A DNA stretch of 64,000 nucleotides from contig NZ_FXAT01000002.1 in assembly GCF_900177725.1 (NCBI RefSeq), positions 248,001-312,000 on the forward strand, in the 5' to 3' direction. The stretch is from Paraburkholderia susongensis. GTDB lineage: Bacteria > Pseudomonadota > Gammaproteobacteria > Burkholderiales > Burkholderiaceae. Positions within the stretch are counted from its first letter, which is position 1, and each line of letters begins with the position of its first letter. The notes beneath the pieces were generated by a model that made no database searches, was not told where the DNA came from, and saw only the letters and a list, made by a program, of their open reading frames with translations. The position numbers and the translations under genes are program-made. Positions 1 to 64,000 of the stretch are shown one piece after another.

Positions 1-996
1 ATTACGGTGCCGGAGGCGTTCGGCGGCGCCGGGCTCGACGTCACCGCCTATGCGCTCGTGATGGAGGAGTTGTCGCGCGGGTACGCGTCGGTCGCCGACC
101 AATGTGGCCTGCTCGAACTGGTCGGCACGCTGCTGAGCGTGCATGGCAGCGACTCCCAGCGCGCGAAATACATGGAGCCGTTGTTGCGCGCCGAACTCCG
201 GCCGGCTTACTGCATCACAGAATCGGACGCGGGCACGGACGTCTCCGGCATTCGCACCACGGCGACACTCACCGCCGACGGATGGGAACTGAGCGGCGCC
301 AAGCTCTGGATTCACAACGCACCGGTCGCCGATCTCGCCTTCGTGCTGGCGCGCACCGACCCGGCGGCGGGCAAGCGCGGCATGAGCATCTTTATCGTCG
401 ACTGTCATCTGGCGGGCGTATCGAAGGGGCCGAAGGAACACAAGATGGGACAGCGCGCCTCACAAGTCGGCGAGCTGCATTTCGACCGCGTGAAGCTGCC
501 GCACGACGCCTTGCTCGGACAGACAGGCCGGGGTTTTCACATGATGATGAGCGCACTCGACAAGGGCCGGGTCGGCATTGCCGCACTGGCCGTCGGGATC
601 GCGCAGGCGGGGCTGGAGGCCGCGCTGGAGTATGCGCAGACCCGCAAGCAGTTCGGCACCCACATCGCCGAGTTTCAAGGGATCCAGTGGATGCTCGCCG
701 ACATGGCGAAGGATATTCAAGCCGCGCGGCTGCTCGTGCACGATGCGGCCGAACGCCTCGAAGCCGGCGACCGCGCAAGCATCGCCTGCTCGATGGCCAA
801 GTGCTTCGCCGGCGACACGGCGGTCAAGCACAGCGCCAACGCGGTGCAGATCTTCGGCGGCAGCGGCTACATTCGCGGCTACGAAGTCGAACGGCTCTAT
901 CGCGATGCGAAGATCACGCAGATCTATGAAGGCACGAACCAGATCCAGCGCACGATCATCGCGCGTGACCTGATCGCCAACGGAGCGTCGTTATGA
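1..996 (+). CDS. Acyl-CoA dehydrogenase (5' partial)
   Basis: The reading frame is open from the first base, so the N-terminus lies outside the window; about 331 residues are visible. An FAD-dependent acyl-CoA dehydrogenase would oxidise an acyl-CoA thioester to the 2,3-enoyl-CoA and pass electrons to ETF. Seen in the sequence: the first family signature CITESDAGTD about 70 residues in, the helical C-terminal domain, and the second signature with QIFGGSGYIRGYEVERLYRD followed by IYEGTNQIQR, whose Glu is the usual catalytic base. The stop overlaps the next ATG by four bases (ATGA), so it is translationally coupled to the SDR gene. The acyl substrate cannot be read from sequence; the neighbouring thioesterase supports a CoA-ester pathway. 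Confidence 0.93.
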   Translation: MTVPEAFGGAGLDVTAYALVMEELSRGYASVADQCGLLELVGTLLSVHGSDSQRAKYMEPLLRAELRPAYCITESDAGTDVSGIRTTATLTADGWELSGAKLWIHNAPVADLAFVLARTDPAAGKRGMSIFIVDCHLAGVSKGPKEHKMGQRASQVGELHFDRVKLPHDALLGQTGRGFHMMMSALDKGRVGIAALAVGIAQAGLEAALEYAQTRKQFGTHIAEFQGIQWMLADMAKDIQAARLLVHDAAERLEAGDRASIACSMAKCFAGDTAVKHSANAVQIFGGSGYIRGYEVERLYRDAKITQIYEGTNQIQRTIIARDLIANGASL

Positions 997-1772
997 GCGC
1001 CCGCCCCGTTGCACTTGTCACGGGCAGCCGGCGCGGCATCGGTCGGGCGATTGCAGTCGAGCTCGGTCGCGCCGGATTCGATGTGGCGCTCACCGATGCG
1101 GCGGCATCCGACGAGCTCGATCGGGCTGTTGCCGAAGTCGAACAGACGGGTGCCCGCGCGATCGCGGTCGTGTCCGATCTCGCCAACATCGACTCGCATC
1201 AAGCCACGCTGCTCGATATCGAAGCGCGGCTCGGCGGGCCGATCGATTGCCTCGTGAACAATGCGGGCGTATCGGTGATGTCGCGAGGCGACCTTCTCGA
1301 TGTGACGCCTGAAAGTTTCGATCGTTGCATTGCCGTCAATACGCGCGGCACCTTCTTTTTCATGCAAGCCTTCGCCAGGCACTTCCTCGCCCGCACGCGC
1401 GCCAGCGTTGCGTCCCATCCGAGCGTCATCACGATTACTTCGTCAAATGCGGTCGCCGCTTCGCCTTTACGCAGCGAGTACTGCGTGTCAAAGGCGGGGC
1501 TGTCGATGGCGACCACGCTGTTTTCACTGCGGCTCGCCGAGCACGGCGTCAGCGTCTACGAGGTGCAGCCAGGACTGATCGAAACGGAGATGACCGCACC
1601 CTCTCGCGCCCGCTACGACGCCCAGATGGAGCAAGGCCTCACGGCCATCACGCGCTGGGGTACCCCGCAAGAGGTGGCGACCACCGTGCGCACGCTCGCG
1701 ACAGGCGGCCTGCCCTACAGCGTTGGACAGGCCATCCGTGTCGACGGCGGCCTCCTCGTGACCAAATACTGA
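993..1772 (+). CDS. SDR-family NAD(P)-dependent oxidoreductase
   Basis: A 259-residue classical short-chain dehydrogenase, most like 3-oxoacyl-ACP reductase (FabG-type) enzymes. The cofactor motif TGSRRGIG is at residues 10-17, NNAG at 89-92, and the active site has Ser near 150 and YCVSK with Tyr163 and Lys167. The C-terminus ends with the usual VGQAIRVDGGLLV strand. It starts in the stop codon of the acyl-CoA dehydrogenase gene, and the DUF993 gene begins eight bases downstream, so these are one transcript. A role in reducing or oxidising a hydroxyl/keto group in the same CoA or sugar-acid pathway is inferred; the substrate is unknown. Confidence 0.9.
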   Translation: MSARPVALVTGSRRGIGRAIAVELGRAGFDVALTDAAASDELDRAVAEVEQTGARAIAVVSDLANIDSHQATLLDIEARLGGPIDCLVNNAGVSVMSRGDLLDVTPESFDRCIAVNTRGTFFFMQAFARHFLARTRASVASHPSVITITSSNAVAASPLRSEYCVSKAGLSMATTLFSLRLAEHGVSVYEVQPGLIETEMTAPSRARYDAQMEQGLTAITRWGTPQEVATTVRTLATGGLPYSVGQAIRVDGGLLVTKY

Positions 1773-1779
1773 TACGCAT

Positions 1780-2949
1780 ATGAACCTGACAATCAACCTG
1801 CCGACAACCCTCGGCACGATGGAAAGCTACCGCCTGCAAGGCAAGCCGCTCGACGTTCGCGTACCCACTCGAGCGTTCAACCGCATCGCCTATTCGGCCG
1901 CCCATGTGGTGGCCGATCCCCTGCGTGCAGGTGAACTGAACGCGGCGCCCGCAATCGACTGGGAACGCACACTCAAATACCGCCGCTATCTCATCAAGCA
2001 AGGCCTTGGCATCGCTGAGGCGATGGATACCGCGCAACGCGGCATGGGTCTGCCCTGGAACAGCGCACTCGAATTAATCACGCGCACGGTCGAAGGCACG
2101 CGTGATATCCCCGGCGCGTTGATCGCATCGGGATGCGGCACGGATCACGTTGCACTCAATTCGATCACGAACTGCGATCAGGTGATCCGCGCCTACGCGG
2201 AGCAACTCGAAGCCGTGCAACGCGTGGGCGGTCGCGTGATCCTGATGGCAAGCCGCGCACTGGCCCGCGTGGCGCGCTCGCCAGACGACTATCGTCACGT
2301 CTACCGCGAAGTGCTGGCGATGTGCGATCAGCCGGTGATCCTGCACTGGCTCGGCGAGATGTTCGATCCGGAGCTTGCCGGATACTGGGGTGCGTCGGAC
2401 TACGAGAGCGCGGCACAGGTCTGTCTCGACGTGATCGGCGACAGCGTCGATCACGTCGACGGCATCAAGATATCGTTGCTCGATGACGCCAAGGAAATCG
2501 CCTTCCGCCGGCAACTGCCGCCCACCGTCAAGATGTACACCGGCGATGATTTCAACTATCCCGATCTGATTGCAGGTGACGATGCCGGATACTCGCACGC
2601 GCTACTCGGCATCTTCGATGCGATCGCTCCAGCCGCATCGCAAGCGCTTGACGCGCTCGCCGCCGACGACCTCGAAACGTTCCATGCGCTGCTTGCGCCG
2701 ACGGTGCCGCTGTCGCGCCACATCTTCCGTGCGCCGACGCAATACTACAAGACCGGTGTCGTGTTCCTGGCTTATCTGAACGGATTTCAGGACCACTTCT
2801 TCATGCTGGGTGGCCATCATGGCATGCGCCCGCCCGCCTATCTCGCGGATGTATTCCGCCTGGCCGACCAGGCGGGCCTGCTGCGCGATCCGGCCGACGC
2901 AATCGTGCGTGTACGCAAGGTCATGGCATCACTCGGCTGCGGAGACTGA
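1780..2949 (+). CDS. DUF993 / dihydrodipicolinate-synthase-like family protein
   Basis: A 389-residue protein that I recognise as DUF993, a family usually annotated as dihydrodipicolinate-synthase-like. Characteristic stretches include WERTLKYRRYLIKQGLGIAE near residue 65, the GCGTDH segment near residue 125, VILHWLGEMFDPELAGYWG near residue 195 and VDGIKISLLDD near residue 235, whose Lys in the GIKIS strand is at a position suitable for a Schiff base. The family occurs in carbohydrate loci next to a TIM-barrel isomerase and a Gfo/Idh/MocA oxidoreductase, exactly as here. A class I aldolase-like reaction is an inference; no substrate can be named. No strong ribosome-binding site is visible before the ATG. 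Confidence 0.85.
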   Translation: MNLTINLPTTLGTMESYRLQGKPLDVRVPTRAFNRIAYSAAHVVADPLRAGELNAAPAIDWERTLKYRRYLIKQGLGIAEAMDTAQRGMGLPWNSALELITRTVEGTRDIPGALIASGCGTDHVALNSITNCDQVIRAYAEQLEAVQRVGGRVILMASRALARVARSPDDYRHVYREVLAMCDQPVILHWLGEMFDPELAGYWGASDYESAAQVCLDVIGDSVDHVDGIKISLLDDAKEIAFRRQLPPTVKMYTGDDFNYPDLIAGDDAGYSHALLGIFDAIAPAASQALDALAADDLETFHALLAPTVPLSRHIFRAPTQYYKTGVVFLAYLNGFQDHFFMLGGHHGMRPPAYLADVFRLADQAGLLRDPADAIVRVRKVMASLGCGD

Positions 2950-3008
2950 CGACGAGCTCGAAAGTGGGATTCGCGGACTACTCGTCGTCGATATCGATCT
3001 GGAAAATC

Positions 3009-3860
3009 ATGAGAAACCTCAAGGGAAAACTCGACCTGTGCGCCATCAACACCGCGACGTTCGGTCATCGCGAACCGCTCAGCTGCACAATCGACCGTAT
3101 CGCCAGAGCGGGGTTTGGCGGCGTCGCACCGTGGCGTCACGAGGTGGAGAAGGCGAACGTTGCCGAAATTGCGAAGCAGATCAAGGCGCTCGATCTGACG
3201 GTCACCGGCTACTGCCGTTCCACGTACCTGCCGGCGGCGACGCATGCTCAATTCGTTGCGAACATCGACGCGAACAAGGCCGCATTGCGCGACGCCGCGA
3301 CGCTCGGCGCGCGCTGCTTCGTGATGGTGGCCGGCGGCTTGCCTGAAGGCAGCCGCGATCTGAGCGGCGCGCGCGCGCAGGTCCGCGATGGTATTGCGGA
3401 GCTGCTCGAAACGGCTCGCGATTGCGGCGTGCCGCTCGCGCTCGAGCCGCTTCATCCGATGTACGCTGCCGACCGCGCTGTGCTCAATACACTGGCGCAG
3501 GCACTGGACATCTGCGATGCGCTCGATCCCGGGCGCACTGGCTTTCTCGGTGTCGCCGTCGACGTCTATCACTGCTGGTGGGACCCTGCCCTGCAGGCGT
3601 CGATTGCGTCGGCTGGCAACGCCGGTCGCATTCTTGCGTACCACGTATGCGACTGGCTGCGCGAAACCCGTGATCTGCTGCTCGACCGGGGCATGATGGG
3701 CGACGGGGTCGTTGACCTTGCCGCAATGCGTGAAAGCGTCGAACGTGCCGGTTACGACGGGCTGGTCGAGGTCGAGATATTTTCGAAAGAGAACTGGTGG
3801 CGCCGCGATCCGGATGAAGTGCTTCGCATCTGTGCCGAACGGCTCCAGAGCGTATGTTGA
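3009..3860 (+). CDS. Sugar phosphate isomerase/epimerase family TIM barrel
   Basis: A 283-residue AP-endonuclease-2-like TIM barrel of the xylose-isomerase-like group. The N-terminal strand with CAINTATFG, the segment ALEPLHPMYAADRA (a metal-ligand Glu and substrate His) and the late strand VEVEIFSKENWW (a second metal-ligand Glu) are typical. Members isomerise or epimerise keto sugars or act on inositol derivatives with a divalent metal. The frame is open back to a GTG at 2964, but the ATG at 3009 is preferred because a GGAAA element precedes it and the family sequence starts there. It lies between DUF993 and Gfo/Idh/MocA genes, pointing to sugar or polyol catabolism. Confidence 0.86.
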   Translation: MRNLKGKLDLCAINTATFGHREPLSCTIDRIARAGFGGVAPWRHEVEKANVAEIAKQIKALDLTVTGYCRSTYLPAATHAQFVANIDANKAALRDAATLGARCFVMVAGGLPEGSRDLSGARAQVRDGIAELLETARDCGVPLALEPLHPMYAADRAVLNTLAQALDICDALDPGRTGFLGVAVDVYHCWWDPALQASIASAGNAGRILAYHVCDWLRETRDLLLDRGMMGDGVVDLAAMRESVERAGYDGLVEVEIFSKENWWRRDPDEVLRICAERLQSVC

Positions 3861-3892
3861 TCAACACAGCGAACGGCACGAGAGGAACGACC

Positions 3893-4873
3893 ATGCGCGA
3901 CATGATCCGATGGGGCGTACTCGGCGCCGCCAGAATCGCCGACAATTTCGTGGTGCCGGCAATCCAGAGATCTGGCAATGGCCGTGTCGTCTGCGTGGCT
4001 GCCCGCGATGGCGAGCGCGCAGCAGCGTTCGCAGCGAGACACGGCATAGCGGGCTCGTGCGCGAATTACGATGAAGTCATCGCGAACGAATCGGTCGATG
4101 CCGTGTACATCCCGTTGCCGACGGCCAGTCACTTCGAATGGTGCCGGAAGGCGCTTCTCGCGGGTAAGCACGTACTGTGCGAAAAGCCGATCGCAATGAC
4201 CGCCTCGCAGGTCCGCGAACTGATCGCGATTCGGGATGCGACCGGGCTCCTGTGCGGTGAGGCGTTCATGGTCGCGCATCATCCTCAATGGGCGTTCGTG
4301 CGCGAACGTATCGCCGATGGATCGCTCGGCGATCTCGAACTCGTGGAAGGCTCCTTCACCTACTTCAACGACGATCCCAAGGCGCTCAAAAACGATCTCG
4401 CACTCGGAGGCGGCGGCGTGCGGGACATCGGCGTCTACCCGGTCGTGACGACGCGCATCGCGACCGGTGCGGAACCACTCTCGGTCCGAGCAGACATCGC
4501 GATCGACCCGCGCTATGGGACCGACAGGCTCGCGGTTTGCGATCTGACATTTCCGGGATTTCGTCTGAACTTCTACTGCGGAACCCAGCTCGCGCGACGT
4601 CAGCATATGACTTTCCACGGTTCCAAGGCCTGGCTTTCGCTGGATGCGCCGTTCAATCCGGGTGTGTACGCCGAGGCCAGAATCAGGATTCGCTCCGATC
4701 TTGACGGGAAAGTCGAGACAATCGATTTCGGCAACATCGACCAGTATCAGTTGATGGTGGAGAATTTCGCCTCGGTGTTGCTCGGGCATAACAGGTCAAT
4801 CGCATTTTCGCTCGAAAACTCACTCGGCAATCAACTCATCATCGACCAGATCCTCGAACAGGCGAGGTGCTAG
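3893..4873 (+). CDS. Gfo/Idh/MocA family oxidoreductase
   Basis: A 326-residue two-domain NAD(P)-dependent oxidoreductase. The Rossmann motif GVLGAARIAD is at the N-terminus, the family's catalytic-lysine motif is seen as CEKPIAMTA, and the active-site region reads GGGGVRDIGVYPV, with Tyr where many members have His. These enzymes oxidise or reduce sugars, inositols or their derivatives. The open frame begins at 3854, overlapping the previous stop, but the ATG at 3893 is chosen because it has a strong GAGAGGA element eight bases upstream. It is fourth in the run after DUF993 and the TIM barrel, a combination repeatedly linked to carbohydrate use. Confidence 0.88.
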   Translation: MRDMIRWGVLGAARIADNFVVPAIQRSGNGRVVCVAARDGERAAAFAARHGIAGSCANYDEVIANESVDAVYIPLPTASHFEWCRKALLAGKHVLCEKPIAMTASQVRELIAIRDATGLLCGEAFMVAHHPQWAFVRERIADGSLGDLELVEGSFTYFNDDPKALKNDLALGGGGVRDIGVYPVVTTRIATGAEPLSVRADIAIDPRYGTDRLAVCDLTFPGFRLNFYCGTQLARRQHMTFHGSKAWLSLDAPFNPGVYAEARIRIRSDLDGKVETIDFGNIDQYQLMVENFASVLLGHNRSIAFSLENSLGNQLIIDQILEQARC

Positions 4874-4901
4874 CGTGCCCACGACGAAAGGCGAGACACG
4901 T

Positions 4902-5138
4902 ATGACCGATGTTCAGAAACTTCGCGAGGTTCGCGCACTGGCTGCCGCATGCGCCAATGCCGAGGACGCCTCTATATGGCGATGGTTCTCCGCACTACTG
5001 GAGGGCGGGAAGATTCGCTGGTGTTTGTCCGCCAATGGATGGCTCATCAGCGTCAACCACCGGCATGTAGCGACCGCCACGTCTTTTGACGAGGCGATTC
5101 GAACTGCGAAGGCACGATCCGACTTCTTGCCTACGTGA
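4902..5138 (+). CDS. Small hypothetical protein
   Basis: A 78-residue protein I do not recognise. It is acidic to neutral with a Trp-rich middle (IWRWFSALLEGG, then IRWCLSANGWLISVNHRH) and an alanine-rich helical N-terminus. There is no signal peptide, membrane segment or metal motif. The ATG at 4902 follows an AAAGGCGAG element; an upstream GTG at 4875 is in frame but has no ribosome-binding site. It lies 28 bases after the oxidoreductase gene and just before the thioesterase, so it is probably co-transcribed. Its function is unknown. Confidence 0.55.
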   Translation: MTDVQKLREVRALAAACANAEDASIWRWFSALLEGGKIRWCLSANGWLISVNHRHVATATSFDEAIRTAKARSDFLPT

Positions 5139-5190
5139 TATTAGCGCGGCTTCCGCCCATCGCGCGACATTCGCCACAAAAGTTCATGAC

Positions 5191-5616
5191 ATGACAACGA
5201 ACAGAGAATTTCATTGCGACAAGTTGGTGCGGTTCCAGCACTGCGATCCTGCGGGGATCGTGTTTTACCCTCAGTATTTCGTCCTGTTCCACGAAGTGCT
5301 CGAAGACTGGTTCAATGACGGGCTAGGCGTGGACTACGCGCGGTTCATCGGAACCGAAGGGCTTGGCATTCCAACAGTCAACATCCAGGCCGAGTTCGTC
5401 GCGCCAAGCAGACATGGCGAGACCCTGCGGTTTGCCTTGCGGGCAAGGGAGATCGGAAGAAGTTCGATCAAGCTGGACGTCACGGCGTGCGTGGGCTCAG
5501 AGTTGCGCGCAAAGGTTGAACAGACCGTCGTACTGTTTTCGCTGAAGAATCAGTGTTCGGTCGCGGTGCCGCCGGCCCTTAGAGAACAGATGCTGCGGTT
5601 CTCGACTCGTGAATAA
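5191..5616 (+). CDS. Hotdog-fold acyl-CoA thioesterase (4-hydroxybenzoyl-CoA type)
   Basis: A 141-residue hotdog thioesterase. The N-terminal signature FQHCDPAGIVFYPQYF is the classic motif of the 4-hydroxybenzoyl-CoA/YbgC-like family, with the catalytic Asp in HCDPAG. The later segment TVNIQAEFVAPSRHGETL is also typical. It would hydrolyse a CoA thioester, possibly an aromatic or short acyl-CoA. The frame is open 105 bases further upstream, but the ATG at 5191 starts just ahead of the family core. It ends the catabolic operon; together with the acyl-CoA dehydrogenase it suggests that a CoA ester is formed and released in the pathway. Confidence 0.9.
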   Translation: MTTNREFHCDKLVRFQHCDPAGIVFYPQYFVLFHEVLEDWFNDGLGVDYARFIGTEGLGIPTVNIQAEFVAPSRHGETLRFALRAREIGRSSIKLDVTACVGSELRAKVEQTVVLFSLKNQCSVAVPPALREQMLRFSTRE

Positions 5617-5810
5617 ACTTCGCCGCTTTCTTGTCCGCATTTGCAGTTGACTTCGACACCTTCAGCGGACGAAGTCTGTTGCCGCCGGCACGGAAATAAA
5701 TCAGTTGCCGATGTGCAGATGCACGCGTATGTGTTGCTTGCAAGAGACGGGCTCAAACTGAAGCCTGGCGTACGGACCGGATTCAATCGGTTCCTACATG
5801 AGAGAAGTGG
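5617..5810. other. Start of decayed intergenic zone
   Basis: No convincing gene, RNA or terminator was seen in these bases. The whole stretch from here to 7398 is mostly degraded sequence; the supported parts are listed separately. Confidence 0.4.
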
Positions 5811-5963
5811 ATGAGAACAACAATCGAAAAAAGGCCCGGAGATCCGGAGAGTCCTTATACGCTCCGAACAGCAGAGGATGCAATTGCCCATCTAGAACGG
5901 ATCCTGTCGTCGGGTGGCGCAAATGTGTTAGCGACCCTAAGCCACCACCGCAAGAAACCTTGA
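5811..5963 (+). CDS. Possible small ORF, 50 residues
   Basis: An ATG-to-TGA frame of 50 codons containing TLRTAEDAIAHLERIL and ending in basic residues (HHRKKP). The amphipathic helical pattern looks protein-like and the start is preceded by GAGAAGTGG, a weak ribosome-binding site. I do not recognise a family. It lies in a zone with many gene fragments, so it may be a remnant or a chance frame. Confidence 0.28.
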   Translation: MRTTIEKRPGDPESPYTLRTAEDAIAHLERILSSGGANVLATLSHHRKKP

Positions 5964-6030
5964 AATCTCGGGTTTGTCGGGTACTACCATCCGTCACCTG
6001 GGAACCGGGCTGCGCCGGAAAGAGGCGACT

Positions 6031-6142
6031 GACTCCAGTTTTATGTAATAGGCAGCGCTCCACAAGCTTCCTATCATCAACACCAAGGTCTGCGAATCGG
6101 CCTTCCAACGTCAAAACTTGCAATCACGGTGTCGTCCGGGCA
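6031..6142. repeat. Copy 1 of a ~110-bp imperfect direct repeat
   Basis: This stretch matches 6944-7055 over about 110 bases with substitutions; the longest exact block is CACAAGCTTCCTATCATCAA (20 bases), and the flanks TTTATGTAATAG and GGTGTCGTCCGG are also shared. Read on the minus strand, both copies give related peptides (FADLGVDDRKLVERCLLHK here, FANRGIDDRKLVKCRLLHK in the other), which suggests a coding remnant, possibly of a mobile element. No terminal inverted repeats or target duplication were identified. This copy lies directly upstream of the DUF3331 gene. Confidence 0.6.
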
Positions 6143-6185
6143 CTCATGCCTTGACGATGATGGTTATGACACCAGGAGGGATGCC

Positions 6186-6572
6186 ATGCCCGAAGCGATA
6201 CCTTCCGACCGGACCTGGTCGTACATCACCGCCCTGCTTGCGGGAAGCCTTCATCCTCTTTACGTTCATCAGACCACCGGCCCGAGATGCAACCCGGTAT
6301 CGCATCGACGTACCAAAGTCACCGTAGTCGAGCGGCACGGACCCTCAAGTGTTGTCGTCTCCTGGTGCGACCCGACAGCCTGTTGCTATTGGGATCAGAT
6401 ATGGCGGCGCTGCCGCGCACGCAAGCGCGGGTTTTGCGCACTGACAGGAGTCCAGATTGTCGCCGGTGACGATGTCTTTCGCCCGCGACGGGCGTCCCCA
6501 TCTCCCCGGAACATTGATGCGATGATTCTCGCGTCCGTAATGGAGACCATACCGCTTGGTGAGCTTGTCTGA
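6186..6572 (+). CDS. DUF3331 domain-containing protein
   Basis: A 128-residue protein recognised as DUF3331, a family of unknown function largely confined to Burkholderia and relatives. The core runs from VTVVERHGPSSVVVSW through DPTACCYWDQIWRRCRARK and GFCALTGVQI to IDAMILASVME near the C-terminus. The cysteines (ACC, RC, FC) and the CALTG turn resemble a small metal- or nucleic-acid-binding fold, but that is inference. The frame is open from 6129; the ATG at 6186 is chosen because AGGAGGG ends six bases before it. It is the only apparently intact gene in the surrounding decayed zone. Confidence 0.75.
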   Translation: MPEAIPSDRTWSYITALLAGSLHPLYVHQTTGPRCNPVSHRRTKVTVVERHGPSSVVVSWCDPTACCYWDQIWRRCRARKRGFCALTGVQIVAGDDVFRPRRASPSPRNIDAMILASVMETIPLGELV

Positions 6573-6642
6573 AGCTTGTGAGGAAGTTTCGATGACAGCT
6601 CGTCGCGCGACCCTCGATGCGTCCCTGGCTGGGAGACAAAGC

Positions 6643-6822
6643 ATGCAAAAGATCCTTGTTGCGGGCCCGACTTTTCCGGACGTGATCGAACGCCTCAAAC
6701 GGTATTTCGAGGTCGACTGGAATAACCGTGAGGCGCATCCGCGCGGCCGGGCTCGACCGGCTCCTGGCGGCGAAGACTTCCGCGGTACAAACCCTGAACA
6801 ACTCTTCGCCACGGCGATATAG
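6643..6822 (+). pseudogene. 2-hydroxyacid dehydrogenase (GhrB-like) N-terminal fragment
   Basis: The ATG after GGGAG begins a peptide (MQKILVAGPTFPDVIERL, then a strand like YFEVDWNN) that matches the first strand and helix of D-glycerate/2-ketogluconate reductases. After about codon 28 the similarity jumps to another frame (LDRLLAAKT) and then returns (EQLFATA), which indicates at least two small indels. The Rossmann domain and the catalytic Arg/Glu/His are absent. It is a dead 5' fragment. Confidence 0.55.
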
Positions 6823-6943
6823 CACGTGCTTCATCGGCACGCTAAAGGCCGTGAGCGCACGCGAGAAGATCGCATTTACCGGGGACCTGCGCCGCACCTG
6901 TTTGCAATGCCATTGCATTCTTACGTCACCGTTCGATGCGGCC

Positions 6944-7055
6944 GATTCCAGCTTTATGTAATAGCCGGCACTTCACAAGCTTCCTATCATCAATACCACG
7001 GTTCGCGAATAGTCCCTTCGATGCCAAAGGCGAATAACCAGGGTGTCGTCCGGCA
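6944..7055. repeat. Copy 2 of the ~110-bp imperfect direct repeat
   Basis: The partner of 6031-6142, about 910 bases downstream and in the same orientation. Differences are scattered single-base changes rather than blocks, and the minus-strand peptide is conserved better than random substitution would predict. It lies just upstream of the HpcH/HpaI aldolase fragment. Confidence 0.6.
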
Positions 7056-7108
7056 TTTTCGTCGCTGCAATTTCTTGCCAATTCTGGAAATGGTGGAGGC
7101 CACACATA

Positions 7109-7253
7109 ATGTCTGACTCGAATGTCAGCGACACCGAGACGGAGACGGGCCTTCAATCGCGACCATCGCTGCGGACCATCTGGGAGCAAGGGCACACCAC
7201 CGTGGGCGCGTGGTGTGGAATTCCAGGTGCGCTGAGCGCGGAGGCGCTGGCGC
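7109..7253 (+). pseudogene. HpcH/HpaI aldolase N-terminal fragment
   Basis: The ATG at 7109, after GGAGG, starts a peptide containing LRTIWEQGHTTVGAWCGIP and then GALSAEALARAG. This is the N-terminus of 2-dehydro-3-deoxy-glucarate/HpcH-type class II aldolases (usual length about 255 residues). The similarity stops after about 48 codons, before any catalytic Arg, His or metal-ligand residues, where another gene fragment begins. The retained start and ribosome-binding site indicate a fairly recent deletion. Confidence 0.6.
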
Positions 7254-7406
7254 GTGCGGGCCGCGGCCCTGGCACAGGCGGCCGGCAAGGAACTCTCGAG
7301 CCATTCTTTCCCGCAAGTCAGCGCGCACCTTCTGACGGTGATGCGCGACCTGACGCCGTACGCCGCCCCGTTTCAGTCATCCTCGAGGGAGAAACGACAT
7401 GCCTAA
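7254..7406 (+). pseudogene. Mandelate racemase/enolase superfamily C-terminal fragment
   Basis: In a frame different from the aldolase fragment, the peptide ALAQAAGKELSSHSFPQVSA followed by HLLTVM matches the C-terminal end of mandelate-racemase/muconate-lactonising enzymes, where SSH-F-x-x-x-SAHL contains the conserved late-barrel His. Only about 45 codons remain and the stop overlaps the start of the acetoacetate decarboxylase gene. The junction with the aldolase fragment near 7254 marks a deletion that removed the middle of both genes. Confidence 0.55.
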
Positions 7407-8199
7407 AGCGTTTTCAGTTCCCATTACTCCGCAAGGAAAGTCCGCACTGGCTACGCAGCCGCCATGGCACTATTCCAGCGACTGCCTCGCCATCGAATAC
7501 TGGACTGATCCAAAAGCGATTGAAACGCTCCTGCCGCCTGGCCTCAGGGTGGACGAGAACTCCGCAGGGCGCGCCTTCTTCTGGTTTCTGGACTGGCAGT
7601 TCACCGCGTCCAATGACGAGTTGACAGACCCTGCCCGGTATCAATACCGCGAAGCCTTCGTTCTGGTCGAGGCAATCTTCGAAGGGACTCCGGTCAACTA
7701 CTGCCCCTACATCTTCGTCGATAACGATGCTGCCATCGCGCGCGGCTGGGCGCAGGGGTTTCCAAAAAAATTTGCGAGCGTCTACCAGACACGCAGTTTC
7801 TCCGCCCCCAGTCCAGCGGCTGCGCCAGTCGCCAAAGGAAGTCGCTTCGGTGCCAGCGTATCGGCGCACGGAGAACGACTGGCGACCGCCCGTATCCAAC
7901 TCGAGGAGCCTGTCGCAGACCCGACGACGATATTCAACCGACCCACGACAATGCGCCGTTACTTTCCCCAACTCGCGGCCGGTCATCATGACAAGCCGCC
8001 AGTCGACGAACTGACGATGTCGCTCACGGACAATCTCGCGATCGTGGATGTCTGGACCGGTTCGGCGGAACTGAAGATTCCCGAAGTCGACGGCGAAGAC
8101 ATGCACCTGCTTGCTCCGCTGCGTGTCGGCAAGGGTTATCGGTTAGGTATGGCGTATTCCGTGACAGACCTGCGCATTCTGAAGAACTACGCCAACTGA
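7399..8199 (+). CDS. Acetoacetate decarboxylase family protein
   Basis: A 266-residue acetoacetate-decarboxylase-like protein. The motif RGWAQGFPKKFASV (Lys123-Lys124) corresponds to the adjacent-lysine active site in which one Lys forms the Schiff base with the beta-keto acid. The segments FFWFLDWQF and EAIFEGTPVNYCPYIF are characteristic. True decarboxylases make acetone from acetoacetate; many homologues act on other keto acids or are aldolase-dehydratases, so the exact reaction is open. A GAGGGAG element lies before the ATG. It follows fragments of sugar-acid enzymes, so its original operon partners may have been deleted. Confidence 0.88.
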   Translation: MPKAFSVPITPQGKSALATQPPWHYSSDCLAIEYWTDPKAIETLLPPGLRVDENSAGRAFFWFLDWQFTASNDELTDPARYQYREAFVLVEAIFEGTPVNYCPYIFVDNDAAIARGWAQGFPKKFASVYQTRSFSAPSPAAAPVAKGSRFGASVSAHGERLATARIQLEEPVADPTTIFNRPTTMRRYFPQLAAGHHDKPPVDELTMSLTDNLAIVDVWTGSAELKIPEVDGEDMHLLAPLRVGKGYRLGMAYSVTDLRILKNYAN

Positions 8200-8432
8200 T
8201 CAACTTAGCTATCCTTATCAATTAGTAGGGGCTCACGGCACGATATGTGGGCCACCGCCAATGCAAGTGCTCTCGAAAGTCTCCATAGGATTCGCTCTCA
8301 TGCCGCTCTACACCTTGACTACTCAGAACGGCACACTCAACTCAGTGGTGACGCCAAGACCAAGCTCAGCAAGCAGATTTCGCGTAAGCTGCGCGGCTTC
8401 GATCATCGCGTCCCATAGCAGCGGTGACGAGA
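8200..8432. other. Convergent intergenic region
   Basis: It separates the decarboxylase gene from the MFS gene, which face each other. On the minus strand a frame continues out of the shadow of the MFS gene with PLLWDAMIEAAQLTRNLLAE, which looks helical and may be the tail of a lost gene, but I cannot assign it. No clear stem with a T-run was found. Confidence 0.35.
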
Positions 8433-9791
8433 TCATGGCGATGGGCGGATGTCCCGCTTCTTGCCGGGAATCTCCCTCCCGCGTAGTGAACAGCCCGTCG
8501 TCTCCGTCACGAAGATCAGCGCCAGTGCGCCAATCGCACACGCGCCCATCATGTAGTACGCGGGCATCAGTGCATTGCCGGTATGCGCGATGAGCCATTC
8601 GTTCACCATCGGTGCTGTTCCACCGAAGATCGACGTCGAGATGTTGTAGGCGATCGCCATCCCGGCATAACGTACTTGCGTGGGAAACATCGCCGGGAAC
8701 ATGGCCGAGATACTGGCGAGTTGCGGGACGTAAAGCAAGCCGAGCACGGAGAAACCTACGATTGCGCCGGGCACGCCATGCTTCATCAGGAGGAACATCG
8801 GAATGGCGGCGACAAAGAGGCCAACCAGCGAAAACCACCAGACGTTCTTGCGGCCAACCCGATCCGAGAATGTCCCGGCAAGAGGAAGAAAGACCATCAT
8901 CGCCAACATACCGATGAGCGGAACGAGCAAGGACATGTTGTCACTCATGCCGAGCTGTTTCTGCATGAAAGTCGGCATATAAGCCAGCAACACGTAATTG
9001 ACGACGTTCAACGCCACCACCAGGCCGCCCAGCAACAGCAGCGGTTTCCAGTACTCGGTCAGCAAGGCTTTCAGCGGCACGCAGGTGCGCTGTTCCTTGT
9101 GAATCGATTGTTCCAGTTCGAGGAAGACGGGCGTGTCCTCCAGTTTCGAACGCAGATAGAAACCAATGAGACCAAGCGGTGCCGCGATCAGAAACGGCAG
9201 TCGCCAGCCCCAGGCATGCATGGCGGTGCTCCCCAACACGACGGAACAACCGAGCATCAGGAACGCACCGAGCGAGAAACCTGCAAGGGTGGCGAATTCA
9301 AGGAAACTGCCGCAAAAACCGCGCTTCCTGTCGGGCGCATATTCGGCCATGAACGTAGCCGCGCCGCCATACTCGCCTCCAGTCGAAAAACCCTGAATCA
9401 TCCGCAAGACGATCAGCAGCGCCGGCGCCCACCACCCGATGCGTGCGTAAGTCGGCACGAGCCCTACCAGCAGCGTTGCCACCGACATCATGATGATTGT
9501 CAGCGCCAGCACGTGTTTGCGCCCCAGCCGGTCACCGAGCGGCCCCCAGAACAGGCCGCCGAGCGGACGAACCAGAAACGAAATAGCAAAGGTGGCAAGT
9601 GCGAATAAGGTGGCCTGCGCCGTGCTGCCGGGGAACAGCGCAGCCGATATGTAGGTCAGGCCATAGGCATAAATTCCATAGTCGAACCACTCCGTGGCGT
9701 TGCCCAGCGCCGAAGCGGCGATGGCGCGGCGCAACAGGCTCGGCGATTGGGGTTGCAGTGCCTCGCTGTTCAATGGATGTACGTAGCTCAT
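8433..9791 (-). CDS. MFS transporter, metabolite:H+ symporter (ProP-like) family
   Basis: A 452-residue inner-membrane carrier with 12 predicted segments. The motif GGLFWGPLGDRLGRKHVL between segments 2 and 3 and RMIQGFSTGGEYGGAATF in segment 4 place it in the MHS family (ProP, KgtP, ShiA). The start at 9791 is chosen because AGGAG lies eight bases upstream; the frame extends 33 bases further without a better site. It follows eutA in the same direction, and a copy of the motif shared by the ectoine locus lies in its upstream region. ProP-type carriers import ectoine and other compatible solutes, so a second uptake route for the locus is a reasonable inference, not proven. Confidence 0.87.
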   Translation of the reverse strand: MSYVHPLNSEALQPQSPSLLRRAIAASALGNATEWFDYGIYAYGLTYISAALFPGSTAQATLFALATFAISFLVRPLGGLFWGPLGDRLGRKHVLALTIIMMSVATLLVGLVPTYARIGWWAPALLIVLRMIQGFSTGGEYGGAATFMAEYAPDRKRGFCGSFLEFATLAGFSLGAFLMLGCSVVLGSTAMHAWGWRLPFLIAAPLGLIGFYLRSKLEDTPVFLELEQSIHKEQRTCVPLKALLTEYWKPLLLLGGLVVALNVVNYVLLAYMPTFMQKQLGMSDNMSLLVPLIGMLAMMVFLPLAGTFSDRVGRKNVWWFSLVGLFVAAIPMFLLMKHGVPGAIVGFSVLGLLYVPQLASISAMFPAMFPTQVRYAGMAIAYNISTSIFGGTAPMVNEWLIAHTGNALMPAYYMMGACAIGALALIFVTETTGCSLRGREIPGKKRDIRPSP

Positions 9792-9870
9792 CGCTTCTCC
9801 TGAATTTCGAGCGATCCGACACATTCAGTACCGCCCCGAATCCACAATACCGCTGCGGCGATATCTGAAA

Positions 9871-9893
9871 GATGTTCTAGGACGATGCAATAG
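9871..9893 (-). promoter_or_regulatory. Candidate EnuR operator upstream of the MFS gene
   Basis: Read on the minus strand this contains ATCGTCCTAGAACATC. The core matches the motif in the divergent ehuA-doeA region (ATTGCCCTAGAACAATTC) and in front of eutB and enuR. It lies about 80 bases upstream of the MFS start. Confidence 0.45.
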
Positions 9894-9940
9894 TTGGGGT
9901 TTTCCATGACGTCCGGTTGCCCGGCGCGAACATAGCTGGC

Positions 9941-10714
9941 TCAACGAACAGGCAGTGGCAGTGTCATCAATCGTCCCTGCGCGGGTTTGCTTGTGTTGTC
10001 GCCGCAAAGGCGCAGACACATCCAGGCAGTGGCGAAATTGCTGCTCACAGCCGCTTTGCCGATTGCGGCTTCGATTCGGGTAATAACCGCCGCGGCCCGC
10101 ACCGCCGTGCAGGAGATAAAGAGCGCATCGGATTCTTCCGCCATCGCGTCACGCGCGAATGCGACGATGTCGTCGTATGAAATCCGCGCCATCTCCCGGT
10201 CATCGGTCAAGCCAATGCATGTAAAACGATCGATGATGAAACCTTGCGCACTGAAGTACTCGGCCATCGGCTGGCTGGTTGCAACGGTATAGGGTGTCAG
10301 CACGCTAATGCGGCGCGCGCCGAGCGCTTTGAGTGCGGTGACCGCGGCGGCCGTGGGCGTGACGACTCGTGCCTCGGGTTTCGCCGCATGAATCGCCCGC
10401 TCGATCTGCGCGTCTCCGATCACGACGGACGCCGACGTGCACGAATACATCACCACGTCGAGCGCTTCGTCGGGCAAGATCAGCGCGGCGCCCGCGGTCA
10501 ACGACGGCTGCATTGCGAGAAGATTCTCCGGCGTCACAGGGTTTGCGTATGGCACGCGATTCACGTAGATGCCGATACGCTCATTCGCGACCAGTGCCGC
10601 GAAGTCCGGCTCGGTGGTGTGATCGGTTGCGAGGATCACAAGGCCGATACGTCTGGCGAAGGCGCGATCGTCCAGACGCGGTACCCGGCCTGGCTGATGG
10701 ATGGAAGTCAGCAT
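9941..10714 (-). CDS. eutA: EutA, maleate isomerase/Asp-Glu racemase-like ectoine utilization protein
   Basis: A 257-residue member of the aspartate/glutamate racemase superfamily, nearest to maleate isomerase and arylmalonate decarboxylase. The two catalytic cysteine regions are visible as MYSCTSASVVIG (near residue 110) and LFISCTAVRAA (near residue 200). In ectoine loci this protein is called EutA and is proposed, with EutB and EutC, to help convert 5-hydroxyectoine to ectoine; that pathway is not biochemically settled. It begins only three bases after the ehuD stop, so it is the distal gene of the ehuABCD-eutA operon. Confidence 0.87.
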   Translation of the reverse strand: MLTSIHQPGRVPRLDDRAFARRIGLVILATDHTTEPDFAALVANERIGIYVNRVPYANPVTPENLLAMQPSLTAGAALILPDEALDVVMYSCTSASVVIGDAQIERAIHAAKPEARVVTPTAAAVTALKALGARRISVLTPYTVATSQPMAEYFSAQGFIIDRFTCIGLTDDREMARISYDDIVAFARDAMAEESDALFISCTAVRAAAVITRIEAAIGKAAVSSNFATAWMCLRLCGDNTSKPAQGRLMTLPLPVR

Positions 10715-10717
10715 CGC

Positions 10718-11377
10718 TTAGTGCCCGAGGTTGGGAAAGCGTTTTTCGAGCAGCCTTACGCCGACCACCGCAATAAGACTGATACACAGAAACAGCACGC
10801 CGACGAGCGTCATCGGTTCGAGGTAACGGTAGTCCGTGTTCGCGATGATCTTCGCCTCGTTCATCAGTTCGAGCACGGTAATCGCCGACAACAAGGGCGT
10901 TTCCTTGAACATCGAAATCAGATAATTCGCGAGCGCGGGCAGCATCGGCGGGACCGCTTCGGGCAAGATGATGTGCTGCCACATCTGCGCCGGACTCAGG
11001 TTGCACGCCTTGGCGGCTTCCCATTGCCCGCGCGGCACGTTTTCGATGCCGGTCCGATAAACTTCGGCCGTATACGTCGCGTAATGAACACCCAGTGCGA
11101 GTACACCGGCGGCGAGGGCCGGCATCCGGATGCCGATATCGGGCAGCACGTAGAAAACAAAGTAAAGCTGTACGAGCAATGGTGTGCCGCGAATAAAGCT
11201 CGCCACGGCCGTAGCGGTACGCGATACCAAGCGATTCGGCGAAAGCCGCAAGATCGCAAACGCCATGCCGACCACCGCCGCCACTACCGCGCCGAGCAAG
11301 GTCGCGAGCACGGTGATCTTCAGACCTTGCAGCAAGATCGGCATAATCTCGCGCGCGAAACTCCAGTCCCATTCCAT
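10718..11377 (-). CDS. ehuD: EhuD, ectoine/hydroxyectoine ABC transporter permease
   Basis: A 219-residue polar-amino-acid-type (HisM/GlnP) permease with about five membrane segments. The cytoplasmic coupling loop (EAA motif) reads EAAKACNLSPAQMWQHIILP, which docks with the ATPase. The N-terminal MEWDWSFAREIMPILLQGL is typical of the EhuD family. It is separated by four bases from ehuC upstream and is followed directly by eutA. With EhuC it forms the membrane channel of the binding-protein-dependent importer. Confidence 0.9.
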   Translation of the reverse strand: MEWDWSFAREIMPILLQGLKITVLATLLGAVVAAVVGMAFAILRLSPNRLVSRTATAVASFIRGTPLLVQLYFVFYVLPDIGIRMPALAAGVLALGVHYATYTAEVYRTGIENVPRGQWEAAKACNLSPAQMWQHIILPEAVPPMLPALANYLISMFKETPLLSAITVLELMNEAKIIANTDYRYLEPMTLVGVLFLCISLIAVVGVRLLEKRFPNLGH

Positions 11378-11381
11378 ACGG

Positions 11382-12041
11382 TTATCTCCTCATCCCGTCG
11401 AGACCAAAGGTCATCCGGCGTTCGAGTTTGCGCACGCCGAACGAAATCAGGCAGGCCATGGCGAAGTACAGCGCGAGAATCGTCGCGAACGGTATCAGGG
11501 TATTGCCGGTTTGCGAGCGTACGACCTGCGCCTGGAATGTCATATCGCCGAGAGAAATCAGCGATACGACCGCCGTGCCTTTAAGCAACTCGATCGCGTT
11601 GTTGCCGAAGGTAGGCAGCATCAGCGGCAATGCTTGCGGCAATATCACGTGACGCATGCGTTGATACGTGGACAGGTTCAACGCAATGCATGCACTCCTC
11701 TGCTCCTGGCCAATTGCGATGATCGCGCCACGGACCACTTCCGCGCCATACGCACCCACATTCAAGCCGAGCGCTAGCACACCGGCCTGAAGTGGCGTGA
11801 GTGTGAGTCCGGCCATCGGCAGCACGAAATACGCCCAGAACAATTGAACGAATACCGACGTGCCGCGAAAGAACTCGATATACGACGTGGCGAGCGCGCG
11901 CACCGCGAGAAATCGCGACAGTCGCCCGAGTCCCGCGACGAACGCCATCACGAGCGCAAGCACCGTGCCCATCACAGTCAGCTCAACGGTTGCCTCGGCA
12001 CCTTTCAGAATCAGCAGCAGATAACCGTACCAGTCGTTCAT
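11382..12041 (-). CDS. ehuC: EhuC, ectoine/hydroxyectoine ABC transporter permease
   Basis: A 219-residue permease paralogous to EhuD. The coupling-loop motif is visible as SACIALNLSTYQRMRHVILP and the segment FFRGTSVFVQLFW is the usual third helix region. The N-terminus MNDWYGYLLLILKGAEATVE is typical of EhuC. It sits between ehuB and ehuD in the same direction, giving the usual two-permease composition of a polar-amino-acid-family importer. Confidence 0.9.
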   Translation of the reverse strand: MNDWYGYLLLILKGAEATVELTVMGTVLALVMAFVAGLGRLSRFLAVRALATSYIEFFRGTSVFVQLFWAYFVLPMAGLTLTPLQAGVLALGLNVGAYGAEVVRGAIIAIGQEQRSACIALNLSTYQRMRHVILPQALPLMLPTFGNNAIELLKGTAVVSLISLGDMTFQAQVVRSQTGNTLIPFATILALYFAMACLISFGVRKLERRMTFGLDGMRR

Positions 12042-12114
12042 CAGCGCACCTCGCTGGCAACAGAATGGCGGTTTGGCGCGCTACCACGTAGCGTGTCAAA
12101 CCGCCCGGGCAGAC

Positions 12115-12957
12115 TCAGTTCTTCGCTGCGCACAGCTTTTCACGGCTCGTCGACATCGCAGCTTTTGCCGAGAACCCGTACGGCTCGACGATCTTCGCGA
12201 ACTCGCCGGATTCCTTCATCTTCTTCAACTCGACGTCGAAAGCATCGCGCAGCGCGGTGTCCTGCTTGCGGAACGCCACGCCATCGCATTGCACGGGCGT
12301 GCCTTGCACCGGTGCGATCGATTCGAGATTGGCGTCTTTCGCTTTCGAGAGCAGGTCGCTGATCGACAACAGCGGCAGTGCGAACGCGTCGATGCGCCCG
12401 TCCTGGAGCATCTTCAGGCCGCTCTGCCCGTCCGGCACGATGACGACACGTTCGGTCGGAATCTGCGCGGCGGTTGCGAGTTTCTGTTCAGTCGTGCCGC
12501 CTTCGACGCCGATCACCGCTTTAGGATCCCTGGCGATTTCCTCGTAGGTCTTGATGTTTTTGGTGTTGCCCTTCTTGACGGCAAACGCCTCCACCGCGCA
12601 CAGCACCGGCTCGGAGTAAGCAACCGCTGCGCAGCGCTGCGGGGTCATGAAGAGACCGGCTGCGATCGCATCATGCCGCCCCACGGCGAGCCCCGGGATC
12701 ATTGCGCCATACTCGGAAATCGACGCGACGATATCGTTGACGCCCAGCTTCCTGAAGACCGCACGCGCCACATCAGGCGCGGCGCCCGTCACCTTGCCGT
12801 CGGCGCCGACCGCGGTAAACGGCGGTTCGTTGGCAATCGCGATGCGCGCAAAACCCTGCTCCCTGAGTTGCGCGAGTTTGTCCTGTGCCGCGACTGCGAG
12901 ACCGGTCAAGGTCAGCAGCGACAACGTCCCGGTGATCAGAATCCCCTTCAATTTCAT
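12115..12957 (-). CDS. ehuB: EhuB, ectoine/hydroxyectoine periplasmic binding protein
   Basis: A 280-residue solute-binding protein of the SBP_bac_3 family. Residues 1-24 form a signal peptide (MKLKGILITGTLSLLTLTG then AVAAQ). The mature protein starts with FARIAIANEPPFTAVGADG, and VGRHDAIAAGLFMTPQRC follows near residue 90; these aromatic and basic positions correspond to the ectoine-binding pocket of EhuB-type proteins. The ATG is preceded by TAGGAG. It lies 36 bases downstream of ehuA. It captures ectoine or 5-hydroxyectoine in the periplasm and delivers it to EhuCD. Confidence 0.9.
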   Translation of the reverse strand: MKLKGILITGTLSLLTLTGLAVAAQDKLAQLREQGFARIAIANEPPFTAVGADGKVTGAAPDVARAVFRKLGVNDIVASISEYGAMIPGLAVGRHDAIAAGLFMTPQRCAAVAYSEPVLCAVEAFAVKKGNTKNIKTYEEIARDPKAVIGVEGGTTEQKLATAAQIPTERVVIVPDGQSGLKMLQDGRIDAFALPLLSISDLLSKAKDANLESIAPVQGTPVQCDGVAFRKQDTALRDAFDVELKKMKESGEFAKIVEPYGFSAKAAMSTSREKLCAAKN

Positions 12958-12993
12958 GATTTTTGGCTCCTAAAGCGTGGTGGCGTGGGTCGA

Positions 12994-13779
12994 TCAGATG
13001 CGGTGACCCGCGGCGATGATCTTGCGCAGAAACGCCTGGGTTCGCTCATGCTCTGGATGACTGAAGATATCTTCCGGTTTGCCTTCCTCCACGATCCTGC
13101 CGCGGTCGAAAAACAGCACACGGTCCGCAAAATCGTGGGCGAACCCCATCTCATGTGTGACGAGCAACATCGTCATATCGGTTTCCCTCGCGAGCTGCTG
13201 CATCACGTTCAGCACTTCTTCAACGAGCTCAGGGTCGAGCGCGGAAGTCACTTCGTCGAAAAGCATGATCCTGGGTGCGAGGGCCAGCGCCCGCGCGATC
13301 GCCACGCGTTGCTTCTGTCCGCCGGAGAGTTGCGCCGGACGGCTCTTTGCCTTGTCGGCCATGCCAACCATGTCGAGTAGTTCCAGCGCGCGTTTTTCCG
13401 CCGACTCGCGGCTCTCGCCTTTTGTCAGCATCGGCGCGAGCGTCACGTTATCGAGCACGCTCTTGTGCGGAAACAGATTGAAGTGCTGGAAGACCATGCC
13501 GATCTTCTCGCGCATCTTCTGCAGATGGCGCGCGTTCGCGGGCACCATCTGGCCGCCGTGCGGCATATGAAACAGCTGTTCGCCGTCCACTTCGATGTGG
13601 CCGCCATCGATCGATTCGAGTGTCATCAGAATGCGCAGAATCGTGGTCTTGCCGGAACCCGACGGGCCGATCAGCGCGAGCTTCTCGCCCGGCATCACGT
13701 CGAGCGAGAGTTCGTCGAGCACGGTCAGCGCGCCATAACGCTTCGTGATGCGATCGATGCTGATCAACGGCTTCATCAT
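12994..13779 (-). CDS. ehuA: EhuA, ectoine/hydroxyectoine ABC transporter ATP-binding protein
   Basis: A 261-residue ABC ATPase. Walker A is GPSGSGKTT, the signature is [19 protein letters not shown], Walker B is [14 protein letters not shown] and the switch His is in [11 protein letters not shown]. The frame extends 200 bases upstream, but that part has no family similarity. Of two adjacent ATG codons, the one at 13779 is chosen, with GGGAGG five bases upstream; 13776 is equally possible. First gene of ehuABCD-eutA, divergent from doeA across a 512-base region that carries a candidate EnuR site. Confidence 0.9.
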
Positions 13780-14291
13780 CGGCGCCTCCCGGCGCGGCTG
13801 AAAGGTGCTGGCGCAGGCCGGCGGAAGTGTCGCCGTGGCGATGGCTGAAGCGCTCAGCATGTCGGCAACTCGCGCGGTTTTCATCTCGATTCGGTTCCCG
13901 TTCGTCATACCTGGCTCGATGGAAGGTGATGCGGCGGCGATTCTGGGCAAAGAGCTATGCGAACCAGAATACAAAGCCATATTTGCGTTCCGATTGCCCT
14001 AGAACAATTCTTTTTCCAGGGAGAACCGGGCCGCGCCATGAGATAAAAAGCCGACGGGACAGGAAACCGGCGTACGAGTCAGGGACAACACCTACCAGCA
14101 CGGCGCGAAACCAGTCACGGCGATGCCGCTGAGTTCCGCGCCCCCGATTCAGACCCGCGGCGAAGATTGAACTAGCACATTAAAAGCCGTTTTTCGCGGC
14201 ATTAGACTGCGGCCAGAAACGCCTGCAGGTGTCTCATTGCGTCCATGGGCCACCACTTTCCGCAACGACGTCACGCCAGAGAGAGGGGAAG
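13780..14291. promoter_or_regulatory. Divergent ehuA/doeA control region with candidate EnuR site
   Basis: A 512-base gap between the two divergent operons. At 13993-14010 it contains ATTGCCCTAGAACAATTC, which matches the motif near enuR, eutB and the MFS gene. The flanks are AT-richer than the genes (for instance around 14160-14210). No protein-coding frame here looks real; the longer frames are upstream extensions of ehuA and doeA without family similarity. Confidence 0.5.
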
Positions 14292-15512
14292 ATGTCAGAT
14301 ACAACGCAACAGGAACCGCGAACCACGGCGCCCGTCGTACGCCTGCCGTTTGAACGTGCCGAATACGCCGCCCGTATCGGCAAAACGCGTAAAGCGATGC
14401 AGGCCGCAGGGGTCGAACTCCTGATCGTGTCCGATCCGACCAATATGGCCTGGCTCACCGGTTATGACGGTTGGTCGTTCTACGTGCATCAGTGCGTACT
14501 GCTCGCGCTGGAGGGCGAACCGGTCTGGTTCGGCCGCGGCCAGGATGCGAACGGCGCAAAGCGCACCGTCTTCATGAAGCACGAACAGATCGTCGGTTAT
14601 CCGGATCATTACGTGCAGTCCCCCGTGCGTCATCCGATGGATTACCTCGCCCGTGAGGTGATCGAAGCGCGCGGCTGGGGCGCATTGAAGATCGGCGTGG
14701 AAATGGACAACTACTATTTCAGCGCCGCGGCCTATCGTTCGCTCGTCGCTCATCTTCCCAAGGCGAAATGGCAGGACGCGACCAGCCTCGTGAACTGGCA
14801 ACGCGCCGTTAAATCGCCACGTGAGATCGAATACATGCGCGTGGCCGCGCGCATTGTCGAAAGAATGCATGCGCATATCGTCGAGCGGATCGAGCCCGGC
14901 ATGCGCAAGAACGACCTGGTTGCCGAGATCTACTCGGCAGGCATTACCGGCGTCGACGGTTACGGTGGTGACTATCCGGCAATCGTGCCGCTGTTACCCA
15001 CCGGCGCCGATGCCGCCGCCCCGCATCTGACCTGGGACGATACGCCCTTCGCCAAAGATGCCGGCACGTTCTTCGAAATCGCCGGCTGCTTCAAACGCTA
15101 TCACTGCCCGCAGTCACGCACCGTCTACCTCGGCAAACCGCCAAAGCATTTCGTCGACGGCGAACGCGCGGTGGTGGAAGGCATTGAAGCAGGTCTGGCT
15201 GCGGCCAGGCCCGGCAATACGTGCGAAGACATCGCCAACGCGTTCTTCGCGATACTGCACAAATACGGTATCGAGAAGAACAGCCGTTGCGGCTATCCGA
15301 TCGGTGCGAGCTATCCGCCGGACTGGGGCGAACGCACGATGAGCCTTCGGCCCGGGGACAAGACCGTCCTCGAACCGGGCATGACGTTTCACTTCATGCC
15401 GGGCCTGTGGCTCGACGACTGGGGACTCGAAATCACCGAAAGCATCCTGATTACCGAAACCGGCGTCGAAACCTTCTGCAAGACGCCTCGCAAGCTGTTC
15501 GTCAAACCGTAA
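14292..15512 (+). CDS. doeA: DoeA/EutD, ectoine hydrolase (M24 family)
   Basis: A 406-residue creatinase/aminopeptidase-fold (M24) protein. It opens the ectoine ring to give N-acetyl-L-2,4-diaminobutyrate, the first step of the pathway. The ectoine-hydrolase signatures are clear: the N-terminal DPTNMAWLTGYDGWSFYVHQ and the C-terminal GYPIGASYPPDWGERTMSL. The ATG at 14292 is chosen over upstream in-frame codons because GAGAGGGGAAG precedes it. Divergent from ehuA and followed by a medium-chain dehydrogenase gene 61 bases downstream, so the two are likely co-transcribed. Confidence 0.92.
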   Translation: MSDTTQQEPRTTAPVVRLPFERAEYAARIGKTRKAMQAAGVELLIVSDPTNMAWLTGYDGWSFYVHQCVLLALEGEPVWFGRGQDANGAKRTVFMKHEQIVGYPDHYVQSPVRHPMDYLAREVIEARGWGALKIGVEMDNYYFSAAAYRSLVAHLPKAKWQDATSLVNWQRAVKSPREIEYMRVAARIVERMHAHIVERIEPGMRKNDLVAEIYSAGITGVDGYGGDYPAIVPLLPTGADAAAPHLTWDDTPFAKDAGTFFEIAGCFKRYHCPQSRTVYLGKPPKHFVDGERAVVEGIEAGLAAARPGNTCEDIANAFFAILHKYGIEKNSRCGYPIGASYPPDWGERTMSLRPGDKTVLEPGMTFHFMPGLWLDDWGLEITESILITETGVETFCKTPRKLFVKP

Positions 15513-15573
15513 GCCCGTCGGCCTCCGTGCCGCCGTGATCGCGACGCGCACGGGAATACGTCAAAGGGGAAAC

Positions 15574-16668
15574 ATGCTTCCGAATACAATGAAGGCCGTC
15601 GTACTGACGGCCCACGGCGGCCTCGACAAACTCGTCTATCGCGACGACATGCCGGTTCCCGCCTGCCAAGCGGGCGAAGTGCTGCTTGAAGTGACGGCTT
15701 GCGGGTTGAACAATACCGACGTGTGGGTTCGCGAAGGCGCGTATGGCACGGATGACGACCCTCAAGCCGTCTCCACCTGGCGGCGCGGCCGCTCGACGCT
15801 GTCGTTCCCGCGCATCCAGGGCGCGGATATCGTCGGACGCGTGGTCGCGGTGGGCGGCGGAGTCAGCGATGCGCGTATCGGCGAACGCGTGATCGTCGAT
15901 GCGTCGATCTATAACCGCGACGACGACAGCCTCGCCGATATCGACTACATCGGCCACGGCCGTGACGGCGGTTACGCCGAATACACCGCAGTACCCGCAG
16001 AGAACGCACATCGCGTCGATTCCACGTACTCCGATGCCGAGCTGGCGACGTTCTGGTGTGCGTATCACACTGGCGAGCAGATGATCGAGCGCGCCGCCGT
16101 CAAAAGTGGGGAAACAGTGCTGATTACCGGCGCGTCCGGCGGTGTCGGCTCGGGAATCATTCAGCTATGCCGCGCGCGCGAGGCGATTCCGTATGCAGTG
16201 GTCAGCAAGGGCAAGGAAGATGCGGTGCTCAAGCTTGGCGCAGAAGGCGTGATGCTTCGCGACACCGGGAATTTCGCCGCGGATGTCGAACGGATGACCG
16301 GAGGCCGGCCGGTCGATGTGGTGGCCGACCTGGTCGGCGGCACGTTGTTCGGCAAGCTGCTGAACGTGCTGCGCCCGGAAGGCCGCTACACGACGGCGGG
16401 CGCTATTGCCGGACCGGTAGTCCAGCTGGATTTGCGCACGATGTATCTGAAGCAGTTACAGCTGAATGGGTCTTCGCAAGGGACACGCGCCGCCTTCAAA
16501 CGCGTGCTCAACTATATCGAGGCCGGTACGATCAAGCCGATTCTCGCCGCTACCTATCCCCTGTCCAGGTTTCATGAAGCGCAAACGCAATTCATGGCTA
16601 AACGTTTCGTGGGCAACATCGTCGTGATTCCTGACCGGCATTACACGCAAGCCGCAAAACAGGCTTGA
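15574..16668 (+). CDS. Zinc-less medium-chain dehydrogenase/quinone oxidoreductase-like protein
   Basis: A 364-residue MDR-superfamily enzyme. The N-terminal domain has VTACGLNNTDVWVREGAYG and RIQGADIVGRVVAVGGGVSD; the usual GHE zinc site is replaced, as in quinone oxidoreductases. The nucleotide motif is LITGASGGVGSGIIQL. The ATG at 15574 follows AAAGGGGAAAC; the earlier GTG at 15535 lacks a binding site. It is placed directly after doeA and ends at a strong terminator. It is not one of the named core ectoine genes; a role in handling the hydroxyl of 5-hydroxyectoine or an aldehyde is possible but inferred only from position. Confidence 0.87.
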   Translation: MLPNTMKAVVLTAHGGLDKLVYRDDMPVPACQAGEVLLEVTACGLNNTDVWVREGAYGTDDDPQAVSTWRRGRSTLSFPRIQGADIVGRVVAVGGGVSDARIGERVIVDASIYNRDDDSLADIDYIGHGRDGGYAEYTAVPAENAHRVDSTYSDAELATFWCAYHTGEQMIERAAVKSGETVLITGASGGVGSGIIQLCRAREAIPYAVVSKGKEDAVLKLGAEGVMLRDTGNFAADVERMTGGRPVDVVADLVGGTLFGKLLNVLRPEGRYTTAGAIAGPVVQLDLRTMYLKQLQLNGSSQGTRAAFKRVLNYIEAGTIKPILAATYPLSRFHEAQTQFMAKRFVGNIVVIPDRHYTQAAKQA

Positions 16669-16689
16669 ATAACCGGCCTGCGCGGCACG

Positions 16690-16728
16690 CAGCCGGAACA
16701 GCGATCATCCGCTGCTCCGGCTGTTTTT
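16690..16728 (+). terminator. Intrinsic terminator after doeA-mdr operon
   Basis: CAGCCGGAACAGCG at 16690-16703 pairs with CGCTGCTCCGGCTG at 16710-16723 (one mismatch, six-base loop), followed by TTTTT. It lies 22 bases after the dehydrogenase stop codon and separates it from the convergent doeD gene. Confidence 0.8.
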
Positions 16729-16855
16729 CCATCCGCCTCACGACACTTCACTTCATGATCGGTCATTGATCAGAAGCGCCGGCCGCACCGCTTTCGCTGC
16801 GGCACACAAACCGGCGCGTCATCACCCCGTGTCACCACCCCGCGTCACCACCTCG

Positions 16856-18253
16856 TTACGCGGAAGCGGCCGGCGCAAGGACCTGGGACGCAACTTCGTC
16901 CACCGCCTCACGTGCCAGCTTCACGATCTCGTCGACGTCGTTGCGCGACGTGACCAATGGCGGCGCGAAACCGAGAATGTCGCCGTGCGGCATGGCGCGA
17001 GCGATCAACCCACGCTGCAACGCCGCAGCCGAGACGCGCGGACCGACCTTCAGTGCTGCATCGAACGGTTGACGGCCATCCTTGTCGGCCATGAATTCAA
17101 GCGCGGCCAGCATGCCCACGCCGCGCACTTCGCCAACCAGCGGATGTGAATCAAACGCCGCGTGCAACTGTTCGAGCAGATACGCACCGGTTTGCGCCGC
17201 GTTCTGCGTGAGGTTTTCGCGCTCGAGAATGTCGAGGTTCGCGAGTGCCGCCGCGGCGCAGATTGGGTGACCGGAGTAGGTCCAGCCATGACCCATCGCG
17301 CCGAATTCCTGCGATGCCTTGTCGATTACGTCCCACACGCCTTCGCTGACGATCACGCCTGACAATGGCGCATAAGCACTGGTCAAGCCTTTTGCCACGG
17401 TGATCAGATCCGGCGTGATGCCGTAGTGTTGCGCGCCCATCTGCGAGCCGAGGCGGCCGAAACCACACACCACTTCGTCGCAGATCAGCAGGATGTCGTG
17501 CTTCTTCAGCACCTGCTGGATCGCGGACCAGTAACCCGCCGGCGGTGGCAGGATGCCACCCGTGCCCATCACCGGTTCAGCGATGAAGGCAGCGATCGTA
17601 TCCGCGCCTTCCTGTGCAATGAGCTTTTCCAGTTCTTCCACACAGTACGCGACGAATTGCGCCTCGTTCATGCCGGCCGGCGCCTGCCGGTACCAGTGCG
17701 GACACACCGTATGTTTGACGCGCTCGATCGGCAAATCGAAGTACTGGTGAAAGCTCGGCAACCCGGTCAGACTGCCGGTCACGATGCCCGAGCCGTGATA
17801 CCCGCGTTGGCGCGAGATGATCTTTTTCTTGTTCGGACGGCCCTTGACGTTGTTGTAATACCAGACGATCTTGATCTGCGTTTCGTTCGCGTCCGAACCG
17901 GACATGCCGTAATACACCTTCTTCATGCCCTTCGGCGCCCAGTCGATAATGCGCGACGACAGTTCGATGATGGTATCCGTCGAGTGGCCGACATACGTGT
18001 GGTAGTAAGCAAGCTTCTTTGCCTGCTCATAGATCGCTTCGGCTACCTCGGTGCGGCCATAACCGATATTCACGCAATACAGGCCCGCGAAAGCGTCGAT
18101 ATACGACTTGCCTTGATGGTCCTCGATGCGGATGCCTTTCGCGCCGGTCACGATGCGGCCGGGCAGTGCCCCGCTCGCATGGTCGTGAGCGTGCGTCGAG
18201 GGATGCATGAAGTGGGCGCGGTCGGCGTCGAAGAGTTGGTCGAGTTGGGTCAT
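16856..18253 (-). CDS. doeD: DoeD, diaminobutyrate transaminase (class III aminotransferase)
   Basis: A 465-residue class III PLP aminotransferase. The PLP lysine is Lys288 in LITVAKGLTSAYAPLSG and the cofactor-stacking segment is ICDEVVCGFGRLG. In this locus it fits DoeD, which converts L-2,4-diaminobutyrate to aspartate-semialdehyde. An AGGAG element precedes the ATG. It is directly downstream of doeC, and both follow the Lrp gene. Family members also act on omega-amino acids, so the substrate assignment rests on context. Confidence 0.88.
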   Translation of the reverse strand: MTQLDQLFDADRAHFMHPSTHAHDHASGALPGRIVTGAKGIRIEDHQGKSYIDAFAGLYCVNIGYGRTEVAEAIYEQAKKLAYYHTYVGHSTDTIIELSSRIIDWAPKGMKKVYYGMSGSDANETQIKIVWYYNNVKGRPNKKKIISRQRGYHGSGIVTGSLTGLPSFHQYFDLPIERVKHTVCPHWYRQAPAGMNEAQFVAYCVEELEKLIAQEGADTIAAFIAEPVMGTGGILPPPAGYWSAIQQVLKKHDILLICDEVVCGFGRLGSQMGAQHYGITPDLITVAKGLTSAYAPLSGVIVSEGVWDVIDKASQEFGAMGHGWTYSGHPICAAAALANLDILERENLTQNAAQTGAYLLEQLHAAFDSHPLVGEVRGVGMLAALEFMADKDGRQPFDAALKVGPRVSAAALQRGLIARAMPHGDILGFAPPLVTSRNDVDEIVKLAREAVDEVASQVLAPAASA

Positions 18254-18294
18254 GGGGAGCTCCTTCGTGTAATCGTTGGATGGGTTGGATTGAC

Positions 18295-19818
18295 TCAGGC
18301 CGTCGCAGCGGCTGTGGTCGCAGCGGGTATGCGGTGAGCGGGGAGACTGTCGGTTACCGGCAGACCGAGCTGGCCGAGGCAGAAATAACGGGTTTCGACA
18401 AACGGCTCAAACCCTTCGGTCCCGCCTTCGCGGCCGAGTCCGGATGATTTGATGCCGCCGAATGGAATCGGCGCGCCGGTGAATTTCGCACCGTTCACGG
18501 ACACCATCGCAAACTCGAGACGGCGGATCAGTTGAAACACCGTGTTGAGGTCTCGCGCGCAGACATAAGCGGCGAGGCCGTATTCGGTGTCGTTCGCGCG
18601 TGTGACAACTTCCTCGAGCGAATCGAATGGCGAAACCGCGGAGATCGGCGCGAAGTTTTCTTCGTCATAGATGCGCATGCCGGGCGCCGCGTCCGCAACC
18701 ACGGTCGGCTCGAAAAACCAGCCGCCACGCTCGTGGGCTGCGCCACCGGCGGTAATGCGCGCGCCCTTCTCTCTGGCGTCGGCGATACGCTGCAGCGTGC
18801 TGTCGAACGCCGCCTGGTGCATCAGCGGACCGACCTGCACATCCGCCTCAAATGCGGCACCCACTGTTAGTGTTTTCACGGCCTCGCTGTAACGCGTGAC
18901 AAACGTTTCGTACAGCGGCCGGGCGACGAAGATGCGATTGGCCGCGCAGCAGTCCTGCCCCGAGGTCTGAAACTTCGCTGCGATCGCCACACGCACCGCC
19001 TGATCGAGGTCGGCATCCTCGGTCACGATGAAAGGCGCATTGCCGCCGAGTTCCAGCGCGGTCTTCTTGATACCGGCGTGGGCCGCCGTCTGCATAACCA
19101 GCGCACCGACGCGCGTCGAACCAGTGAAGCTCACCGAACGCACCCGGGTATCGCGCACCAGCGTTTCCATCGCCATTTGCGGCTCACCCAGCACGACGTT
19201 GAACACGCCGGCAGGTAAGCCCGCTTCTTCCGCAAGTTGAGCAAGTGCCAACGCGGAGAACGGCGTCTCGTGCGCCGGCTTCACCACCACCGTGCACCCC
19301 GCTGCGAGCGCGGCGGCCGCCTTGCGCGCGATCATCGCGCAGGGGAAGTTCCAGGGCGTGATCAACGCAGCCACACCGACCGGTTCAATCACCGTGCCCA
19401 GGTGCGCGCCGTCGATATGGGTGGGAATCGTACGGCCGTTCAGGCGGCGCACTTCGTGTGCAAACCATTCGACAAAACTCGCGCCGTAAGCGATTTCGCC
19501 GCGTGCTTCCGCGAGCGGCTTGCCCTGTTCGAGCGACAGAATCGCGGCCAGATCATGCTGATGGCGCAGGATCAGCTCATGCCAGCGCAACAGCAGCGCC
19601 GAGCGTTTGGCGACCGGCAGCCAACGCCATGTCGAGAATGCACGTTGCGCGGCGTCGACGGCTTCGGTGATCTGCCCGGCGTCGAGCATCGGCACGTGGC
19701 CGAGCACTTGCTGATCCGCTGGATTTCGCACGGCGACACTCGCGGCGCTCGCGCTATGAACCCAGCGTCCGTCGACGTAGCACAGCGATTTGAATAGAAC
19801 CGGATGACCCAGCAACAT
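18295..19818 (-). CDS. doeC: DoeC, aspartate-semialdehyde dehydrogenase (SSADH-like)
   Basis: A 507-residue NAD(P)-dependent aldehyde dehydrogenase. The catalytic Glu is in LELGGNAPFIV, the catalytic Cys in TSGQDCCAANRIF, and the cofactor segment TPWNFPCAMIARKAAAALAA is clear. It is most like succinate-semialdehyde dehydrogenases; in ectoine loci this homologue oxidises aspartate-semialdehyde to aspartate, ending the pathway. The start at 19818 is chosen because AGGAGG lies six bases upstream; the frame runs 147 bases further to the Lrp stop but that part shows no family similarity. Upstream of doeD with a 41-base gap. Confidence 0.88.
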   Translation of the reverse strand: MLLGHPVLFKSLCYVDGRWVHSASAASVAVRNPADQQVLGHVPMLDAGQITEAVDAAQRAFSTWRWLPVAKRSALLLRWHELILRHQHDLAAILSLEQGKPLAEARGEIAYGASFVEWFAHEVRRLNGRTIPTHIDGAHLGTVIEPVGVAALITPWNFPCAMIARKAAAALAAGCTVVVKPAHETPFSALALAQLAEEAGLPAGVFNVVLGEPQMAMETLVRDTRVRSVSFTGSTRVGALVMQTAAHAGIKKTALELGGNAPFIVTEDADLDQAVRVAIAAKFQTSGQDCCAANRIFVARPLYETFVTRYSEAVKTLTVGAAFEADVQVGPLMHQAAFDSTLQRIADAREKGARITAGGAAHERGGWFFEPTVVADAAPGMRIYDEENFAPISAVSPFDSLEEVVTRANDTEYGLAAYVCARDLNTVFQLIRRLEFAMVSVNGAKFTGAPIPFGGIKSSGLGREGGTEGFEPFVETRYFCLGQLGLPVTDSLPAHRIPAATTAAATA

Positions 19819-19961
19819 GACGACCTCCTGTGTGCGATGTATGTCTGTCACTGTACGTCCGGTGGCGATGCGGTTTTTTTGGTTATGGGCCCTCAAAGCC
19901 GGTGTTTTTTCTGGAATTCGCCGCGATGCATGGCGATTCTCCAGCGCAGCCGCCGTACGCT

Positions 19962-20453
19962 TCAACTACCGTTGTCGATCATATGTTCCGCCCAGTCCGG
20001 CAAACCCTCCGCGTGGCTTTTCACCACCTTGGTGACGATGTAGGTAAAGTACTTTTCGATACCCAGCTCGTCGGTCAGGAGCGAATCGATAAAGCGCTGA
20101 TAGTGGTCGATGTCGCGCGACATCACATGCATCACATAGTCGACGCCGCCGCCCGTCGCATGGCATTGCACGACCTCCGGTGCGGCGGCGATCCGCTCCT
20201 CGAAGCGTCGCATGTCTTGCGCGGTATGGCGCGCCAGCGTGACCTCGACCACCACACGGCTGCCCTTGAAGGCGCGCACCCAGTCGATATCGGCGCGATA
20301 ACCGCGAATCACACCGCCCTCCTCCAGGCGCTTGACGCGCTCCCATGCCGGCGAGATCGACAGATTGATCTGCTCGGCGAGATGCGACTTGGCGATGCGC
20401 CCGTCGCGCGCGAGAATGAGCAAAATCGCCAGATCGTATCGGTCGAGTTTCAT
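19962..20453 (-). CDS. Lrp/AsnC family regulator of the ectoine locus
   Basis: A 163-residue Lrp/AsnC regulator. The N-terminal winged helix (MKLDRYDLAILLILARDGRI, then HLAEQINLSISPAWERVKRL) is followed by a RAM ligand-binding domain with GGGVDYVMHVMSRDIDHY near residue 110. Ectoine loci commonly encode such a regulator (DoeX or AsnC) beside doeB, and sensing an intermediate is the likely role. The start at 20453 is eight bases after the doeB stop; the earlier in-frame ATG at 20495 lies inside doeB. A 143-base gap to doeC with AT-rich tracts may hold its own target site. Confidence 0.88.
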   Translation of the reverse strand: MKLDRYDLAILLILARDGRIAKSHLAEQINLSISPAWERVKRLEEGGVIRGYRADIDWVRAFKGSRVVVEVTLARHTAQDMRRFEERIAAAPEVVQCHATGGGVDYVMHVMSRDIDHYQRFIDSLLTDELGIEKYFTYIVTKVVKSHAEGLPDWAEHMIDNGS

Positions 20454-20460
20454 CGTGCGC

Positions 20461-21498
20461 TCAGACTGCCACCGGTATGCCGCGCTCGACGACATCGGCC
20501 ACCACCGCGACCGTATCGCCGATCCGCACGAGACCGGGAAAATGCCGTGCCGCGAGCAGGCCGCCGCGGCGCGCGCGATATTCGACCGGCGCGACGCCGG
20601 TGCGCGACGCGTCGTGAATTCGCGCGATCACCTCACCGCTTTCAACCATCTCGCCCAGGTCCTTGCACAACTCCAGCAAGCCTTCGTGTTCGCTCGTCGT
20701 GAAGCAGGTGCCATCGGGCATGTCGAGCAGCGTCGTGGTGCGCGGGGCGGAGTGCCCCGTCTGGTGCCGGGCCTCATCTGAACCGAGGATGCCTGCCTGC
20801 TGCAGGAAACCCCGCACGCCGCGCTCCGCCACCGCTACGCTTTGTACAGTCGCCGTACCGCCGCCGCCGAGTTCAGTCGACACGAACACCTTGCCCGCTT
20901 CTTCGACGGCCGTGTCGTACAGGCCGACGCTATCGAGTTCGAGCATCCGCATCGAATACGGCGCGCCGAACGCGCGCATCGCCGCTTCGCACCGGGCCTG
21001 CTGATTGGCATCCGGCAGCAGATGAATCGCGGCAAACGGCACGAAGTCGAGCGTGCGGCCGCCGGCGTGCAGATCGAGTACGTAATCGGCGAGCGGCAGC
21101 AGATAGCGCTGAAAATAATCGGCGATCTTCTCGGTGACCGTGCCGTCCGGCTTACCCGGGAAACTGCGATTCAGATTGCCATGATCGATAGGCGACGTGC
21201 GCGTGCCCGCACGGAATGCGGGCAAATTCATGAACGGCACGATAATCACACGCCCTTTCACGTCGTGAGCCTTGAGCGTAGCGGCCAGCTTCGACAACGC
21301 AATCGGCCCCTCGTATTCATCGCCGTGATTGCCGCCGGTGAGAAGCGCCGTCGGTCCCTCGCCGTTGCGGACCACCGTGACTGGAATCATCTGCGCGCCC
21401 CACGCGGAGCCATCGTGCGAATAAGGCAGCTTCAGAAAGCCGTGTTGTTCGCCGTCGGCGTTGAAATCGACCGTCGGCTGAATGGGTGATGCCCGCAT
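20461..21498 (-). CDS. doeB: DoeB/EutE, N-acetyl-diaminobutyrate deacetylase
   Basis: A 345-residue zinc deacylase of the succinylglutamate desuccinylase/AstE family. The zinc motif GGNHGDEYEGP provides His and Glu, and the third ligand is in DYVLDLHAGG. It removes the acetyl group from N-acetyl-2,4-diaminobutyrate after DoeA. The start at 21498 has GGGAG upstream and matches the usual length; an upstream ATG at 21600, four bases after the eutC stop, would add 34 residues with no similarity but gives tight coupling, so it remains possible. The order eutB-eutC-doeB-lrp is typical. Confidence 0.9.
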   Translation of the reverse strand: MRASPIQPTVDFNADGEQHGFLKLPYSHDGSAWGAQMIPVTVVRNGEGPTALLTGGNHGDEYEGPIALSKLAATLKAHDVKGRVIIVPFMNLPAFRAGTRTSPIDHGNLNRSFPGKPDGTVTEKIADYFQRYLLPLADYVLDLHAGGRTLDFVPFAAIHLLPDANQQARCEAAMRAFGAPYSMRMLELDSVGLYDTAVEEAGKVFVSTELGGGGTATVQSVAVAERGVRGFLQQAGILGSDEARHQTGHSAPRTTTLLDMPDGTCFTTSEHEGLLELCKDLGEMVESGEVIARIHDASRTGVAPVEYRARRGGLLAARHFPGLVRIGDTVAVVADVVERGIPVAV

Positions 21499-21603
21499 AG
21501 GTACTACTCCCTCAAAAGCGACGCGCGCGCACGCCACAGAATCTTTCGACGCCGGAACAGATACGCTCGCCTCCCGTTCCAGTCGTGTTGTTTCAGGCAT
21601 CGT

Positions 21604-22611
21604 TCATTCCCGGCACTTCATGTCATTGCGAAAAATCGTGCCGGCGCCCACCGCGTGCGCCCGCTTCAATGCGAGCGCGGCAATCGCTGTGTCCTGCGCG
21701 CCGGTGCCGGTCAGGTCGCAGATGGTCACGTCAGTCTCGTCGGCACGGCCCACGGCCTGTCCCGCAATCACCTGACCGAGCTCCGCGATAGCGCCGCCGG
21801 CGTGCATCGCACCGGCATTCAGTGCGTGGTGCAACTCCCCTAGCACGCGTGTTTGCTGCGCGCGGTCGCACACATAGCGCGCCGCAGCCAGTGCGGCCGG
21901 CGCGATTTCATTCTTGTACTCGGCGTCCGAACCCATCGCCGTGATATGCAAGCCCGGATGCAGGTCTGCGGCTTCAATCAGCGGTGTGCGGCTTGGCGTC
22001 GTGGTGATTGCGATGTCGGCGTCGGCGAGCGCCTCGTGAACATCGCGCGCAACATCGCATGGCACACCGAGCGAGGCGGTCATTTCCACGGCGAAATGCT
22101 GTGCGCTGGCCGGATTACGCGCCCATACGCGCACGCGTTCGACGCGACGCACCAGCATCAACGCTCGCAATTGCAAACGTGCCTGCTCGCCGGCGCCAAG
22201 CACGGCCACTCGCGGCGTGTGCCGCTTCGCCAGCCAGCGCGCCGCGACCGCACCGGCGGCGGCCGTACGCACCGCCGTCAGATAACCGTTGTCGAGCAAC
22301 ACCGCTTCGGTCAGACCCGTGTTCGCCGACAACACCAGCATCAGACCATTCAGGCTCGGCAAACCGAGCGACGGATTGTTGAAAAACCCGGGACTCACCT
22401 TGATAGCGAAGCTACCGAAGCGTGGTAGATACGCCGTCTTGACATCGACTTCACCGTTGCGCTCAGGCAGATCGAGACGCAGGACCGGCGGCATCGCGAC
22501 GGCTTCGGTGGCGAGCGCGAGGAAAGCGGCTTCCACCTGGTCGATTGCGGCAAGGTCGAGCGGCACGAGTTCGCGAAGCTCCGCTTCGCCGAGGAGCGTG
22601 ATTGAGGTCAT
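21604..22611 (-). CDS. eutC: EutC, ornithine cyclodeaminase-like ectoine utilization protein
   Basis: A 335-residue member of the ornithine cyclodeaminase/mu-crystallin family. The N-terminal PERNGEVDVKTAYLPRFGSF and SPGFFNNPSLGLPSLNGLML hold substrate-binding Arg/Lys positions, and the Rossmann motif is VAVLGAGEQARLQLRAL. With EutA and EutB it is proposed to turn 5-hydroxyectoine into ectoine. The start overlaps the eutB stop by four bases (ATGA), so the two are translationally coupled. Confidence 0.9.
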   Translation of the reverse strand: MTSITLLGEAELRELVPLDLAAIDQVEAAFLALATEAVAMPPVLRLDLPERNGEVDVKTAYLPRFGSFAIKVSPGFFNNPSLGLPSLNGLMLVLSANTGLTEAVLLDNGYLTAVRTAAAGAVAARWLAKRHTPRVAVLGAGEQARLQLRALMLVRRVERVRVWARNPASAQHFAVEMTASLGVPCDVARDVHEALADADIAITTTPSRTPLIEAADLHPGLHITAMGSDAEYKNEIAPAALAAARYVCDRAQQTRVLGELHHALNAGAMHAGGAIAELGQVIAGQAVGRADETDVTICDLTGTGAQDTAIAALALKRAHAVGAGTIFRNDMKCRE

Positions 22612-23612
22612 AGGGCGTTGTGCGAGCTGGGTTGCGTCGAGGCGGAAGCGACGAGGCGGCGATGCTGCTCCATGTCGATGTTGGCGCCCGTTACGATCAG
22701 CACGAGAGGCCCGCGTTTGATACGCGCGGCCGGCAACATGCCGTCGAGCAAAGCGGCCATGCCCACCGCCGCCGCGCCTTCCACCACCAGCCGTTCATGC
22801 TCGTAAGCGTGCACGATGCCACGCGCAATCGACGCCTCGTCGAGCAGCACGGTCTCGTCGATCAGATCGCGTGTGAGCGCATACGTATAGCGGTTTTCGA
22901 GCCCGATGCCGCCGCCCAGCGAGTCAGCGAGCGTTTCGACTTCTTCGACCAGCACCGGGCGGCCCGCCGCAAGACTCGCATGCATCGCGGCGCCGCGCGA
23001 CATCGTCACGCCGGTCAGGCCGATTGCGCGATTAGCGCCGCGGGCAGCGAACGCAATGCCCGCAAACAGGCCACCGCCGGACAGGGGCACGACAATGTTC
23101 GCCACGTCCGGCAATGCCTCGACGATTTCGAGTCCGATGGTTGCCTGACCGGCGATCACATGCAGATCGTCGAACGGCGGGACATAGGCGAAACCTTCCT
23201 CCCGTACCAGTCTCAACGCTTCATGCTCCGCTTCGTCCTGGCTTTTACCGGCAATCCGTGCTTGTGCGCCGAGTGCGCGCACGGCCTCGACTTTATTCGC
23301 CGGCACGAGCGCGGACATGCAAACCATTGCATCGATACCCAGCGCGCGTGCTGCATGCGCAACCGCGCGGCCGTGATTGCCCGTCGAAGCGGTCACGACT
23401 TTGCGGCAACCCTGTTCGGCGAGTCGAGCGAGTGCATTGGTGGCGCCGCGCAGCTTGAAGCTGCCGGTCGGCTGCACCGTTTCGAGTTTCAGAAAGACCG
23501 GTGTGCCTGCCTTCTCCGACAGACTCTGCGATTCGACGAGCGGCGTATGAAAGACGCGCCCCGCGATACGACGACGCGCGCGGTAGACATCGGCTAACGA
23601 CAGAACGGACAT
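22608..23612 (-). CDS. eutB: EutB, hydroxyectoine utilization dehydratase
   Basis: A 334-residue fold-type II PLP enzyme, similar to threonine dehydratase. The PLP lysine is Lys53 in QPTGSFKLRGA, the phosphate-binding glycine loop is VVPLSGGGLFAGIA and the Asn loop is TASTGNHGRAVA. In ectoine loci this is EutB, proposed to act on the hydroxylated intermediate. First gene of the eutBC-doeB-lrp run, 165 bases downstream of enuR, with a candidate EnuR site in that gap. Confidence 0.9.
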   Translation of the reverse strand: MSVLSLADVYRARRRIAGRVFHTPLVESQSLSEKAGTPVFLKLETVQPTGSFKLRGATNALARLAEQGCRKVVTASTGNHGRAVAHAARALGIDAMVCMSALVPANKVEAVRALGAQARIAGKSQDEAEHEALRLVREEGFAYVPPFDDLHVIAGQATIGLEIVEALPDVANIVVPLSGGGLFAGIAFAARGANRAIGLTGVTMSRGAAMHASLAAGRPVLVEEVETLADSLGGGIGLENRYTYALTRDLIDETVLLDEASIARGIVHAYEHERLVVEGAAAVGMAALLDGMLPAARIKRGPLVLIVTGANIDMEQHRRLVASASTQPSSHNAL

Positions 23613-23731
23613 GAACGCGGCCCTGCACGAAAGGGTTCAATTCCGATGCTGTCGCACCTGCGTTCTCACGCTGATTTGCGGCCGCATCGTTTTCAATGCA
23701 GTCCAGTCTAATGTTCTAAAAAACGATTTCC

Positions 23732-23747
23732 ATTGTCCTAGTTCATT
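23732..23747 (+). promoter_or_regulatory. Candidate EnuR operator between enuR and eutB
   Basis: ATTGTCCTAGTTCATT, matching 25267-25282 at 14 of 16 positions. A related half, AATGTTCTAA (reverse complement TTAGAACATT), lies about 23 bases away at 23710-23719. It is well placed to control eutB. Confidence 0.5.
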
Positions 23748-23777
23748 TCATCTGAGCGGTGCGAAACCGGATCGAAC

Positions 23778-25175
23778 TCAGGTGAAATCGTGCACCTGCG
23801 GGTACTGCTCGAACACGTCGCGCATCGTTTCCAGCGCGGCTTTATAGGTTTCTTCGCCAACCTCGACGCCGACGCAGATACGCACCGCGTTCGGCCGCTC
23901 CGCGTCGCGCACCAGAAATGGATCAGGTGAAGTCACGGCGATATCGCGGTTGCGCAGTTCTCGCACCAGACGGTCGGTGCGCCAGTGATCGGGAACGCGC
24001 AGCCAGGCGGACAGTGCCTGTGGATGCGCGCCGAGCACGTATTTACCCAACGTTTGCTGCAATTGCGCCTGACGCCGTCCCAGACGTTCGCGCTGTATTT
24101 CCACGAGCCGTTCGGCGGTTCCGTCGACGATCCATCGTGTCGCCACTTCGGCCATCGGCGAAGTCGCCATCCAGCTGCTCACACGCAGCACGCTTTCAGC
24201 GCGTAGTGCAAGCCGCCGCGGCGTGGCGAGGTAGCCGATCCGCAAACCGGCCATCACCGACTTCGTCAGGCTCGTGCAATAGAACGACAGATCGGGAATC
24301 AGACTCGAAATCGGTGTGCCATGCTTCGCGGGCAACGGACCATAGACGTCGTCCTCGATCACGTAAACGCCATAGCGTTCGGCGATTTTCGCAATCGCGC
24401 GGCGCCGCGAGTCGGGCATGAGCGCAACGGTGGGATTGTTCAGCGTGGGCGTGCAGACAAGGGCCGTGATGCGCTCGCTATCGCACATCTCTTCGAAGTG
24501 TTCAGGGTGAATGCCGTACTCGTCGATCTCGAGGCCTTTCAGCGTAAAACCCAGCACATTCGCTGAGCCGATCACGCCGTGATCCGTGAGGCTTTCGCAC
24601 AATACCGTGTCGCCTGGCCCCACAAGCGAAGCCAGCGCCAGAAAGATGCCGTGCGCCGCGCCATTCGTGACGAGCAGCGTATCCGCCGAAGCCGGCATGC
24701 CCAGCGACGCGAGCCACGCGATCCCGGCCTGCCGATGATGCTCGAAGCCCGCAATAGGCCGGAAAGCGCGAATCCACGGCTGGTCGTCGAGTGTCGAAAG
24801 CGTCGCGCACACCTTGCGCCACATGGCGTCGTGCTCCGCCGTATGAATGATGCGTGCGATCGAGAAGTCGACCACCGAGCGCTCGGCGGTGTCGAGCATA
24901 TAGCGCGACATGGTTTCGGTGACGCGCGCCGCCACGAAGCTGCCACGTCCCACCTCGCAACGGATCAGCCCCTGCCGTTCCAGCTCCTTATAGGCGTTGG
25001 TCACCGTCTGCACACTGATCGCCAGTCCCGCGGCGACATCGCGCTGCGGTGGCAGGCGAGCGCCTGCCGGCAGCGACGCGCTCTCGATGTCGCCGGCGAT
25101 CGCCTTGACCAGCCGTTTATATTTCGATTCGACGCCGTGCACCGCGCGCACGGCTTCCCGCCACTGCTCGATCAC
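23778..25175 (-). CDS. enuR: EnuR, MocR/GabR-type regulator of ectoine use
   Basis: A 465-residue MocR regulator: an N-terminal GntR winged helix (residues about 15-80, with LPPQRDVAAGLAISVQTVTN) joined to a class I aminotransferase domain. The PLP lysine is Lys305 in TSLTKSVMAGLRIGYL. In studied EnuR proteins PLP is bound by this Lys and the pathway intermediates N-acetyl-diaminobutyrate and diaminobutyrate act as inducers. It lies directly upstream of eutB in the same direction, the usual place for enuR. A motif copy upstream of its own start suggests autoregulation. Confidence 0.9.
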   Translation of the reverse strand: MIEQWREAVRAVHGVESKYKRLVKAIAGDIESASLPAGARLPPQRDVAAGLAISVQTVTNAYKELERQGLIRCEVGRGSFVAARVTETMSRYMLDTAERSVVDFSIARIIHTAEHDAMWRKVCATLSTLDDQPWIRAFRPIAGFEHHRQAGIAWLASLGMPASADTLLVTNGAAHGIFLALASLVGPGDTVLCESLTDHGVIGSANVLGFTLKGLEIDEYGIHPEHFEEMCDSERITALVCTPTLNNPTVALMPDSRRRAIAKIAERYGVYVIEDDVYGPLPAKHGTPISSLIPDLSFYCTSLTKSVMAGLRIGYLATPRRLALRAESVLRVSSWMATSPMAEVATRWIVDGTAERLVEIQRERLGRRQAQLQQTLGKYVLGAHPQALSAWLRVPDHWRTDRLVRELRNRDIAVTSPDPFLVRDAERPNAVRICVGVEVGEETYKAALETMRDVFEQYPQVHDFT

Positions 25176-25266
25176 CCGCTGCCTCCGCTACTTTCGGCCC
25201 TGCATTTGTCCCTGCATTTGGCTCTATCGCCCCCCACATAGTGAGGCCAAATACTGCACAGAAATT

Positions 25267-25300
25267 ATTGTCCTAGTGCATTAGAGAACAAAAATAGGAC
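25267..25300 (+). promoter_or_regulatory. Candidate EnuR operator upstream of enuR
   Basis: ATTGTCCTAGTGCATT begins at 25267 and TAGGAC, the inverse of GTCCTA, ends at 25300, giving an inverted arrangement across an AT-rich stretch about 90-125 bases before the enuR start. Confidence 0.5.
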
Positions 25301-25529
25301 TTTATATCCCGCATTCGCGGGTGCGGTGCCGCGCCTCTCAGGCGCGCCGGGAGTGGCTCTTGTGGCCCTTGACGATACCCGCCGAGATCGGCGGCCACCC
25401 GCCGTGACAGATCACCGCCACAGGTGTCGGGTTCGACACCCGGTCCATATCGATCTACGCTTCATCGCCGTGTACTGATCGACAAGTGCACCACCGGTTG
25501 TTCGACGTAGGATGTGCTACGGACCTGGG
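25301..25529. other. Intergenic region, no gene seen
   Basis: It contains a short perfect hairpin (GCGCCT-CTC-AGGCGC at 25331-25345) without a T-run and a tRNA T-arm-like hairpin at 25427-25443, but no complete tRNA can be folded. It marks the change from the ectoine locus to unrelated genes. Confidence 0.4.
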
Positions 25530-25871
25530 TCACGCCTTCTTGACGAATTCCGATTTCAGGCTCATGGCACCAAAGCCGTCGATCTTGCAATCTATGTCGT
25601 GGTCACTGTCCACCAGCCGGATATTTTTTACCTTGGTGCCCATCTTTATCACGCCAGCCGAGCCCTTTAGTTTCAGGTCCTTGATGACAGTGACGGTATC
25701 TCCATCCTGCAAGACATTTCCGGCTGAATCGCGATAAACCCTGTCAGCCGTTTCGGTCTGCACGGCCGCTTGCGCCGACCATTCATGCGCACACTCCGGA
25801 CAGATGTAGACACCCCCATCTTCGTACGTGAACTCGGAATTGCATTTTGGACAGGGAGGCAAGGCGCTCAT
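25530..25871 (-). CDS. PhnA/YjdM-type zinc ribbon protein
   Basis: A 113-residue PhnA-family protein. The N-terminal zinc ribbon has [13 protein letters not shown] and [10 protein letters not shown] (four cysteines), followed by the PhnA beta domain with [20 protein letters not shown]. Despite the historical name, it is not a phosphonoacetate hydrolase and its role is unclear. It stands alone on the minus strand, with the locus enuR on one side and a small membrane protein on the other. Confidence 0.92.
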
Positions 25872-25937
25872 GTGAAATCCTCGGTGCCAGACGACGGCAG
25901 TGAAAGCATAAAAGTATAGCGCTGTCCGGTGGCTGGC

Positions 25938-26270
25938 TCAGGGTCGATCCGCCTTGACGAGCGCAACCAGCTTTTCCCGCTCGGCAGCAACGCCTTCCTT
26001 ATCGTCCGACGGCCAGTCGAGAACAACTCCATCGTTGAGCGATTTCCGTACCAGCGACGAATAATCCCACTTGCTCAGTTTCCCCGATTGCAGCGCCAGC
26101 CCGATATCACGCCGGAGATCCGCTGGGAAGCTGGCATAGGCGCCCGATAGTGCCGCGTACTGTCGGGCATCGATTTCGGCGGACGCGTGATGTGAGGCCC
26201 AAAACACGACGGCGAAGATAGCCATGAACGGCACAGCCGTGTAGCGGAGAATGAATTTGATGGGCGTCAT
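25938..26270 (-). CDS. Small membrane-anchored or secreted hypothetical protein
   Basis: A 110-residue protein with an N-terminal hydrophobic segment (FILRYTAVPFMAIFAVVFWA followed by SHHASA), which is either a signal peptide or an anchor. The rest is a hydrophilic helical domain with LPADLRRDIGLALQSGKLS-like composition and an acidic turn. The ATG at 26270 is chosen because it places the hydrophobic stretch at the N-terminus; the frame extends 63 bases upstream with basic residues. It is 170 bases downstream of the hyf operon and may belong to it; I do not recognise a family. Confidence 0.55.
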   Translation of the reverse strand: MTPIKFILRYTAVPFMAIFAVVFWASHHASAEIDARQYAALSGAYASFPADLRRDIGLALQSGKLSKWDYSSLVRKSLNDGVVLDWPSDDKEGVAAEREKLVALVKADRP

Positions 26271-26440
26271 TACAGGTTTTCGGGAAGACGCTCGAGCCGC
26301 GAATTTGCAGACCCGACGCTTGATGTTGCGCATGACATCGACGGAAAGCAGCCGAGAGAGGCGGGACGGCCTGCGACGAGCCGCAGGCCGTGTGTCCGGG
26401 GCGCTCTGAGCGAGTCACCGGTGTATGTCACAGCTGGTGA

Positions 26441-26968
26441 TCATGGCGCGAGCATCGTGCGTTTCACACGAAGCGCGGCGAGAATGCCTCTCAGGATATC
26501 GATGGGGGGCGGCGGACAACCCGGTACCGTGACGTCGACAGGAAGAAATTTCGAGAGCGGTCCACATACGGCGTAGCTTTCCTTGAACATGCCACCGGTG
26601 CAGGCGCACTCGCCAACTGCGACGACCAGCTTCGGCTGCGGCGTCGCCTCGTAAGCTCGCAATACCGCTTCCTGCATGTTCAGCGTGAGCGGGCCAGTGA
26701 CGAGCAGCATGTCGGCATGGCGGGGACTCGCGACGAACCTGATACCCAGTCCTTCGATGTTGTAGTACGGATTGTTGAGCGCATGGATTTCCAGTTCGCA
26801 TCCGTTGCAGGAGCCCGCGTCGATCTCCCGAATGCACAACGCCCGGCCTAGTATGTCGAGTATGTCCTGCTGGATCTGCTGGCTTCCGGTGCGCCATGCG
26901 TCATCGCCTTCCGGCACACGCTGATCCGGTGTGTCGGTTTTCGCGATCTGTTTGAGAAGTTGCCACAT
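26441..26968 (-). CDS. hyfI: HyfI/NuoB-like small iron-sulfur subunit
   Basis: A 175-residue subunit of the [NiFe]-hydrogenase-4/complex I small-subunit family. All four ligands of the proximal 4Fe-4S cluster are present: Cys54 and Cys57 in GSCNGCELE, Cys121 or Cys123 in GECACTGG, and Cys151 in PGCPPPP. The CxxC spacing is hydrogenase-like rather than the CC of NuoB. It would pass electrons from or to the HyfG site on the cytoplasmic side of the membrane. The start overlaps the hyfG stop by one base (TAATG). Confidence 0.9.
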   Translation of the reverse strand: MWQLLKQIAKTDTPDQRVPEGDDAWRTGSQQIQQDILDILGRALCIREIDAGSCNGCELEIHALNNPYYNIEGLGIRFVASPRHADMLLVTGPLTLNMQEAVLRAYEATPQPKLVVAVGECACTGGMFKESYAVCGPLSKFLPVDVTVPGCPPPPIDILRGILAALRVKRTMLAP

Positions 26969-28530
26969 TACAGGTCATGTCCCGCGTAGTTCAGATTGAA
27001 CGACTTGTTGATCAGTGGAAAATCGGGAACGATATTGCCGATGATCGCGTGTTCGAGTGCCGGCCAGTTCTGCCATGACGGGTCATGGCAGTGACATCGC
27101 AAAATGTTCCCGTCAGTCCCGGTCTCCAGTGCGATGAACACATCGCCGCGCCAGCCTTCGATCCACCCCACCCCGCGTGATGGCGCGCCTTCGTGTTCAA
27201 GCGGCGTGACGATACTGCCTCCCGGCAGGTCCGAGAGAAGAGTCCGGATCAGCCGGACCGATTCGTAGATCTCGTTGAACCTCACCGTGACTCGAGCCGC
27301 CACGTCGCCCCGGTCATCGTTGACGGCCTGCACCTGAACCTCGTGGTAAGGCGCGTAGGGATGATCGATGCGCACATCGATTTTCCGGCCGCTCGCACGC
27401 CCCACCAGCCCGCACACGCCGAAGTGCTCCGCCACTCTTGCGGAGAGGACGCCGGCACCCGCAAAGCGATCCTGCAGCCCCGACTGGTCGTCGTAAATCT
27501 TCTGCATCACACGGACCTGCGCGTCAATCTGGTCGCACTGCGTCAGCATCGCGGCGATGAAGCGCGGATCGATGTCCGTTGCGACGCCCCCGGGAACGAT
27601 CCGATCCATCAGATAGCGATGTCCGAAAGCCTGATTGTTCAGACGTAGCCAGTCTTCCTTCAGACGGGAAAACTGTGCGAGGCCATACGCGAACCCCGCG
27701 TCGTTGCCGAGCGCTCCAAGGTCACCCAGGTGGTTGGCAATGCGCTCGCGCTCCAGCAGCAGCGCGCGCAGCCACTGCGCGCGTGGCGGAATCCGTCCAT
27801 TCAACGCTCGCTCGACCGCCATGCAATAGGCCCACGTAAACGCGACCGTCGTGTCTCCGGCGATGCGTCCTGCGAGACGGTGTCCGTCGAGCGCGGACAC
27901 GTGCTCGAACAGCCGCTCGATTCCCCGGTGCGCATAGCCCAGCCGCTCCTCGAGGCGCAACACCTTTTCGCCGACAACCGAGAAGCGGAAGTGTCCGGGC
28001 TCGATCACGCCTGCGTGGATCGGACCGACGGCAATCTCGTGAACACCGTCACCATCGACGTGGACGAACGGATAGTCCGCTTCCTGGGATTGAAACCGCT
28101 CGGTCCCGGAGGACAATTTCTGCAACGGAAAGTAATCGGCAGGCCAGTTGCCATGATTCAGCCACGGCCGTGTATCGCCGGCGCCGATCGCGCGCAGCCC
28201 GACCAGATCGTAGACGGCCCGTTGCATGCGTGTCGCGCACGGAAAGACCGCCGATATGTCCGGGTATCCGTCGCTGTCCCCATGCCCGCCGGCTACCGGC
28301 AACTGAAGCCACAGGATGCCGTCCTCCAGCGCGTAAGCGGCGGAGATCGCGAATGTGCCCGGAGCTTCTTCGGCACCCCACAGGGAGATCAGGCGGCCAT
28401 CTGTCTCGCGTACGGCTGCGGCGGTGCGGATCCACGCGTCGGCATCGACCCGCGCGAAATAAGCCGACGACCTGCCCGCAAACACGGACAGGCGAACCAG
28501 TTCGGGAAACCCGAATGCCTCGATGCGCAT
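26968..28530 (-). CDS. hyfG: HyfG-like large subunit lacking NiFe ligands
   Basis: A 520-residue protein with a NuoC-like part (about 1-150) joined to a NuoD/HycE-like part (about 165-520), as in HycE/HyfG. The segment HAGVIEPGHFRFSVVGEKVL and the YAHRGIERLFEH motif are clear. The hydrogenase L1 motif (CGxC) is replaced by Ala-Gly-Asp-Thr in GRIAGDTTVAF (residues 221-231), and the C-terminal L2 motif (DPCxxC) by DPSWQNW (483-489). It cannot hold a normal NiFe centre. It is probably an Ehr-type complex subunit whose redox partner is unknown. Confidence 0.88.
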   Translation of the reverse strand: MRIEAFGFPELVRLSVFAGRSSAYFARVDADAWIRTAAAVRETDGRLISLWGAEEAPGTFAISAAYALEDGILWLQLPVAGGHGDSDGYPDISAVFPCATRMQRAVYDLVGLRAIGAGDTRPWLNHGNWPADYFPLQKLSSGTERFQSQEADYPFVHVDGDGVHEIAVGPIHAGVIEPGHFRFSVVGEKVLRLEERLGYAHRGIERLFEHVSALDGHRLAGRIAGDTTVAFTWAYCMAVERALNGRIPPRAQWLRALLLERERIANHLGDLGALGNDAGFAYGLAQFSRLKEDWLRLNNQAFGHRYLMDRIVPGGVATDIDPRFIAAMLTQCDQIDAQVRVMQKIYDDQSGLQDRFAGAGVLSARVAEHFGVCGLVGRASGRKIDVRIDHPYAPYHEVQVQAVNDDRGDVAARVTVRFNEIYESVRLIRTLLSDLPGGSIVTPLEHEGAPSRGVGWIEGWRGDVFIALETGTDGNILRCHCHDPSWQNWPALEHAIIGNIVPDFPLINKSFNLNYAGHDL

Positions 28531-28533
28531 ATG

Positions 28534-29994
28534 TCACCCCGCGATCATGGCCGCCGCCTGCCGATACCACGTCGCAAGATAGGGCGGAATGTAGAGTCCC
28601 AGCATCAACCCGATTCCAAGATGGACAAACACCGGCAACAACGCCGGTGGGTGTTCAAGAACCTTGGCCGTCGTGTCCCCGAACACCATACCCTGCACGC
28701 GCACGAAGATGGCAGCGAACGCCACGGCAAGCGCGAGCAACAGGAAGGGCGTGGCCCACGGGAGTTTGCTCATTGCGGTCGTCAGGATCAGGAACTCGCT
28801 TGCGAAGACGCCGAACGGCGGCATGCCGAGAATCGCGAGCGCGCCGAGCATCATGCCCCACCCAACGGTTGGGCTCACGCGTAACAACCCGCGGATGTCG
28901 TCGATCGCCTGGGTGCCGGCCTTCTGGGCCGCATGCCCGACGGTGAAGAAGATGGCCGACTTCACCAGCGAATGCACCGTCATGTGGAGCAGGCCCGCAA
29001 AGGTCGCGATGGGGCCGCCAAGCCCGAAGGCGAACGTCATCAGGCCCATGTGTTCGATCGACGAATACGAAAAGAGCCGCTTGACGTCTTTCTGCCGGAA
29101 CAGCGAAAAAGTGGCGATCAGCACCGAGACCAATCCGAAGCCGACCAGCAAGTGTCCTGGCAGGCCGTTCTGGAGTGCACCGTCGGCTAGCACCTTGCAA
29201 CGCAGCACCGCATAGAGCGCGACGTTGAGCAGCAGACCGGACAGCACGGCCGAAATCGGTGTAGGACCTTCGGCATGTGCGTCGGGCAGCCAGTTGTGCA
29301 TGGGCACGAGGCCGACCTTGGTGCCATAGCCGATCAGCAGAAACACGAACGCTAGCGAAATGATGGTCGGGTCGAGACTCCCCTTGACCGCGTTCAGACT
29401 GGTCCAGAGCAGCGCATCGCCGCCGCCGAGCTGCCGGCTCGCGGCGAGATAGAGAAGGATCGTGCCGAACAGCGCCTGCGCGATGCCGACGCCGCACAGG
29501 ATGAAATACTTCCATGCGGCTTCGAGACTTGCCGCCGTGCGATAGACGCTGACCAGCAGCACCGTGGCGAGCGTGGCCGCTTCCATGGCGACCCAGAGGA
29601 TGCCCATGTTGTTGGTGAGCAGCGCGAGCAGCATCGCGAAGATGAACAACTGGTACATGCTGTGGTAGAGGCGCATACGCGGGCCGGTCATCTTGCCGCG
29701 GTCACGCTCGATGCGCATGTACGGTCTTGAAAAGATCGACGTGGTCCAGCCGACGAAGGCTGTCAGCGCGACCAGAAACACGTTGAGCGGATCGACGAAG
29801 AACAGCTTGCCCAGCGCGAACGCCGGCCCGTGCGCCACGGTTTGCACGGCGAGCAGCGCGGCGGCCGCGAATGTGAGGAAGCTGAAGCCGACGTTTAGCT
29901 CGGCCGCGACATGGTGCTGTCCCACCAGCGCCAGACACATGCCTGCGAAAAGCGGAACTCCGAAAACCAGCAGCAGTACCCAGGCTTCAGTCAT
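28534..29994 (-). CDS. hyfF: HyfF-like antiporter-type membrane subunit
   Basis: A 486-residue NuoN/MrpD-like membrane protein with about 14 predicted helices. The conserved region around GYGTKVGLVPMHNWLPDAHA carries the key Lys of the proton channel, followed by SAVLSGLLLNVALYAVLR and FSYSSIEHMGLM. It likely takes part in proton or sodium translocation. The ATG at 29994 is preferred to a TTG at 30009. It overlaps no gene on the start side except hyfE, whose stop is at 29987. Confidence 0.87.
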   Translation of the reverse strand: MTEAWVLLLVFGVPLFAGMCLALVGQHHVAAELNVGFSFLTFAAAALLAVQTVAHGPAFALGKLFFVDPLNVFLVALTAFVGWTTSIFSRPYMRIERDRGKMTGPRMRLYHSMYQLFIFAMLLALLTNNMGILWVAMEAATLATVLLVSVYRTAASLEAAWKYFILCGVGIAQALFGTILLYLAASRQLGGGDALLWTSLNAVKGSLDPTIISLAFVFLLIGYGTKVGLVPMHNWLPDAHAEGPTPISAVLSGLLLNVALYAVLRCKVLADGALQNGLPGHLLVGFGLVSVLIATFSLFRQKDVKRLFSYSSIEHMGLMTFAFGLGGPIATFAGLLHMTVHSLVKSAIFFTVGHAAQKAGTQAIDDIRGLLRVSPTVGWGMMLGALAILGMPPFGVFASEFLILTTAMSKLPWATPFLLLALAVAFAAIFVRVQGMVFGDTTAKVLEHPPALLPVFVHLGIGLMLGLYIPPYLATWYRQAAAMIAG

Positions 29995-30646
29995 CTTTGA
30001 GTTTTTCAAGGTGATGAATGTCCAGACTGTCGAACTGCTCGCGGATCTGGAACATGAACACGCCGAGGATCAGGATGCCCACCAGCACATCGAGTCCAAT
30101 GCCGAGTTCAACGATCATCGGCATGCCGTTCGTGGCCGCGGCCGCAGCAAAAAACAGGCCGTTTTCCATCGACAGGAAGCCGATCACCTGCGGTATCGCC
30201 TTTGCGCGTGTAATCATCATCATGAACGACAGCAGCACGCAGGCGAGCGCGATGCCGAGCGTGCCGCGGGCGACCGACGAGGCGAGCTGGCTGATCGGCG
30301 ACGCGACATTGAACGCCACGATCACAAGCACGATGCCGATCAGCAGGGTGGCGGGAATGTTGAGGAGGGACTCCACATCCGTCTTGACGTCGAGCCGTTG
30401 CACGAGCCTGTAAAGTATCCAGGGAATCAGGCCGACCTTGAGCACCAGGGTCAGTGCGGCGGAGATATAAAGGTGTACGTCGGCAGTGACATATCCCAGG
30501 ATGACATTGGCTGACACGAGTGCCACGCCCTGCAGCGTGTACAGATGAATCAGCGACAGGATCCGGCGCTGGCTGAGCATCGCAAACGACAGCAGCAGCA
30601 GGATGGCGGCCAGGAAGTTGATGATCTGCGTGGCGAACCCGTGCAT
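29987..30646 (-). CDS. hyfE: HyfE-like membrane subunit
   Basis: A 219-residue hydrophobic protein with about seven predicted helices, similar to HyfE, whose C-terminal part resembles NuoK. FLSMENGLFFAAAAATNGMP contains the glutamate that is equivalent to a conserved membrane Glu of NuoK. It lies between hyfC and hyfF in the usual order of hydrogenase-4-type operons, and its start is immediately after the hyfC stop. Confidence 0.85.
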   Translation of the reverse strand: MHGFATQIINFLAAILLLLSFAMLSQRRILSLIHLYTLQGVALVSANVILGYVTADVHLYISAALTLVLKVGLIPWILYRLVQRLDVKTDVESLLNIPATLLIGIVLVIVAFNVASPISQLASSVARGTLGIALACVLLSFMMMITRAKAIPQVIGFLSMENGLFFAAAAATNGMPMIVELGIGLDVLVGILILGVFMFQIREQFDSLDIHHLEKLKDD

Positions 30647-31597
30647 TCACGCCCCCAGCAGAAAGTGAACGAGCATCCCGATGACGGCCAGCAGGAACGC
30701 TGTCGCGAGAAACTCCGGCACGCGGAAAATGCGCATCTTCGCGTTGGTTGTCTCGACTACCGCCAGCGCCGCGCCACCTATCAATAACTTGATGAACAGC
30801 GCGGGTATCGCGAGCAGCAGCGCTGTCGGATTGCCGGCCTCCGCGATGCCCCACGGGATGAACAAGGCGAGCCCGATGCAGGAGTACGCGAACAGTTTGA
30901 GACTCGCGGCCCATTCCATCAGCGCGAGATGCCGGCCGGAATACTCGAGGATCAGCGCCTCGTGGATCATGGTCAGTTCGAGGTGCGTGGTCGGGTTGTC
31001 GACCGGCAGGCGCGCGTTTTCGGCGAGCGACACCATCGTGAACGCGATCCCCGCGAACGCGAGGCTCGGATAGATCGCCAGTTCGCGATGGCTGAGCGTG
31101 GCGACGATCGTGGTCAGCAAGGTCGACTGCGTGATCAGCGCCGCCGAAAACAGCACCATCAGCAAGGCAGGCTCCGCGAGGAAGCCCACCAGCATCTCGC
31201 GGCGCGCGCCGAGCGTGCCGAACGCGGTGCCGACGTCCATCGCGGCCAGCGAGATGGCCACGCGAGCCAGCGCGAAAAGACCCACCAGGGCGATCGCGTC
31301 CGCTGCCGGCGACAGGGGAAGGTCGGTTGAAAGCGTGGGTACGATCGCACAAGCAAGCGTCATGCATGCCCAGACGACATACGGCGCGCCGCGGAATATC
31401 GGACTGGCGTGATCGGCGACGACCGACTCCTTGTTGAACAGCTTGTGCAGCATCCGGTAGGGCTGCCAGATACTCGGCGCCCGGCGGTTCTGCAACCTGG
31501 CGCGGCACATGTTGACCCAGCCCGTCAGCAGTGGGGCCGCCGCCAGAGCAAGCAGGATCTCCAGCCCCTGGGAGAGCAATCCGGAGAGCGTAATCAT
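30647..31597 (-). CDS. hyfC: HyfC/NuoH-like membrane subunit
   Basis: A 316-residue protein of the NuoH/HycD family with eight or so helices. The N-terminal loop RRAPSIWQPYRMLHKLFNKE and the ENARLPVDNPTTHLELTMIH segment, with its conserved Glu and Asp residues, are typical. This subunit connects the hydrophilic arm with the antiporter-like subunits. Its start overlaps the hyfB stop by four bases. Confidence 0.9.
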   Translation of the reverse strand: MITLSGLLSQGLEILLALAAAPLLTGWVNMCRARLQNRRAPSIWQPYRMLHKLFNKESVVADHASPIFRGAPYVVWACMTLACAIVPTLSTDLPLSPAADAIALVGLFALARVAISLAAMDVGTAFGTLGARREMLVGFLAEPALLMVLFSAALITQSTLLTTIVATLSHRELAIYPSLAFAGIAFTMVSLAENARLPVDNPTTHLELTMIHEALILEYSGRHLALMEWAASLKLFAYSCIGLALFIPWGIAEAGNPTALLLAIPALFIKLLIGGAALAVVETTNAKMRIFRVPEFLATAFLLAVIGMLVHFLLGA

Positions 31598-33603
31598 CGT
31601 CTCACCAGCAGCAGCAGCACGATCAGCACGAGAAAGCTGTGCATCAGATAGACCGCGATGCGGCCTGTCTGGAGCAGGCCGGCCAGAGCCGCGACGCGCT
31701 TGACCAGTTGCGCGATCGGCTCATAAATCAGGGCCCACGCACGATCTGTCACGGTGACGCTATACACGGGGTGACTGTCGAATGGCGAAGGAAGCCGCCG
31801 TTCGATCCTGAACAGCGGTGCGAAGATTTCGCGGATCGGCTGCCCGAACCCTTCTGCGGTGTCCTGCATGCGCGCGTTCACGAACGGAAAGCCACAGGCC
31901 CAGGGTGCCGCACGCCGCAGGCGTCCATGGTAAAGACGGCGCACCAGCATCCACGCGAGCCCGCAGCAGGCAACGAAGAACAGCAGGAAAATCAGCGGCA
32001 TGTAGCTGGCACGGCCTACACTGGTGGGTGCGAGCAGCAGCCAGCCGTTGCGCGCGACAGTGGGTCCGATGCCCACGCCAACCAGCATCTGCGTGATGCG
32101 ATCCAGAACGACCACGAACTGCACCGGCAACAACCCGAGCAGCACGCATATCGCTGCGAGCCACGCGAAGCCGACGCGCTCCCACGGACTCGCATCCCGT
32201 GCCTCGCGTAACTTCGCTTCGCGAGGTTGACCGAGAAAGATGATGCCGAAGAACTTGACCATCGTGTAGCCCGCGAGCGCGGCCACGAGGGCAATCAGCG
32301 CGGCCACGAGCGGGACCACCATATTCAGGAACGGGTCAGGCAGGCCGGGGGTGAACAGAAAGCTCTGCAGCAGCAGCCATTCGGAGACGAAGCCGCTCAA
32401 TGGCGGCAGGCCCGCACTGGCAAACGCGCCCACGAGAGCGGCCCACGCCGTCCACGGCATGAAACGGATCAGGCCGCCCAGGCGCCCGAGATTGCGCTCG
32501 CCTGTCGCGTGGAGCACGGAACCGGTGCCGAGAAACAGCAGGCTCTTGAAGGCCGCGTGGCTGGCGATCTGGTAGAACAGAGCCGTCATCGACAAGGCGG
32601 CCAGCGCGTTCATCCCGTATGCGCGAAACAGGATCGCGAGCCCCATGCTGACGAACATCAGGCCGATGTTGTCGATCGACGAGTACGCAAGCAGCCGCTT
32701 CATGTCCGTCTGGATGGCGCTGAACACCACTCCGAACAGGGCGGTGAAGAGTCCGAGCATCAGCATGAGCACGCCCCACCATGCGATCTGCACGTGCAGC
32801 AGGTCGAACACTGTGCGCAACACGCCATAAAGGCCGGCTTTCAGGACGAAGCCGCTCATGAGGGCCGACACCGGTGACGGCGCTGCCGGATGGGCCTCGG
32901 GAAGCCAGACATGCAGCGGAAAGATCCCTGCTTTCGTGCCGAAGCCGAACAGCGCCAGCAGAAACGCGACGGACGCCCAGAATACGTCCAGATGCTGCTC
33001 GCGCATATTGGCGAACGTGTAGTCGCCGGTATTCGCCTGCAACAGGCCGAAGCACAGCAGGAGCGCGAGTGCACCGACGTGGGAGATCAGGAAGTAGAGC
33101 CAGGCCGCCCGGCGGATGTCGGCGAAGCGGTGATTGGTCATCACGAGGAAAGTGGCCGATACCGTCATCGTCTCCCACGCAACCATGAAGCAATACGCAT
33201 CGTCTGCCAGCAGCAGTACTGCCATGCTCGCGAGGCACACGTGATATTCGAAGCAGAGTAATCCAGGCGGTGTACCCTCGCCCTTGCGGAAATAGCCGGC
33301 GGAGAATGCACTCACGCCCGTGCTCACCACGCCGAGTACTGTGAGGAAATACGCCGACAGGCCGTCGAGCCGAAAATGGAACGGCAGGTCCGGCAACCCG
33401 AGCGGCACGATGGCTTGCTGGGGATTTGAGAAAACGCCGGTCAGGCCCAGTCCGCACAGAAGCAGGCCGAACACCGCGCCGACAGGAAACAGCACGTGCG
33501 CCACAACGCGTGTGCGGCGCAGGTTCGCGAGTCCCAGAACCGCAACGACGAGCCAGCCCGCGACCACCAGCACCACGTAATGGACGACCAGCAGATGTTC
33601 CAT
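31594..33603 (-). CDS. hyfB: HyfB-like antiporter-type membrane subunit
   Basis: A 669-residue NuoL/HyfB-like protein with about 16 helices. The conserved core GFGTKAGIFPLHVWLPEAHP with the channel Lys is followed by SALMSGFVLKAGLYGVLR and LLAYSSIDNIGLMFVSMGLA. The ATG at 33603 is chosen because GGAG lies nine bases upstream and the hydrophobic N-terminus begins there; the frame runs 63 bases further upstream. It is 20 bases after the first spermidine-synthase-like gene, suggesting one transcript for that gene and hyfBCEFGI. Confidence 0.9.
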   Translation of the reverse strand: MEHLLVVHYVVLVVAGWLVVAVLGLANLRRTRVVAHVLFPVGAVFGLLLCGLGLTGVFSNPQQAIVPLGLPDLPFHFRLDGLSAYFLTVLGVVSTGVSAFSAGYFRKGEGTPPGLLCFEYHVCLASMAVLLLADDAYCFMVAWETMTVSATFLVMTNHRFADIRRAAWLYFLISHVGALALLLCFGLLQANTGDYTFANMREQHLDVFWASVAFLLALFGFGTKAGIFPLHVWLPEAHPAAPSPVSALMSGFVLKAGLYGVLRTVFDLLHVQIAWWGVLMLMLGLFTALFGVVFSAIQTDMKRLLAYSSIDNIGLMFVSMGLAILFRAYGMNALAALSMTALFYQIASHAAFKSLLFLGTGSVLHATGERNLGRLGGLIRFMPWTAWAALVGAFASAGLPPLSGFVSEWLLLQSFLFTPGLPDPFLNMVVPLVAALIALVAALAGYTMVKFFGIIFLGQPREAKLREARDASPWERVGFAWLAAICVLLGLLPVQFVVVLDRITQMLVGVGIGPTVARNGWLLLAPTSVGRASYMPLIFLLFFVACCGLAWMLVRRLYHGRLRRAAPWACGFPFVNARMQDTAEGFGQPIREIFAPLFRIERRLPSPFDSHPVYSVTVTDRAWALIYEPIAQLVKRVAALAGLLQTGRIAVYLMHSFLVLIVLLLLVRR

Positions 33604-33623
33604 CGGCGTTGTCTCCAGTGCCG

Positions 33624-34457
33624 TCAGACGTCCTGTTCGACGGTCGGCGTGTTGGACGAAGGGCATCCCGCAACGGCCTCTGCCCGGTGATGACGTTCCA
33701 TTTTTTTGACATACCGGTACAGATCAAGCCCCGTCGATTTCGTGATGGCCTCAGCGCGGGCATAGAGGTCAAGCCACCCAGGCACGGTTCTCTGTTTGAC
33801 CCCGATCGCGATCGTGTTGCCTTCGCGCCGCGCTATGGTGCGGAACAGTTTTCCGTTGCACGCGCGGCGTAACCGGTCGAGGTAGATGGCGAGCCGCGGG
33901 TCGCTGTTCAGCAGGTTGGCCACCAGCACACCTTCGTCGCGCAGCGCAGCATGACAGCAGTCGTAAAAAGACTGGCTCGACAGGCTGGCGGGCAGCCCGG
34001 ACGCGTCGAATCCATCGAGCAGGATCACATCCGTGAAGCCAACCTTGCCCGAGAGATATTCCGCAGCGTCGGCGTGCACGATCCGGAATCGGTCTGATTC
34101 AGGTGGAATGAAAAACTGCTCGCGCAACGCGATCACTCTCTCGTCGATTTCCACGTTGGTCACCCGTGCAGACGGAAACTTCTGGAAGCAGTATTTCGAC
34201 AGCGATCCTCCGCCCAGTCCCACGATCAGGATGTCTTCGGGACTGGAGTGAAAAAGCTGGAATGACATCATGGCTCGCGTGTACGGCAGATCGAGCGCAA
34301 GCGGATCACTCTGGCGCATCGAGCTTTGTATGCCGAACGCGTCGAAACGCAGCGACCGCGTGCGCGGCCCCTCGCGTATCACGGGTTCCCCGGAAGTCTT
34401 TCCCCGTCGCCTCGTCAGGGCTTGCCTGAACGGATTGTGATCGGCCGGCAAATTCAT
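33624..34457 (-). CDS. Spermidine-synthase-like methyltransferase-fold protein (copy 1)
   Basis: A 277-residue protein with the SpeE Rossmann fold. The AdoMet/dcAdoMet motif is ILIVGLGGGSLSKYC, and the acidic strand end VTNVEIDERVIALRE follows. The SpeE catalytic DxTDP motif is replaced by LLDGFDASGLP, so putrescine as substrate is doubtful. The ATG at 34457 follows AGGAGG closely; the frame extends far upstream without similarity. It appears to be the first gene of the hyf operon and is paralogous to the gene at 36401. Confidence 0.8.
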   Translation of the reverse strand: MNLPADHNPFRQALTRRRGKTSGEPVIREGPRTRSLRFDAFGIQSSMRQSDPLALDLPYTRAMMSFQLFHSSPEDILIVGLGGGSLSKYCFQKFPSARVTNVEIDERVIALREQFFIPPESDRFRIVHADAAEYLSGKVGFTDVILLDGFDASGLPASLSSQSFYDCCHAALRDEGVLVANLLNSDPRLAIYLDRLRRACNGKLFRTIARREGNTIAIGVKQRTVPGWLDLYARAEAITKSTGLDLYRYVKKMERHHRAEAVAGCPSSNTPTVEQDV

Positions 34458-34967
34458 TGTCCTCCTGAAACCGCGCGGTCCAGTTGCCATGATTAGCAGT
34501 CGTGCAGTGACTGAGAGATGACGACTGGGCCGCGGTAAGCTCAACGCATCCATCCGTGAGGGACAGGCGCCGGGATAGCGCCTGCCGCCAGACACGTTTC
34601 GAAGCGCGGCACGGCGTGAGTGAGCATACGCGCCGCGTTTTCGTGAACCGCGTCGCCGCTGCATCGTTGCTGCGACGTATGCAACCGCGGCATCCCTGCA
34701 TGCCGCCCACCTTCCGGAGAGGTTCTCCATCAGGAGCATCAGGTTAGCAGTTAATGATAATTGCGTTATCATCCTAGCAGCTTTATTGTTCTGGTTCCAC
34801 ACGTGATGATCCGTCGACGTGAGCGGAGGACATGCCGCGTTCGTTCAGGACGCGCCGGAGATACGGGTTTCACCCCGCGCGTGGAATTTGAGAAAACAGC
34901 CTGCTGCACCGGTCCCCGCCTGCGCCGAGGCGCGGTCCGGATACGCGAACACACGAGTCGATACCTG
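34458..34967. promoter_or_regulatory. Divergent control region with a 19-bp palindrome
   Basis: The 510-base gap between the hyf operon and the DUF1275 gene. At 34754-34772 it contains ATGATAATTGCGTTATCAT, a perfect inverted repeat of seven-base arms around five bases, in a locally AT-rich stretch. The arms resemble Fur/Zur-type half-sites, but the spacing does not match a canonical box. It is a likely operator for one or both operons; no gene is seen in the gap. Confidence 0.55.
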
Positions 34968-35723
34968 ATGCCAGCACACTATTTCCGGACCTTGACGGGA
35001 AAGGATCGCAGCACCAGAGCCAACAGGCAGCTTGGCTTCTCGCTTGCGTTCGTGGCTGGTGGGACCAACGCCGGCGGCTTCCTGGCAGTGAAGCAGTACA
35101 CGTCCCATATGAGCGGCGTGGTCTCTGCGATTGCCGACCAGACCGCCCTGGGCGACCTCTCGCTGGTTCTGGCGGGTGCCGGATCGCTGATCTCATTCCT
35201 GCTGGGCGCCGCCTGTTCCGCCGTGCTCATCAACTGGGGGCGGCGCCGGCGGCTGAACAGTCAGTACGCGTCGCCGTTGCTGGTCGAGGCTGTCCTGCTG
35301 CTTTGTTTCGGGTTGCTCGGCAGCCATCTCGCCCTGTGGGAAACCCTGTTCGTGCCGGCGACGGTCGTGCTCCTGTGCTTCATCATGGGTCTGCAGAACG
35401 CAATGATCACGAAGCTTTCGGGTGCGGAAATCCGTACCACCCATATGACGGGCACCGTGACGGATATCGGCATCGAGATCGGCAAGCTCCTCTACTGGAA
35501 TTCATCGAAGGTCGAACCCACTAAGCCGTTTGTCCTCGCGAACCGGGCAAAGCTGAAAGTACACATGACGATGCTGACGATGTTCTTTGTCGGTGGCATC
35601 ACAGGGGCGATGGGATTCAAACACATCGGCTACGCCTCGACGGTACCGCTTGCGGGCGTGCTGATTGTGCTGGCCATCGTGCCCCTCGTTGACGACCTGC
35701 GCACGGCAGGGAGGTTGACGTGA
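34968..35723 (+). CDS. DUF1275 (YoaK-like) membrane protein
   Basis: A 251-residue protein with six or so predicted helices, of the DUF1275/YoaK family. The N-terminal FVAGGTNAGGFLAVKQYTSH followed by MSGVVS is the family signature, and GLQNAMITKLSGAEIRTTHM is the mirrored second signature, consistent with an internal duplication. Its function is unknown. The frame is open upstream into the palindrome region; the ATG at 34968 fits the family N-terminus. It overlaps the next gene's GTG start by four bases. Confidence 0.87.
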   Translation: MPAHYFRTLTGKDRSTRANRQLGFSLAFVAGGTNAGGFLAVKQYTSHMSGVVSAIADQTALGDLSLVLAGAGSLISFLLGAACSAVLINWGRRRRLNSQYASPLLVEAVLLLCFGLLGSHLALWETLFVPATVVLLCFIMGLQNAMITKLSGAEIRTTHMTGTVTDIGIEIGKLLYWNSSKVEPTKPFVLANRAKLKVHMTMLTMFFVGGITGAMGFKHIGYASTVPLAGVLIVLAIVPLVDDLRTAGRLT

Positions 35724-36166
35724 TCGATACGAGTATTCCACTACTGTCCCATGACTACACGTACCTGTATCTGCGAGACGTGATGGGCCGCCGCGGACTG
35801 ATCGTCATCGGCGTGGGCAAGGCGGGCGAACGCGGATTCCAGATGCTGTACCGGTTTTCTGATATCTGCGATCGCCTGGAAGAATGCGGGATTAACGTGA
35901 TCTTCGTCTATCAGAAGGAATCCGCCCGACACGTTCAGGATGCGACCTCCTTGTTCGGCGCCCGTTACAGGCAAAGGCCGTGTCTGTTTCTGGACCATGA
36001 CGGTCAGTTCTTTGTCGGCCCACCGCGCCCCAGATCGCTTCGCGCGGTGTATCTGGACCGGGAGATGAGGCGGCTCGACACGGCCGAAATTGCACTACGG
36101 GATGAAACGTGGGATTCACTGCTGCGCGCCTTCTTTGTCGAGGTCGCAGCAGGTTTCATGCACTGA
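35720..36166 (+). CDS. Hypothetical protein, thioredoxin-like; stops at an in-frame TGA
   Basis: A 148-residue protein starting at a GTG that overlaps the DUF1275 stop. The pattern RRGLIVIGVGKAGERGF, INVIFVYQKESARHVQDATS and PCLFLDHDGQFFVGPPRPRS resembles a thioredoxin/AhpC-like alpha-beta fold without a CxxC motif. The last 40 residues (EIALRDETWDSLLRAFFVEV, then AAGF) line up in length with the first half of an HPr domain but lack its His15. After the TGA at 36164-36166 the same frame continues into the second half of an HPr-like domain, so this may be a broken or read-through gene. Confidence 0.6.
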   Translation: MIDTSIPLLSHDYTYLYLRDVMGRRGLIVIGVGKAGERGFQMLYRFSDICDRLEECGINVIFVYQKESARHVQDATSLFGARYRQRPCLFLDHDGQFFVGPPRPRSLRAVYLDREMRRLDTAEIALRDETWDSLLRAFFVEVAAGFMH

Positions 36167-36334
36167 GCGCGACGACGTGAGAACGGCCGGTCCGTCAACG
36201 CCAGGGACGTCATGTCAATCATGTCACTTCGGGCCGGACCCGGCGCGCATGTGCGTATCCTGGCGACGGGACCTGACGAAATCGTAGCGCTTGAGGCGCT
36301 TTCGGCCATCCTGCGTTGGCAGGAATCGTGCTAA
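36167..36334 (+). pseudogene. HPr-like C-terminal half continuing in frame after TGA
   Basis: In the same frame as the preceding ORF, 55 codons run to TAA at 36332-36334. The peptide ENGRSVNARDVMSIMSLRAG and then ILATGPDEIVALEALSAIL matches the second half of HPr proteins, where NGRxVNAKSIM is the usual regulatory-Ser loop (Ser46 position is Asp here) and GPDE..AL..L is the C-terminal helix. No independent start with a binding site is obvious. The stop codon could come from a CGA-to-TGA change. Treated as a broken second half. Confidence 0.5.
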
Positions 36335-36400
36335 CCGGCCAATGCAAAAGACAGCGCACACACCCGCCGATTGCCGCCGCATCGGTTTTCGACCATACAC

Positions 36401-37168
36401 ATGAAAAGAGAGAGAAAGGCGAGCAAGCCCCTGGTCATAGAGAATGACCAGGTGGTTTCACTGTACTTTGATGCGCGCGGCGTGCAGAGCACTATGTTGC
36501 GGCACTATCCGTACGCCCTTGCGCTGGGTTATACGCGCACCATGATGGGTTTCCTGCTGTTCCAGCCATTTCCGCGCCGCATTTCGATGATCGGTCTGGG
36601 TGGCGGTTCGCTGGCGAAATACTGCTATCGCCACTTGCCCGACACCGAGATTGCCGTCGTCGAAATCAACCCCCAGGTGATCGCGCTGCGCGACCGGTTC
36701 CATGTGCCGCGTGATAGCGAACGCTTCAAGGTGATCTGTGCCGACGGAGCGCAGTACGTCACGGTTCCGGATTACCGGCCCGACGTGCTGCTGATCGACG
36801 GTTTCAACGCCGACGGGTTGCCCGCCGAGCTCGGTAGCAGGACGTTCTACGAGGCCTGCCGTCGCCGGTTGAGTGACAACGGGGTAATGGTGGCCAATCT
36901 GGTGACGGACGAACCGGACTTCCATCACTACCTTCGCTCGCTCAGGGAAGTCTTCGCGGACGCGGTGACGCTGGCGCCGTCCGAAGGCAGCGAACACAAC
37001 GTCACTGTTTTTGCGTGGAAAGGAGCCGATGAGTTTCCGTCCCTCGCAACGATGCTCGACCGGGCGCGCGCGCTCGAACCCACGCATGCGGTGAATCTCC
37101 ATGCGACGGCCGCGCGCATCGAGTACGGCAAGAGGTTTAACTGGGATCGATACGGACAGGCGAGTTGA
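36401..37168 (+). CDS. Spermidine-synthase-like methyltransferase-fold protein (copy 2)
   Basis: A 255-residue paralogue of the gene at 33624-34457. Motif SMIGLGGGSLAKYCYRHLP matches copy 1, VVEINPQVIALRDRF gives the ribose-binding acidic position, and the catalytic segment is LIDGFNADGLP, again without the DxTDP of true spermidine synthase. The ATG at 36401 is chosen; an in-frame TTG at 36371 lies upstream. The paralogues flank the DUF1275 and HPr-like genes on opposite strands. The role is unknown; aminopropyl transfer or a methyltransferase-like activity are both possible. Confidence 0.8.
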   Translation: MKRERKASKPLVIENDQVVSLYFDARGVQSTMLRHYPYALALGYTRTMMGFLLFQPFPRRISMIGLGGGSLAKYCYRHLPDTEIAVVEINPQVIALRDRFHVPRDSERFKVICADGAQYVTVPDYRPDVLLIDGFNADGLPAELGSRTFYEACRRRLSDNGVMVANLVTDEPDFHHYLRSLREVFADAVTLAPSEGSEHNVTVFAWKGADEFPSLATMLDRARALEPTHAVNLHATAARIEYGKRFNWDRYGQAS

Positions 37169-37249
37169 GCGCATTCATTTGCGACGCGTCAACGACGGCA
37201 CCAGTCCAATCCGCGCTTTTTTGAGCAGGCGCGTTCCCTAGGAAAGAAG

Positions 37250-37543
37250 ATGACGGCAGGAAGCGACAACGAACGCAGCACCTTGACCCATACGGCCGTC
37301 TGGGCGCTTGAGCGCCCGGCCCAGCAACGATACGGTCGCGATGCGACCAGGCTAAGCTGGTCGGTCGCGCAGGAACTGCGTAACCGGCGGCGTATAGGCG
37401 AGCGATTCATGGATCGACGGCGCGTGGTGCGCTCGTGGCGTCAAGATGATGACCCGGATCACGTCTTGTATTATAATTGGATTAACATACTTGGGTGTTG
37501 CTTCTCATCATGGAAACGAAAAGCGCTCGATTCACGATTCTGA
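37250..37543 (+). CDS. Doubtful hypothetical ORF
   Basis: A 97-codon frame with a good AGGAAAG element before its ATG. The first 65 residues are hydrophilic and Arg-rich (RNRRRIGERFMDRRRVVRSW); the last part runs through the likely promoter and start of the next gene. No family is recognised. It could be a real small gene or chance. Confidence 0.25.
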   Translation: MTAGSDNERSTLTHTAVWALERPAQQRYGRDATRLSWSVAQELRNRRRIGERFMDRRRVVRSWRQDDDPDHVLYYNWINILGCCFSSWKRKALDSRF

Positions 37544-37707
37544 TCGATCCTGTGAAGAAGGAAGCGTTCGAAAAACTGTGCGCAGCACAGGACCTGACGC
37601 CCTCACAGGTGGTGCGTCAACTGATTCGCGAATACCTTGAGCAGCACGGCGTCACCTACAAGACAAAGAGCGCCGTTGGCGCCCGCCCGCGTCGAAAAAC
37701 GGCCTGA
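37510..37707 (+). CDS. Ribbon-helix-helix (CopG/Arc-type) DNA-binding protein
   Basis: A 65-residue protein. The strand METKSARFTILIDPVKKEAF followed by the helices EKLCAAQDLTPSQVVRQLI and REYLEQHGV is the ribbon-helix-helix fold, in which a beta strand from each monomer reads the DNA. The C-terminus is basic (RPRRKTA). A TATAAT element at 37472-37477 lies 33 bases before the ATG. No toxin gene follows, so it is an orphan regulator or a remnant of a toxin-antitoxin pair. Confidence 0.7.
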   Translation: METKSARFTILIDPVKKEAFEKLCAAQDLTPSQVVRQLIREYLEQHGVTYKTKSAVGARPRRKTA

Positions 37708-38254
37708 GGTACATCCGGCTCAAGCCCATGACGTGATCCGGCGAAGAGGCCGCCGCCCGTTCGCGCTGGCATGCTGCCGGGTACTCTTTCGGGCTGCTTC
37801 CTTTACAGCATACCCATAAATCACGAGTCTTCTGATGTGCGCGACGACGCACGGTCGCCAGTGTCGCGCAATATTATGGGTTGGAAATGCACCGCCTGGA
37901 GGTGAAAGCAGAACTGCTCTGTTTTCTCGCGTTATCTGAAATCTTTGCCTTTCGCTCCAGGGGCACATGATTGCAGATCGACCATCTCGTCGAAAGCATA
38001 AGGATCTGGCTACGGCGCCACGATCATCGCGTCGACTGGCGCGAGCGGTGGTTACCACGATCGGTTGAATCCGCCATTTACCTAGCTGTTGCATCTCGTT
38101 GATCAGGTAATAAATTGAGCACATATTCACTCAGAAATCCTAATTAATTGACGGAGACTCAAGCGTTCAATTGAACCATACTGGTTCGCTACCCCCCCCT
38201 TTGGGGATCGTATGCGTTGTCTTCGGACCGTGAGCGGATCCTGTTTACTGGCGT
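37708..38254. other. Intergenic, AT-richer scar, no gene seen
   Basis: 547 bases between the RHH gene and the integrase remnant. The part 38070-38180 is clearly AT-richer than the surroundings and a C7 tract sits at about 38193. No homologous frame or RNA was found. This composition fits an old integration boundary. Confidence 0.45.
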
Positions 38255-38590
38255 TCAGCGTGGAAGGTCAGGGGCCGCGAGGCGGGAAAACACGTTTTCG
38301 GCCACAGGAAGTTGGAGTCTCGCCTGAACGACATCTGGAATTTGAGTGGCTTTGCTTAGGCGCGTTTCCTCGGCCGGCATATTCAACCGCGCGAGATCGT
38401 CTTCGTTTTCGTCGCTTACCAGCCGCTCCAGATAGTCGGCCCAGGCCTGGCTCATCCGTCGTCGCTGATCGAGGAATTGAGCCCGGCCGTATGCGTCTCC
38501 AAGTTCCTCGTCGCTGCCGTGTGCAAGATGCCGTTCAACGATTTCCTTGTCGTAGCCCAAGCGCTCCCGAATCAGCGTACCTGTCCGCAG
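38255..38590 (-). pseudogene. P4-type integrase C-terminal remnant
   Basis: About 110 codons match the C-terminus of P4-like tyrosine recombinases: LIRERLGYDKEIVERHLAHG has the late active-site His in the LAHG box, AYGRAQFLDQRRRMSQAWAD is the catalytic Tyr region with Tyr in AYGRA, and ADYLERL follows. The N-terminal and central parts, with the catalytic Arg-Lys-HxxR, are absent; the similarity breaks next to the tRNA-Val terminator. It is a dead fragment that marks the tRNA as a former attachment site. Confidence 0.75.
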
Positions 38591-38593
38591 GCA

Positions 38594-38631
38594 ACAAAAA
38601 ACCCGCATAGCCAATAGCCACGCGGGTTTCA
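38594..38631 (-). terminator. Intrinsic terminator of tRNA-Val
   Basis: On the minus strand AAACCCGCGTGGCTATTGGC begins a stem (AAACCCGC against GCGGGTTT) followed by a T-run. It lies about 55 bases past the tRNA 3' end. Confidence 0.75.
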
Positions 38632-38684
38632 GAGACTGCACACAACTTGTTCAGACTACCTTGGACAACAGCGAATCACGAAAC

Positions 38685-38760
38685 TGGTGGGTGCTGAGAG
38701 GCTCGAACTCCCGACCTACGCCTTGTAAGGGCGCCGCTCTACCAACTGAGCTAAGCACCC
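38685..38760 (-). tRNA. tRNA-Val (anticodon TAC)
   Basis: A full 76-base cloverleaf including CCA. The acceptor stem GGGTGCT pairs with AGCACCC, the D-arm is GCTCAGTTGGTAGAGC, the anticodon loop has CTTACAA giving TAC for valine, and the T-arm is CGGGAGTTCGAGCCTCTC-like with the TTCGA loop. The encoded CCA is at 38685-38687. It is followed by its own terminator and adjoins an integrase remnant, so its 3' end is the probable attachment site. Confidence 0.97.
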
Positions 38761-38849
38761 GTTTCGCGATTCAGTGCTTCCGTTGCCGCCGATTCATACG
38801 GCTTGAACCGAGCAAGTCGCTTCAAGCAATTCCTCAGGCAGCAAGCCCA

Positions 38850-39122
38850 TTAGTTTAGCGCATCCTTCAGTGCTTTGCCAGGCCTAAATTTAGGAACCTT
38901 CGCCGCCTTGATTTTGATCGCAGCGCCGGTGCGCGGATTACGTCCTGTGCGTGCAGTGCGCTTGCCGACCGCGAACGTGCCAAAACCGACCAACGTCACC
39001 GAACCACCCTTCTTCAACGTACTCTTGACACCCGCAATGACTGCATCGAGTGCACGGCCGGCCGCGGCCTTCGAAATGTCGGCTTGCTGTGCAATGTGAT
39101 CGATCAATTCCGTCTTGTTCAT
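38850..39122 (-). CDS. hupB: HU-beta, nucleoid DNA-binding protein
   Basis: A 90-residue HU protein, the usual length. The dimerisation helices ([20 protein letters not shown]) and the DNA-binding arm with [20 protein letters not shown] and the conserved RNP-type turn are complete. It bends DNA and compacts the nucleoid. It lies between tRNA-Val and lon, the usual Burkholderiaceae order. Confidence 0.98.
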
Positions 39123-39400
39123 TCCAACCCCCGAGAATGTTTATGGAATCGTGACGGTGCTTTCCGGCACCTGGTTTCACGCGGCCGGCGGCGACGCCGG
39201 GCCGACCCATTAGAAGTGGCCGAAACCCAGGTGTCAAGCCGGGTTGAGCCTGATCGGCGCGGTTTTGGAAGGGCTCTTTTATCACCAGATATTGCGACGG
39301 GTCGGCTCATCTGCGACGAGTCAACGTGCGCGTTTTCACAGCGCCCATGATGTGGAAACGCGAGGCTTTCGTGATCCATTGCGAGGTCGACGTGGACAAT

Positions 39401-39430
39401 AAAAAACCCGCGGCCGTAACCGCGGGTTCT
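39401..39430 (-). terminator. Intrinsic terminator after lon
   Basis: On the minus strand AACCCGCGG pairs with CCGCGGGTT around a six-base loop, followed by TTTTTT. It lies about 65 bases past the lon stop. The remaining hupB-lon gap (39123-39400) shows no gene; it presumably holds the hupB promoter. Confidence 0.82.
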
Positions 39431-39493
39431 TTGCTTCAGCAAGCAGCCTCGCAACAGGATACTTTAGCGTACCTTAGCGCGCTTGCGTACGCT

Positions 39494-41911
39494 TCAGTGC
39501 TTGACGACCTCCGTCGCGGCGTCCTTGCCCTCTCCAGCAACAGGGGCGGCCGGCTTCGGCTCTTCTTCCAGCAATGGCTGCGGTACACGTTCGAGCGCCA
39601 GTTCGAGCACCTTGTCGATCCAGCGAACCGGCACGATCTCGATCGCGTTCTTCACGTTGTCCGGAATCTCGGTCAAGTCCTTGACGTTCTCTTCCGGAAT
39701 CAACACGAGCTTGATGCCGCCGCGATGCGCTGCGAGCAGTTTCTCCTTCAGGCCGCCAATCGGCAGGACTTCGCCACGCAGCGTGATTTCGCCCGTCATC
39801 GCGACATCGGCACGCACCGGAATACCGGTCAATACCGACACGAGCGCGGTCGTCATCGCGATACCAGCCGAAGGACCGTCCTTCGGCGTCGCGCCTTCCG
39901 GCACGTGGATGTGGATGTCCTGCTTCTCGAACGCTTCGTCCTTGATACCCAGACGGCGCGAACGCGAACGCACGACCGAGCGCGCTGCTTCGACGGATTC
40001 CTTCATCACGTCGCCGAGCGAACCGGTGCGGATCACATTGCCCTTACCCGGCATCACAGCGGCTTCGATGGTCAGCAGATCGCCGCCCACTTCCGTCCAT
40101 GCCAGACCCGTGACCTGACCAACCTGATTTTCCTTGGCGGCCAGACCGAAGTCGTACTTGCGCACGCCGAGGAACGTGTCGAGGTTGCTGCCGTCGACCT
40201 TCACCGCGCCCTCCGCCTTCTTCAGCAGAAGCATCTTCACGACCTTGCGGCAGATCTTCGAAATTTCACGCTCGAGCGAACGCACGCCCGCTTCGCGCGT
40301 GTAGTAACGAATGATGTCGCGGATCGCGGTTTCCGTCACATCGACCTCGCCATCCTTGAGGCCGTTGTTCTTCTTCTGCTTCGGCAACAGATAACGCTGC
40401 GCAATGCTGACCTTTTCGTCTTCCGTGTAGCCCGACAGACGGATCACTTCCATCCGGTCGAGCAGCGGCGGCGGAATGTTCAGCGAGTTCGACGTCGCGA
40501 CGAACATCACGTCCGACAGATCGAAGTCGACTTCGACGTAGTGATCGGCAAACGTATGGTTCTGTTCCGGGTCGAGCACTTCGAGCAGCGCCGACGACGG
40601 ATCGCCGCGGAAATCCTGGCCCATCTTGTCGACTTCGTCGAGCAGGAAGAGCGGATTGCGCACGCCGACCTTGGTCAGGCTCTGCAGGATCTTGCCCGGC
40701 ATCGAACCGATGTACGTACGACGGTGGCCGCGAATCTCGGCTTCGTCGCGCACGCCGCCCAACGCCATGCGCACGAACTTGCGGTTCGTCGCGCGCGCGA
40801 TCGACTGGCCGAGCGACGTCTTACCGACACCCGGAGGCCCAACGAGGCACAGGATCGGCGCTTTCACCTTATCGACACGTTGCTGGACCGCGAGATACTC
40901 GAGAATGCGTTCCTTCACCTTCTCGAGACCGAAGTGGTCTTCATCGAGCACGCGCTCCGCATTCGAGAGGTCGTTGTTGACCTTGCTCTTCTTGCGCCAC
41001 GGCAAGCCGATCAGCGTATCGATATAGTTGCGCACGACCGTCGCTTCCGCCGACATCGGCGACATCAGCTTGAGCTTCTTCAGCTCGGAGTCGGCCTTCT
41101 TCTTCGCTTCCTTCGGCATGCGCGCAGCCGTGATGCGCTTCTCGAGTTCTTCGAGGTCCGCACCCTCTTCGCCTTCGCCGAGTTCCTTCTGGATCGCCTT
41201 GACCTGTTCGTTCAGGTAGTACTCGCGCTGGCTCTTCTCCATCTGACGCTTGACGCGCCCACGGATACGCTTTTCGACCTGCAGGATGTCGATCTCGGCT
41301 TCGAGTTGCGCGAGCAGATGCTCGAGCCGCTCGATCACCGGGAACATTTCGAGGATGTGCTGCTTCTGGTCGAGCTTGAGCGGCAGATGCGCCGCGATCG
41401 TGTCGGCCAGACGCCCGGCTTCGTCGATACCCGACAGCGAGGTCAGGATCTCCGGCGGGATCTTCTTGTTCAGCTTCACATACTGGTCGAACTGCGACAC
41501 GATCGCGCGGCGCAGCGCTTCGGTTTCAGCGCTGTCGGCGTGGTCGGGTTCGAGCGGTATGACTTCGCACGAGAACTGCGTTTCCTGTTCTTCGATGGAA
41601 AGCGTCTTCGCGCGCTGCAAGCCTTCGACGAGCACCTTCACCGTGCCGTCAGGCAGCTTCAGCATCTGCAGGATGTTGGCAATACACCCTACTTCGTACA
41701 TGTCCTTTTCGGTCGGCTCGTCTTTCGCAGCCGTTTTCTGGGCGACGAGCATGATGTGCTTGCCGCCTTCCATCGCTGCTTCGAGAGCCTTGATCGACTT
41801 CGGGCGGCCTACGAAGAGCGGAATCACCATGTGCGGGAAAACGACTACGTCGCGCAGCGGGAGCAGCGGCAGCGTAATGCGTTCCGGCGGGAGGAGTTGG
41901 GTTCCTGACAT
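39494..41911 (-). CDS. lon: Lon, ATP-dependent protease La
   Basis: An 805-residue Lon protease, the usual size. The N-terminal substrate domain begins [20 protein letters not shown]. The AAA+ module has Walker [12 protein letters not shown] and Walker [12 protein letters not shown]. The protease domain has the catalytic Ser in [10 protein letters not shown] and Lys in [10 protein letters not shown]. It degrades misfolded and regulatory proteins. Part of the tig-clpP-clpX-lon-hupB array, with its own terminator. Confidence 0.99.
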
Positions 41912-41944
41912 TTCATTTCCCCATGAGTGGAATCAGTTCGTTCG

Positions 41945-42023
41945 ATAGGTGAGGCCGGCAGAAAATATTGCAAGCCTTCGCGTGTGGGAAAAGTTCAGTG
42001 ACTCCGAAAGGTTCAGTGACTCC
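41945..42023 (-). promoter_or_regulatory. lon upstream region: heat-shock-like promoter and direct repeats
   Basis: On the minus strand CTTGCAA (41968-41974) and CACCTAT (41945-41951), 16 bases apart, resemble the sigma-32 pattern CTTGAAA and CCCCATNT. Just upstream, GTTCAGTGACTCC occurs twice with an 18-base period (41993-42005 and 42011-42023, plus-strand reading). Heat-shock control is expected for lon; the role of the repeats is unknown. Confidence 0.35.
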
Positions 42024-42057
42024 ATAGTGAAAACAACCAACCTGACCACACGATAAA

Positions 42058-42096
42058 CGAAAAAGCCGTTCACGTCGCCATGAACGGCCTTTTTGC
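42058..42096 (-). terminator. Intrinsic terminator after clpX
   Basis: On the minus strand AAAAAGGCCGTTCA pairs with TGAACGGCTTTTT around a seven-base loop, giving a stem with T-runs on both ends. It lies within 55 bases of the clpX stop. Confidence 0.85.
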
Positions 42097-42111
42097 AGAA
42101 TCCGAAGCCGA

Positions 42112-43383
42112 TCAGTTCGAACCCGCGACCTTCGGCGCGTCTTCGTAGATCAGCAGCGGTTTGCCGTCGCCGTCGATGACGTTGTCGTCGATGATGACCT
42201 TGCTGACCCCCTTCATCTGCGGCAGGTCGTACATCACGTCGAGCAACGCCTGTTCCAGGATGGAGCGCAGGCCCCGCGCGCCGGTCTTGCGGCGGATCGC
42301 CTTGCGCGCCACGGCCTGCAAAGCGGCCGGACGAATTTCGAGTTCGACGCGCTCCATGTTGAACAGCTTGTGGTACTGCTTGACCAGCGCATTCTTCGGT
42401 TCGACGAGGATTTTCATCAGCGCGGCTTCATCGAGCTTGCCAAGCGTGGCGACCACCGGCAGACGGCCGATCAGTTCCGGAATCAAACCGAATTTGATCA
42501 GGTCTTCCGGCTCCACTTCACGCAGCACTTCCCCGGCGTCGCGGTCCTGCTTGCTCTTCACGCTGGCGCCGAAGCCGATGCCGGTCTTCTCGGTACGATC
42601 GACGATGACCTTTTCGAGGCCGTCGAACGCGCCACCGCAGATGAACAGAATGTTCGTCGTGTCGACCTGGATGAAGTCCTGGTTCGGATGCTTACGGCCA
42701 CCTTGCGGCGGCACCGACGCCATCGTGCCTTCGACGAGCTTCAGCAAAGCCTGCTGCACGCCCTCGCCCGACACGTCGCGCGTGATAGACGGGTTGTCGG
42801 ACTTGCGGCTGATCTTGTCGATTTCGTCGATGTAGACAATACCGCGCTGGGCCTTGTCCACTTCGTAATTACAGTTTTGCAGCAGCTTCTGAATGATGTT
42901 CTCGACGTCTTCGCCGACATAGCCGGCTTCCGTCAGCGTGGTTGCGTCCGCAATCACGAACGGCACGTTCAGAAGGCGCGCAAGCGTCTGCGCGAGCAGC
43001 GTCTTGCCGGAGCCGGTCGGCCCGATCAGCAGGATGTTGCTCTTGGACAGCTCGATCTCGTCCTTCTTGTCGAGATGCTTGAGACGCTTGTAGTGGTTGT
43101 AGACCGCAACGGCGAGAATCTTCTTCGCGCGCTCCTGGCCGATCACGTATTGATCGAGGATTTCGCGGATTTCCTGCGGAGTCGGCAGATCGGACTTGGA
43201 CAAACCCGCCTCGATGCCCGCGCCCGCCGCTTCGTCGCGAATGATTTCGTTGCACAGGTCGATACATTCATCGCAGATGAACACCGACGGGCCAGCAATC
43301 AGTTTTTTGACCTCATGCTGACTCTTGCCGCAAAACGAGCAATACAACAGCTTTTCGCTGTTAGAACCTTTCTTGTCCGCCAT
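42112..43383 (-). CDS. clpX: ClpX, ATP-dependent unfoldase of ClpXP
   Basis: A 423-residue AAA+ unfoldase. The N-terminal zinc-binding domain has [14 protein letters not shown] and [10 protein letters not shown] (four Cys). Walker A is [15 protein letters not shown] and Walker B is [11 protein letters not shown]. The C-terminal sensor region is [20 protein letters not shown]. It recognises substrates and feeds them to ClpP, encoded 197 bases upstream. Confidence 0.99.
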
Positions 43384-43580
43384 AGATGTGTGAGCCTCCG
43401 GACACCGGATTACATGATACGCCGTTTGCCCCCGCCTCGCAGTTTGGGCACGACAGGACTAGTGAGCAAAATGACGGCGTTTGCCGCAGACGCCCGGACA
43501 GATGTTGATCATTTCACAATTGACTCGATGACGGTTCCGCCCCAATTCCGAGCAAAACAGCGGGGCAAAACCGTACCCGA

Positions 43581-44234
43581 TCAAGGACGCTTATGCGCCA
43601 CCTGGTCGACGAGACCGTAGGCTTGCGCGTCATCGCCGGACATGAAATTGTCGCGATCCGTGTCGCGCGCGATGCGCTCGACCGGCTGACCGGTATGGTG
43701 CGCGAGCAGATGATTCAGCCGCTCTTTCAAATACAGAATTTCGCGCGCCTGGATTTCGATGTCGGACGCCTGGCCACGCGCGCCGCCGAGCGGCTGGTGA
43801 ATCATCACGCGCGAGTTCGGCAGCGCGAAGCGCTTGCCCTTCGCGCCGGCCGCCAGCAGGAACGCGCCCATGCTCGCCGCGAGGCCCATGCATAGCGTGG
43901 AGACGTCCGGCTTGATGAACTGCATCGTATCGTAGATCGCCATGCCCGCCGACACCGAACCGCCCGGGCTGTTGATGTAGAAATAGATGTCCTTGTCGGG
44001 ATTCTCGCTTTCGAGAAACAGCATCTGCGCGACGACGAGATTGGCCGTCTGGTCGTTCACTTCGCCTACGAGGAACACGATGCGTTCCTTCAGCAGACGC
44101 GAATAAATGTCATACGAGCGCTCGCCCCGGCCGCTCGTTTCCACGACGATCGGCACCAGACCGAGTGCCTGCGCTTCGAGATCCCGGGACGACTGGGAGG
44201 TCAACGTGTCCAGCATTTGGGCGCGAAAGGTCAT
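43581..44234 (-). CDS. clpP: ClpP, proteolytic subunit of ClpXP
   Basis: A 217-residue Ser protease. The catalytic Ser is in [16 protein letters not shown], His in [12 protein letters not shown], and the Asp in the following [12 protein letters not shown]. The oxyanion strand is [19 protein letters not shown]. It forms the tetradecameric chamber for ClpX. It lies between tig and clpX, with terminators on the tig side. Confidence 0.99.
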
Positions 44235-44370
44235 GCAATGGATCCTTGTCTGGAGATATTCCGAATATAGGTGCTAGACAGGTAGGTGCAACGACCCCGT
44301 TATTCAAGTGCGCGATCAGTGCATGCGCACCGCGCAACCGCATGCAGCACGCAACGCATCTTCACAGCAC

Positions 44371-44420
44371 AAAAAAAACGGCGTGCGGGCCATCGTCGCT
44401 CCGACAGCCGGCACGCCGTT
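44371..44420 (-). terminator. Intrinsic terminator after tig
   Basis: On the minus strand AACGGCGTGC pairs with GCACGCCGTT across a loop of about 23 bases, followed by a run of eight T. It lies just past the tig stop. Confidence 0.8.
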
Positions 44421-44430
44421 GCAGCGACGC

Positions 44431-45777
44431 TTACGCTTGCGCCGTTGCGCTTGCCAGTTCTTCGAAGCTCACCAACTTATCCGTCACCTTGGCCTTGCTC
44501 AGGACGAAATCGACGACGTTGGCTTCAACGACGTACGCTTCCATTTCAGCAAGACGTTGCTGGTTGGAATAATACCAGCGGACGACTTCCTTCGGGTCTT
44601 CGTAGCTTTTTGCGAATTCGTCGACTTCGGCGCGGATCTGCTCCGGTTTCGCCTGCAGTTCGTTAGCCTTGACCAACTCGGCCAGCACGAGGCCCAGCTT
44701 GACGCGGCGTTCAGCCTGCTCCTTGAACATCGCGGCCGGAATCGGCGCGTCCTTCGCGTTCGGCACACCGCGCTGCTCGAGGTCCTGGCGAGCCATCACG
44801 ACGAGACGCTCCTGATCCTGTTCGATCAGCGCGTTCGGCACGTCGAGTTCCGAAATCTTCAGGAGCGCGTCCATCACCTGGTTCTTGACGATGGCCTGCG
44901 TGCGGCGCTTCGCTTCACGCTCGAGGTTGTCCTTGATCTCGCCGCGCATCTTGGTCAGATCGCCGTCTTCGATGCCGAGCGACTTCGCGAATTCGCCGTC
45001 GACTTCCGGCAGATGCGGCCATTCGATCTTCTTCATCGTGATCGTGAATTGCGCGGTCTTGCCTGCCACGTCCTTGCCGTGGTAGTCGTCCGGGAACTTC
45101 AGGTCGAATTCCTTGGCCTCGTCGACCTTCAGGCCGAGCGCCGCCTTTTCGAATTCCGGCAGCATGCGGCCTTCGCCGAGCACGAACGCGAAGTCTTCGG
45201 CGCTGCCGCCCTGGAATACTTCACCGTCGAGCTTGCCGACGAAGTCGACCGTCACGCGGTCGCCGTCTTTCGCCGCCGTGTCCGCACCGCCGTCGCCGTG
45301 TTCGCCGGCTTCGCCGCGAGCGTGGAAGTGCACGCGCTGCTTGCGCAGGATGTCCAGCGTGCGGTCGATTTCTTCTTCGCTGATGGTGGTCGTGGTGCGC
45401 TCGATTTCAGCCGTGGCGACGTCGCCCAGCTTCACTTCCGGATACACCTCGAAGGTCGCATCGAACGCGTAGTCGCCTTCGGCGGCGTCGGTCTTCGGCG
45501 CGAAGCTCGGCTGCCCCGCGACGCGCAGGTTCTCGGCCCGGCTGATGTCGAAGAATTCCTTGCCGACCTTGTCGCTCAGCACTTCGGCTTCCACCTGGCC
45601 CGAATACTGTTGCGTCACCATTTTGAGCGGCACCTTGCCCGGGCGGAAACCCGGCATGCGCACGTTCTTCGCGAGTTGGCGGATACGCGAGTCCACTTCC
45701 TTCTGCACGGCATCCTTCGGCAGGGAAATCGTTACGCGGCGTTCGAGCTTGCCGAGGTTTTCAACAACGTTAGCCAT
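44431..45777 (-). CDS. tig: Trigger factor, ribosome-associated chaperone
   Basis: A 448-residue trigger factor of usual length. The ribosome-binding loop GFRPGKVP is near residue 44; the FKBP-type peptidyl-prolyl isomerase domain runs from [19 protein letters not shown] to [20 protein letters not shown]; the long helical C-terminal domain follows. It binds nascent chains at the ribosome exit. It is the first gene of the conserved protease/chaperone array, with a separate terminator. Confidence 0.99.
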
Positions 45778-46316
45778 GGCTTCAATCGTCCTAAAATTAT
45801 TCGAGCGAATCAGTTATATCTTTTCCGTGCCGCTCTTCGATGTCGCTTCGCACCGATTGCGCCGATTGCATCGCGCGCTCGCGTCGGGATAAGCGCCTGC
45901 GCCGCGGGCTCGCAGGCCGCTGGCAGCACGGTTGAGTCCAAAGAGCCGAATATTTTAGCAAACTATTTGCGCGCTTAGCCGGGATTCGATGATTGCATCG
46001 GTTTTTCCCGCTATTCCTGCCGCTTTGTGGGTCATTTCGGGGTGTTTTTCGCATGCATCGAGCCGTTTTTTGGGTGCCTGCGCGAGCTGATCGAAGCAGC
46101 GCTTCCCACCCGCGCCCACGCGTCGCCGCGACACGCGACACGCCCAGCGGCGCGCCACCGCCGCGTCTTCGCCTCCGATTCCGCCTATGCCGTTCGACAT
46201 ATTCAGCCGGCGCGCCCATGCTGATAAGCTAACGACCTCGGTTGGGCCTGTCCCTCGCCGATTCGCTTCATACGCCGCGCAATCGCTCACAACGACTCAA
46301 ATTTCTCAGAGACACC
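45778..46316. other. Divergent intergenic region between tig and glxK
   Basis: A 539-base gap between divergently transcribed genes. A TAAAAT element on the minus strand at 45952-45957 could be the -10 box of tig. No gene or RNA is supported; the open frames here are short and biased only by GC content. Confidence 0.4.
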
Positions 46317-47462
46317 ATGCCGAATTCGTCGCCCTCGCCTATCGTCGTCATCGCTCCCGATTCATTCAAAGGCTCGCTCAGCGCGGAACAGGTCGCGCAG
46401 GCGATTGCGTCCGGCATCCAGCGCGCCCGGCCCGACGCCAGCGTGCGCATCTGCCCGATGGCCGACGGCGGCGAAGGCACGCTCGACGCGATGCTCACGA
46501 GCGGCGGCGAACGCCGCAAGCTGAACGTGCGCGGCGCCGCCGGTCCCGCACGTGAAGCGCTCACCGGCCTGCTCGCGGACGGCAGCGCGATCATCGAAAC
46601 AGCCGAAATCGTCGGCATTACGGACCCGGTGGGAATGGGCGTGCCGGTCGAGGCACGCAGCACCCGCGGCATGGGCGAGGCGATTCGCGCATTGCTCGAC
46701 GCCGGCGTGCGGCGCTTTTTCGTCGCGCTCGGCGGCAGCAGCACGAACGACGGCGGCGCCGGCCTGCTGGCGGGCCTCGGTCTGAAGCTGTTCGATGCCC
46801 AGGATCATGAACTCGAAGGCACGCCCGAACAGCTTGCCCGCGTTGCGCGGCTCGACGTCTCGCAACTCGACGCGCGGCTCGCCGAAACACAGTTCGTCGG
46901 CATGTCGGACGTGGACAATCCATTGACCGGCGATCACGGCGCGACCGCGATCTTCGGTCCGCAAAAAGGCGTGAAGCCCGAACAGGTCGCGCCGATCGAC
47001 GCGGCGCTCGCGCGCTTCGCCGATCTGCTCGAAGCCGCGCTTGGCCGCACCGCGCGCGACCAGCCGGGCGCGGGTGCGGCGGGCGGTCTCGGCTTCGCGC
47101 TGCACATGCTCGGCGCGCAGTTCGAGCCGGGCGCGGAAACGGTCGCGCGGCAGATCGGCCTCGATGCCGCGCTCGCGGGCGCCGACTGGCTGATCACCGG
47201 CGAAGGCCGCTCGGACGTGCAAACGCTGCACGGCAAGGCGCCGTTCATCGCCTGCGCTCATGCGCGTGCCGCAGGCGTGCCCGCCACGCTGCTATCAGGC
47301 GCGGTCGACCCGGCCGCGCTGCCGCGTCTTGCGGAATACTTCAGCGGCTGCTTCTCGCCGGCACCCGGCCCGATCACGCTCGACGTCGCGATTCGCGATG
47401 CCGCGCGCCTGCTCGCCAACGAAGCAGAACAACTGACGCGACTGAAATACGGCGTGCGTTGA
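46317..47462 (+). CDS. glxK: Glycerate kinase (GlxK/GarK family)
   Basis: A 381-residue type II glycerate kinase. The start region VVIAPDSFKGSLSAEQVAQA, CPMADGGEGTLDAMLTSGG and DVDNPLTGDHGATAIFGPQK are family hallmarks. It phosphorylates D-glycerate, usually to 2-phosphoglycerate, linking glyoxylate/tartronate pathways to glycolysis. The ATG at 46317 follows CAGAGA and matches the family N-terminus; the frame extends upstream. Downstream by 63 bases is a MarR gene in the same direction. Confidence 0.94.
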   Translation: MPNSSPSPIVVIAPDSFKGSLSAEQVAQAIASGIQRARPDASVRICPMADGGEGTLDAMLTSGGERRKLNVRGAAGPAREALTGLLADGSAIIETAEIVGITDPVGMGVPVEARSTRGMGEAIRALLDAGVRRFFVALGGSSTNDGGAGLLAGLGLKLFDAQDHELEGTPEQLARVARLDVSQLDARLAETQFVGMSDVDNPLTGDHGATAIFGPQKGVKPEQVAPIDAALARFADLLEAALGRTARDQPGAGAAGGLGFALHMLGAQFEPGAETVARQIGLDAALAGADWLITGEGRSDVQTLHGKAPFIACAHARAAGVPATLLSGAVDPAALPRLAEYFSGCFSPAPGPITLDVAIRDAARLLANEAEQLTRLKYGVR

Positions 47463-47525
47463 CCGGCGGAACGGTTGCGGCAACAATCACAACGCCACGA
47501 CCGCTCCACACATTACGGGACCACC

Positions 47526-47975
47526 ATGAAGGACTCCGTTAAAGCCGGGCTCGAGCAGTTCCTCACCTACCGTCTGCATGTACTGAACAAACTGGCCGAG
47601 CGCGGCATCAGCGAGCGCTATCAGGCGAAGCTCGGCGTAACGCTGCCCGAGGCGCGCGTGATTGCATCAGTGGGCTCGTTCGGGCCGTTCTCAATCATGG
47701 AGCTGGCGAGGCACGCCAATCTCGACAAAAGCCAGGCGAGCCGCGCGGCCGTTGCGCTCATCAGGCAAGGGCTCGTGCAGCGTCAGCCGAGCGCCGAAGA
47801 CGGCCGCGTCGTGCTGGTTTCGCTCACGCCCGAAGGCCGCACGCTGTACCGGAAGGTGATGCCGATCGCACGCAAGTGGAACGGCGATATGTTCGACTGT
47901 CTCGACGAACGGGAGAAGGCTGTGTTCGGCACTGCGCTCGACAAGGTCATCGGCGCAATGAGCGAGCGGGAGTAA
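47526..47975 (+). CDS. MarR family transcriptional regulator
   Basis: A 149-residue winged-helix regulator. The recognition region FSIMELARHANLDKSQASRA and VALIRQGLVQRQPSAEDGRV (wing) are typical MarR features, with dimerisation helices at both ends. The ATG at 47526 is chosen; the frame opens 51 bases earlier in the 3' flank of glxK. The ligand and targets are unknown; neighbouring genes do not reveal them. Confidence 0.9.
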   Translation: MKDSVKAGLEQFLTYRLHVLNKLAERGISERYQAKLGVTLPEARVIASVGSFGPFSIMELARHANLDKSQASRAAVALIRQGLVQRQPSAEDGRVVLVSLTPEGRTLYRKVMPIARKWNGDMFDCLDEREKAVFGTALDKVIGAMSERE

Positions 47976-48091
47976 TTGCGCGGCATGCTCGCGAGTGCGA
48001 GGCACGCCGCTGCACGACGACCTGCCACGCATGTCAGAATCGAGCCTCGGCCAACGCGCCTTCATTCGTCTTTTCATTCAGGGAAGTTTCA

Positions 48092-48379
48092 GTGGACATC
48101 AACAAACAGGTCGCGGCACTCACCGCTTCGGAACTCCAGACCGCCGGCGCAAGCCAGGCGACGGCGATCGCGCTCAGCGTCGTGCTGCGTCATCTTCGTT
48201 CGCCCGAGCTGGCGAAACTGCTGTCGTCGGCATTCGAAAACCATCAGGCGGTCATGCTGCAAACGCCGTGGCCGGATCAGATGCTGCAGGCTTTCGAATC
48301 CACGCGCCGTTTTCTCGAAGGCGCCGCGCAAGCGGAATTGCCGGGCTCGCAGGAGCAGCCGGGAACACCTGACGCCTGA
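48092..48379 (+). CDS. Small hypothetical protein
   Basis: A 95-residue protein starting at a GTG with AGGGAAG upstream. It is mainly helical, with AALTASELQTAGASQATAIA and VLRHLRSPELAKLLSSAFEN. It lacks membrane segments or a known motif. The frame upstream overlaps the MarR gene but lacks similarity. I do not recognise a family. Confidence 0.6.
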   Translation: MDINKQVAALTASELQTAGASQATAIALSVVLRHLRSPELAKLLSSAFENHQAVMLQTPWPDQMLQAFESTRRFLEGAAQAELPGSQEQPGTPDA

Positions 48380-48570
48380 GTTGCGTCTCTGCGCCAGTTA
48401 CGGACCGCGTAGCCGAGGTTTAGCCGGCCGAGTGCGCCCAGTGACTCGGCCTTCAAAACTGCATGATCGAGCCCGTGTCGCGCCGATCGACGTCTCGATT
48501 GTCCCCGTGCGCCGCGCCAGCCGATGATCAAAGACGCTACGTCGACTGGCTTGGCGTTTGCGGAATTGCC

Positions 48571-48948
48571 CTATCCCACGCTCTCCTCGCGCGCGGCCTC
48601 GAAGTATTCGGCGACGAAACCATCGGGATGCTGCACCGTCATGTTGCGCCCCACCGGCGTTTGGTGAAATTCGCTCGGCACGCTCGCGCCGAGCGAACGC
48701 AGCGGCCCGGCGAAATCGTCGAGGGAATCCACGATCAGCGCCGCTTCGATATGCCGTACCGGCGCGAGTGCCTCATCCGTGCCAGCCAGCACGATGAACG
48801 CGCCGATCACGGCGACCTCGATGCCCATTTCCGGAAAGCTCAGCCGCCGTTCGCATCGCAGTCGTTGCAATGCCTCGTAGAACGCGATGGTCGAATCCAG
48901 TTGTGCTGGGGCAACATACCGGCGATACAGCGTCCTCAGGATTTTCAT
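48571..48948 (-). CDS. VOC (glyoxalase-like) family protein
   Basis: A 125-residue vicinal-oxygen-chelate fold protein. The start MKILRTLYRRYVAPAQLDST followed by IAFYEAL is the usual first module, and HPDGFVAEYFE near the end holds the Glu ligand. Many of these bind metals or small molecules; the function is not known. The ATG at 48948 overlaps the zinc-alcohol dehydrogenase stop, so it is coupled to that gene. Confidence 0.78.
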   Translation of the reverse strand: MKILRTLYRRYVAPAQLDSTIAFYEALQRLRCERRLSFPEMGIEVAVIGAFIVLAGTDEALAPVRHIEAALIVDSLDDFAGPLRSLGASVPSEFHQTPVGRNMTVQHPDGFVAEYFEAAREESVG

Positions 48949-50030
48949 GCAGCGCGCTCCTCGTGATCGATCAGAATGCACTCGAGACCCGCCGCATCGG
49001 TGGCACGATCGATGGCCGTTTCGAGTTGCGCGATGCCGAAGACCACCGGACTGAGCACGCCGAAATCCAGTACGCCGCTTGCCGCCAACGAAAACAACCG
49101 CCGGTACGCGTCACGCGGATACATGAACTGGCCGATGATTTCCCAGCCGTTGAGCATGACCTCGGTGTACGGGACCGGAAAATCGACCGCCATGCTTCCC
49201 ATCAGCACGAGCCGGCCGTTGCGTCCCAGGCTGCGCAGCGCCGAGAGCGTCATGTTCGGATCGCGTGCGTTGCCGACCATGTCGAACGCGAGATCGACGT
49301 GCCCTCCCGCTGCATCGCGAATCGCCTCCACGTCTTGCGCGACGTCGCCGCACACGGCAACCGGCACGATCCGGCCCGCGCCCCGTTCGGCAACGCGCCT
49401 GAGCGCCTGCGCATCGCGCCCGATCGCCACGACGCGGCCTGCCCCCATCGCCACGGCCAGCAACGCCGCCGCGCCACCGTAAGCGCCTGTCGCACCGGAC
49501 ACGACGACGGTTTCGCCGGCCGCGAGCCGCCCGCGCAACAGCCCGCCGAGCGGCACGACGAATCGCGTCGACAGGGCGAGCCGTTGCGCGTCGAGACCGG
49601 CGAGCGCGTCGGCCGCGGTCAGCACCGACGCCGGCAGCAACGCGTATTCGGCGAGCGTGCCATCCGGCCAGTCCGATTGCATCGCGTAACCCTCGGCCCC
49701 CGCCGCCGTAATGCCGATCAATATCTGCGCTGCGTCCCTGACGTTCTCGTGGGCCACGAAGTGCGACGAGATCACGACGCGCTGCCCCGGCTTCAGATGC
49801 CACACGTCCTGTCCAACCGCGTGCACGATCCCGACGCCGTTGCCGCCGGGAATGAACGGCCGCCCGGGCGCGTGGTACACCGGCAGTTCGCCGGCCACAT
49901 ACCGGCGCATATAGGACATCACGGCCGACATCTGCATCCTGACGACGACACTGCCGGGCCGCGGCTCGGGCAGCGGCACGTCGACGAACCGGAGATCACC
50001 GCCCAGGCGGCTCAATTGCCACGCTTTCAT
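48945..50030 (-). CDS. Zinc-type alcohol dehydrogenase family protein
   Basis: A 361-residue MDR enzyme. The start MKAWQLSRLGGDLRFVDVPL, GGNGVGIVHAVGQDV and the cofactor loop VVSGATGAYGGAAALLAVAM fit the family. The GroES-like domain has few cysteines, so it may lack catalytic zinc. The ATG at 50030 is chosen; the frame extends 108 bases upstream, into the region shared with the divergent AraC gene. It likely reduces or oxidises an alcohol/ketone under AraC control. Confidence 0.85.
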   Translation of the reverse strand: MKAWQLSRLGGDLRFVDVPLPEPRPGSVVVRMQMSAVMSYMRRYVAGELPVYHAPGRPFIPGGNGVGIVHAVGQDVWHLKPGQRVVISSHFVAHENVRDAAQILIGITAAGAEGYAMQSDWPDGTLAEYALLPASVLTAADALAGLDAQRLALSTRFVVPLGGLLRGRLAAGETVVVSGATGAYGGAAALLAVAMGAGRVVAIGRDAQALRRVAERGAGRIVPVAVCGDVAQDVEAIRDAAGGHVDLAFDMVGNARDPNMTLSALRSLGRNGRLVLMGSMAVDFPVPYTEVMLNGWEIIGQFMYPRDAYRRLFSLAASGVLDFGVLSPVVFGIAQLETAIDRATDAAGLECILIDHEERAA

Positions 50031-50169
50031 ACGCTGTACCTCATTCAAAGGAAACCTGCAGTTTGCCGATTCCGCGTGCGCGAATGCAGCGGCGTCGATG
50101 CAATCCTCCCCCAGATGCCGTGAACTTTCTATAATCAATGAGCCTTAATTTATTATCAATCGTACATTT

Positions 50170-51093
50170 ATGGACGCGTTGTCCGATGTTTTGTCGCTCC
50201 TGAAGGTGCGCAGCGGGCTGTCGTCGCGATTCGAAGGCGAAGGCGCCTGGGCCTTCCGGTTTCCCGCCTATCAGCATATGAAGTTCGGCACCGTGCTGCG
50301 CGGCCGGCTCTATCTGCGGATGGCGGACGAGGCCGAGGACCGGCCGATCGAAGAAGGAGATGTGTATCTGCTGACGAACGGGCAACCGTTCTGTTCGGCG
50401 AGCGTGCCCGGGTGCGCGACGCTCGACGGTCCCGCGACTTACCGCTCGATTCGCAGCGCGGACGGCGTCGTGAGATTTCGTGGGCCCGGGAACATCGCGC
50501 CCGTCAGTCTCGCGAGCGGACGCTTCATCTTCGGGAACGACGTGACAGGCATGCTGCTCAGGCACCTGCCCCCGCTCATTCATCTGCGCGCCGCCGATGT
50601 CGCCGCCCATGCGCTTTCTCATGTGCTCGCGCTGCTCAGGCTGGAAACGGGCGACCCGGCGCCTGGCGCGGACATCGCGAAAACCAGTCTCGCGACGCTG
50701 GTTCTCGTGCAGGCGCTGCGCGCCTATATCGGCAGCGGCGAGCCCGCGAACGGCTGGCTCAAGGCCTTGTCGGACGCCAGGGTCGGAGCGGCGCTGTCGA
50801 TGATGCACGGCTCGCCCGGACAACGCTGGACGATCGAATCGCTGGCGTCGAATGTCGGGATGTCGCGCACGGCCTTCGCGTCGCGGTTCCGCAGACTGGT
50901 CGGCAGCGCGCCGCTCGAATACCTGCACCAGTGGCGCATGGCGATGGCCATGACGGCGCTCAAAGACTCCGATGAGCCTCTCGTCTCGATTGCCGAACGC
51001 ATCGGCTATCTGTCGGATACGGCGTTCAGCATCGCATTCAAGCGCACGGCCGGTATCAGCCCGGGGCGCTATCGCGTGGAGCAGCGCCGCTAG
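50170..51093 (+). CDS. AraC family transcriptional regulator
   Basis: A 307-residue regulator: an N-terminal cupin-like sensor domain (residues 1-190, with FRFPAYQHMKFGTVLRGRLY) and a C-terminal double helix-turn-helix (about 205-305, with IESLASNVGMSRTAFASRFR and IAERIGYLSDTAFSIAFKR). Such cupin_6 regulators often control an adjacent dehydrogenase gene. It is divergent from the zinc-type alcohol dehydrogenase gene, sharing a 139-base AT-rich gap that contains the promoters. Confidence 0.92.
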   Translation: MDALSDVLSLLKVRSGLSSRFEGEGAWAFRFPAYQHMKFGTVLRGRLYLRMADEAEDRPIEEGDVYLLTNGQPFCSASVPGCATLDGPATYRSIRSADGVVRFRGPGNIAPVSLASGRFIFGNDVTGMLLRHLPPLIHLRAADVAAHALSHVLALLRLETGDPAPGADIAKTSLATLVLVQALRAYIGSGEPANGWLKALSDARVGAALSMMHGSPGQRWTIESLASNVGMSRTAFASRFRRLVGSAPLEYLHQWRMAMAMTALKDSDEPLVSIAERIGYLSDTAFSIAFKRTAGISPGRYRVEQRR

Positions 51094-51130
51094 AAGCGGA
51101 TGCGCCTCGCGCGCGCCTCGACTGCAGCCG

Positions 51131-51997
51131 TCACACCTTGCCGGCAGGAAGCTCCACCGGATACGGCTGACCGAAGTCGGCCGAACGGCTGACCTGTTCC
51201 CACGCGGCCGCTTCGGCGATCTGCCGTTGCGAATATTCCTGCGCCATTCCGGCAGCACCCGCCCCAAGCAACAGATGAGTCGGCAAGGGCGTGTGCTTGA
51301 CGGCCCGCACAAGGATTTCGCCGGCCCGCTTCGGGTCCCCTGCCGACGCACGCCCGCTACCGAGGATGCGGATCAGCTCGCCGACGGTCGGGTCGTATTC
51401 GGCCGGCACCTCGGGGGTCTTCATCGACGACCCGGCCCAATCGGTGGCGAAGCCGCCCGGCTCGACCACCACGTACTGGATGCCGAACGGCGCCGTTTCC
51501 GCCTGGAGCACTCGCGTGAAGCCATCCACCGCGAATTTGGCGGCCTGGTACGAGCCGAGTCCGGCCGTGCCGCCCACGCGTCCGCCGACCGACGAGAATT
51601 GCACCACGATGCCGTGTCCCTGCGCGCGCAGAACGGGCAGCACGGCTTTTGAAACGTTGTAGACGCCCCAGAAGTTCGTCTCGAACTGCGTGCGGAAGTC
51701 TTCTTCGCTCGTCGTTTCTATCGGCGACACGTTGGCGTAACCTGCGTTGTTGACCACCACGTCGAGCCGCCCAAAGCGGTCGGCCGCGGCCTGCACGGCC
51801 GCGGCAGCCGCGGCGGGATCGGTGACGTCGAGGGCGACCGGCAACACTCTGTCGCCGTACCGTTGAACCAACCCGGCGAGCTGCTCGGGACGACGGGCCG
51901 TGGCGGCCACCGCATCTCCCGCTTCCAGCGCGGCCGTTGCGAGTGCGTGCCCGAAGCCACGGGAAGAACCAGTAATGAACCAGACTTGAGAGCTCAT
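51131..51997 (-). CDS. SDR-family oxidoreductase
   Basis: A 288-residue short-chain dehydrogenase. The cofactor motif TGSSRGFGHALA is near residue 10, NNAGYANVSPIE near 88, and the active site SYQAAKFAVDGF near 155 gives Tyr and Lys. The ATG follows GAGG. It is divergent from a TetR gene, and a 15-base palindrome lies between them, suggesting repression by that TetR. The substrate is unknown. Confidence 0.92.
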   Translation of the reverse strand: MSSQVWFITGSSRGFGHALATAALEAGDAVAATARRPEQLAGLVQRYGDRVLPVALDVTDPAAAAAAVQAAADRFGRLDVVVNNAGYANVSPIETTSEEDFRTQFETNFWGVYNVSKAVLPVLRAQGHGIVVQFSSVGGRVGGTAGLGSYQAAKFAVDGFTRVLQAETAPFGIQYVVVEPGGFATDWAGSSMKTPEVPAEYDPTVGELIRILGSGRASAGDPKRAGEILVRAVKHTPLPTHLLLGAGAAGMAQEYSQRQIAEAAAWEQVSRSADFGQPYPVELPAGKV

Positions 51998-52018
51998 CGG
52001 CGAACCTCTTTGATCGGT

Positions 52019-52033
52019 GCATGAACTTCATGC
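52019..52033. promoter_or_regulatory. 15-bp palindrome, candidate TetR operator
   Basis: GCATGAACTTCATGC is a perfect palindrome with a one-base centre, located between the divergent SDR and TetR genes. It begins 22 bases upstream of the SDR start. Confidence 0.6.
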
Positions 52034-52082
52034 GGATGAGGCATTTGAGCATGAGCCCACAGTTAACGCAACCGCGTTTTGT

Positions 52083-52095
52083 TATAATGACCGCA
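52083..52095 (+). promoter_or_regulatory. Strong -10 box immediately before the TetR start
   Basis: TATAAT at 52083-52088 lies only six bases before the ATG of the TetR gene, so transcription would begin at or next to the start codon and the message would be leaderless. No clear -35 box at standard spacing was found, and no ribosome-binding site is possible at that distance. Confidence 0.45.
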
Positions 52096-52763
52096 TGACG
52101 ACCTCTCCCTTCCAACGTGCCCGCAGCCACGAGGCCAAGCAGCAGCGCGTCAGCGAGATTCTGGAAAGCGCGCGCGTACTCGGCGCCGAGCGCGGGGTCG
52201 GCAACGTGTCGCTGACCGACATCGCCGACGCCGTCGGCATGCACAAATCGGCCTTGCTGCGCTACTTCGAGACACGGGAACAGATCTTCCTCATCCTGAC
52301 CGCGTCGGCCTGGCAGGAATGGGCTGAAGACGTGATCCGGCGCCTCGAACGGTCGAGCCGATTGTCGCCGGCATCCGTCGCGGCCGCGCTTGCCAGGTCG
52401 CTCGGTGCAAGACCTTTTTTTTGCGATCTCGTTGCGCATGCGGCACTGAGCCTCGAGCGTCACGTGTCACTCGACGCAGTGCGCACATTCAAGTTCGCCG
52501 CGCTCGATGCGACCTATGCGATTGCCGCGCGCTTGCAGGAGCGCGCGTCGCTCACGCAACGTCAGGCGGTCGATGCCATTGCAACGGCCACCAGCATGGC
52601 AGGCGCCCTATGGCAAATGGCGACACCGGCCCCCGAAGTTCGGCCGCTATACGAAAGCGACCCGAGACTCAGTCATGTGGTCGCGGACATTGTTCCGCGG
52701 CTCACCAGAATTCTGGAAAGCCTGTTGACCGGCTACGCTGTCGCGAATGGTTCTGAGCATTGA
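52095..52763 (+). CDS. TetR/AcrR family transcriptional regulator
   Basis: A 222-residue TetR-type repressor. The N-terminal helix-turn-helix lies at residues about 15-60 (VGNVSLTDIADAVGMHKSAL then LRYFETREQIFL). The C-terminal ligand domain is helical. The ATG at 52095 is used because upstream codons lie in the promoter. Divergent from an SDR gene, with a palindrome between them. The inducing ligand is unknown. Confidence 0.92.
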   Translation: MTTSPFQRARSHEAKQQRVSEILESARVLGAERGVGNVSLTDIADAVGMHKSALLRYFETREQIFLILTASAWQEWAEDVIRRLERSSRLSPASVAAALARSLGARPFFCDLVAHAALSLERHVSLDAVRTFKFAALDATYAIAARLQERASLTQRQAVDAIATATSMAGALWQMATPAPEVRPLYESDPRLSHVVADIVPRLTRILESLLTGYAVANGSEH

Positions 52764-52825
52764 ACTGTCTTTCGCGGTAATCCAGCAAGCGTCGTACTAA
52801 ATACCGCTCTCACATAGGTTGCAAC

Positions 52826-53767
52826 TTGAAGTCACGATCACGTCCATCCCTTTTCCGGCAGCCGCTCGTTACCGCGGTCGCCGCATGCCTTACCGCAATA
52901 ACGGCAAGCGCCGCCGCTCAGCCACCGTCGAATATCCGGGCCGTGTCATGGATCGTCGTCGATGGTGAATCCGCGCAGACACTCGTCGAACATAATGCGG
53001 ACGCCGAGCGTCAACCGGCTTCGCTCACCAAGCTCATGACCGCCTACGTCGTATTCGATGCGCTCAAGCGCGGCACCGTGCGCTGGGATGAGCAGATAAC
53101 CGTCGACGCCGCCGACATCGGCAAAGTCGGCAACGATGAAGCCAGGATGTACCTCGTGCCGGGACAACGCGTCCCGGTGAGGGAACTGGTTCAGGGTCTC
53201 ATCGCCGCGTCCGCGAACGATGCCGCGTTAGTGCTCGCGAAGCGCGTCGGCGGCTCGCCCGCGGGCTTCGAGCAGATGATGAACGCCACGGCGCGGCGCC
53301 TGGGAATGGATCATACCCATTACTCGACGCCGTCCGGCATCACCACCGCGGAGAACTACTCGACCGCGCGCGACCTTTCCGTTCTGGCCTTGCGCCTCAC
53401 GAAGGATTTTCCGGAGTACTACACTTTTTCGTCCGAACAGCATTTCGCCTATGGCACTTTCCAGAAGCGAAACAAGAATTGGCTGCTTGGAAAAGATCCA
53501 TCCGTCGATGGAATGAAAACGGGACATACGCAGGCAGCTGGGTACTGCATCGTCGCGACCGCGAAGCGCCAACAGGCATCGCCCCCGCTGACGAGACGCG
53601 TATTCGCCGTCGTGCTGGGTGCGCCGACGGCGAACGACCGCATTACCGGAGCGGGCAGCCTCCTGAACTACGGATTCGCGGCATACAACGACTATCCGGT
53701 GATCGATGGCGCCGGATCTCATGTGGTCACGCGCATGTCGCAAGCGAATCTCGCGCACGCCGACTGA
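52826..53767 (+). CDS. D-alanyl-D-alanine carboxypeptidase (penicillin-binding, DacA-like)
   Basis: A 313-residue serine-type peptidase. A signal peptide covers residues 1-32 (LVTAVAACLTAITASAAA). The active site shows SLTKLM (Ser and Lys), the second motif SANDAALVLA and KTGHTQAAGY. It trims pentapeptide side chains in the periplasm. The protein is shorter than typical DacA/DacC because the C-terminal PBP5-C domain is missing or very small. The only plausible start is TTG at 52826, with no clear ribosome-binding site. It lies between TetR and DUF4148 genes. Confidence 0.88.
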   Translation: MKSRSRPSLFRQPLVTAVAACLTAITASAAAQPPSNIRAVSWIVVDGESAQTLVEHNADAERQPASLTKLMTAYVVFDALKRGTVRWDEQITVDAADIGKVGNDEARMYLVPGQRVPVRELVQGLIAASANDAALVLAKRVGGSPAGFEQMMNATARRLGMDHTHYSTPSGITTAENYSTARDLSVLALRLTKDFPEYYTFSSEQHFAYGTFQKRNKNWLLGKDPSVDGMKTGHTQAAGYCIVATAKRQQASPPLTRRVFAVVLGAPTANDRITGAGSLLNYGFAAYNDYPVIDGAGSHVVTRMSQANLAHAD

Positions 53768-53830
53768 TCCGGCCGCCGGCCGCGCAACTCGCGCGAGCCG
53801 GCACAGCATCCTCATCGCTGTCAGACGCAT

Positions 53831-53866
53831 TGCCATACGCACTGCCATACGCACTGTCATACGCAC
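53831..53866. repeat. Three tandem 12-bp repeats
   Basis: TGCCATACGCAC occurs three times in a row (the third with one change) just downstream of the carboxypeptidase gene, directly before the DUF4148 stop codon region. It is a short tandem array that could vary in copy number. Confidence 0.7.
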
Positions 53867-53867
53867 A

Positions 53868-54167
53868 TCACTGCGCGCTCGCGGTCGACGCCTGCATCGA
53901 CGCCGGCGCGGACGTGTTGCTCGCGGTGGCGTGCTCCTCGCCGTGGGTGATCGCATACAGCTCGCGATTGCGCGCGATCGTCCGCGCGCTCGGCGGATAG
54001 TCCCAGTCCGGCGCGGGCACGGTGCCGTCGCGCTGCGCCTGGATCAACTCGGCGCGTACCTGAGCGCGCGTCACGCCATCGGACGAAGTCGTCTGTGCAT
54101 AGGCGCCGGCCGGCAAGCCGATCGCGAGGGTAAGCAGCGCGGCGGCTGCCAGCAGATTGCGTTTCAT
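53868..54167 (-). CDS. DUF4148 domain-containing exported protein
   Basis: A 99-residue protein with a signal peptide (MKRNLLAAAALLTLAIGLPA, then GAYAQ). The mature part, with VTRAQVRAELIQAQRDGTVP, is the DUF4148 core, common and often multicopy in Burkholderia. The function is unknown. The ATG at 54167 is preceded by AGGAG nine bases away. The C-terminus is rich in Ala, Ser and Thr. Confidence 0.85.
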   Translation of the reverse strand: MKRNLLAAAALLTLAIGLPAGAYAQTTSSDGVTRAQVRAELIQAQRDGTVPAPDWDYPPSARTIARNRELYAITHGEEHATASNTSAPASMQASTASAQ

Positions 54168-54452
54168 GGTGGAACTCCTGATCAAGTGTCAATGAACACG
54201 CATCGTCGATGCGTGGCCGGCGGGACCGTTTGCACGGTGCCTCGGCCGACACGTTCATTGTGGTCAGCGGCCCCGGCGCGAGCCTGACCGCAAGATGACA
54301 ATTTTGAAATCCACCGTTCCTCGCGCACGCCGTTCCTCGCGCAGATAACAGCTTCGTAATCTACGGGTCAGCCCCGGGTCACGGCCGCCGCTCCACACTG
54401 CGAACCAGCCGCTTCGATGCGGTATCCGAATCTCGCTTCGAGGAACAACATC

Positions 54453-57400
54453 ATGTGGATCGTCCGGCTGGCATTGCGCAGGCCCTACACGTTCGTCGTA
54501 CTCGCACTGCTGATCTTCATCATGGGACCGCTCGCGATCCTGCGTACGCCGACTGACATCTTCCCGAACATCAACATTCCGGTCGTCAGCATCGTCTGGT
54601 CGTACAACGGCTTCTCGGCCGAGGACATGGCAAAGCGCATCACGTCGAACTACGAACGCGCGCTCACGTCCGACGTCGACGACATCGAGCACATCGAATC
54701 GCAGTCGCTGAACGGCGTGTCGGTCGTGAAGATCTTTTTCCATCCGGGCGCGGACATCAATCGCGCGATCGCGGAAGCGGCGAGCAATTCCGCGTCGATC
54801 CTGCGGATTCTGCCGCCCGGCACGCTGCCGCCGAACATCATCACGTACAACGCGTCGACCGTGCCGATCCTGCAGCTTGGACTGTCGAGCGACACGCTGC
54901 CGGAGCAGCAGCTCTACGACCTCGGCAACAGCTTCATCCGCACGCAGCTCGCGACCGTTCAGGGCGCGGCGGTGCCGCTGCCGTTCGGCGGCAAGATCCG
55001 CGAGATCGTCGTCGATCTCGACACGCGCGCGCTACAGGCGAAGGGGCTCGCGCCGATCGACGTCGTCAACGCGATCAACGCGCAAAACCTGATCCTGCCG
55101 GGCGGCACCGCGAAGATCGGCACGCGCGAATACAACGTGCAGATGAACGGCAGCACGCAAACGGTCGCGGCGCTCAACAACCTGCCGGTCAAGACGGTCG
55201 GCGGCAACGTCATCTACGTGCGCGACGTCGCTCACGTGCGCGACGGCTACGCGCCGCAGACCAACATCGTGCGCAGCGACGGCAAGCGCGCGGCGCTGCT
55301 CACCGTCGAGAAGACCGGCAGCGCGTCGACGCTCACGATCATCAGCCAGGTGAAGGCGATGCTGCCGCAGATCGCGGCCGGTCTGCCGAAAGCGCTGCAT
55401 ATCAGCGCGCTTGGCGACCAGTCGGTATTCGTGAAGTCGGCGATTCAGGGCGTGGTGCGCGAGGCGCTGATCGCCGCGTGCCTGACCGCGCTGATGATCC
55501 TGCTGTTCCTCGGCAGCTGGCGCGCGACCCTCATCATCGCCGTGTCGATCCCGCTCGCGGTGCTCACGTCGCTGCTCGCGCTTTCCGCGCTCGGCGAGAC
55601 GATCAACATCATGACGCTCGGCGGGCTCGCGCTTGCGGTCGGCATTCTCGTCGACGACGCGACGGTCGCCATCGAGAACATCACGCACCATCTCGAACGC
55701 GGCGCGCCGCTCGAGGACGCGATCCTGACCGGCTCGGGCGAAATCGCGGTGCCGACCTTCGTGTCGACGCTGTCGATCTGCATCGTGTTCGTGCCGATGT
55801 TCCTGCTCACCGGCGTCGCGCGTTACCTGTTCGTGCCGATGGCCGAAGCGGTGATCTTCGCGATGGTCGCGTCGTATTTCTTCTCGCGCACGCTGGTGCC
55901 CACGCTCGCGATGGTGCTGATGCGCGCGCGCGGCCACGGCAAGCCACCGAGCGGCATATTCGCGCGCATCGCGAGCTTCCAGGCCGGCTTCGAGCGCCGC
56001 TTCGAGGCGACCCGCATGCGCTATCGCGCGCTGCTCTCGGCCGCGATCGCGCACCGCCGCCGCTTCGCCGCCGCCTTCCTGCTCGCGTGCGTCGCGTCGA
56101 CGAGCCTGTTCGCGTTCGCGGGCCAGGATTTCTTCCCCTCTGTCGATACGGGCGAAATCCGGCTGCACCTGCGCGCGCCGACCGGCACGCGGATCGAGCA
56201 AACCGCGCGCATCACCGACGAAGTCGAGACGCGCATCCGCTCGGTGATTCCGCCACAGGAAATGGCGGGCGTGCTCGACAACATCGGCGTGCCGGTGAGC
56301 GGGATCAACCTCACGTACGACTCGTCCGACCCGGTCGGCACCGGCGACGCCGACGTGATGATTACGCTGAAGCCGAACCATCATCCGACCGCCGCCTACG
56401 TCGCGAAGCTGCGCAACCTGCTGACGCGGGAGTTCCCCGGCGTGACCTTCGCGTTCCTGCCGGCCGACATCGTCAGCCAGATCCTCAACTTCGGGCTGCC
56501 CGCGCCGATCGACATCCAGATCGTCGGCAACAAGCTCGATCAGAATCGCGTGGTCGCGAACCGTCTGCTCGCGCAATTGCGCGGCGTGCGCGGTCTCGTC
56601 GACGCGCGCATCCAGCAGCCCGGCGACGAACCGGCGATCAACGTGAACGTCGACCGCACCAAGGCGATCGAGGCTGGACTCCAGCAGCGCGACGTATCGC
56701 AAAACATGCTGATCGCCCTGTCCGGCAGTTCGCAGACAACGCCGAACTTCTGGCTCGATCCGCGCAACGGCGTCAGCTATCCGCTCATGGTGCAGACGCC
56801 GCAATACACCGTCGATTCGCTGCAGGCGCTCGCCAACCTGCCGCTGCCGACGAGCGGCGCGCACTCGCCGCAGACGCCCGCGGGCGGCCCGGCGGCCGGC
56901 GCTCCCGCGCAAAACCTGCTCGGCGCGCTCGGGACGTTCTCGCGCGCCACGCAGCAGGCGGTCGTGTCGCACTACAACGTGCAGCCCGTGCTCGACATCT
57001 TCGCCTCGGTGCAGGGCCGCGACCTCGGCGGCGTCACGGCGGACGTGACGAAGCTCGTCGACGACGCCCGCGCGCAACTGCCGCCCGGCTCGTCGATCGT
57101 GCTGCGCGGCCAGGTGCAGGCGATGCACGAATCGTTCGCGGGCCTGCTGAGCGGACTCGTGTTCGCGATCGCGCTCGTCTACCTGTTGATGGTCGTCAAC
57201 TTCCAGTCGTGGCTCGACCCGCTCGTGATCGTGAGCGGCCTGCCCGCGTCGCTCGCCGGGGTCGCGTGGATGCTGTTCGCGACCAACACGACGCTCTCGG
57301 TGCCCGCGCTGACCGGCACGATCCTGTGCATCGGCATCGCGACCGCGAACAGCATTCTCGTCGTCAACGCGGCGCGCGAGCTGATCGCCGGCGGCGCGGC

Positions 57401-57683
57401 GCCGTGGGAAGCCGCGCTCGAAGCCGGCTTCAGCCGCTTCCGCCCGGTCGTGATGACGGCGCTCGCGATGCTGATCGGCATGCTGCCGATGGCGCTCGGC
57501 CTCGGCGACGGCGGCGAGCAGAACGCACCGCTCGGCCGCGCGGTGATCGGCGGACTCGCGTTCGGCACGATGTCGACGCTGCTGTTCGTGCCGGTCGTAT
57601 TCGGCTTCGTGCATGCGTGGCTCGAACGGCGCCGCGATGCGGCCGCCGCGCGGCGCGCGCAGAACACGCCGGCCATTCCCTGA
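54453..57683 (+). CDS. RND efflux transporter permease
   Basis: A 1076-residue RND inner-membrane pump with 12 expected helices and two large periplasmic loops. The start MWIVRLALRRPYTFVVLAL is a standard first helix. The proton-relay acidic pair is in LGGLALAVGILVDDATVAIE (transmembrane segment 4), and the second half has GTILCIGIATANSILVVNAA. Substrates cannot be read; the DD/relay fits drug/solvent-type (HAE) pumps rather than CusA-type metal pumps. The ATG at 54453 is chosen because GAGGA precedes it. First gene of a three-gene tripartite efflux operon. Confidence 0.93.
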   Translation: MWIVRLALRRPYTFVVLALLIFIMGPLAILRTPTDIFPNINIPVVSIVWSYNGFSAEDMAKRITSNYERALTSDVDDIEHIESQSLNGVSVVKIFFHPGADINRAIAEAASNSASILRILPPGTLPPNIITYNASTVPILQLGLSSDTLPEQQLYDLGNSFIRTQLATVQGAAVPLPFGGKIREIVVDLDTRALQAKGLAPIDVVNAINAQNLILPGGTAKIGTREYNVQMNGSTQTVAALNNLPVKTVGGNVIYVRDVAHVRDGYAPQTNIVRSDGKRAALLTVEKTGSASTLTIISQVKAMLPQIAAGLPKALHISALGDQSVFVKSAIQGVVREALIAACLTALMILLFLGSWRATLIIAVSIPLAVLTSLLALSALGETINIMTLGGLALAVGILVDDATVAIENITHHLERGAPLEDAILTGSGEIAVPTFVSTLSICIVFVPMFLLTGVARYLFVPMAEAVIFAMVASYFFSRTLVPTLAMVLMRARGHGKPPSGIFARIASFQAGFERRFEATRMRYRALLSAAIAHRRRFAAAFLLACVASTSLFAFAGQDFFPSVDTGEIRLHLRAPTGTRIEQTARITDEVETRIRSVIPPQEMAGVLDNIGVPVSGINLTYDSSDPVGTGDADVMITLKPNHHPTAAYVAKLRNLLTREFPGVTFAFLPADIVSQILNFGLPAPIDIQIVGNKLDQNRVVANRLLAQLRGVRGLVDARIQQPGDEPAINVNVDRTKAIEAGLQQRDVSQNMLIALSGSSQTTPNFWLDPRNGVSYPLMVQTPQYTVDSLQALANLPLPTSGAHSPQTPAGGPAAGAPAQNLLGALGTFSRATQQAVVSHYNVQPVLDIFASVQGRDLGGVTADVTKLVDDARAQLPPGSSIVLRGQVQAMHESFAGLLSGLVFAIALVYLLMVVNFQSWLDPLVIVSGLPASLAGVAWMLFATNTTLSVPALTGTILCIGIATANSILVVNAARELIAGGAAPWEAALEAGFSRFRPVVMTALAMLIGMLPMALGLGDGGEQNAPLGRAVIGGLAFGTMSTLLFVPVVFGFVHAWLERRRDAAAARRAQNTPAIP

Positions 57684-57731
57684 TTCACGGATTCGTTCCG
57701 ACTCCTTACGACTCGCCCGACAGGCCCCACC

Positions 57732-59159
57732 ATGAACGACTCGACCGATCTCCTCGCTCCGCCGGCTCCGGACCCCGCTGCGCCCGGTTCGCCCGACTCG
57801 ACCCTGCCGCCCGCCGCGCCGCCGCCGCGCGGGCGGCGCAGGCTCGCCGCGCCGCTCGTCCTGATCGCAGTCGCGGCCGCGCTGCTCGCGGCCGGCATCG
57901 TGCCGCGCCTCGACGCGCGCGCCGCGCAGCGCACGCAGGTCGCCGCGCAGCAGGCGCTGCCCGTGTCGCTGATCCTGCCAGGCACTGCGCCCGCGGACCA
58001 GATGCTGACGCTGCCCGGCTCGGTGATGCCGTACGCGGAAGCGTCGATTTACGCGCGCACGAGCGGCTACATCGCGCACTGGCGAGCCGACATCGGCGCG
58101 CACGTGAAGGCTGGGGACACGCTCGCGCAGATCTCGGCACCCGATCTCGATGCGCAGTTGAGTCAGGCGCGCGCCGACGCCGCGACCGCGCAGGCGAACT
58201 ACGACTACGCGAAATCCACCGCGCAGCGCTGGCAGGACATGATGAAGACGCAGTCGGTGTCGCAGCAGGACACCGACACGAAGGTCGCCGACATGAATGC
58301 GAAGCGCGCGATGCTGGCGTCCGCGCAGGCCAACGTCGCGCATCTGACCGAGCTCGTGTCGTACGAGACGGTCACCGCGCCGTTCGCGGGCGTGATTACC
58401 GCGCGCAACGTCGACGTCGGCACGCTCGTGACGGCGGGCGGCACGCCGGGCAGCTCCGGCATGTCGGGCGAACTGTTCCATCTGGAGCAGACCGACATGC
58501 TGCGCGTGTTCGTCGACGTGCCGCAGGACAGCGCATCCGGCATCTCGACGGGGACGCTCGCGTACCTGACCACGCAGCAGTATCCGGGACGGCATTTCGC
58601 CGCGCACGTGGCGCGCAGCGCCGGCGCCATCGATCCCGTCACGCGCACGCTGCGCGTCGAGATCGACGTCGACAACCGCGACGGCACGCTGATGCCGGGC
58701 GCGTTCGCGCAGACCCATCTGCTCGTGCCGAGTGCGGCGCCCGCGTTCGAGCTGCCCGTCAGCGCGCTGCTGTTCCGGCCGAACGGCGTGACGGTCGCGA
58801 CCGTCGGCGCGAACGGACGGACCGCGCTGAAGACCGTGCAGATCGGCCGCGATTTCGGCACGTACGTCGAGATCGTGTCGGGGCTTGCCGCGAGCGATCG
58901 CGTGATCGACAACCCCGGCGATTCGATTGCCGCCGGCGAGGCCGTGCGAATCATGTCGATTACAAAAAGCGCGATACCGGCGAACGCGGCGGCCACGGCG
59001 GCCACGGCGGCCACGGCGGCCACGGCGAGCAAGACCGCGGCGGGTGCGCCGAGTTCGCCGGGTACCCGGAGTACTCCTGGTACATCGGGCACATCGGGCA
59101 CGGCGGCGCGTGCCACGGGCGCGCCCGCCGCGCACACTTCACCGGCCATCCGCGGTTGA
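57732..59159 (+). CDS. RND efflux periplasmic adaptor (membrane fusion protein)
   Basis: A 475-residue adaptor. A proline-rich cytoplasmic start precedes a single membrane anchor (LVLIAVAAALLAAGIVPRL). The HlyD/lipoyl domain with GSVMPYAEASIYARTSGYIA, a helical hairpin (RADAATAQANYDYAKSTAQR) and the beta-barrel are visible. Near the C-terminus the protein becomes low complexity, with a 9-base DNA repeat coding for AAT-type residues, then Thr/Gly/Ser-rich. It bridges the pump and outer-membrane factor. A 48-base gap separates it from the pump gene. Confidence 0.92.
   Translation: MNDSTDLLAPPAPDPAAPGSPDSTLPPAAPPPRGRRRLAAPLVLIAVAAALLAAGIVPRLDARAAQRTQVAAQQALPVSLILPGTAPADQMLTLPGSVMPYAEASIYARTSGYIAHWRADIGAHVKAGDTLAQISAPDLDAQLSQARADAATAQANYDYAKSTAQRWQDMMKTQSVSQQDTDTKVADMNAKRAMLASAQANVAHLTELVSYETVTAPFAGVITARNVDVGTLVTAGGTPGSSGMSGELFHLEQTDMLRVFVDVPQDSASGISTGTLAYLTTQQYPGRHFAAHVARSAGAIDPVTRTLRVEIDVDNRDGTLMPGAFAQTHLLVPSAAPAFELPVSALLFRPNGVTVATVGANGRTALKTVQIGRDFGTYVEIVSGLAASDRVIDNPGDSIAAGEAVRIMSITKSAIPANAAATAATAATAATASKTAAGAPSSPGTRSTPGTSGTSGTAARATGAPAAHTSPAIRG
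58985..59027 (+). repeat. 9-bp tandem repeat within the adaptor gene
   Basis: About four units of GGCGGCCAC run in tandem and code for the repeated peptide AATAATAAT. It is coding-frame-preserving (9 bases), so unit number can vary without frameshift. Confidence 0.7.
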
Positions 59160-59192
59160 CCCATCTACAGCAACAGCAAGGGAATGCCCGTC

Positions 59193-60701
59193 ATGCGTAT
59201 CTTCCATCCGCTTCCGTTCGCGCGCCGCGCCGTCGCGCTCGGCGTCGCCATCGCACTGGCAGCGTGCTCGACGCTGCCGCCCTATTCTCCGCCCACCGTC
59301 GCCGTACCCGCGCACTATGCGGGCGCGCCCACCGCGCAGCCCGGCTGGAACGTCGCGGCGCCAGCCGACGCCGCACTGCGCGGCGCATGGTGGACCGTCT
59401 TCGGCGACACCGATCTGAACGCGCTCGAAGCGCGCGTCGACGTATCGAACCAGACCGTGCAGAAGGCTGTCGCCAACCTGCAGCAGGCGCGTGCGATGGT
59501 CGATTATCAGCGCGCCGGCTTCATGCCGACGATCGGCGCGGGAGTGGCGCAAAGCCGCTCACGTGTGTCGCAGAACAAGCTCGGGTCGTCGCTCGCCGGT
59601 AAGACGACGCCCGACTATCTGGTCGGTCTGACCGCGAGTTGGGAACCCGACGTGTTCGGGCGCGTACGCGATGCGGTGGCCGGCGCGCAGGCGAGCGCCC
59701 AGGCGAGCGCCGCCGATCTGCAGGCGGTCAAGCTTTCGGTCACCGCCGAACTCGCGACCGACTATTTCTCGCTGCGCTCGCTCGATACGCAAAAGCAGCT
59801 GCTCGACGACACCGTGCGCGCCTACGCCGACGCGCTGAAACTTCTGCAGCAACAACTCGCGGCCGGCGCGATCGATGCCTCGGCCGTTGCACAGGCCGCG
59901 ACGCAACTCGAATCGACCCGCACGCAGGACGCCGACATCGACGTGTCGCGCGCGCAACTCCAGCATGCGATTGCGACGCTCGTCGGCGAGAGCGCGTCGA
60001 CCTTCACGCTGCCGCCGCGCGTGCAATCGTTCGCCGACGTGCCCGCGATTCCGCCTGGCCTGCCGTCGCAACTGCTCGAACGGCGGCCCGACATCGCCGC
60101 GTCCGAACGCCGCGTTGCCGCCGCGAACGCGCAGATCGGCGAGGCCCACGCCGCGTTCTTCCCCGACCTCGTGCTGTCGGCGAGCGTGGGCTTCGAAAGC
60201 TCGTTCTTCGCGCCCTGGCTCAGCGCGCCGAGCCTGTTCTGGTCGCTCGGTCCGCAGCTTGTCGGCACGCTGTTCGACGGCGGCAAACGCAGCGCATCGC
60301 TGCGTGGTGCGAACGCGCAATACGACGGCACCGTTGCCGATTACCGGCAAACGGTGCTCGTCGCGTTCCAGCAGGTCGAGGACGAACTGTCCGCGCTGAA
60401 CACGCTCGCCTCGGAAGTGGACAGCCAGAAGCGCGCGACCGACGCAGCCGACCTGTCGCTGCGGCTGACGACGAACCGCTTCAAGGCAGGCGCCGTGAGC
60501 TATCTCGACGTGGTGACCGCGCAGACGATCGCGCTGACGAACCGCCGTCTCGCGGACCAGATCGCCGCGAGACGGATGGAAGCCACGGTCGCGCTGCTGA
60601 AGGCGCTTGGCGGCGGCTGGCAGGACGGTGCGGGTGGCGTGGGTAGCGCAAGCGCGGGTAGCGCAGGTGGTGTGGATAGCGCGCCTCGTTCGCACGGCTG
60701 A
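59193..60701 (+). CDS. Outer-membrane efflux factor (NodT/OprM family) lipoprotein
   Basis: A 502-residue TolC-like outer-membrane channel. A lipoprotein signal (ALGVAIALAACS) puts the lipidated Cys near residue 27. The two coiled-coil repeats show in VQKAVANLQQARAMVDYQRA and LLERRPDIAASERRVAAANA, the latter being the NodT-family hallmark. The ATG at 59193 is favoured over 59184 because AGGGA lies at better spacing. The tail is Gly/Ser-rich low complexity. Third gene of the efflux operon and convergent with the histidine kinase gene. Confidence 0.92.
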   Translation: MRIFHPLPFARRAVALGVAIALAACSTLPPYSPPTVAVPAHYAGAPTAQPGWNVAAPADAALRGAWWTVFGDTDLNALEARVDVSNQTVQKAVANLQQARAMVDYQRAGFMPTIGAGVAQSRSRVSQNKLGSSLAGKTTPDYLVGLTASWEPDVFGRVRDAVAGAQASAQASAADLQAVKLSVTAELATDYFSLRSLDTQKQLLDDTVRAYADALKLLQQQLAAGAIDASAVAQAATQLESTRTQDADIDVSRAQLQHAIATLVGESASTFTLPPRVQSFADVPAIPPGLPSQLLERRPDIAASERRVAAANAQIGEAHAAFFPDLVLSASVGFESSFFAPWLSAPSLFWSLGPQLVGTLFDGGKRSASLRGANAQYDGTVADYRQTVLVAFQQVEDELSALNTLASEVDSQKRATDAADLSLRLTTNRFKAGAVSYLDVVTAQTIALTNRRLADQIAARRMEATVALLKALGGGWQDGAGGVGSASAGSAGGVDSAPRSHG

Positions 60702-60811
60702 GGCCTTCGCCGATCAACGTCTACCGGGTCGCGCTGCCTCCTTGCGCGAAGCCTCCTGGTTCACCCGGTCATGCAAGTGCCGCTAGTGCTATGAAGTGCC
60801 GTGAAGCGCCG

Positions 60812-62296
60812 TTACGTCGCCGCGGTCTTGACGAAATCGAGAATGAACCGCGTGCCGCTCGCATCGCTCTCGACACGAGCGGTGCCGCCGTGCAGTTCCA
60901 TCACCGAGCGTACGATCGCGAGTCCGAGCCCGGCCGTGCCGCCCGGCACGCCACCGCTGCGCGCGCGATCGCCGCGCACGAAACGCTCGAAGACGCGCGG
61001 CAGCAGCGCGGGGTCGATCGGCTCGCCCGGATTCGCGACGACGACCCGCACCGCGTCGCTCGTCTCCTCGACCCGCATCGTGATTTCGCCGCCCGCGGGC
61101 GTATAGCGCAGCGCGTTCGCGAGCAGGTTGCTGACCGCGCGGCGGAACAGTTCGAGGTCGGCGGTAAGCCGGCCGCGGCCCTCGACGCGCAGCACCGAAC
61201 CGGCTTCGTCGGCCAGTCCTTCGAAATAGCCGGCGATGCGAGTCAGCTCTTCATACACGTCGAATTCGCGCTCTCGCGTGACGAAACTCGGGTGCTCGGC
61301 GCGCGCGAGGAACAGCACGTTCTCGATCATGCGCGCGAGGCGGTCGTATTCCTCGAGATTCGATACGAGGAGTGTCTGGTACTCGTCGGGCGAGCGCGGC
61401 CGCGAAAGCATGACTTCGGTGGCGCCGCGCATGTTGTTGAGCGGCGTGCGCAGGTCGTGCGCCAGATCGGCGCTGAACTGCGACAGATGCCCGAACGCCT
61501 GCTGCAGGCGGCCGAGCATGGCGTTCTGCGCGTCGACGAGCGCGCGCAGCTCGCGCGGAGCATGCGACGCATCGAGCCGTGTGTCGAGCCGGTCGACCGT
61601 GATCCGGCCCGTGTCCGTCACGATCTCGCGCAGCGGCGCGAGCGTCGTGCGGATCAGCCAGTAGCTGAGCAGCGTCGCGAGCAGCACGCCGAGCCCGCCC
61701 GCGATCTTCAGCGTGTCGCGGTAGCTGTCGAGCAGCCGCACGCGGTCGCTCAGGTTGCGTGCGACCGCGATCCTGATTCGCGCATGGTCGAGCAGTTCGG
61801 CGTCGGTGACGATGCCGCGCACGGGTGTATCGTCGTCGGCGCTCCAGGCCACGATCTGCTCGCTCGTGATCCGCGCGTCGGCAGGTATCGGTACCGCATG
61901 CGGCGGAAACAGCTCGGCATCGGGTGATAAGGCGTCCGAAGCGCCCTTGGCGGCGGGCCGCGCGCCGGCCGGCGGCTCTTCGAGCTCGGTCCGCTCGACG
62001 TTCCGGCGTGCAAGGATGTTGCCCTGCGTATCCGCAACGGCCATCGAGAGCGCCTTGTTGCCGAGCACGAGGCTCGTCAGCCGGTCCGCGTGCGTGCGCA
62101 CGCCGTCGAGCGATTCGAGTTCGCTCGCGAGCCGGCGCGCGTGCCGCGCGGCGAGCACGATGTCGAGATCGTCCTGCATGCGCACCTGCCGTTCGAGTCC
62201 GACATACACATAGGTGCCGACGAGCGCGAACACCGCGAACGTGGTCACGCCGAACGCGAGCGCGAGCGTCGCGGTGAGCGAGCGCCCGAGCATCAT
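60812..62296 (-). CDS. Heavy-metal/CusS-type sensor histidine kinase
   Basis: A 494-residue inner-membrane kinase. Segment [20 protein letters not shown] is the first helix, a periplasmic sensor region follows, then a second helix near residue 190, HAMP, HisKA with the phospho-accepting His in [17 protein letters not shown], and HATPase with [14 protein letters not shown] and [12 protein letters not shown]. Start at 62296 overlaps the response-regulator stop (ATGATG), so the two are coupled. Such kinases sense copper or other stress; the convergent efflux operon is a likely target. Confidence 0.92.
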
Positions 62297-62970
62297 GCTT
62301 TGTCCTTCGGTTCGAGCACGTAGCCGACGCCGCGCACCGTGTGGATCAGTTTGACGGGAAAGTCGTCGTCGATTTTCGCGCGCAGGCGGCGAATCGCCAC
62401 CTCGACGACATTGGTGTCGCTGTCGAAATTCATGTCCCACACATACGACGCGATCTGCGTGCGGCTCAGCACTTCGCCTTGCCGGCGCGCGAGCAGTTGC
62501 AGCAGCGCGAACTCACGCGGCGTGAGTTCGATCCGCACCGTGCCGCGCCGCACGCGGCGGCGCACGACATCCATTTCCAGATCGCCCACGGTGATCCGTT
62601 CGGTTTCGCGCGGCGGCCCGCGGCGCGCGAGCGTGCGGATGCGCGCGAGCAGTTCGACGAACGCGAACGGTTTCACGAGATAGTCGTCGGCACCGAGTTC
62701 GAGACCGTGCACGCGGTCCTGCACGTCGTCGCGCGCGGTCAGGAACAGCACGGGGGTCGTGTGCGTGTCGCGCAGACGTTTCAGCACATCCCAGCCGTCG
62801 AGCACGGGCAGCATCACGTCGAGCACGATCACGTCGTAGCTTTCCTCCTGCGCCAGCATCAGTCCTTCCGCCCCGTCCTTCGCGAGGTCGACGCTGAAGC
62901 CGGATTCCTCGAGCCCCTTCTTCAGGTACGCGCCCGTCTTCGGCTCGTCTTCGACTATCAGGACACGCAT
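62293..62970 (-). CDS. OmpR/CusR-type response regulator
   Basis: A 225-residue two-domain regulator. The receiver domain has the acidic pocket in VLIVEDEP, phospho-acceptor Asp51 in [16 protein letters not shown], and the conserved Lys in [10 protein letters not shown]. The C-terminal winged helix contains [20 protein letters not shown] and the wing [14 protein letters not shown]. The ATG at 62970 is chosen for its GGAG element. Encoded before the kinase and likely controls the neighbouring efflux genes. Confidence 0.94.
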
Positions 62971-63112
62971 GGCCGGCTCCGGTGATGGCATGCACCGATA
63001 TTACCGGGAAACAGCACGCGCGAAAGCGCGGATTACCGAACTGTAATCCGCGAGTCAGCATGGCGACGGATGGGACGGCCAGAATGGGCGGCTTGGGACG
63101 CCCGGCGCGGGC

Positions 63113-63856
63113 TCAAACGCTCCCGGCGAGATGAAAGCGCGATGCCGGATGCCAGAGCCGCACCGACGTCGCGACCAGCTCGCCAATCCACGTATGGCGC
63201 CACATCATCAGGCACGGCTCGCCGATTTCCATCGCGAGATGCCGGCGAACATGCGCGTCGGGCCTCTGCGCATAGATGCGAAACTTCGCGTACTGGATTG
63301 GCGCGAGGCGCACCATGTACCGGTTCGGCGTCTCGGCGGTGAAGTCCTGTTCCAGATAGTTCGGAAATACCAGCGGATTCACGTAGCGATCTTCGTACTG
63401 GATCGGCACGCCCTCCTCATGGTGCACGATCTGCGAATGAAACACAGGCCCTTTGCGCACCGTGAGCGCGTCGAACGCCTGCGGATCGTGACATGCCTCG
63501 AGCGTCAATACCTGCGCGCTATATCGATGTCCGCGCGCGGCAACTTCGTCGGCGATGTTGCGGATGTCGAGCACGGTCGACTCGACATCGCGCGGCGCGA
63601 CGAACGTGCCCAGGCCCTGCGCCCGCGTCAATACACGTTCAGCGGTGAGTTCGCGCAGCGCGCGCGAGACGGTCATTCGCGCGACGCCGAATTCCTTCAC
63701 CAGCTCCGTCTCCGAAGGAATCATCTCACCTGTTTTCCACGTGCCATTGGCGATGTGTTCGATCACGTAGCGCTTGATCTGCTCGTAGGCGGGCACGAGT
63801 TTCCGGGCAGCGACGGGCTGTGCCGGTTCGTACACTGCGTTGATGTTCTTCTTCAT
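63113..63856 (-). CDS. hutC: GntR/UTRA repressor, HutC-like
   Basis: A 247-residue GntR-family regulator. The N-terminal winged helix has MIPSETELVKEFGVARMTVS followed by RALRELTAERVL. The C-terminal UTRA ligand domain contains YEDRYVNPLVFPNYLEQDF and LAPIQYAKFRIYAQRPD. It matches histidine-utilization repressor HutC, which senses urocanate. The ATG is preceded by GAGG. No hut enzyme gene lies within the window, so the link is by family only; neighbours beyond the right edge may be hutH/U. Confidence 0.82.
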   Translation of the reverse strand: MKKNINAVYEPAQPVAARKLVPAYEQIKRYVIEHIANGTWKTGEMIPSETELVKEFGVARMTVSRALRELTAERVLTRAQGLGTFVAPRDVESTVLDIRNIADEVAARGHRYSAQVLTLEACHDPQAFDALTVRKGPVFHSQIVHHEEGVPIQYEDRYVNPLVFPNYLEQDFTAETPNRYMVRLAPIQYAKFRIYAQRPDAHVRRHLAMEIGEPCLMMWRHTWIGELVATSVRLWHPASRFHLAGSV

Positions 63857-64000
63857 GTCCAGCCTCGTGCGTCGTACGTCGACGGAAATCGGCCAGGCGC
63901 AGCCGCGTTGGTGTCGTCAGCAACCGATCGCCGCGCGAAAGGCGGTGTTGGCCGCTGCGAGCGCCCTGCAGTCTCCGGGGAGATCGGTGCTCGCGAGCGG
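63857..64000. other. Right-edge flanking sequence, nothing recognised
   Basis: 144 bases upstream of the hutC start; no complete gene, and no clear operator could be assigned before the window ends. Confidence 0.4.

Follow-up and report, generated by a model that had tools for sequence, protein, structure and literature searches.

The window analysed here, 64,000 nucleotides of Paraburkholderia susongensis DNA, carries on its minus strand between 26441 and 33603 six adjacent open frames, which according to the open-frame list and family matches follow each other in the order hyfB-C-E-F-G-I, just as the original prediction had it. The first of these, hyfB (hyqB; 31594..33603), encodes an antiporter-like proton-channel subunit of 669 aa (NCBIfam NF005086, 915 bits), and the end coordinate given earlier, 33603, is right, since an ATG stands there and gives HyfB the length seen in its relatives. 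It is followed by hyfC (hyqC; 30647..31597) for a NuoH-type subunit of 316 aa (Pfam PF00146), hyfE (hyqE; 29987..30646) for a small membrane subunit of 219 aa (NCBIfam NF008556, 104 bits, under the cut-off of 136), hyfF (hyqF; 28534..30009) for a second antiporter-like subunit (NCBIfam NF005045, 925 bits), hyfG (hyqG; 26968..28530) for a fused NuoC/NuoD-like large subunit of 520 aa without NiFe cysteines (family matches, alignments and a model), and finally hyfI (hyqI; 26441..26968) for a NuoB-like subunit predicted to hold a single [4Fe-4S] cluster (family match and alignment). Upstream, a spermidine-synthase-like gene (33624..34457, minus strand, 277 aa, AGGAGG followed by ATG; NF003380 with 215 bits, under the cut-off of 304) ends 20 nt before hyfB and probably shares a transcript with the operon; it occupies the place ahead of hyfB, where no hyqR-like gene is found. 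A similar gene lies within 200 bp of the operon or overlaps it at 8 of 73 named loci. Neither FNR sites nor sigma-54-like sites occur in excess over chance within the window.

The dN/dS values of the six hyf genes are 0.03-0.23 against two Paraburkholderia relatives, and judged by their sequences the genes are genuine and unbroken and evolve under purifying selection. Indeed, these values together with the near-invariant site residues described below rule out a degenerate pseudogene. By alignment the four cysteines that bind the cluster of HyfI (C54, C57, C121 and C151) are all in place, in agreement with the expectation that its proximal cluster was intact. HyfB furthermore keeps the NuoL/M-type residues E165, K245, K374 and E429 (numbered along the 690-aa open frame, compared with E. 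coli HyfB, HycC, NuoL and NuoM), and HyfF aligns with E143, K231 and K310 in place. The HyfC stretch THLELTMIHEA holds a three-residue insertion that is common with R. leguminosarum and not present in E. coli HyfC, HycD or NuoH. HyfH is neither beside nor fused to HyfI at the operon, no separate electron-input subunit is encoded in it, and neither a NADH module nor NuoI is found in the operon or the scanned flanking genes; a full-length NuoD is encoded elsewhere in the host.

The former nickel-iron site of HyfG

In alignments, RVCGIC of HycE falls on RIAGDT of HyfG (residues 222-227), so the change of CGxC to AGDT stands as originally read, but the second motif had been misplaced: DPCYSC aligns with NLNYAG (residues 512-517), three residues before the stop, and there is no C-terminal extension beyond the position of the second cysteine pair. 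The stretch taken for it earlier, DPSWQNWP (483-490), falls on ATYANWP of HycE, EPTFPNL of Mbh and TPSFAHL of NuoCD, and is a motif common to active hydrogenases and complex I. Nonetheless the loss of both cysteine pairs holds, as the four columns 224, 227, 514 and 517 read A, T, N and G. A frameshift or sequencing error hardly accounts for this, the same residues being present in two named genomes (L036 and L037) whose HyfG is 90% identical. Across 225 readable rows the NiFe cysteines are entirely missing in 219, one is present in 5 and all four in just one, L062, while D226, N508, K509 and Y515 are each found in at least 225 of 226-227 readable rows. These counts use a single row for each locus or protein (234 rows, 227 once identical rows are removed). 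The underlying sample is biased to near kin, as it comprises 120 proteins out of 8000 that were scored and the best 80 among 582 confirmed stretches. Since these four residues are near-invariant, the dead site has been remodelled and has not decayed.

L062 is a four-cysteine sister of HyfG in a tandem operon, and its existence makes it probable that the metal was lost within the lineage of the window's HyfG, its position in the tree having a support of 92/84, just under the program's mark, with long branches present. A D226-K509 pair was considered as a filling of the metal site and rejected, since K509 is already found in L062, and for this reason it is D226 and the serines, not K509, that accompany the loss. 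H480 and H482 are invariant across 18 near relatives, but H480-x-H482-D483 was likewise dropped as a metal site, because in a wider set H480 is kept in 30 of 38 and H482 in 22 of 38. The quinone ligands of complex I, which we take to be Tyr87 and His38 of NuoD, are not kept either; their columns hold G225 and I176/E177 in HyfG, the alignment of the His loop being uncertain and model confidence low at 171-178.

The predicted model of HyfG (pLDDT 86.6) has HycE (7z0s_E) as its best PDB match, and by sequence HycE scores 212 bits, far above the 85 bits of the Mbx large subunit 6u8y_L. This bears on the notion that the complex reduces sulfur compounds as the archaeal MBS/Mbx complex does. MBS is described as a sulfur-reducing relative from the same superfamily (PMC7684303) and some carriers of the operon are named after sulfur oxidation (Thiobacillus, Thiomonas), but given the low Mbx score, the lack of a conserved cysteine at the site and an operon without sulfur genes, such a function is highly improbable.

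The trees place HyfG away from the NiFe-bearing HycE and HyfG of E. coli and from NuoCD, in line with the Ehr affiliation first suggested. Alphaproteobacterial Hyq lies outside the window's clade in two trees, its exact place differing between them: in the earlier one it joined other rows than in the later, and two type-2 rows were ungrouped. The window complex is filed as Ehr, a loose class defined by missing ligands, in which it appears to form a separate branch near Hyq.

Host genome and genomic neighbours

The host genome is 99% complete and has no hypD match at E <= 1e-20, no nifH above the cut-off and no other NiFe large subunit that could be found, which makes a NiFe or nitrogenase-H2 role in this host very unlikely; whatever reaction takes place here, NiFe and nitrogenase are very probably both dispensable for it. 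The earlier remark that the window lacks maturation genes extends to hypD in the whole genome, and formate dehydrogenase is missing from the window as stated, with 9 molybdopterin oxidoreductase matches genome-wide and 0 inside C23:248001-312000. Across the order hypD is matched in 78 of 250 genomes; in the 39 genomes that have both it and the operon, it lies on another contig (34) or more than 500 kb away (5), whereas 4 of 4 loci of family f5, which have the four cysteines, carry it no more than 12 kb off.

Complexes of the operon's kind occur in 63 of 249 other sampled genomes of the order, a list compiled by eye that includes fragments (G011, G126, G131 and G164) and some incomplete genomes. 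Without correction for kinship, 43 of the 63 operon-bearing genomes have form I/II RuBisCO, compared with 49 of the 186 others; hypD is found in 39 of 63 against 39 of 186, and nifH in 24 of 63 against 13 of 186. As all three are enriched, they do not point to any one role.

The greater frequency of nifH and hypD is in agreement with an H2:quinone oxidoreductase with a non-NiFe metal site, as claimed for Azorhizobium Hyq. Table 2 of PMC3357923 reports that at 20 uM O2 H2 release from A. caulinodans is up about 15-fold without hyq and about 45-fold without hyq and hup, deletion of hup alone changing it hardly at all (1.3-fold), and that below 1 uM O2 hyq+ cells give more H2 than hyq deletions. 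The window operon furthermore has the six hyqBCEFGI genes in identical order, as have Rhizobium L120, L125 and L131, HyqG is likewise without CxxC, the four HyfI cysteines are identical, and HyfG is 43-45% identical to its Rhizobium and Azospirillum counterparts. However, the three HyqG cysteines described as conserved (258, 491 and 497 in A. caulinodans) are missing from the window's HyfG: the corresponding C259, C491 and C497 of R. leguminosarum, used as a stand-in, align with G275, I507 and L513, and none of the three is present in 205 of 226 readable rows, against all three in 8. Hyq also belongs to the nif regulon of a diazotroph, whereas the present host shows no nifH above the cut-off, no hypD and no other NiFe large subunit, and the window no excess of sigma-54-like sites, and the Hyq work, in those portions of PMC2650096 and PMC3357923 that are drawn on here, consists of genetics with no cofactor or purified enzyme. 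All in all we regard this explanation as rather unlikely.

The RuBisCO enrichment, with form I/II present in the host itself, would instead fit a proton-force- or redox-coupled complex that supplies inorganic carbon alongside bicarbonate transport and a carbonic anhydrase, in the manner of DAB or NDH-1MS, the latter being the inorganic-carbon complex of cyanobacteria. At L146 and L147, loci chosen because RuBisCO lay nearby, the operon adjoins a gene for a CsoSCA-like carbonic anhydrase, and cbbR and cbbLS follow farther along, at L065 it adjoins SulP and a CsoSCA-like carbonic anhydrase, at L077 it lies 249 nt ahead of form II RuBisCO, and SulP is within 700 bp at 7 of 73 loci. In A. caldus one cluster named hyfBCEFG is reported beside carbonic anhydrase and another with carbon-fixation genes (PMC3826726). 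On the other hand, form I/II RuBisCO is absent from 20 of the 63 operon genomes, few lineages have RuBisCO or the carbonic anhydrase close to the operon (2 of 80 named loci), and the scanned flanking genes of the window's operon show no match to carbonic anhydrase, SulP or RuBisCO. Since furthermore no DabA-type subunit is found among the operon proteins and scanned flanking genes and HyfI keeps its redox cluster, a role in carbon supply seems unlikely.

A cysteine-motif scan for ferredoxins in flanking frames of less than 250 aa gave 3 matches at 73 loci, two of them a POR-linked pair, and no constant ferredoxin or formate dehydrogenase neighbour was seen there or in a family survey, which covered 65 of the 234 neighbours on the list and showed the 25 most frequent among 84 families. 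The low-oxygen locus of B. cenocepacia came under suspicion because a relative has universal stress proteins close by, but the literature searched on that locus does not name hyf.

Proposed function and known systems

We tentatively favour, at somewhat less than an even chance, the view that this six-subunit Ehr/Hyq complex with a lost NiFe site transfers electrons between a ferredoxin-type carrier and quinone with accompanying proton movement. The carrier would dock on HyfI where relatives have HyfH or NuoI, as both L062 and a second operon of this genome carry a ferredoxin-like cysteine-rich stretch fused at this position. Electrons may then leave through a HyfG/HyfC cavity to quinone, and proton movement could be coupled through the antiporter-like arm. 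The direction is presumably reversible, and the carrier could therefore also be reduced under proton-motive force. Against the carrier:quinone reading it should be mentioned that no ferredoxin gene is constant among the neighbours, that the complex-I Tyr/His ligands are not kept, that the Hyq deletion phenotypes given in PMC3357923 point to H2, not to ferredoxin, and that the carbon-fixation neighbours are not directly explained. Their recurrence would be accounted for by a ferredoxin-quinone proton pump tied to inorganic carbon, a bacterial counterpart of cyanobacterial NDH-1MS in which D226, K509, N508, N512, S/T227 and Y515 would line a metal-free pocket for binding or hydrating CO2/bicarbonate, a proposal which we consider quite doubtful.

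NDH-1MS is marked by a CupA/CupB subunit. Both it and DAB resemble the window complex in their complex-I-like membrane subunits, and some relatives of the operon lie beside carbon-fixation genes; the retained HyfI cluster and the lack of a DabA in the operon are the differences. Complex I differs by its NADH module, NuoI and the NuoD Tyr/His columns. E. coli Hyc/Hyf share the HyfG fold and the B, C, E, F, G and I homologues, but the window's HyfG lacks the NiFe cysteines, no HyfA, D, H or J lies beside the operon, and the host has no detectable hypD.

What is new is the remodelled site, the absence of the Hyq cysteines, the four-cysteine sister, the host without HypD or nifH, and the position of some relatives beside RuBisCO, carbonic-anhydrase and SulP genes. 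Published views are in dispute, one group regarding such complexes as hydrogenases despite the missing metal ligands and others assigning no function, and the near-invariant polar site, the sister and this host make the question testable. The complex is however not undescribed, as had been proposed, since its type is already in print as hyfBCEFGI, Ehr and the Hyq 'endo-hydrogenase'. Hyq of A. caulinodans is a related branch with known deletion phenotypes (PMC2650096, PMC3357923). Ehr is defined, as given in PMC6349859 and PMC12342949, by a group-4-like large subunit without NiFe ligands and antiporter-like membrane subunits, all of which are found in the window, and some other Ehr complexes have been proposed to pair with a formate dehydrogenase (PMC6349859). 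The same six hyf genes are reported for Nitrospira (PMC5596200), where the complex is called Ehr (PMC12342949), and for A. ferrooxidans (PMC7735108), and hyfBCEFG for A. caldus (PMC3826726). For C. metallidurans CH34 (Rmet_4666-4671) and C. necator H16 (H16_A2196-2201) hyfBCEFGI is described, with no function assigned to it (PMC2864759). Both have the same six genes, and HyfG of CH34 is 56% identical, differs in nothing of substance and has the same site as that of the window.

Operon integrity and the former metal site

The operon lies on the minus strand as hyfB (31594-33603), hyfC (30647-31597), hyfE (29987-30646), hyfF (28534-30009), hyfG (26968-28530) and hyfI (26441-26968), each an open frame with a family match, and the boundaries of the original prediction are correct, since the sequence has an ATG at 33603 that makes HyfB as long as its relatives. 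All six genes are under purifying selection, with dN/dS of 0.03-0.23 against two Paraburkholderia relatives (L037 and L122).

Residue conservation in HyfG was counted on a set of 227 rows in which every locus or protein stands once. The first metal position is Ser in 211/227 rows, the second Ser in 200/227 or Thr in 20/227, the third Ser in 213/226 and the fourth Gly in 221/225; 219 of the 225 readable rows have no cysteine at these positions, five have one and a single row, locus L062, has all four. E177 is kept in 227/227 rows, Y515 in 226/226, K509 in 225/226 and both N508 and D226 in 226/227, L062 being the sole exception for D226. Judged by this conservation, the lost metal site of HyfG is a remodelled site. 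Turnover of H2 via a metal site other than NiFe is distinctly unlikely; this reading holds the sole mutant data found, but they stem from a related branch with features that are missing in the window's branch.

The six-gene set, the missing NiFe ligands and the doubtful hydrogenase role are already known in print, as far as the available portions of the literature go (PMC3357923, PMC2650096, PMC2864759, PMC7735108, PMC5596200, PMC12342949, PMC6349859, PMC10284858, PMC3826726, PMC6458275, PMC13144422, PMC11540253, PMC9104464). Word searches of the literature, which are not proof of absence, brought up no paper in which we recognised a description of the near-invariant D226/N508/K509 site or of the four-cysteine sister HyfG.

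A four-cysteine sister and a second operon

The L062 HyfG (1809-3590) reads CGVC ... NKSFELCYSC and so combines all four cysteines with the NKSF motif seen in the cysteine-less clade; its operon immediately precedes a cysteine-less hyf operon, and the protein forms the sister branch to that clade (support 92/84, one tree with long branches). The four cysteines, tandem operons and sister position together indicate that the metal was probably lost within the window's HyfG lineage. N508 and K509 would be earlier and D226 and the serines would have arrived with metal loss, a polarity resting on one long-branched tree and one four-cysteine sequence. The L062 protein is a likely intermediate by its sequence, and the two adjoining L062 operons possibly a functional pair. 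On a Variovorax plasmid (L123) type-2 and window-type operons likewise adjoin (1-3485 and 6897-14081), and tandem pairing may be recurrent.

The host genome (7.72 Mb, 99.1% complete) has a second Ehr-like operon, the type-2 locus L005 (G000:C15:184000-203999, 6072-14937), ordered as two DUF190 (PII-like) genes, hyfC, E, F, G, hyfI and hyfB, whose HyfG has neither metal cysteines nor the NKS motif. The genome has RuBisCO of the form I/II class, no hypD match, nothing over the cut-off for nifH and no NiFe large subunits besides the two Ehr-like frames. Judged by the nearest named relatives of its window HyfG, the host is close to Paraburkholderia.

Ion-pump arm and redox partners

Alignment shows that HyfB and HyfF have kept Glu and Lys residues found in the antiporter-like subunits of complex I, that HyfC shares many charged positions with NuoH-type subunits and that all four cluster cysteines stand in HyfI; the window operon has no HyfH/NuoI. 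Since HyfI is fused to a ferredoxin-like stretch in L062 and to a cysteine-rich one in L005, analogy suggests that a soluble ferredoxin would fill the HyfH/NuoI place. A quinone would be the partner by derivation from complex I, a reading weakened because the usual quinone-binding Tyr and His of NuoD are not kept at the aligned columns of window HyfG. On this evidence we tentatively favor a proton-moving oxidoreductase through which a soluble carrier of low potential and quinone would exchange electrons.

Distribution, genomic company and comparison with Hyq

Among the 249 further genomes from the order, 63 encode a close HyfG (list compiled by eye, fragments counted). These carry hypD in 39/63 against 39/186 of the others, nifH in 24/63 against 13/186 and RuBisCO I/II in 43/63 against 49/186, counts that ignore kinship; 21/63 miss both hypD and nifH and 16/63 all three, some genomes being incomplete.

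A clustered HyfG frame was obtained from 73 of 80 named loci. One gene order is common to the six genes across the loci laid out and constant neighbours are few, the commonest families being spermidine-synthase-like (7) and SulP (6; Pfam scan, 65/234 listed neighbours). A spermidine-synthase-like gene lies within 200 bp of, or overlaps, the operon in 8/73 loci, and SulP within 700 bp in 7/73. Such synthase-like genes adjoin hyf on either side in several bacterial groups, and two are near the window operon, at 33624-34457 (minus strand, stopping 20 nt before hyfB) and 36371-37168. A DUF1275 (YoaK) gene (34761-35723) also has counterparts near hyf in 6/73 loci and a Rhizobium plasmid; ectoine/hydroxyectoine utilisation genes (DoeA, EutB, EhuR-type regulator; 14229-25175) lie on the 3' side of the hyf operon. 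At 54417-62440 the window has RND efflux genes together with a metal-type sensor kinase.

L146 and L147 combine hyf with a CsoSCA-like carbonic anhydrase (7313-8371 and 7312-8370), a GGDEF/EAL protein, cbbR and cbbLS, and hyf in L065 is accompanied by SulP and that same anhydrase (12325-13380), a stand-alone protein weakly matching carboxysome shell carbonic anhydrase. Form II RuBisCO follows hyfI by 249 nt in L077, and POR-type genes lie downstream of hyf in L102 and L104. A carbon-supply role is the best lead for autotrophs, yet rather unlikely in general, and may be one use of the same pump and not a different reaction.

Cysteines 259, 491 and 497 of Rhizobium leguminosarum HyqG align to G275, I507 and L513 of window HyfG; the Azorhizobium caulinodans counterparts are 258, 491 and 497 in the available text of PMC3357923. 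None of the three occurs in 205 of 226 readable HyfG rows and all three in eight, and the six cysteines of window HyfG itself are each kept in 6 to 23 of 38 rows. By its sequence, the window HyfG is thus not a classical Hyq protein.
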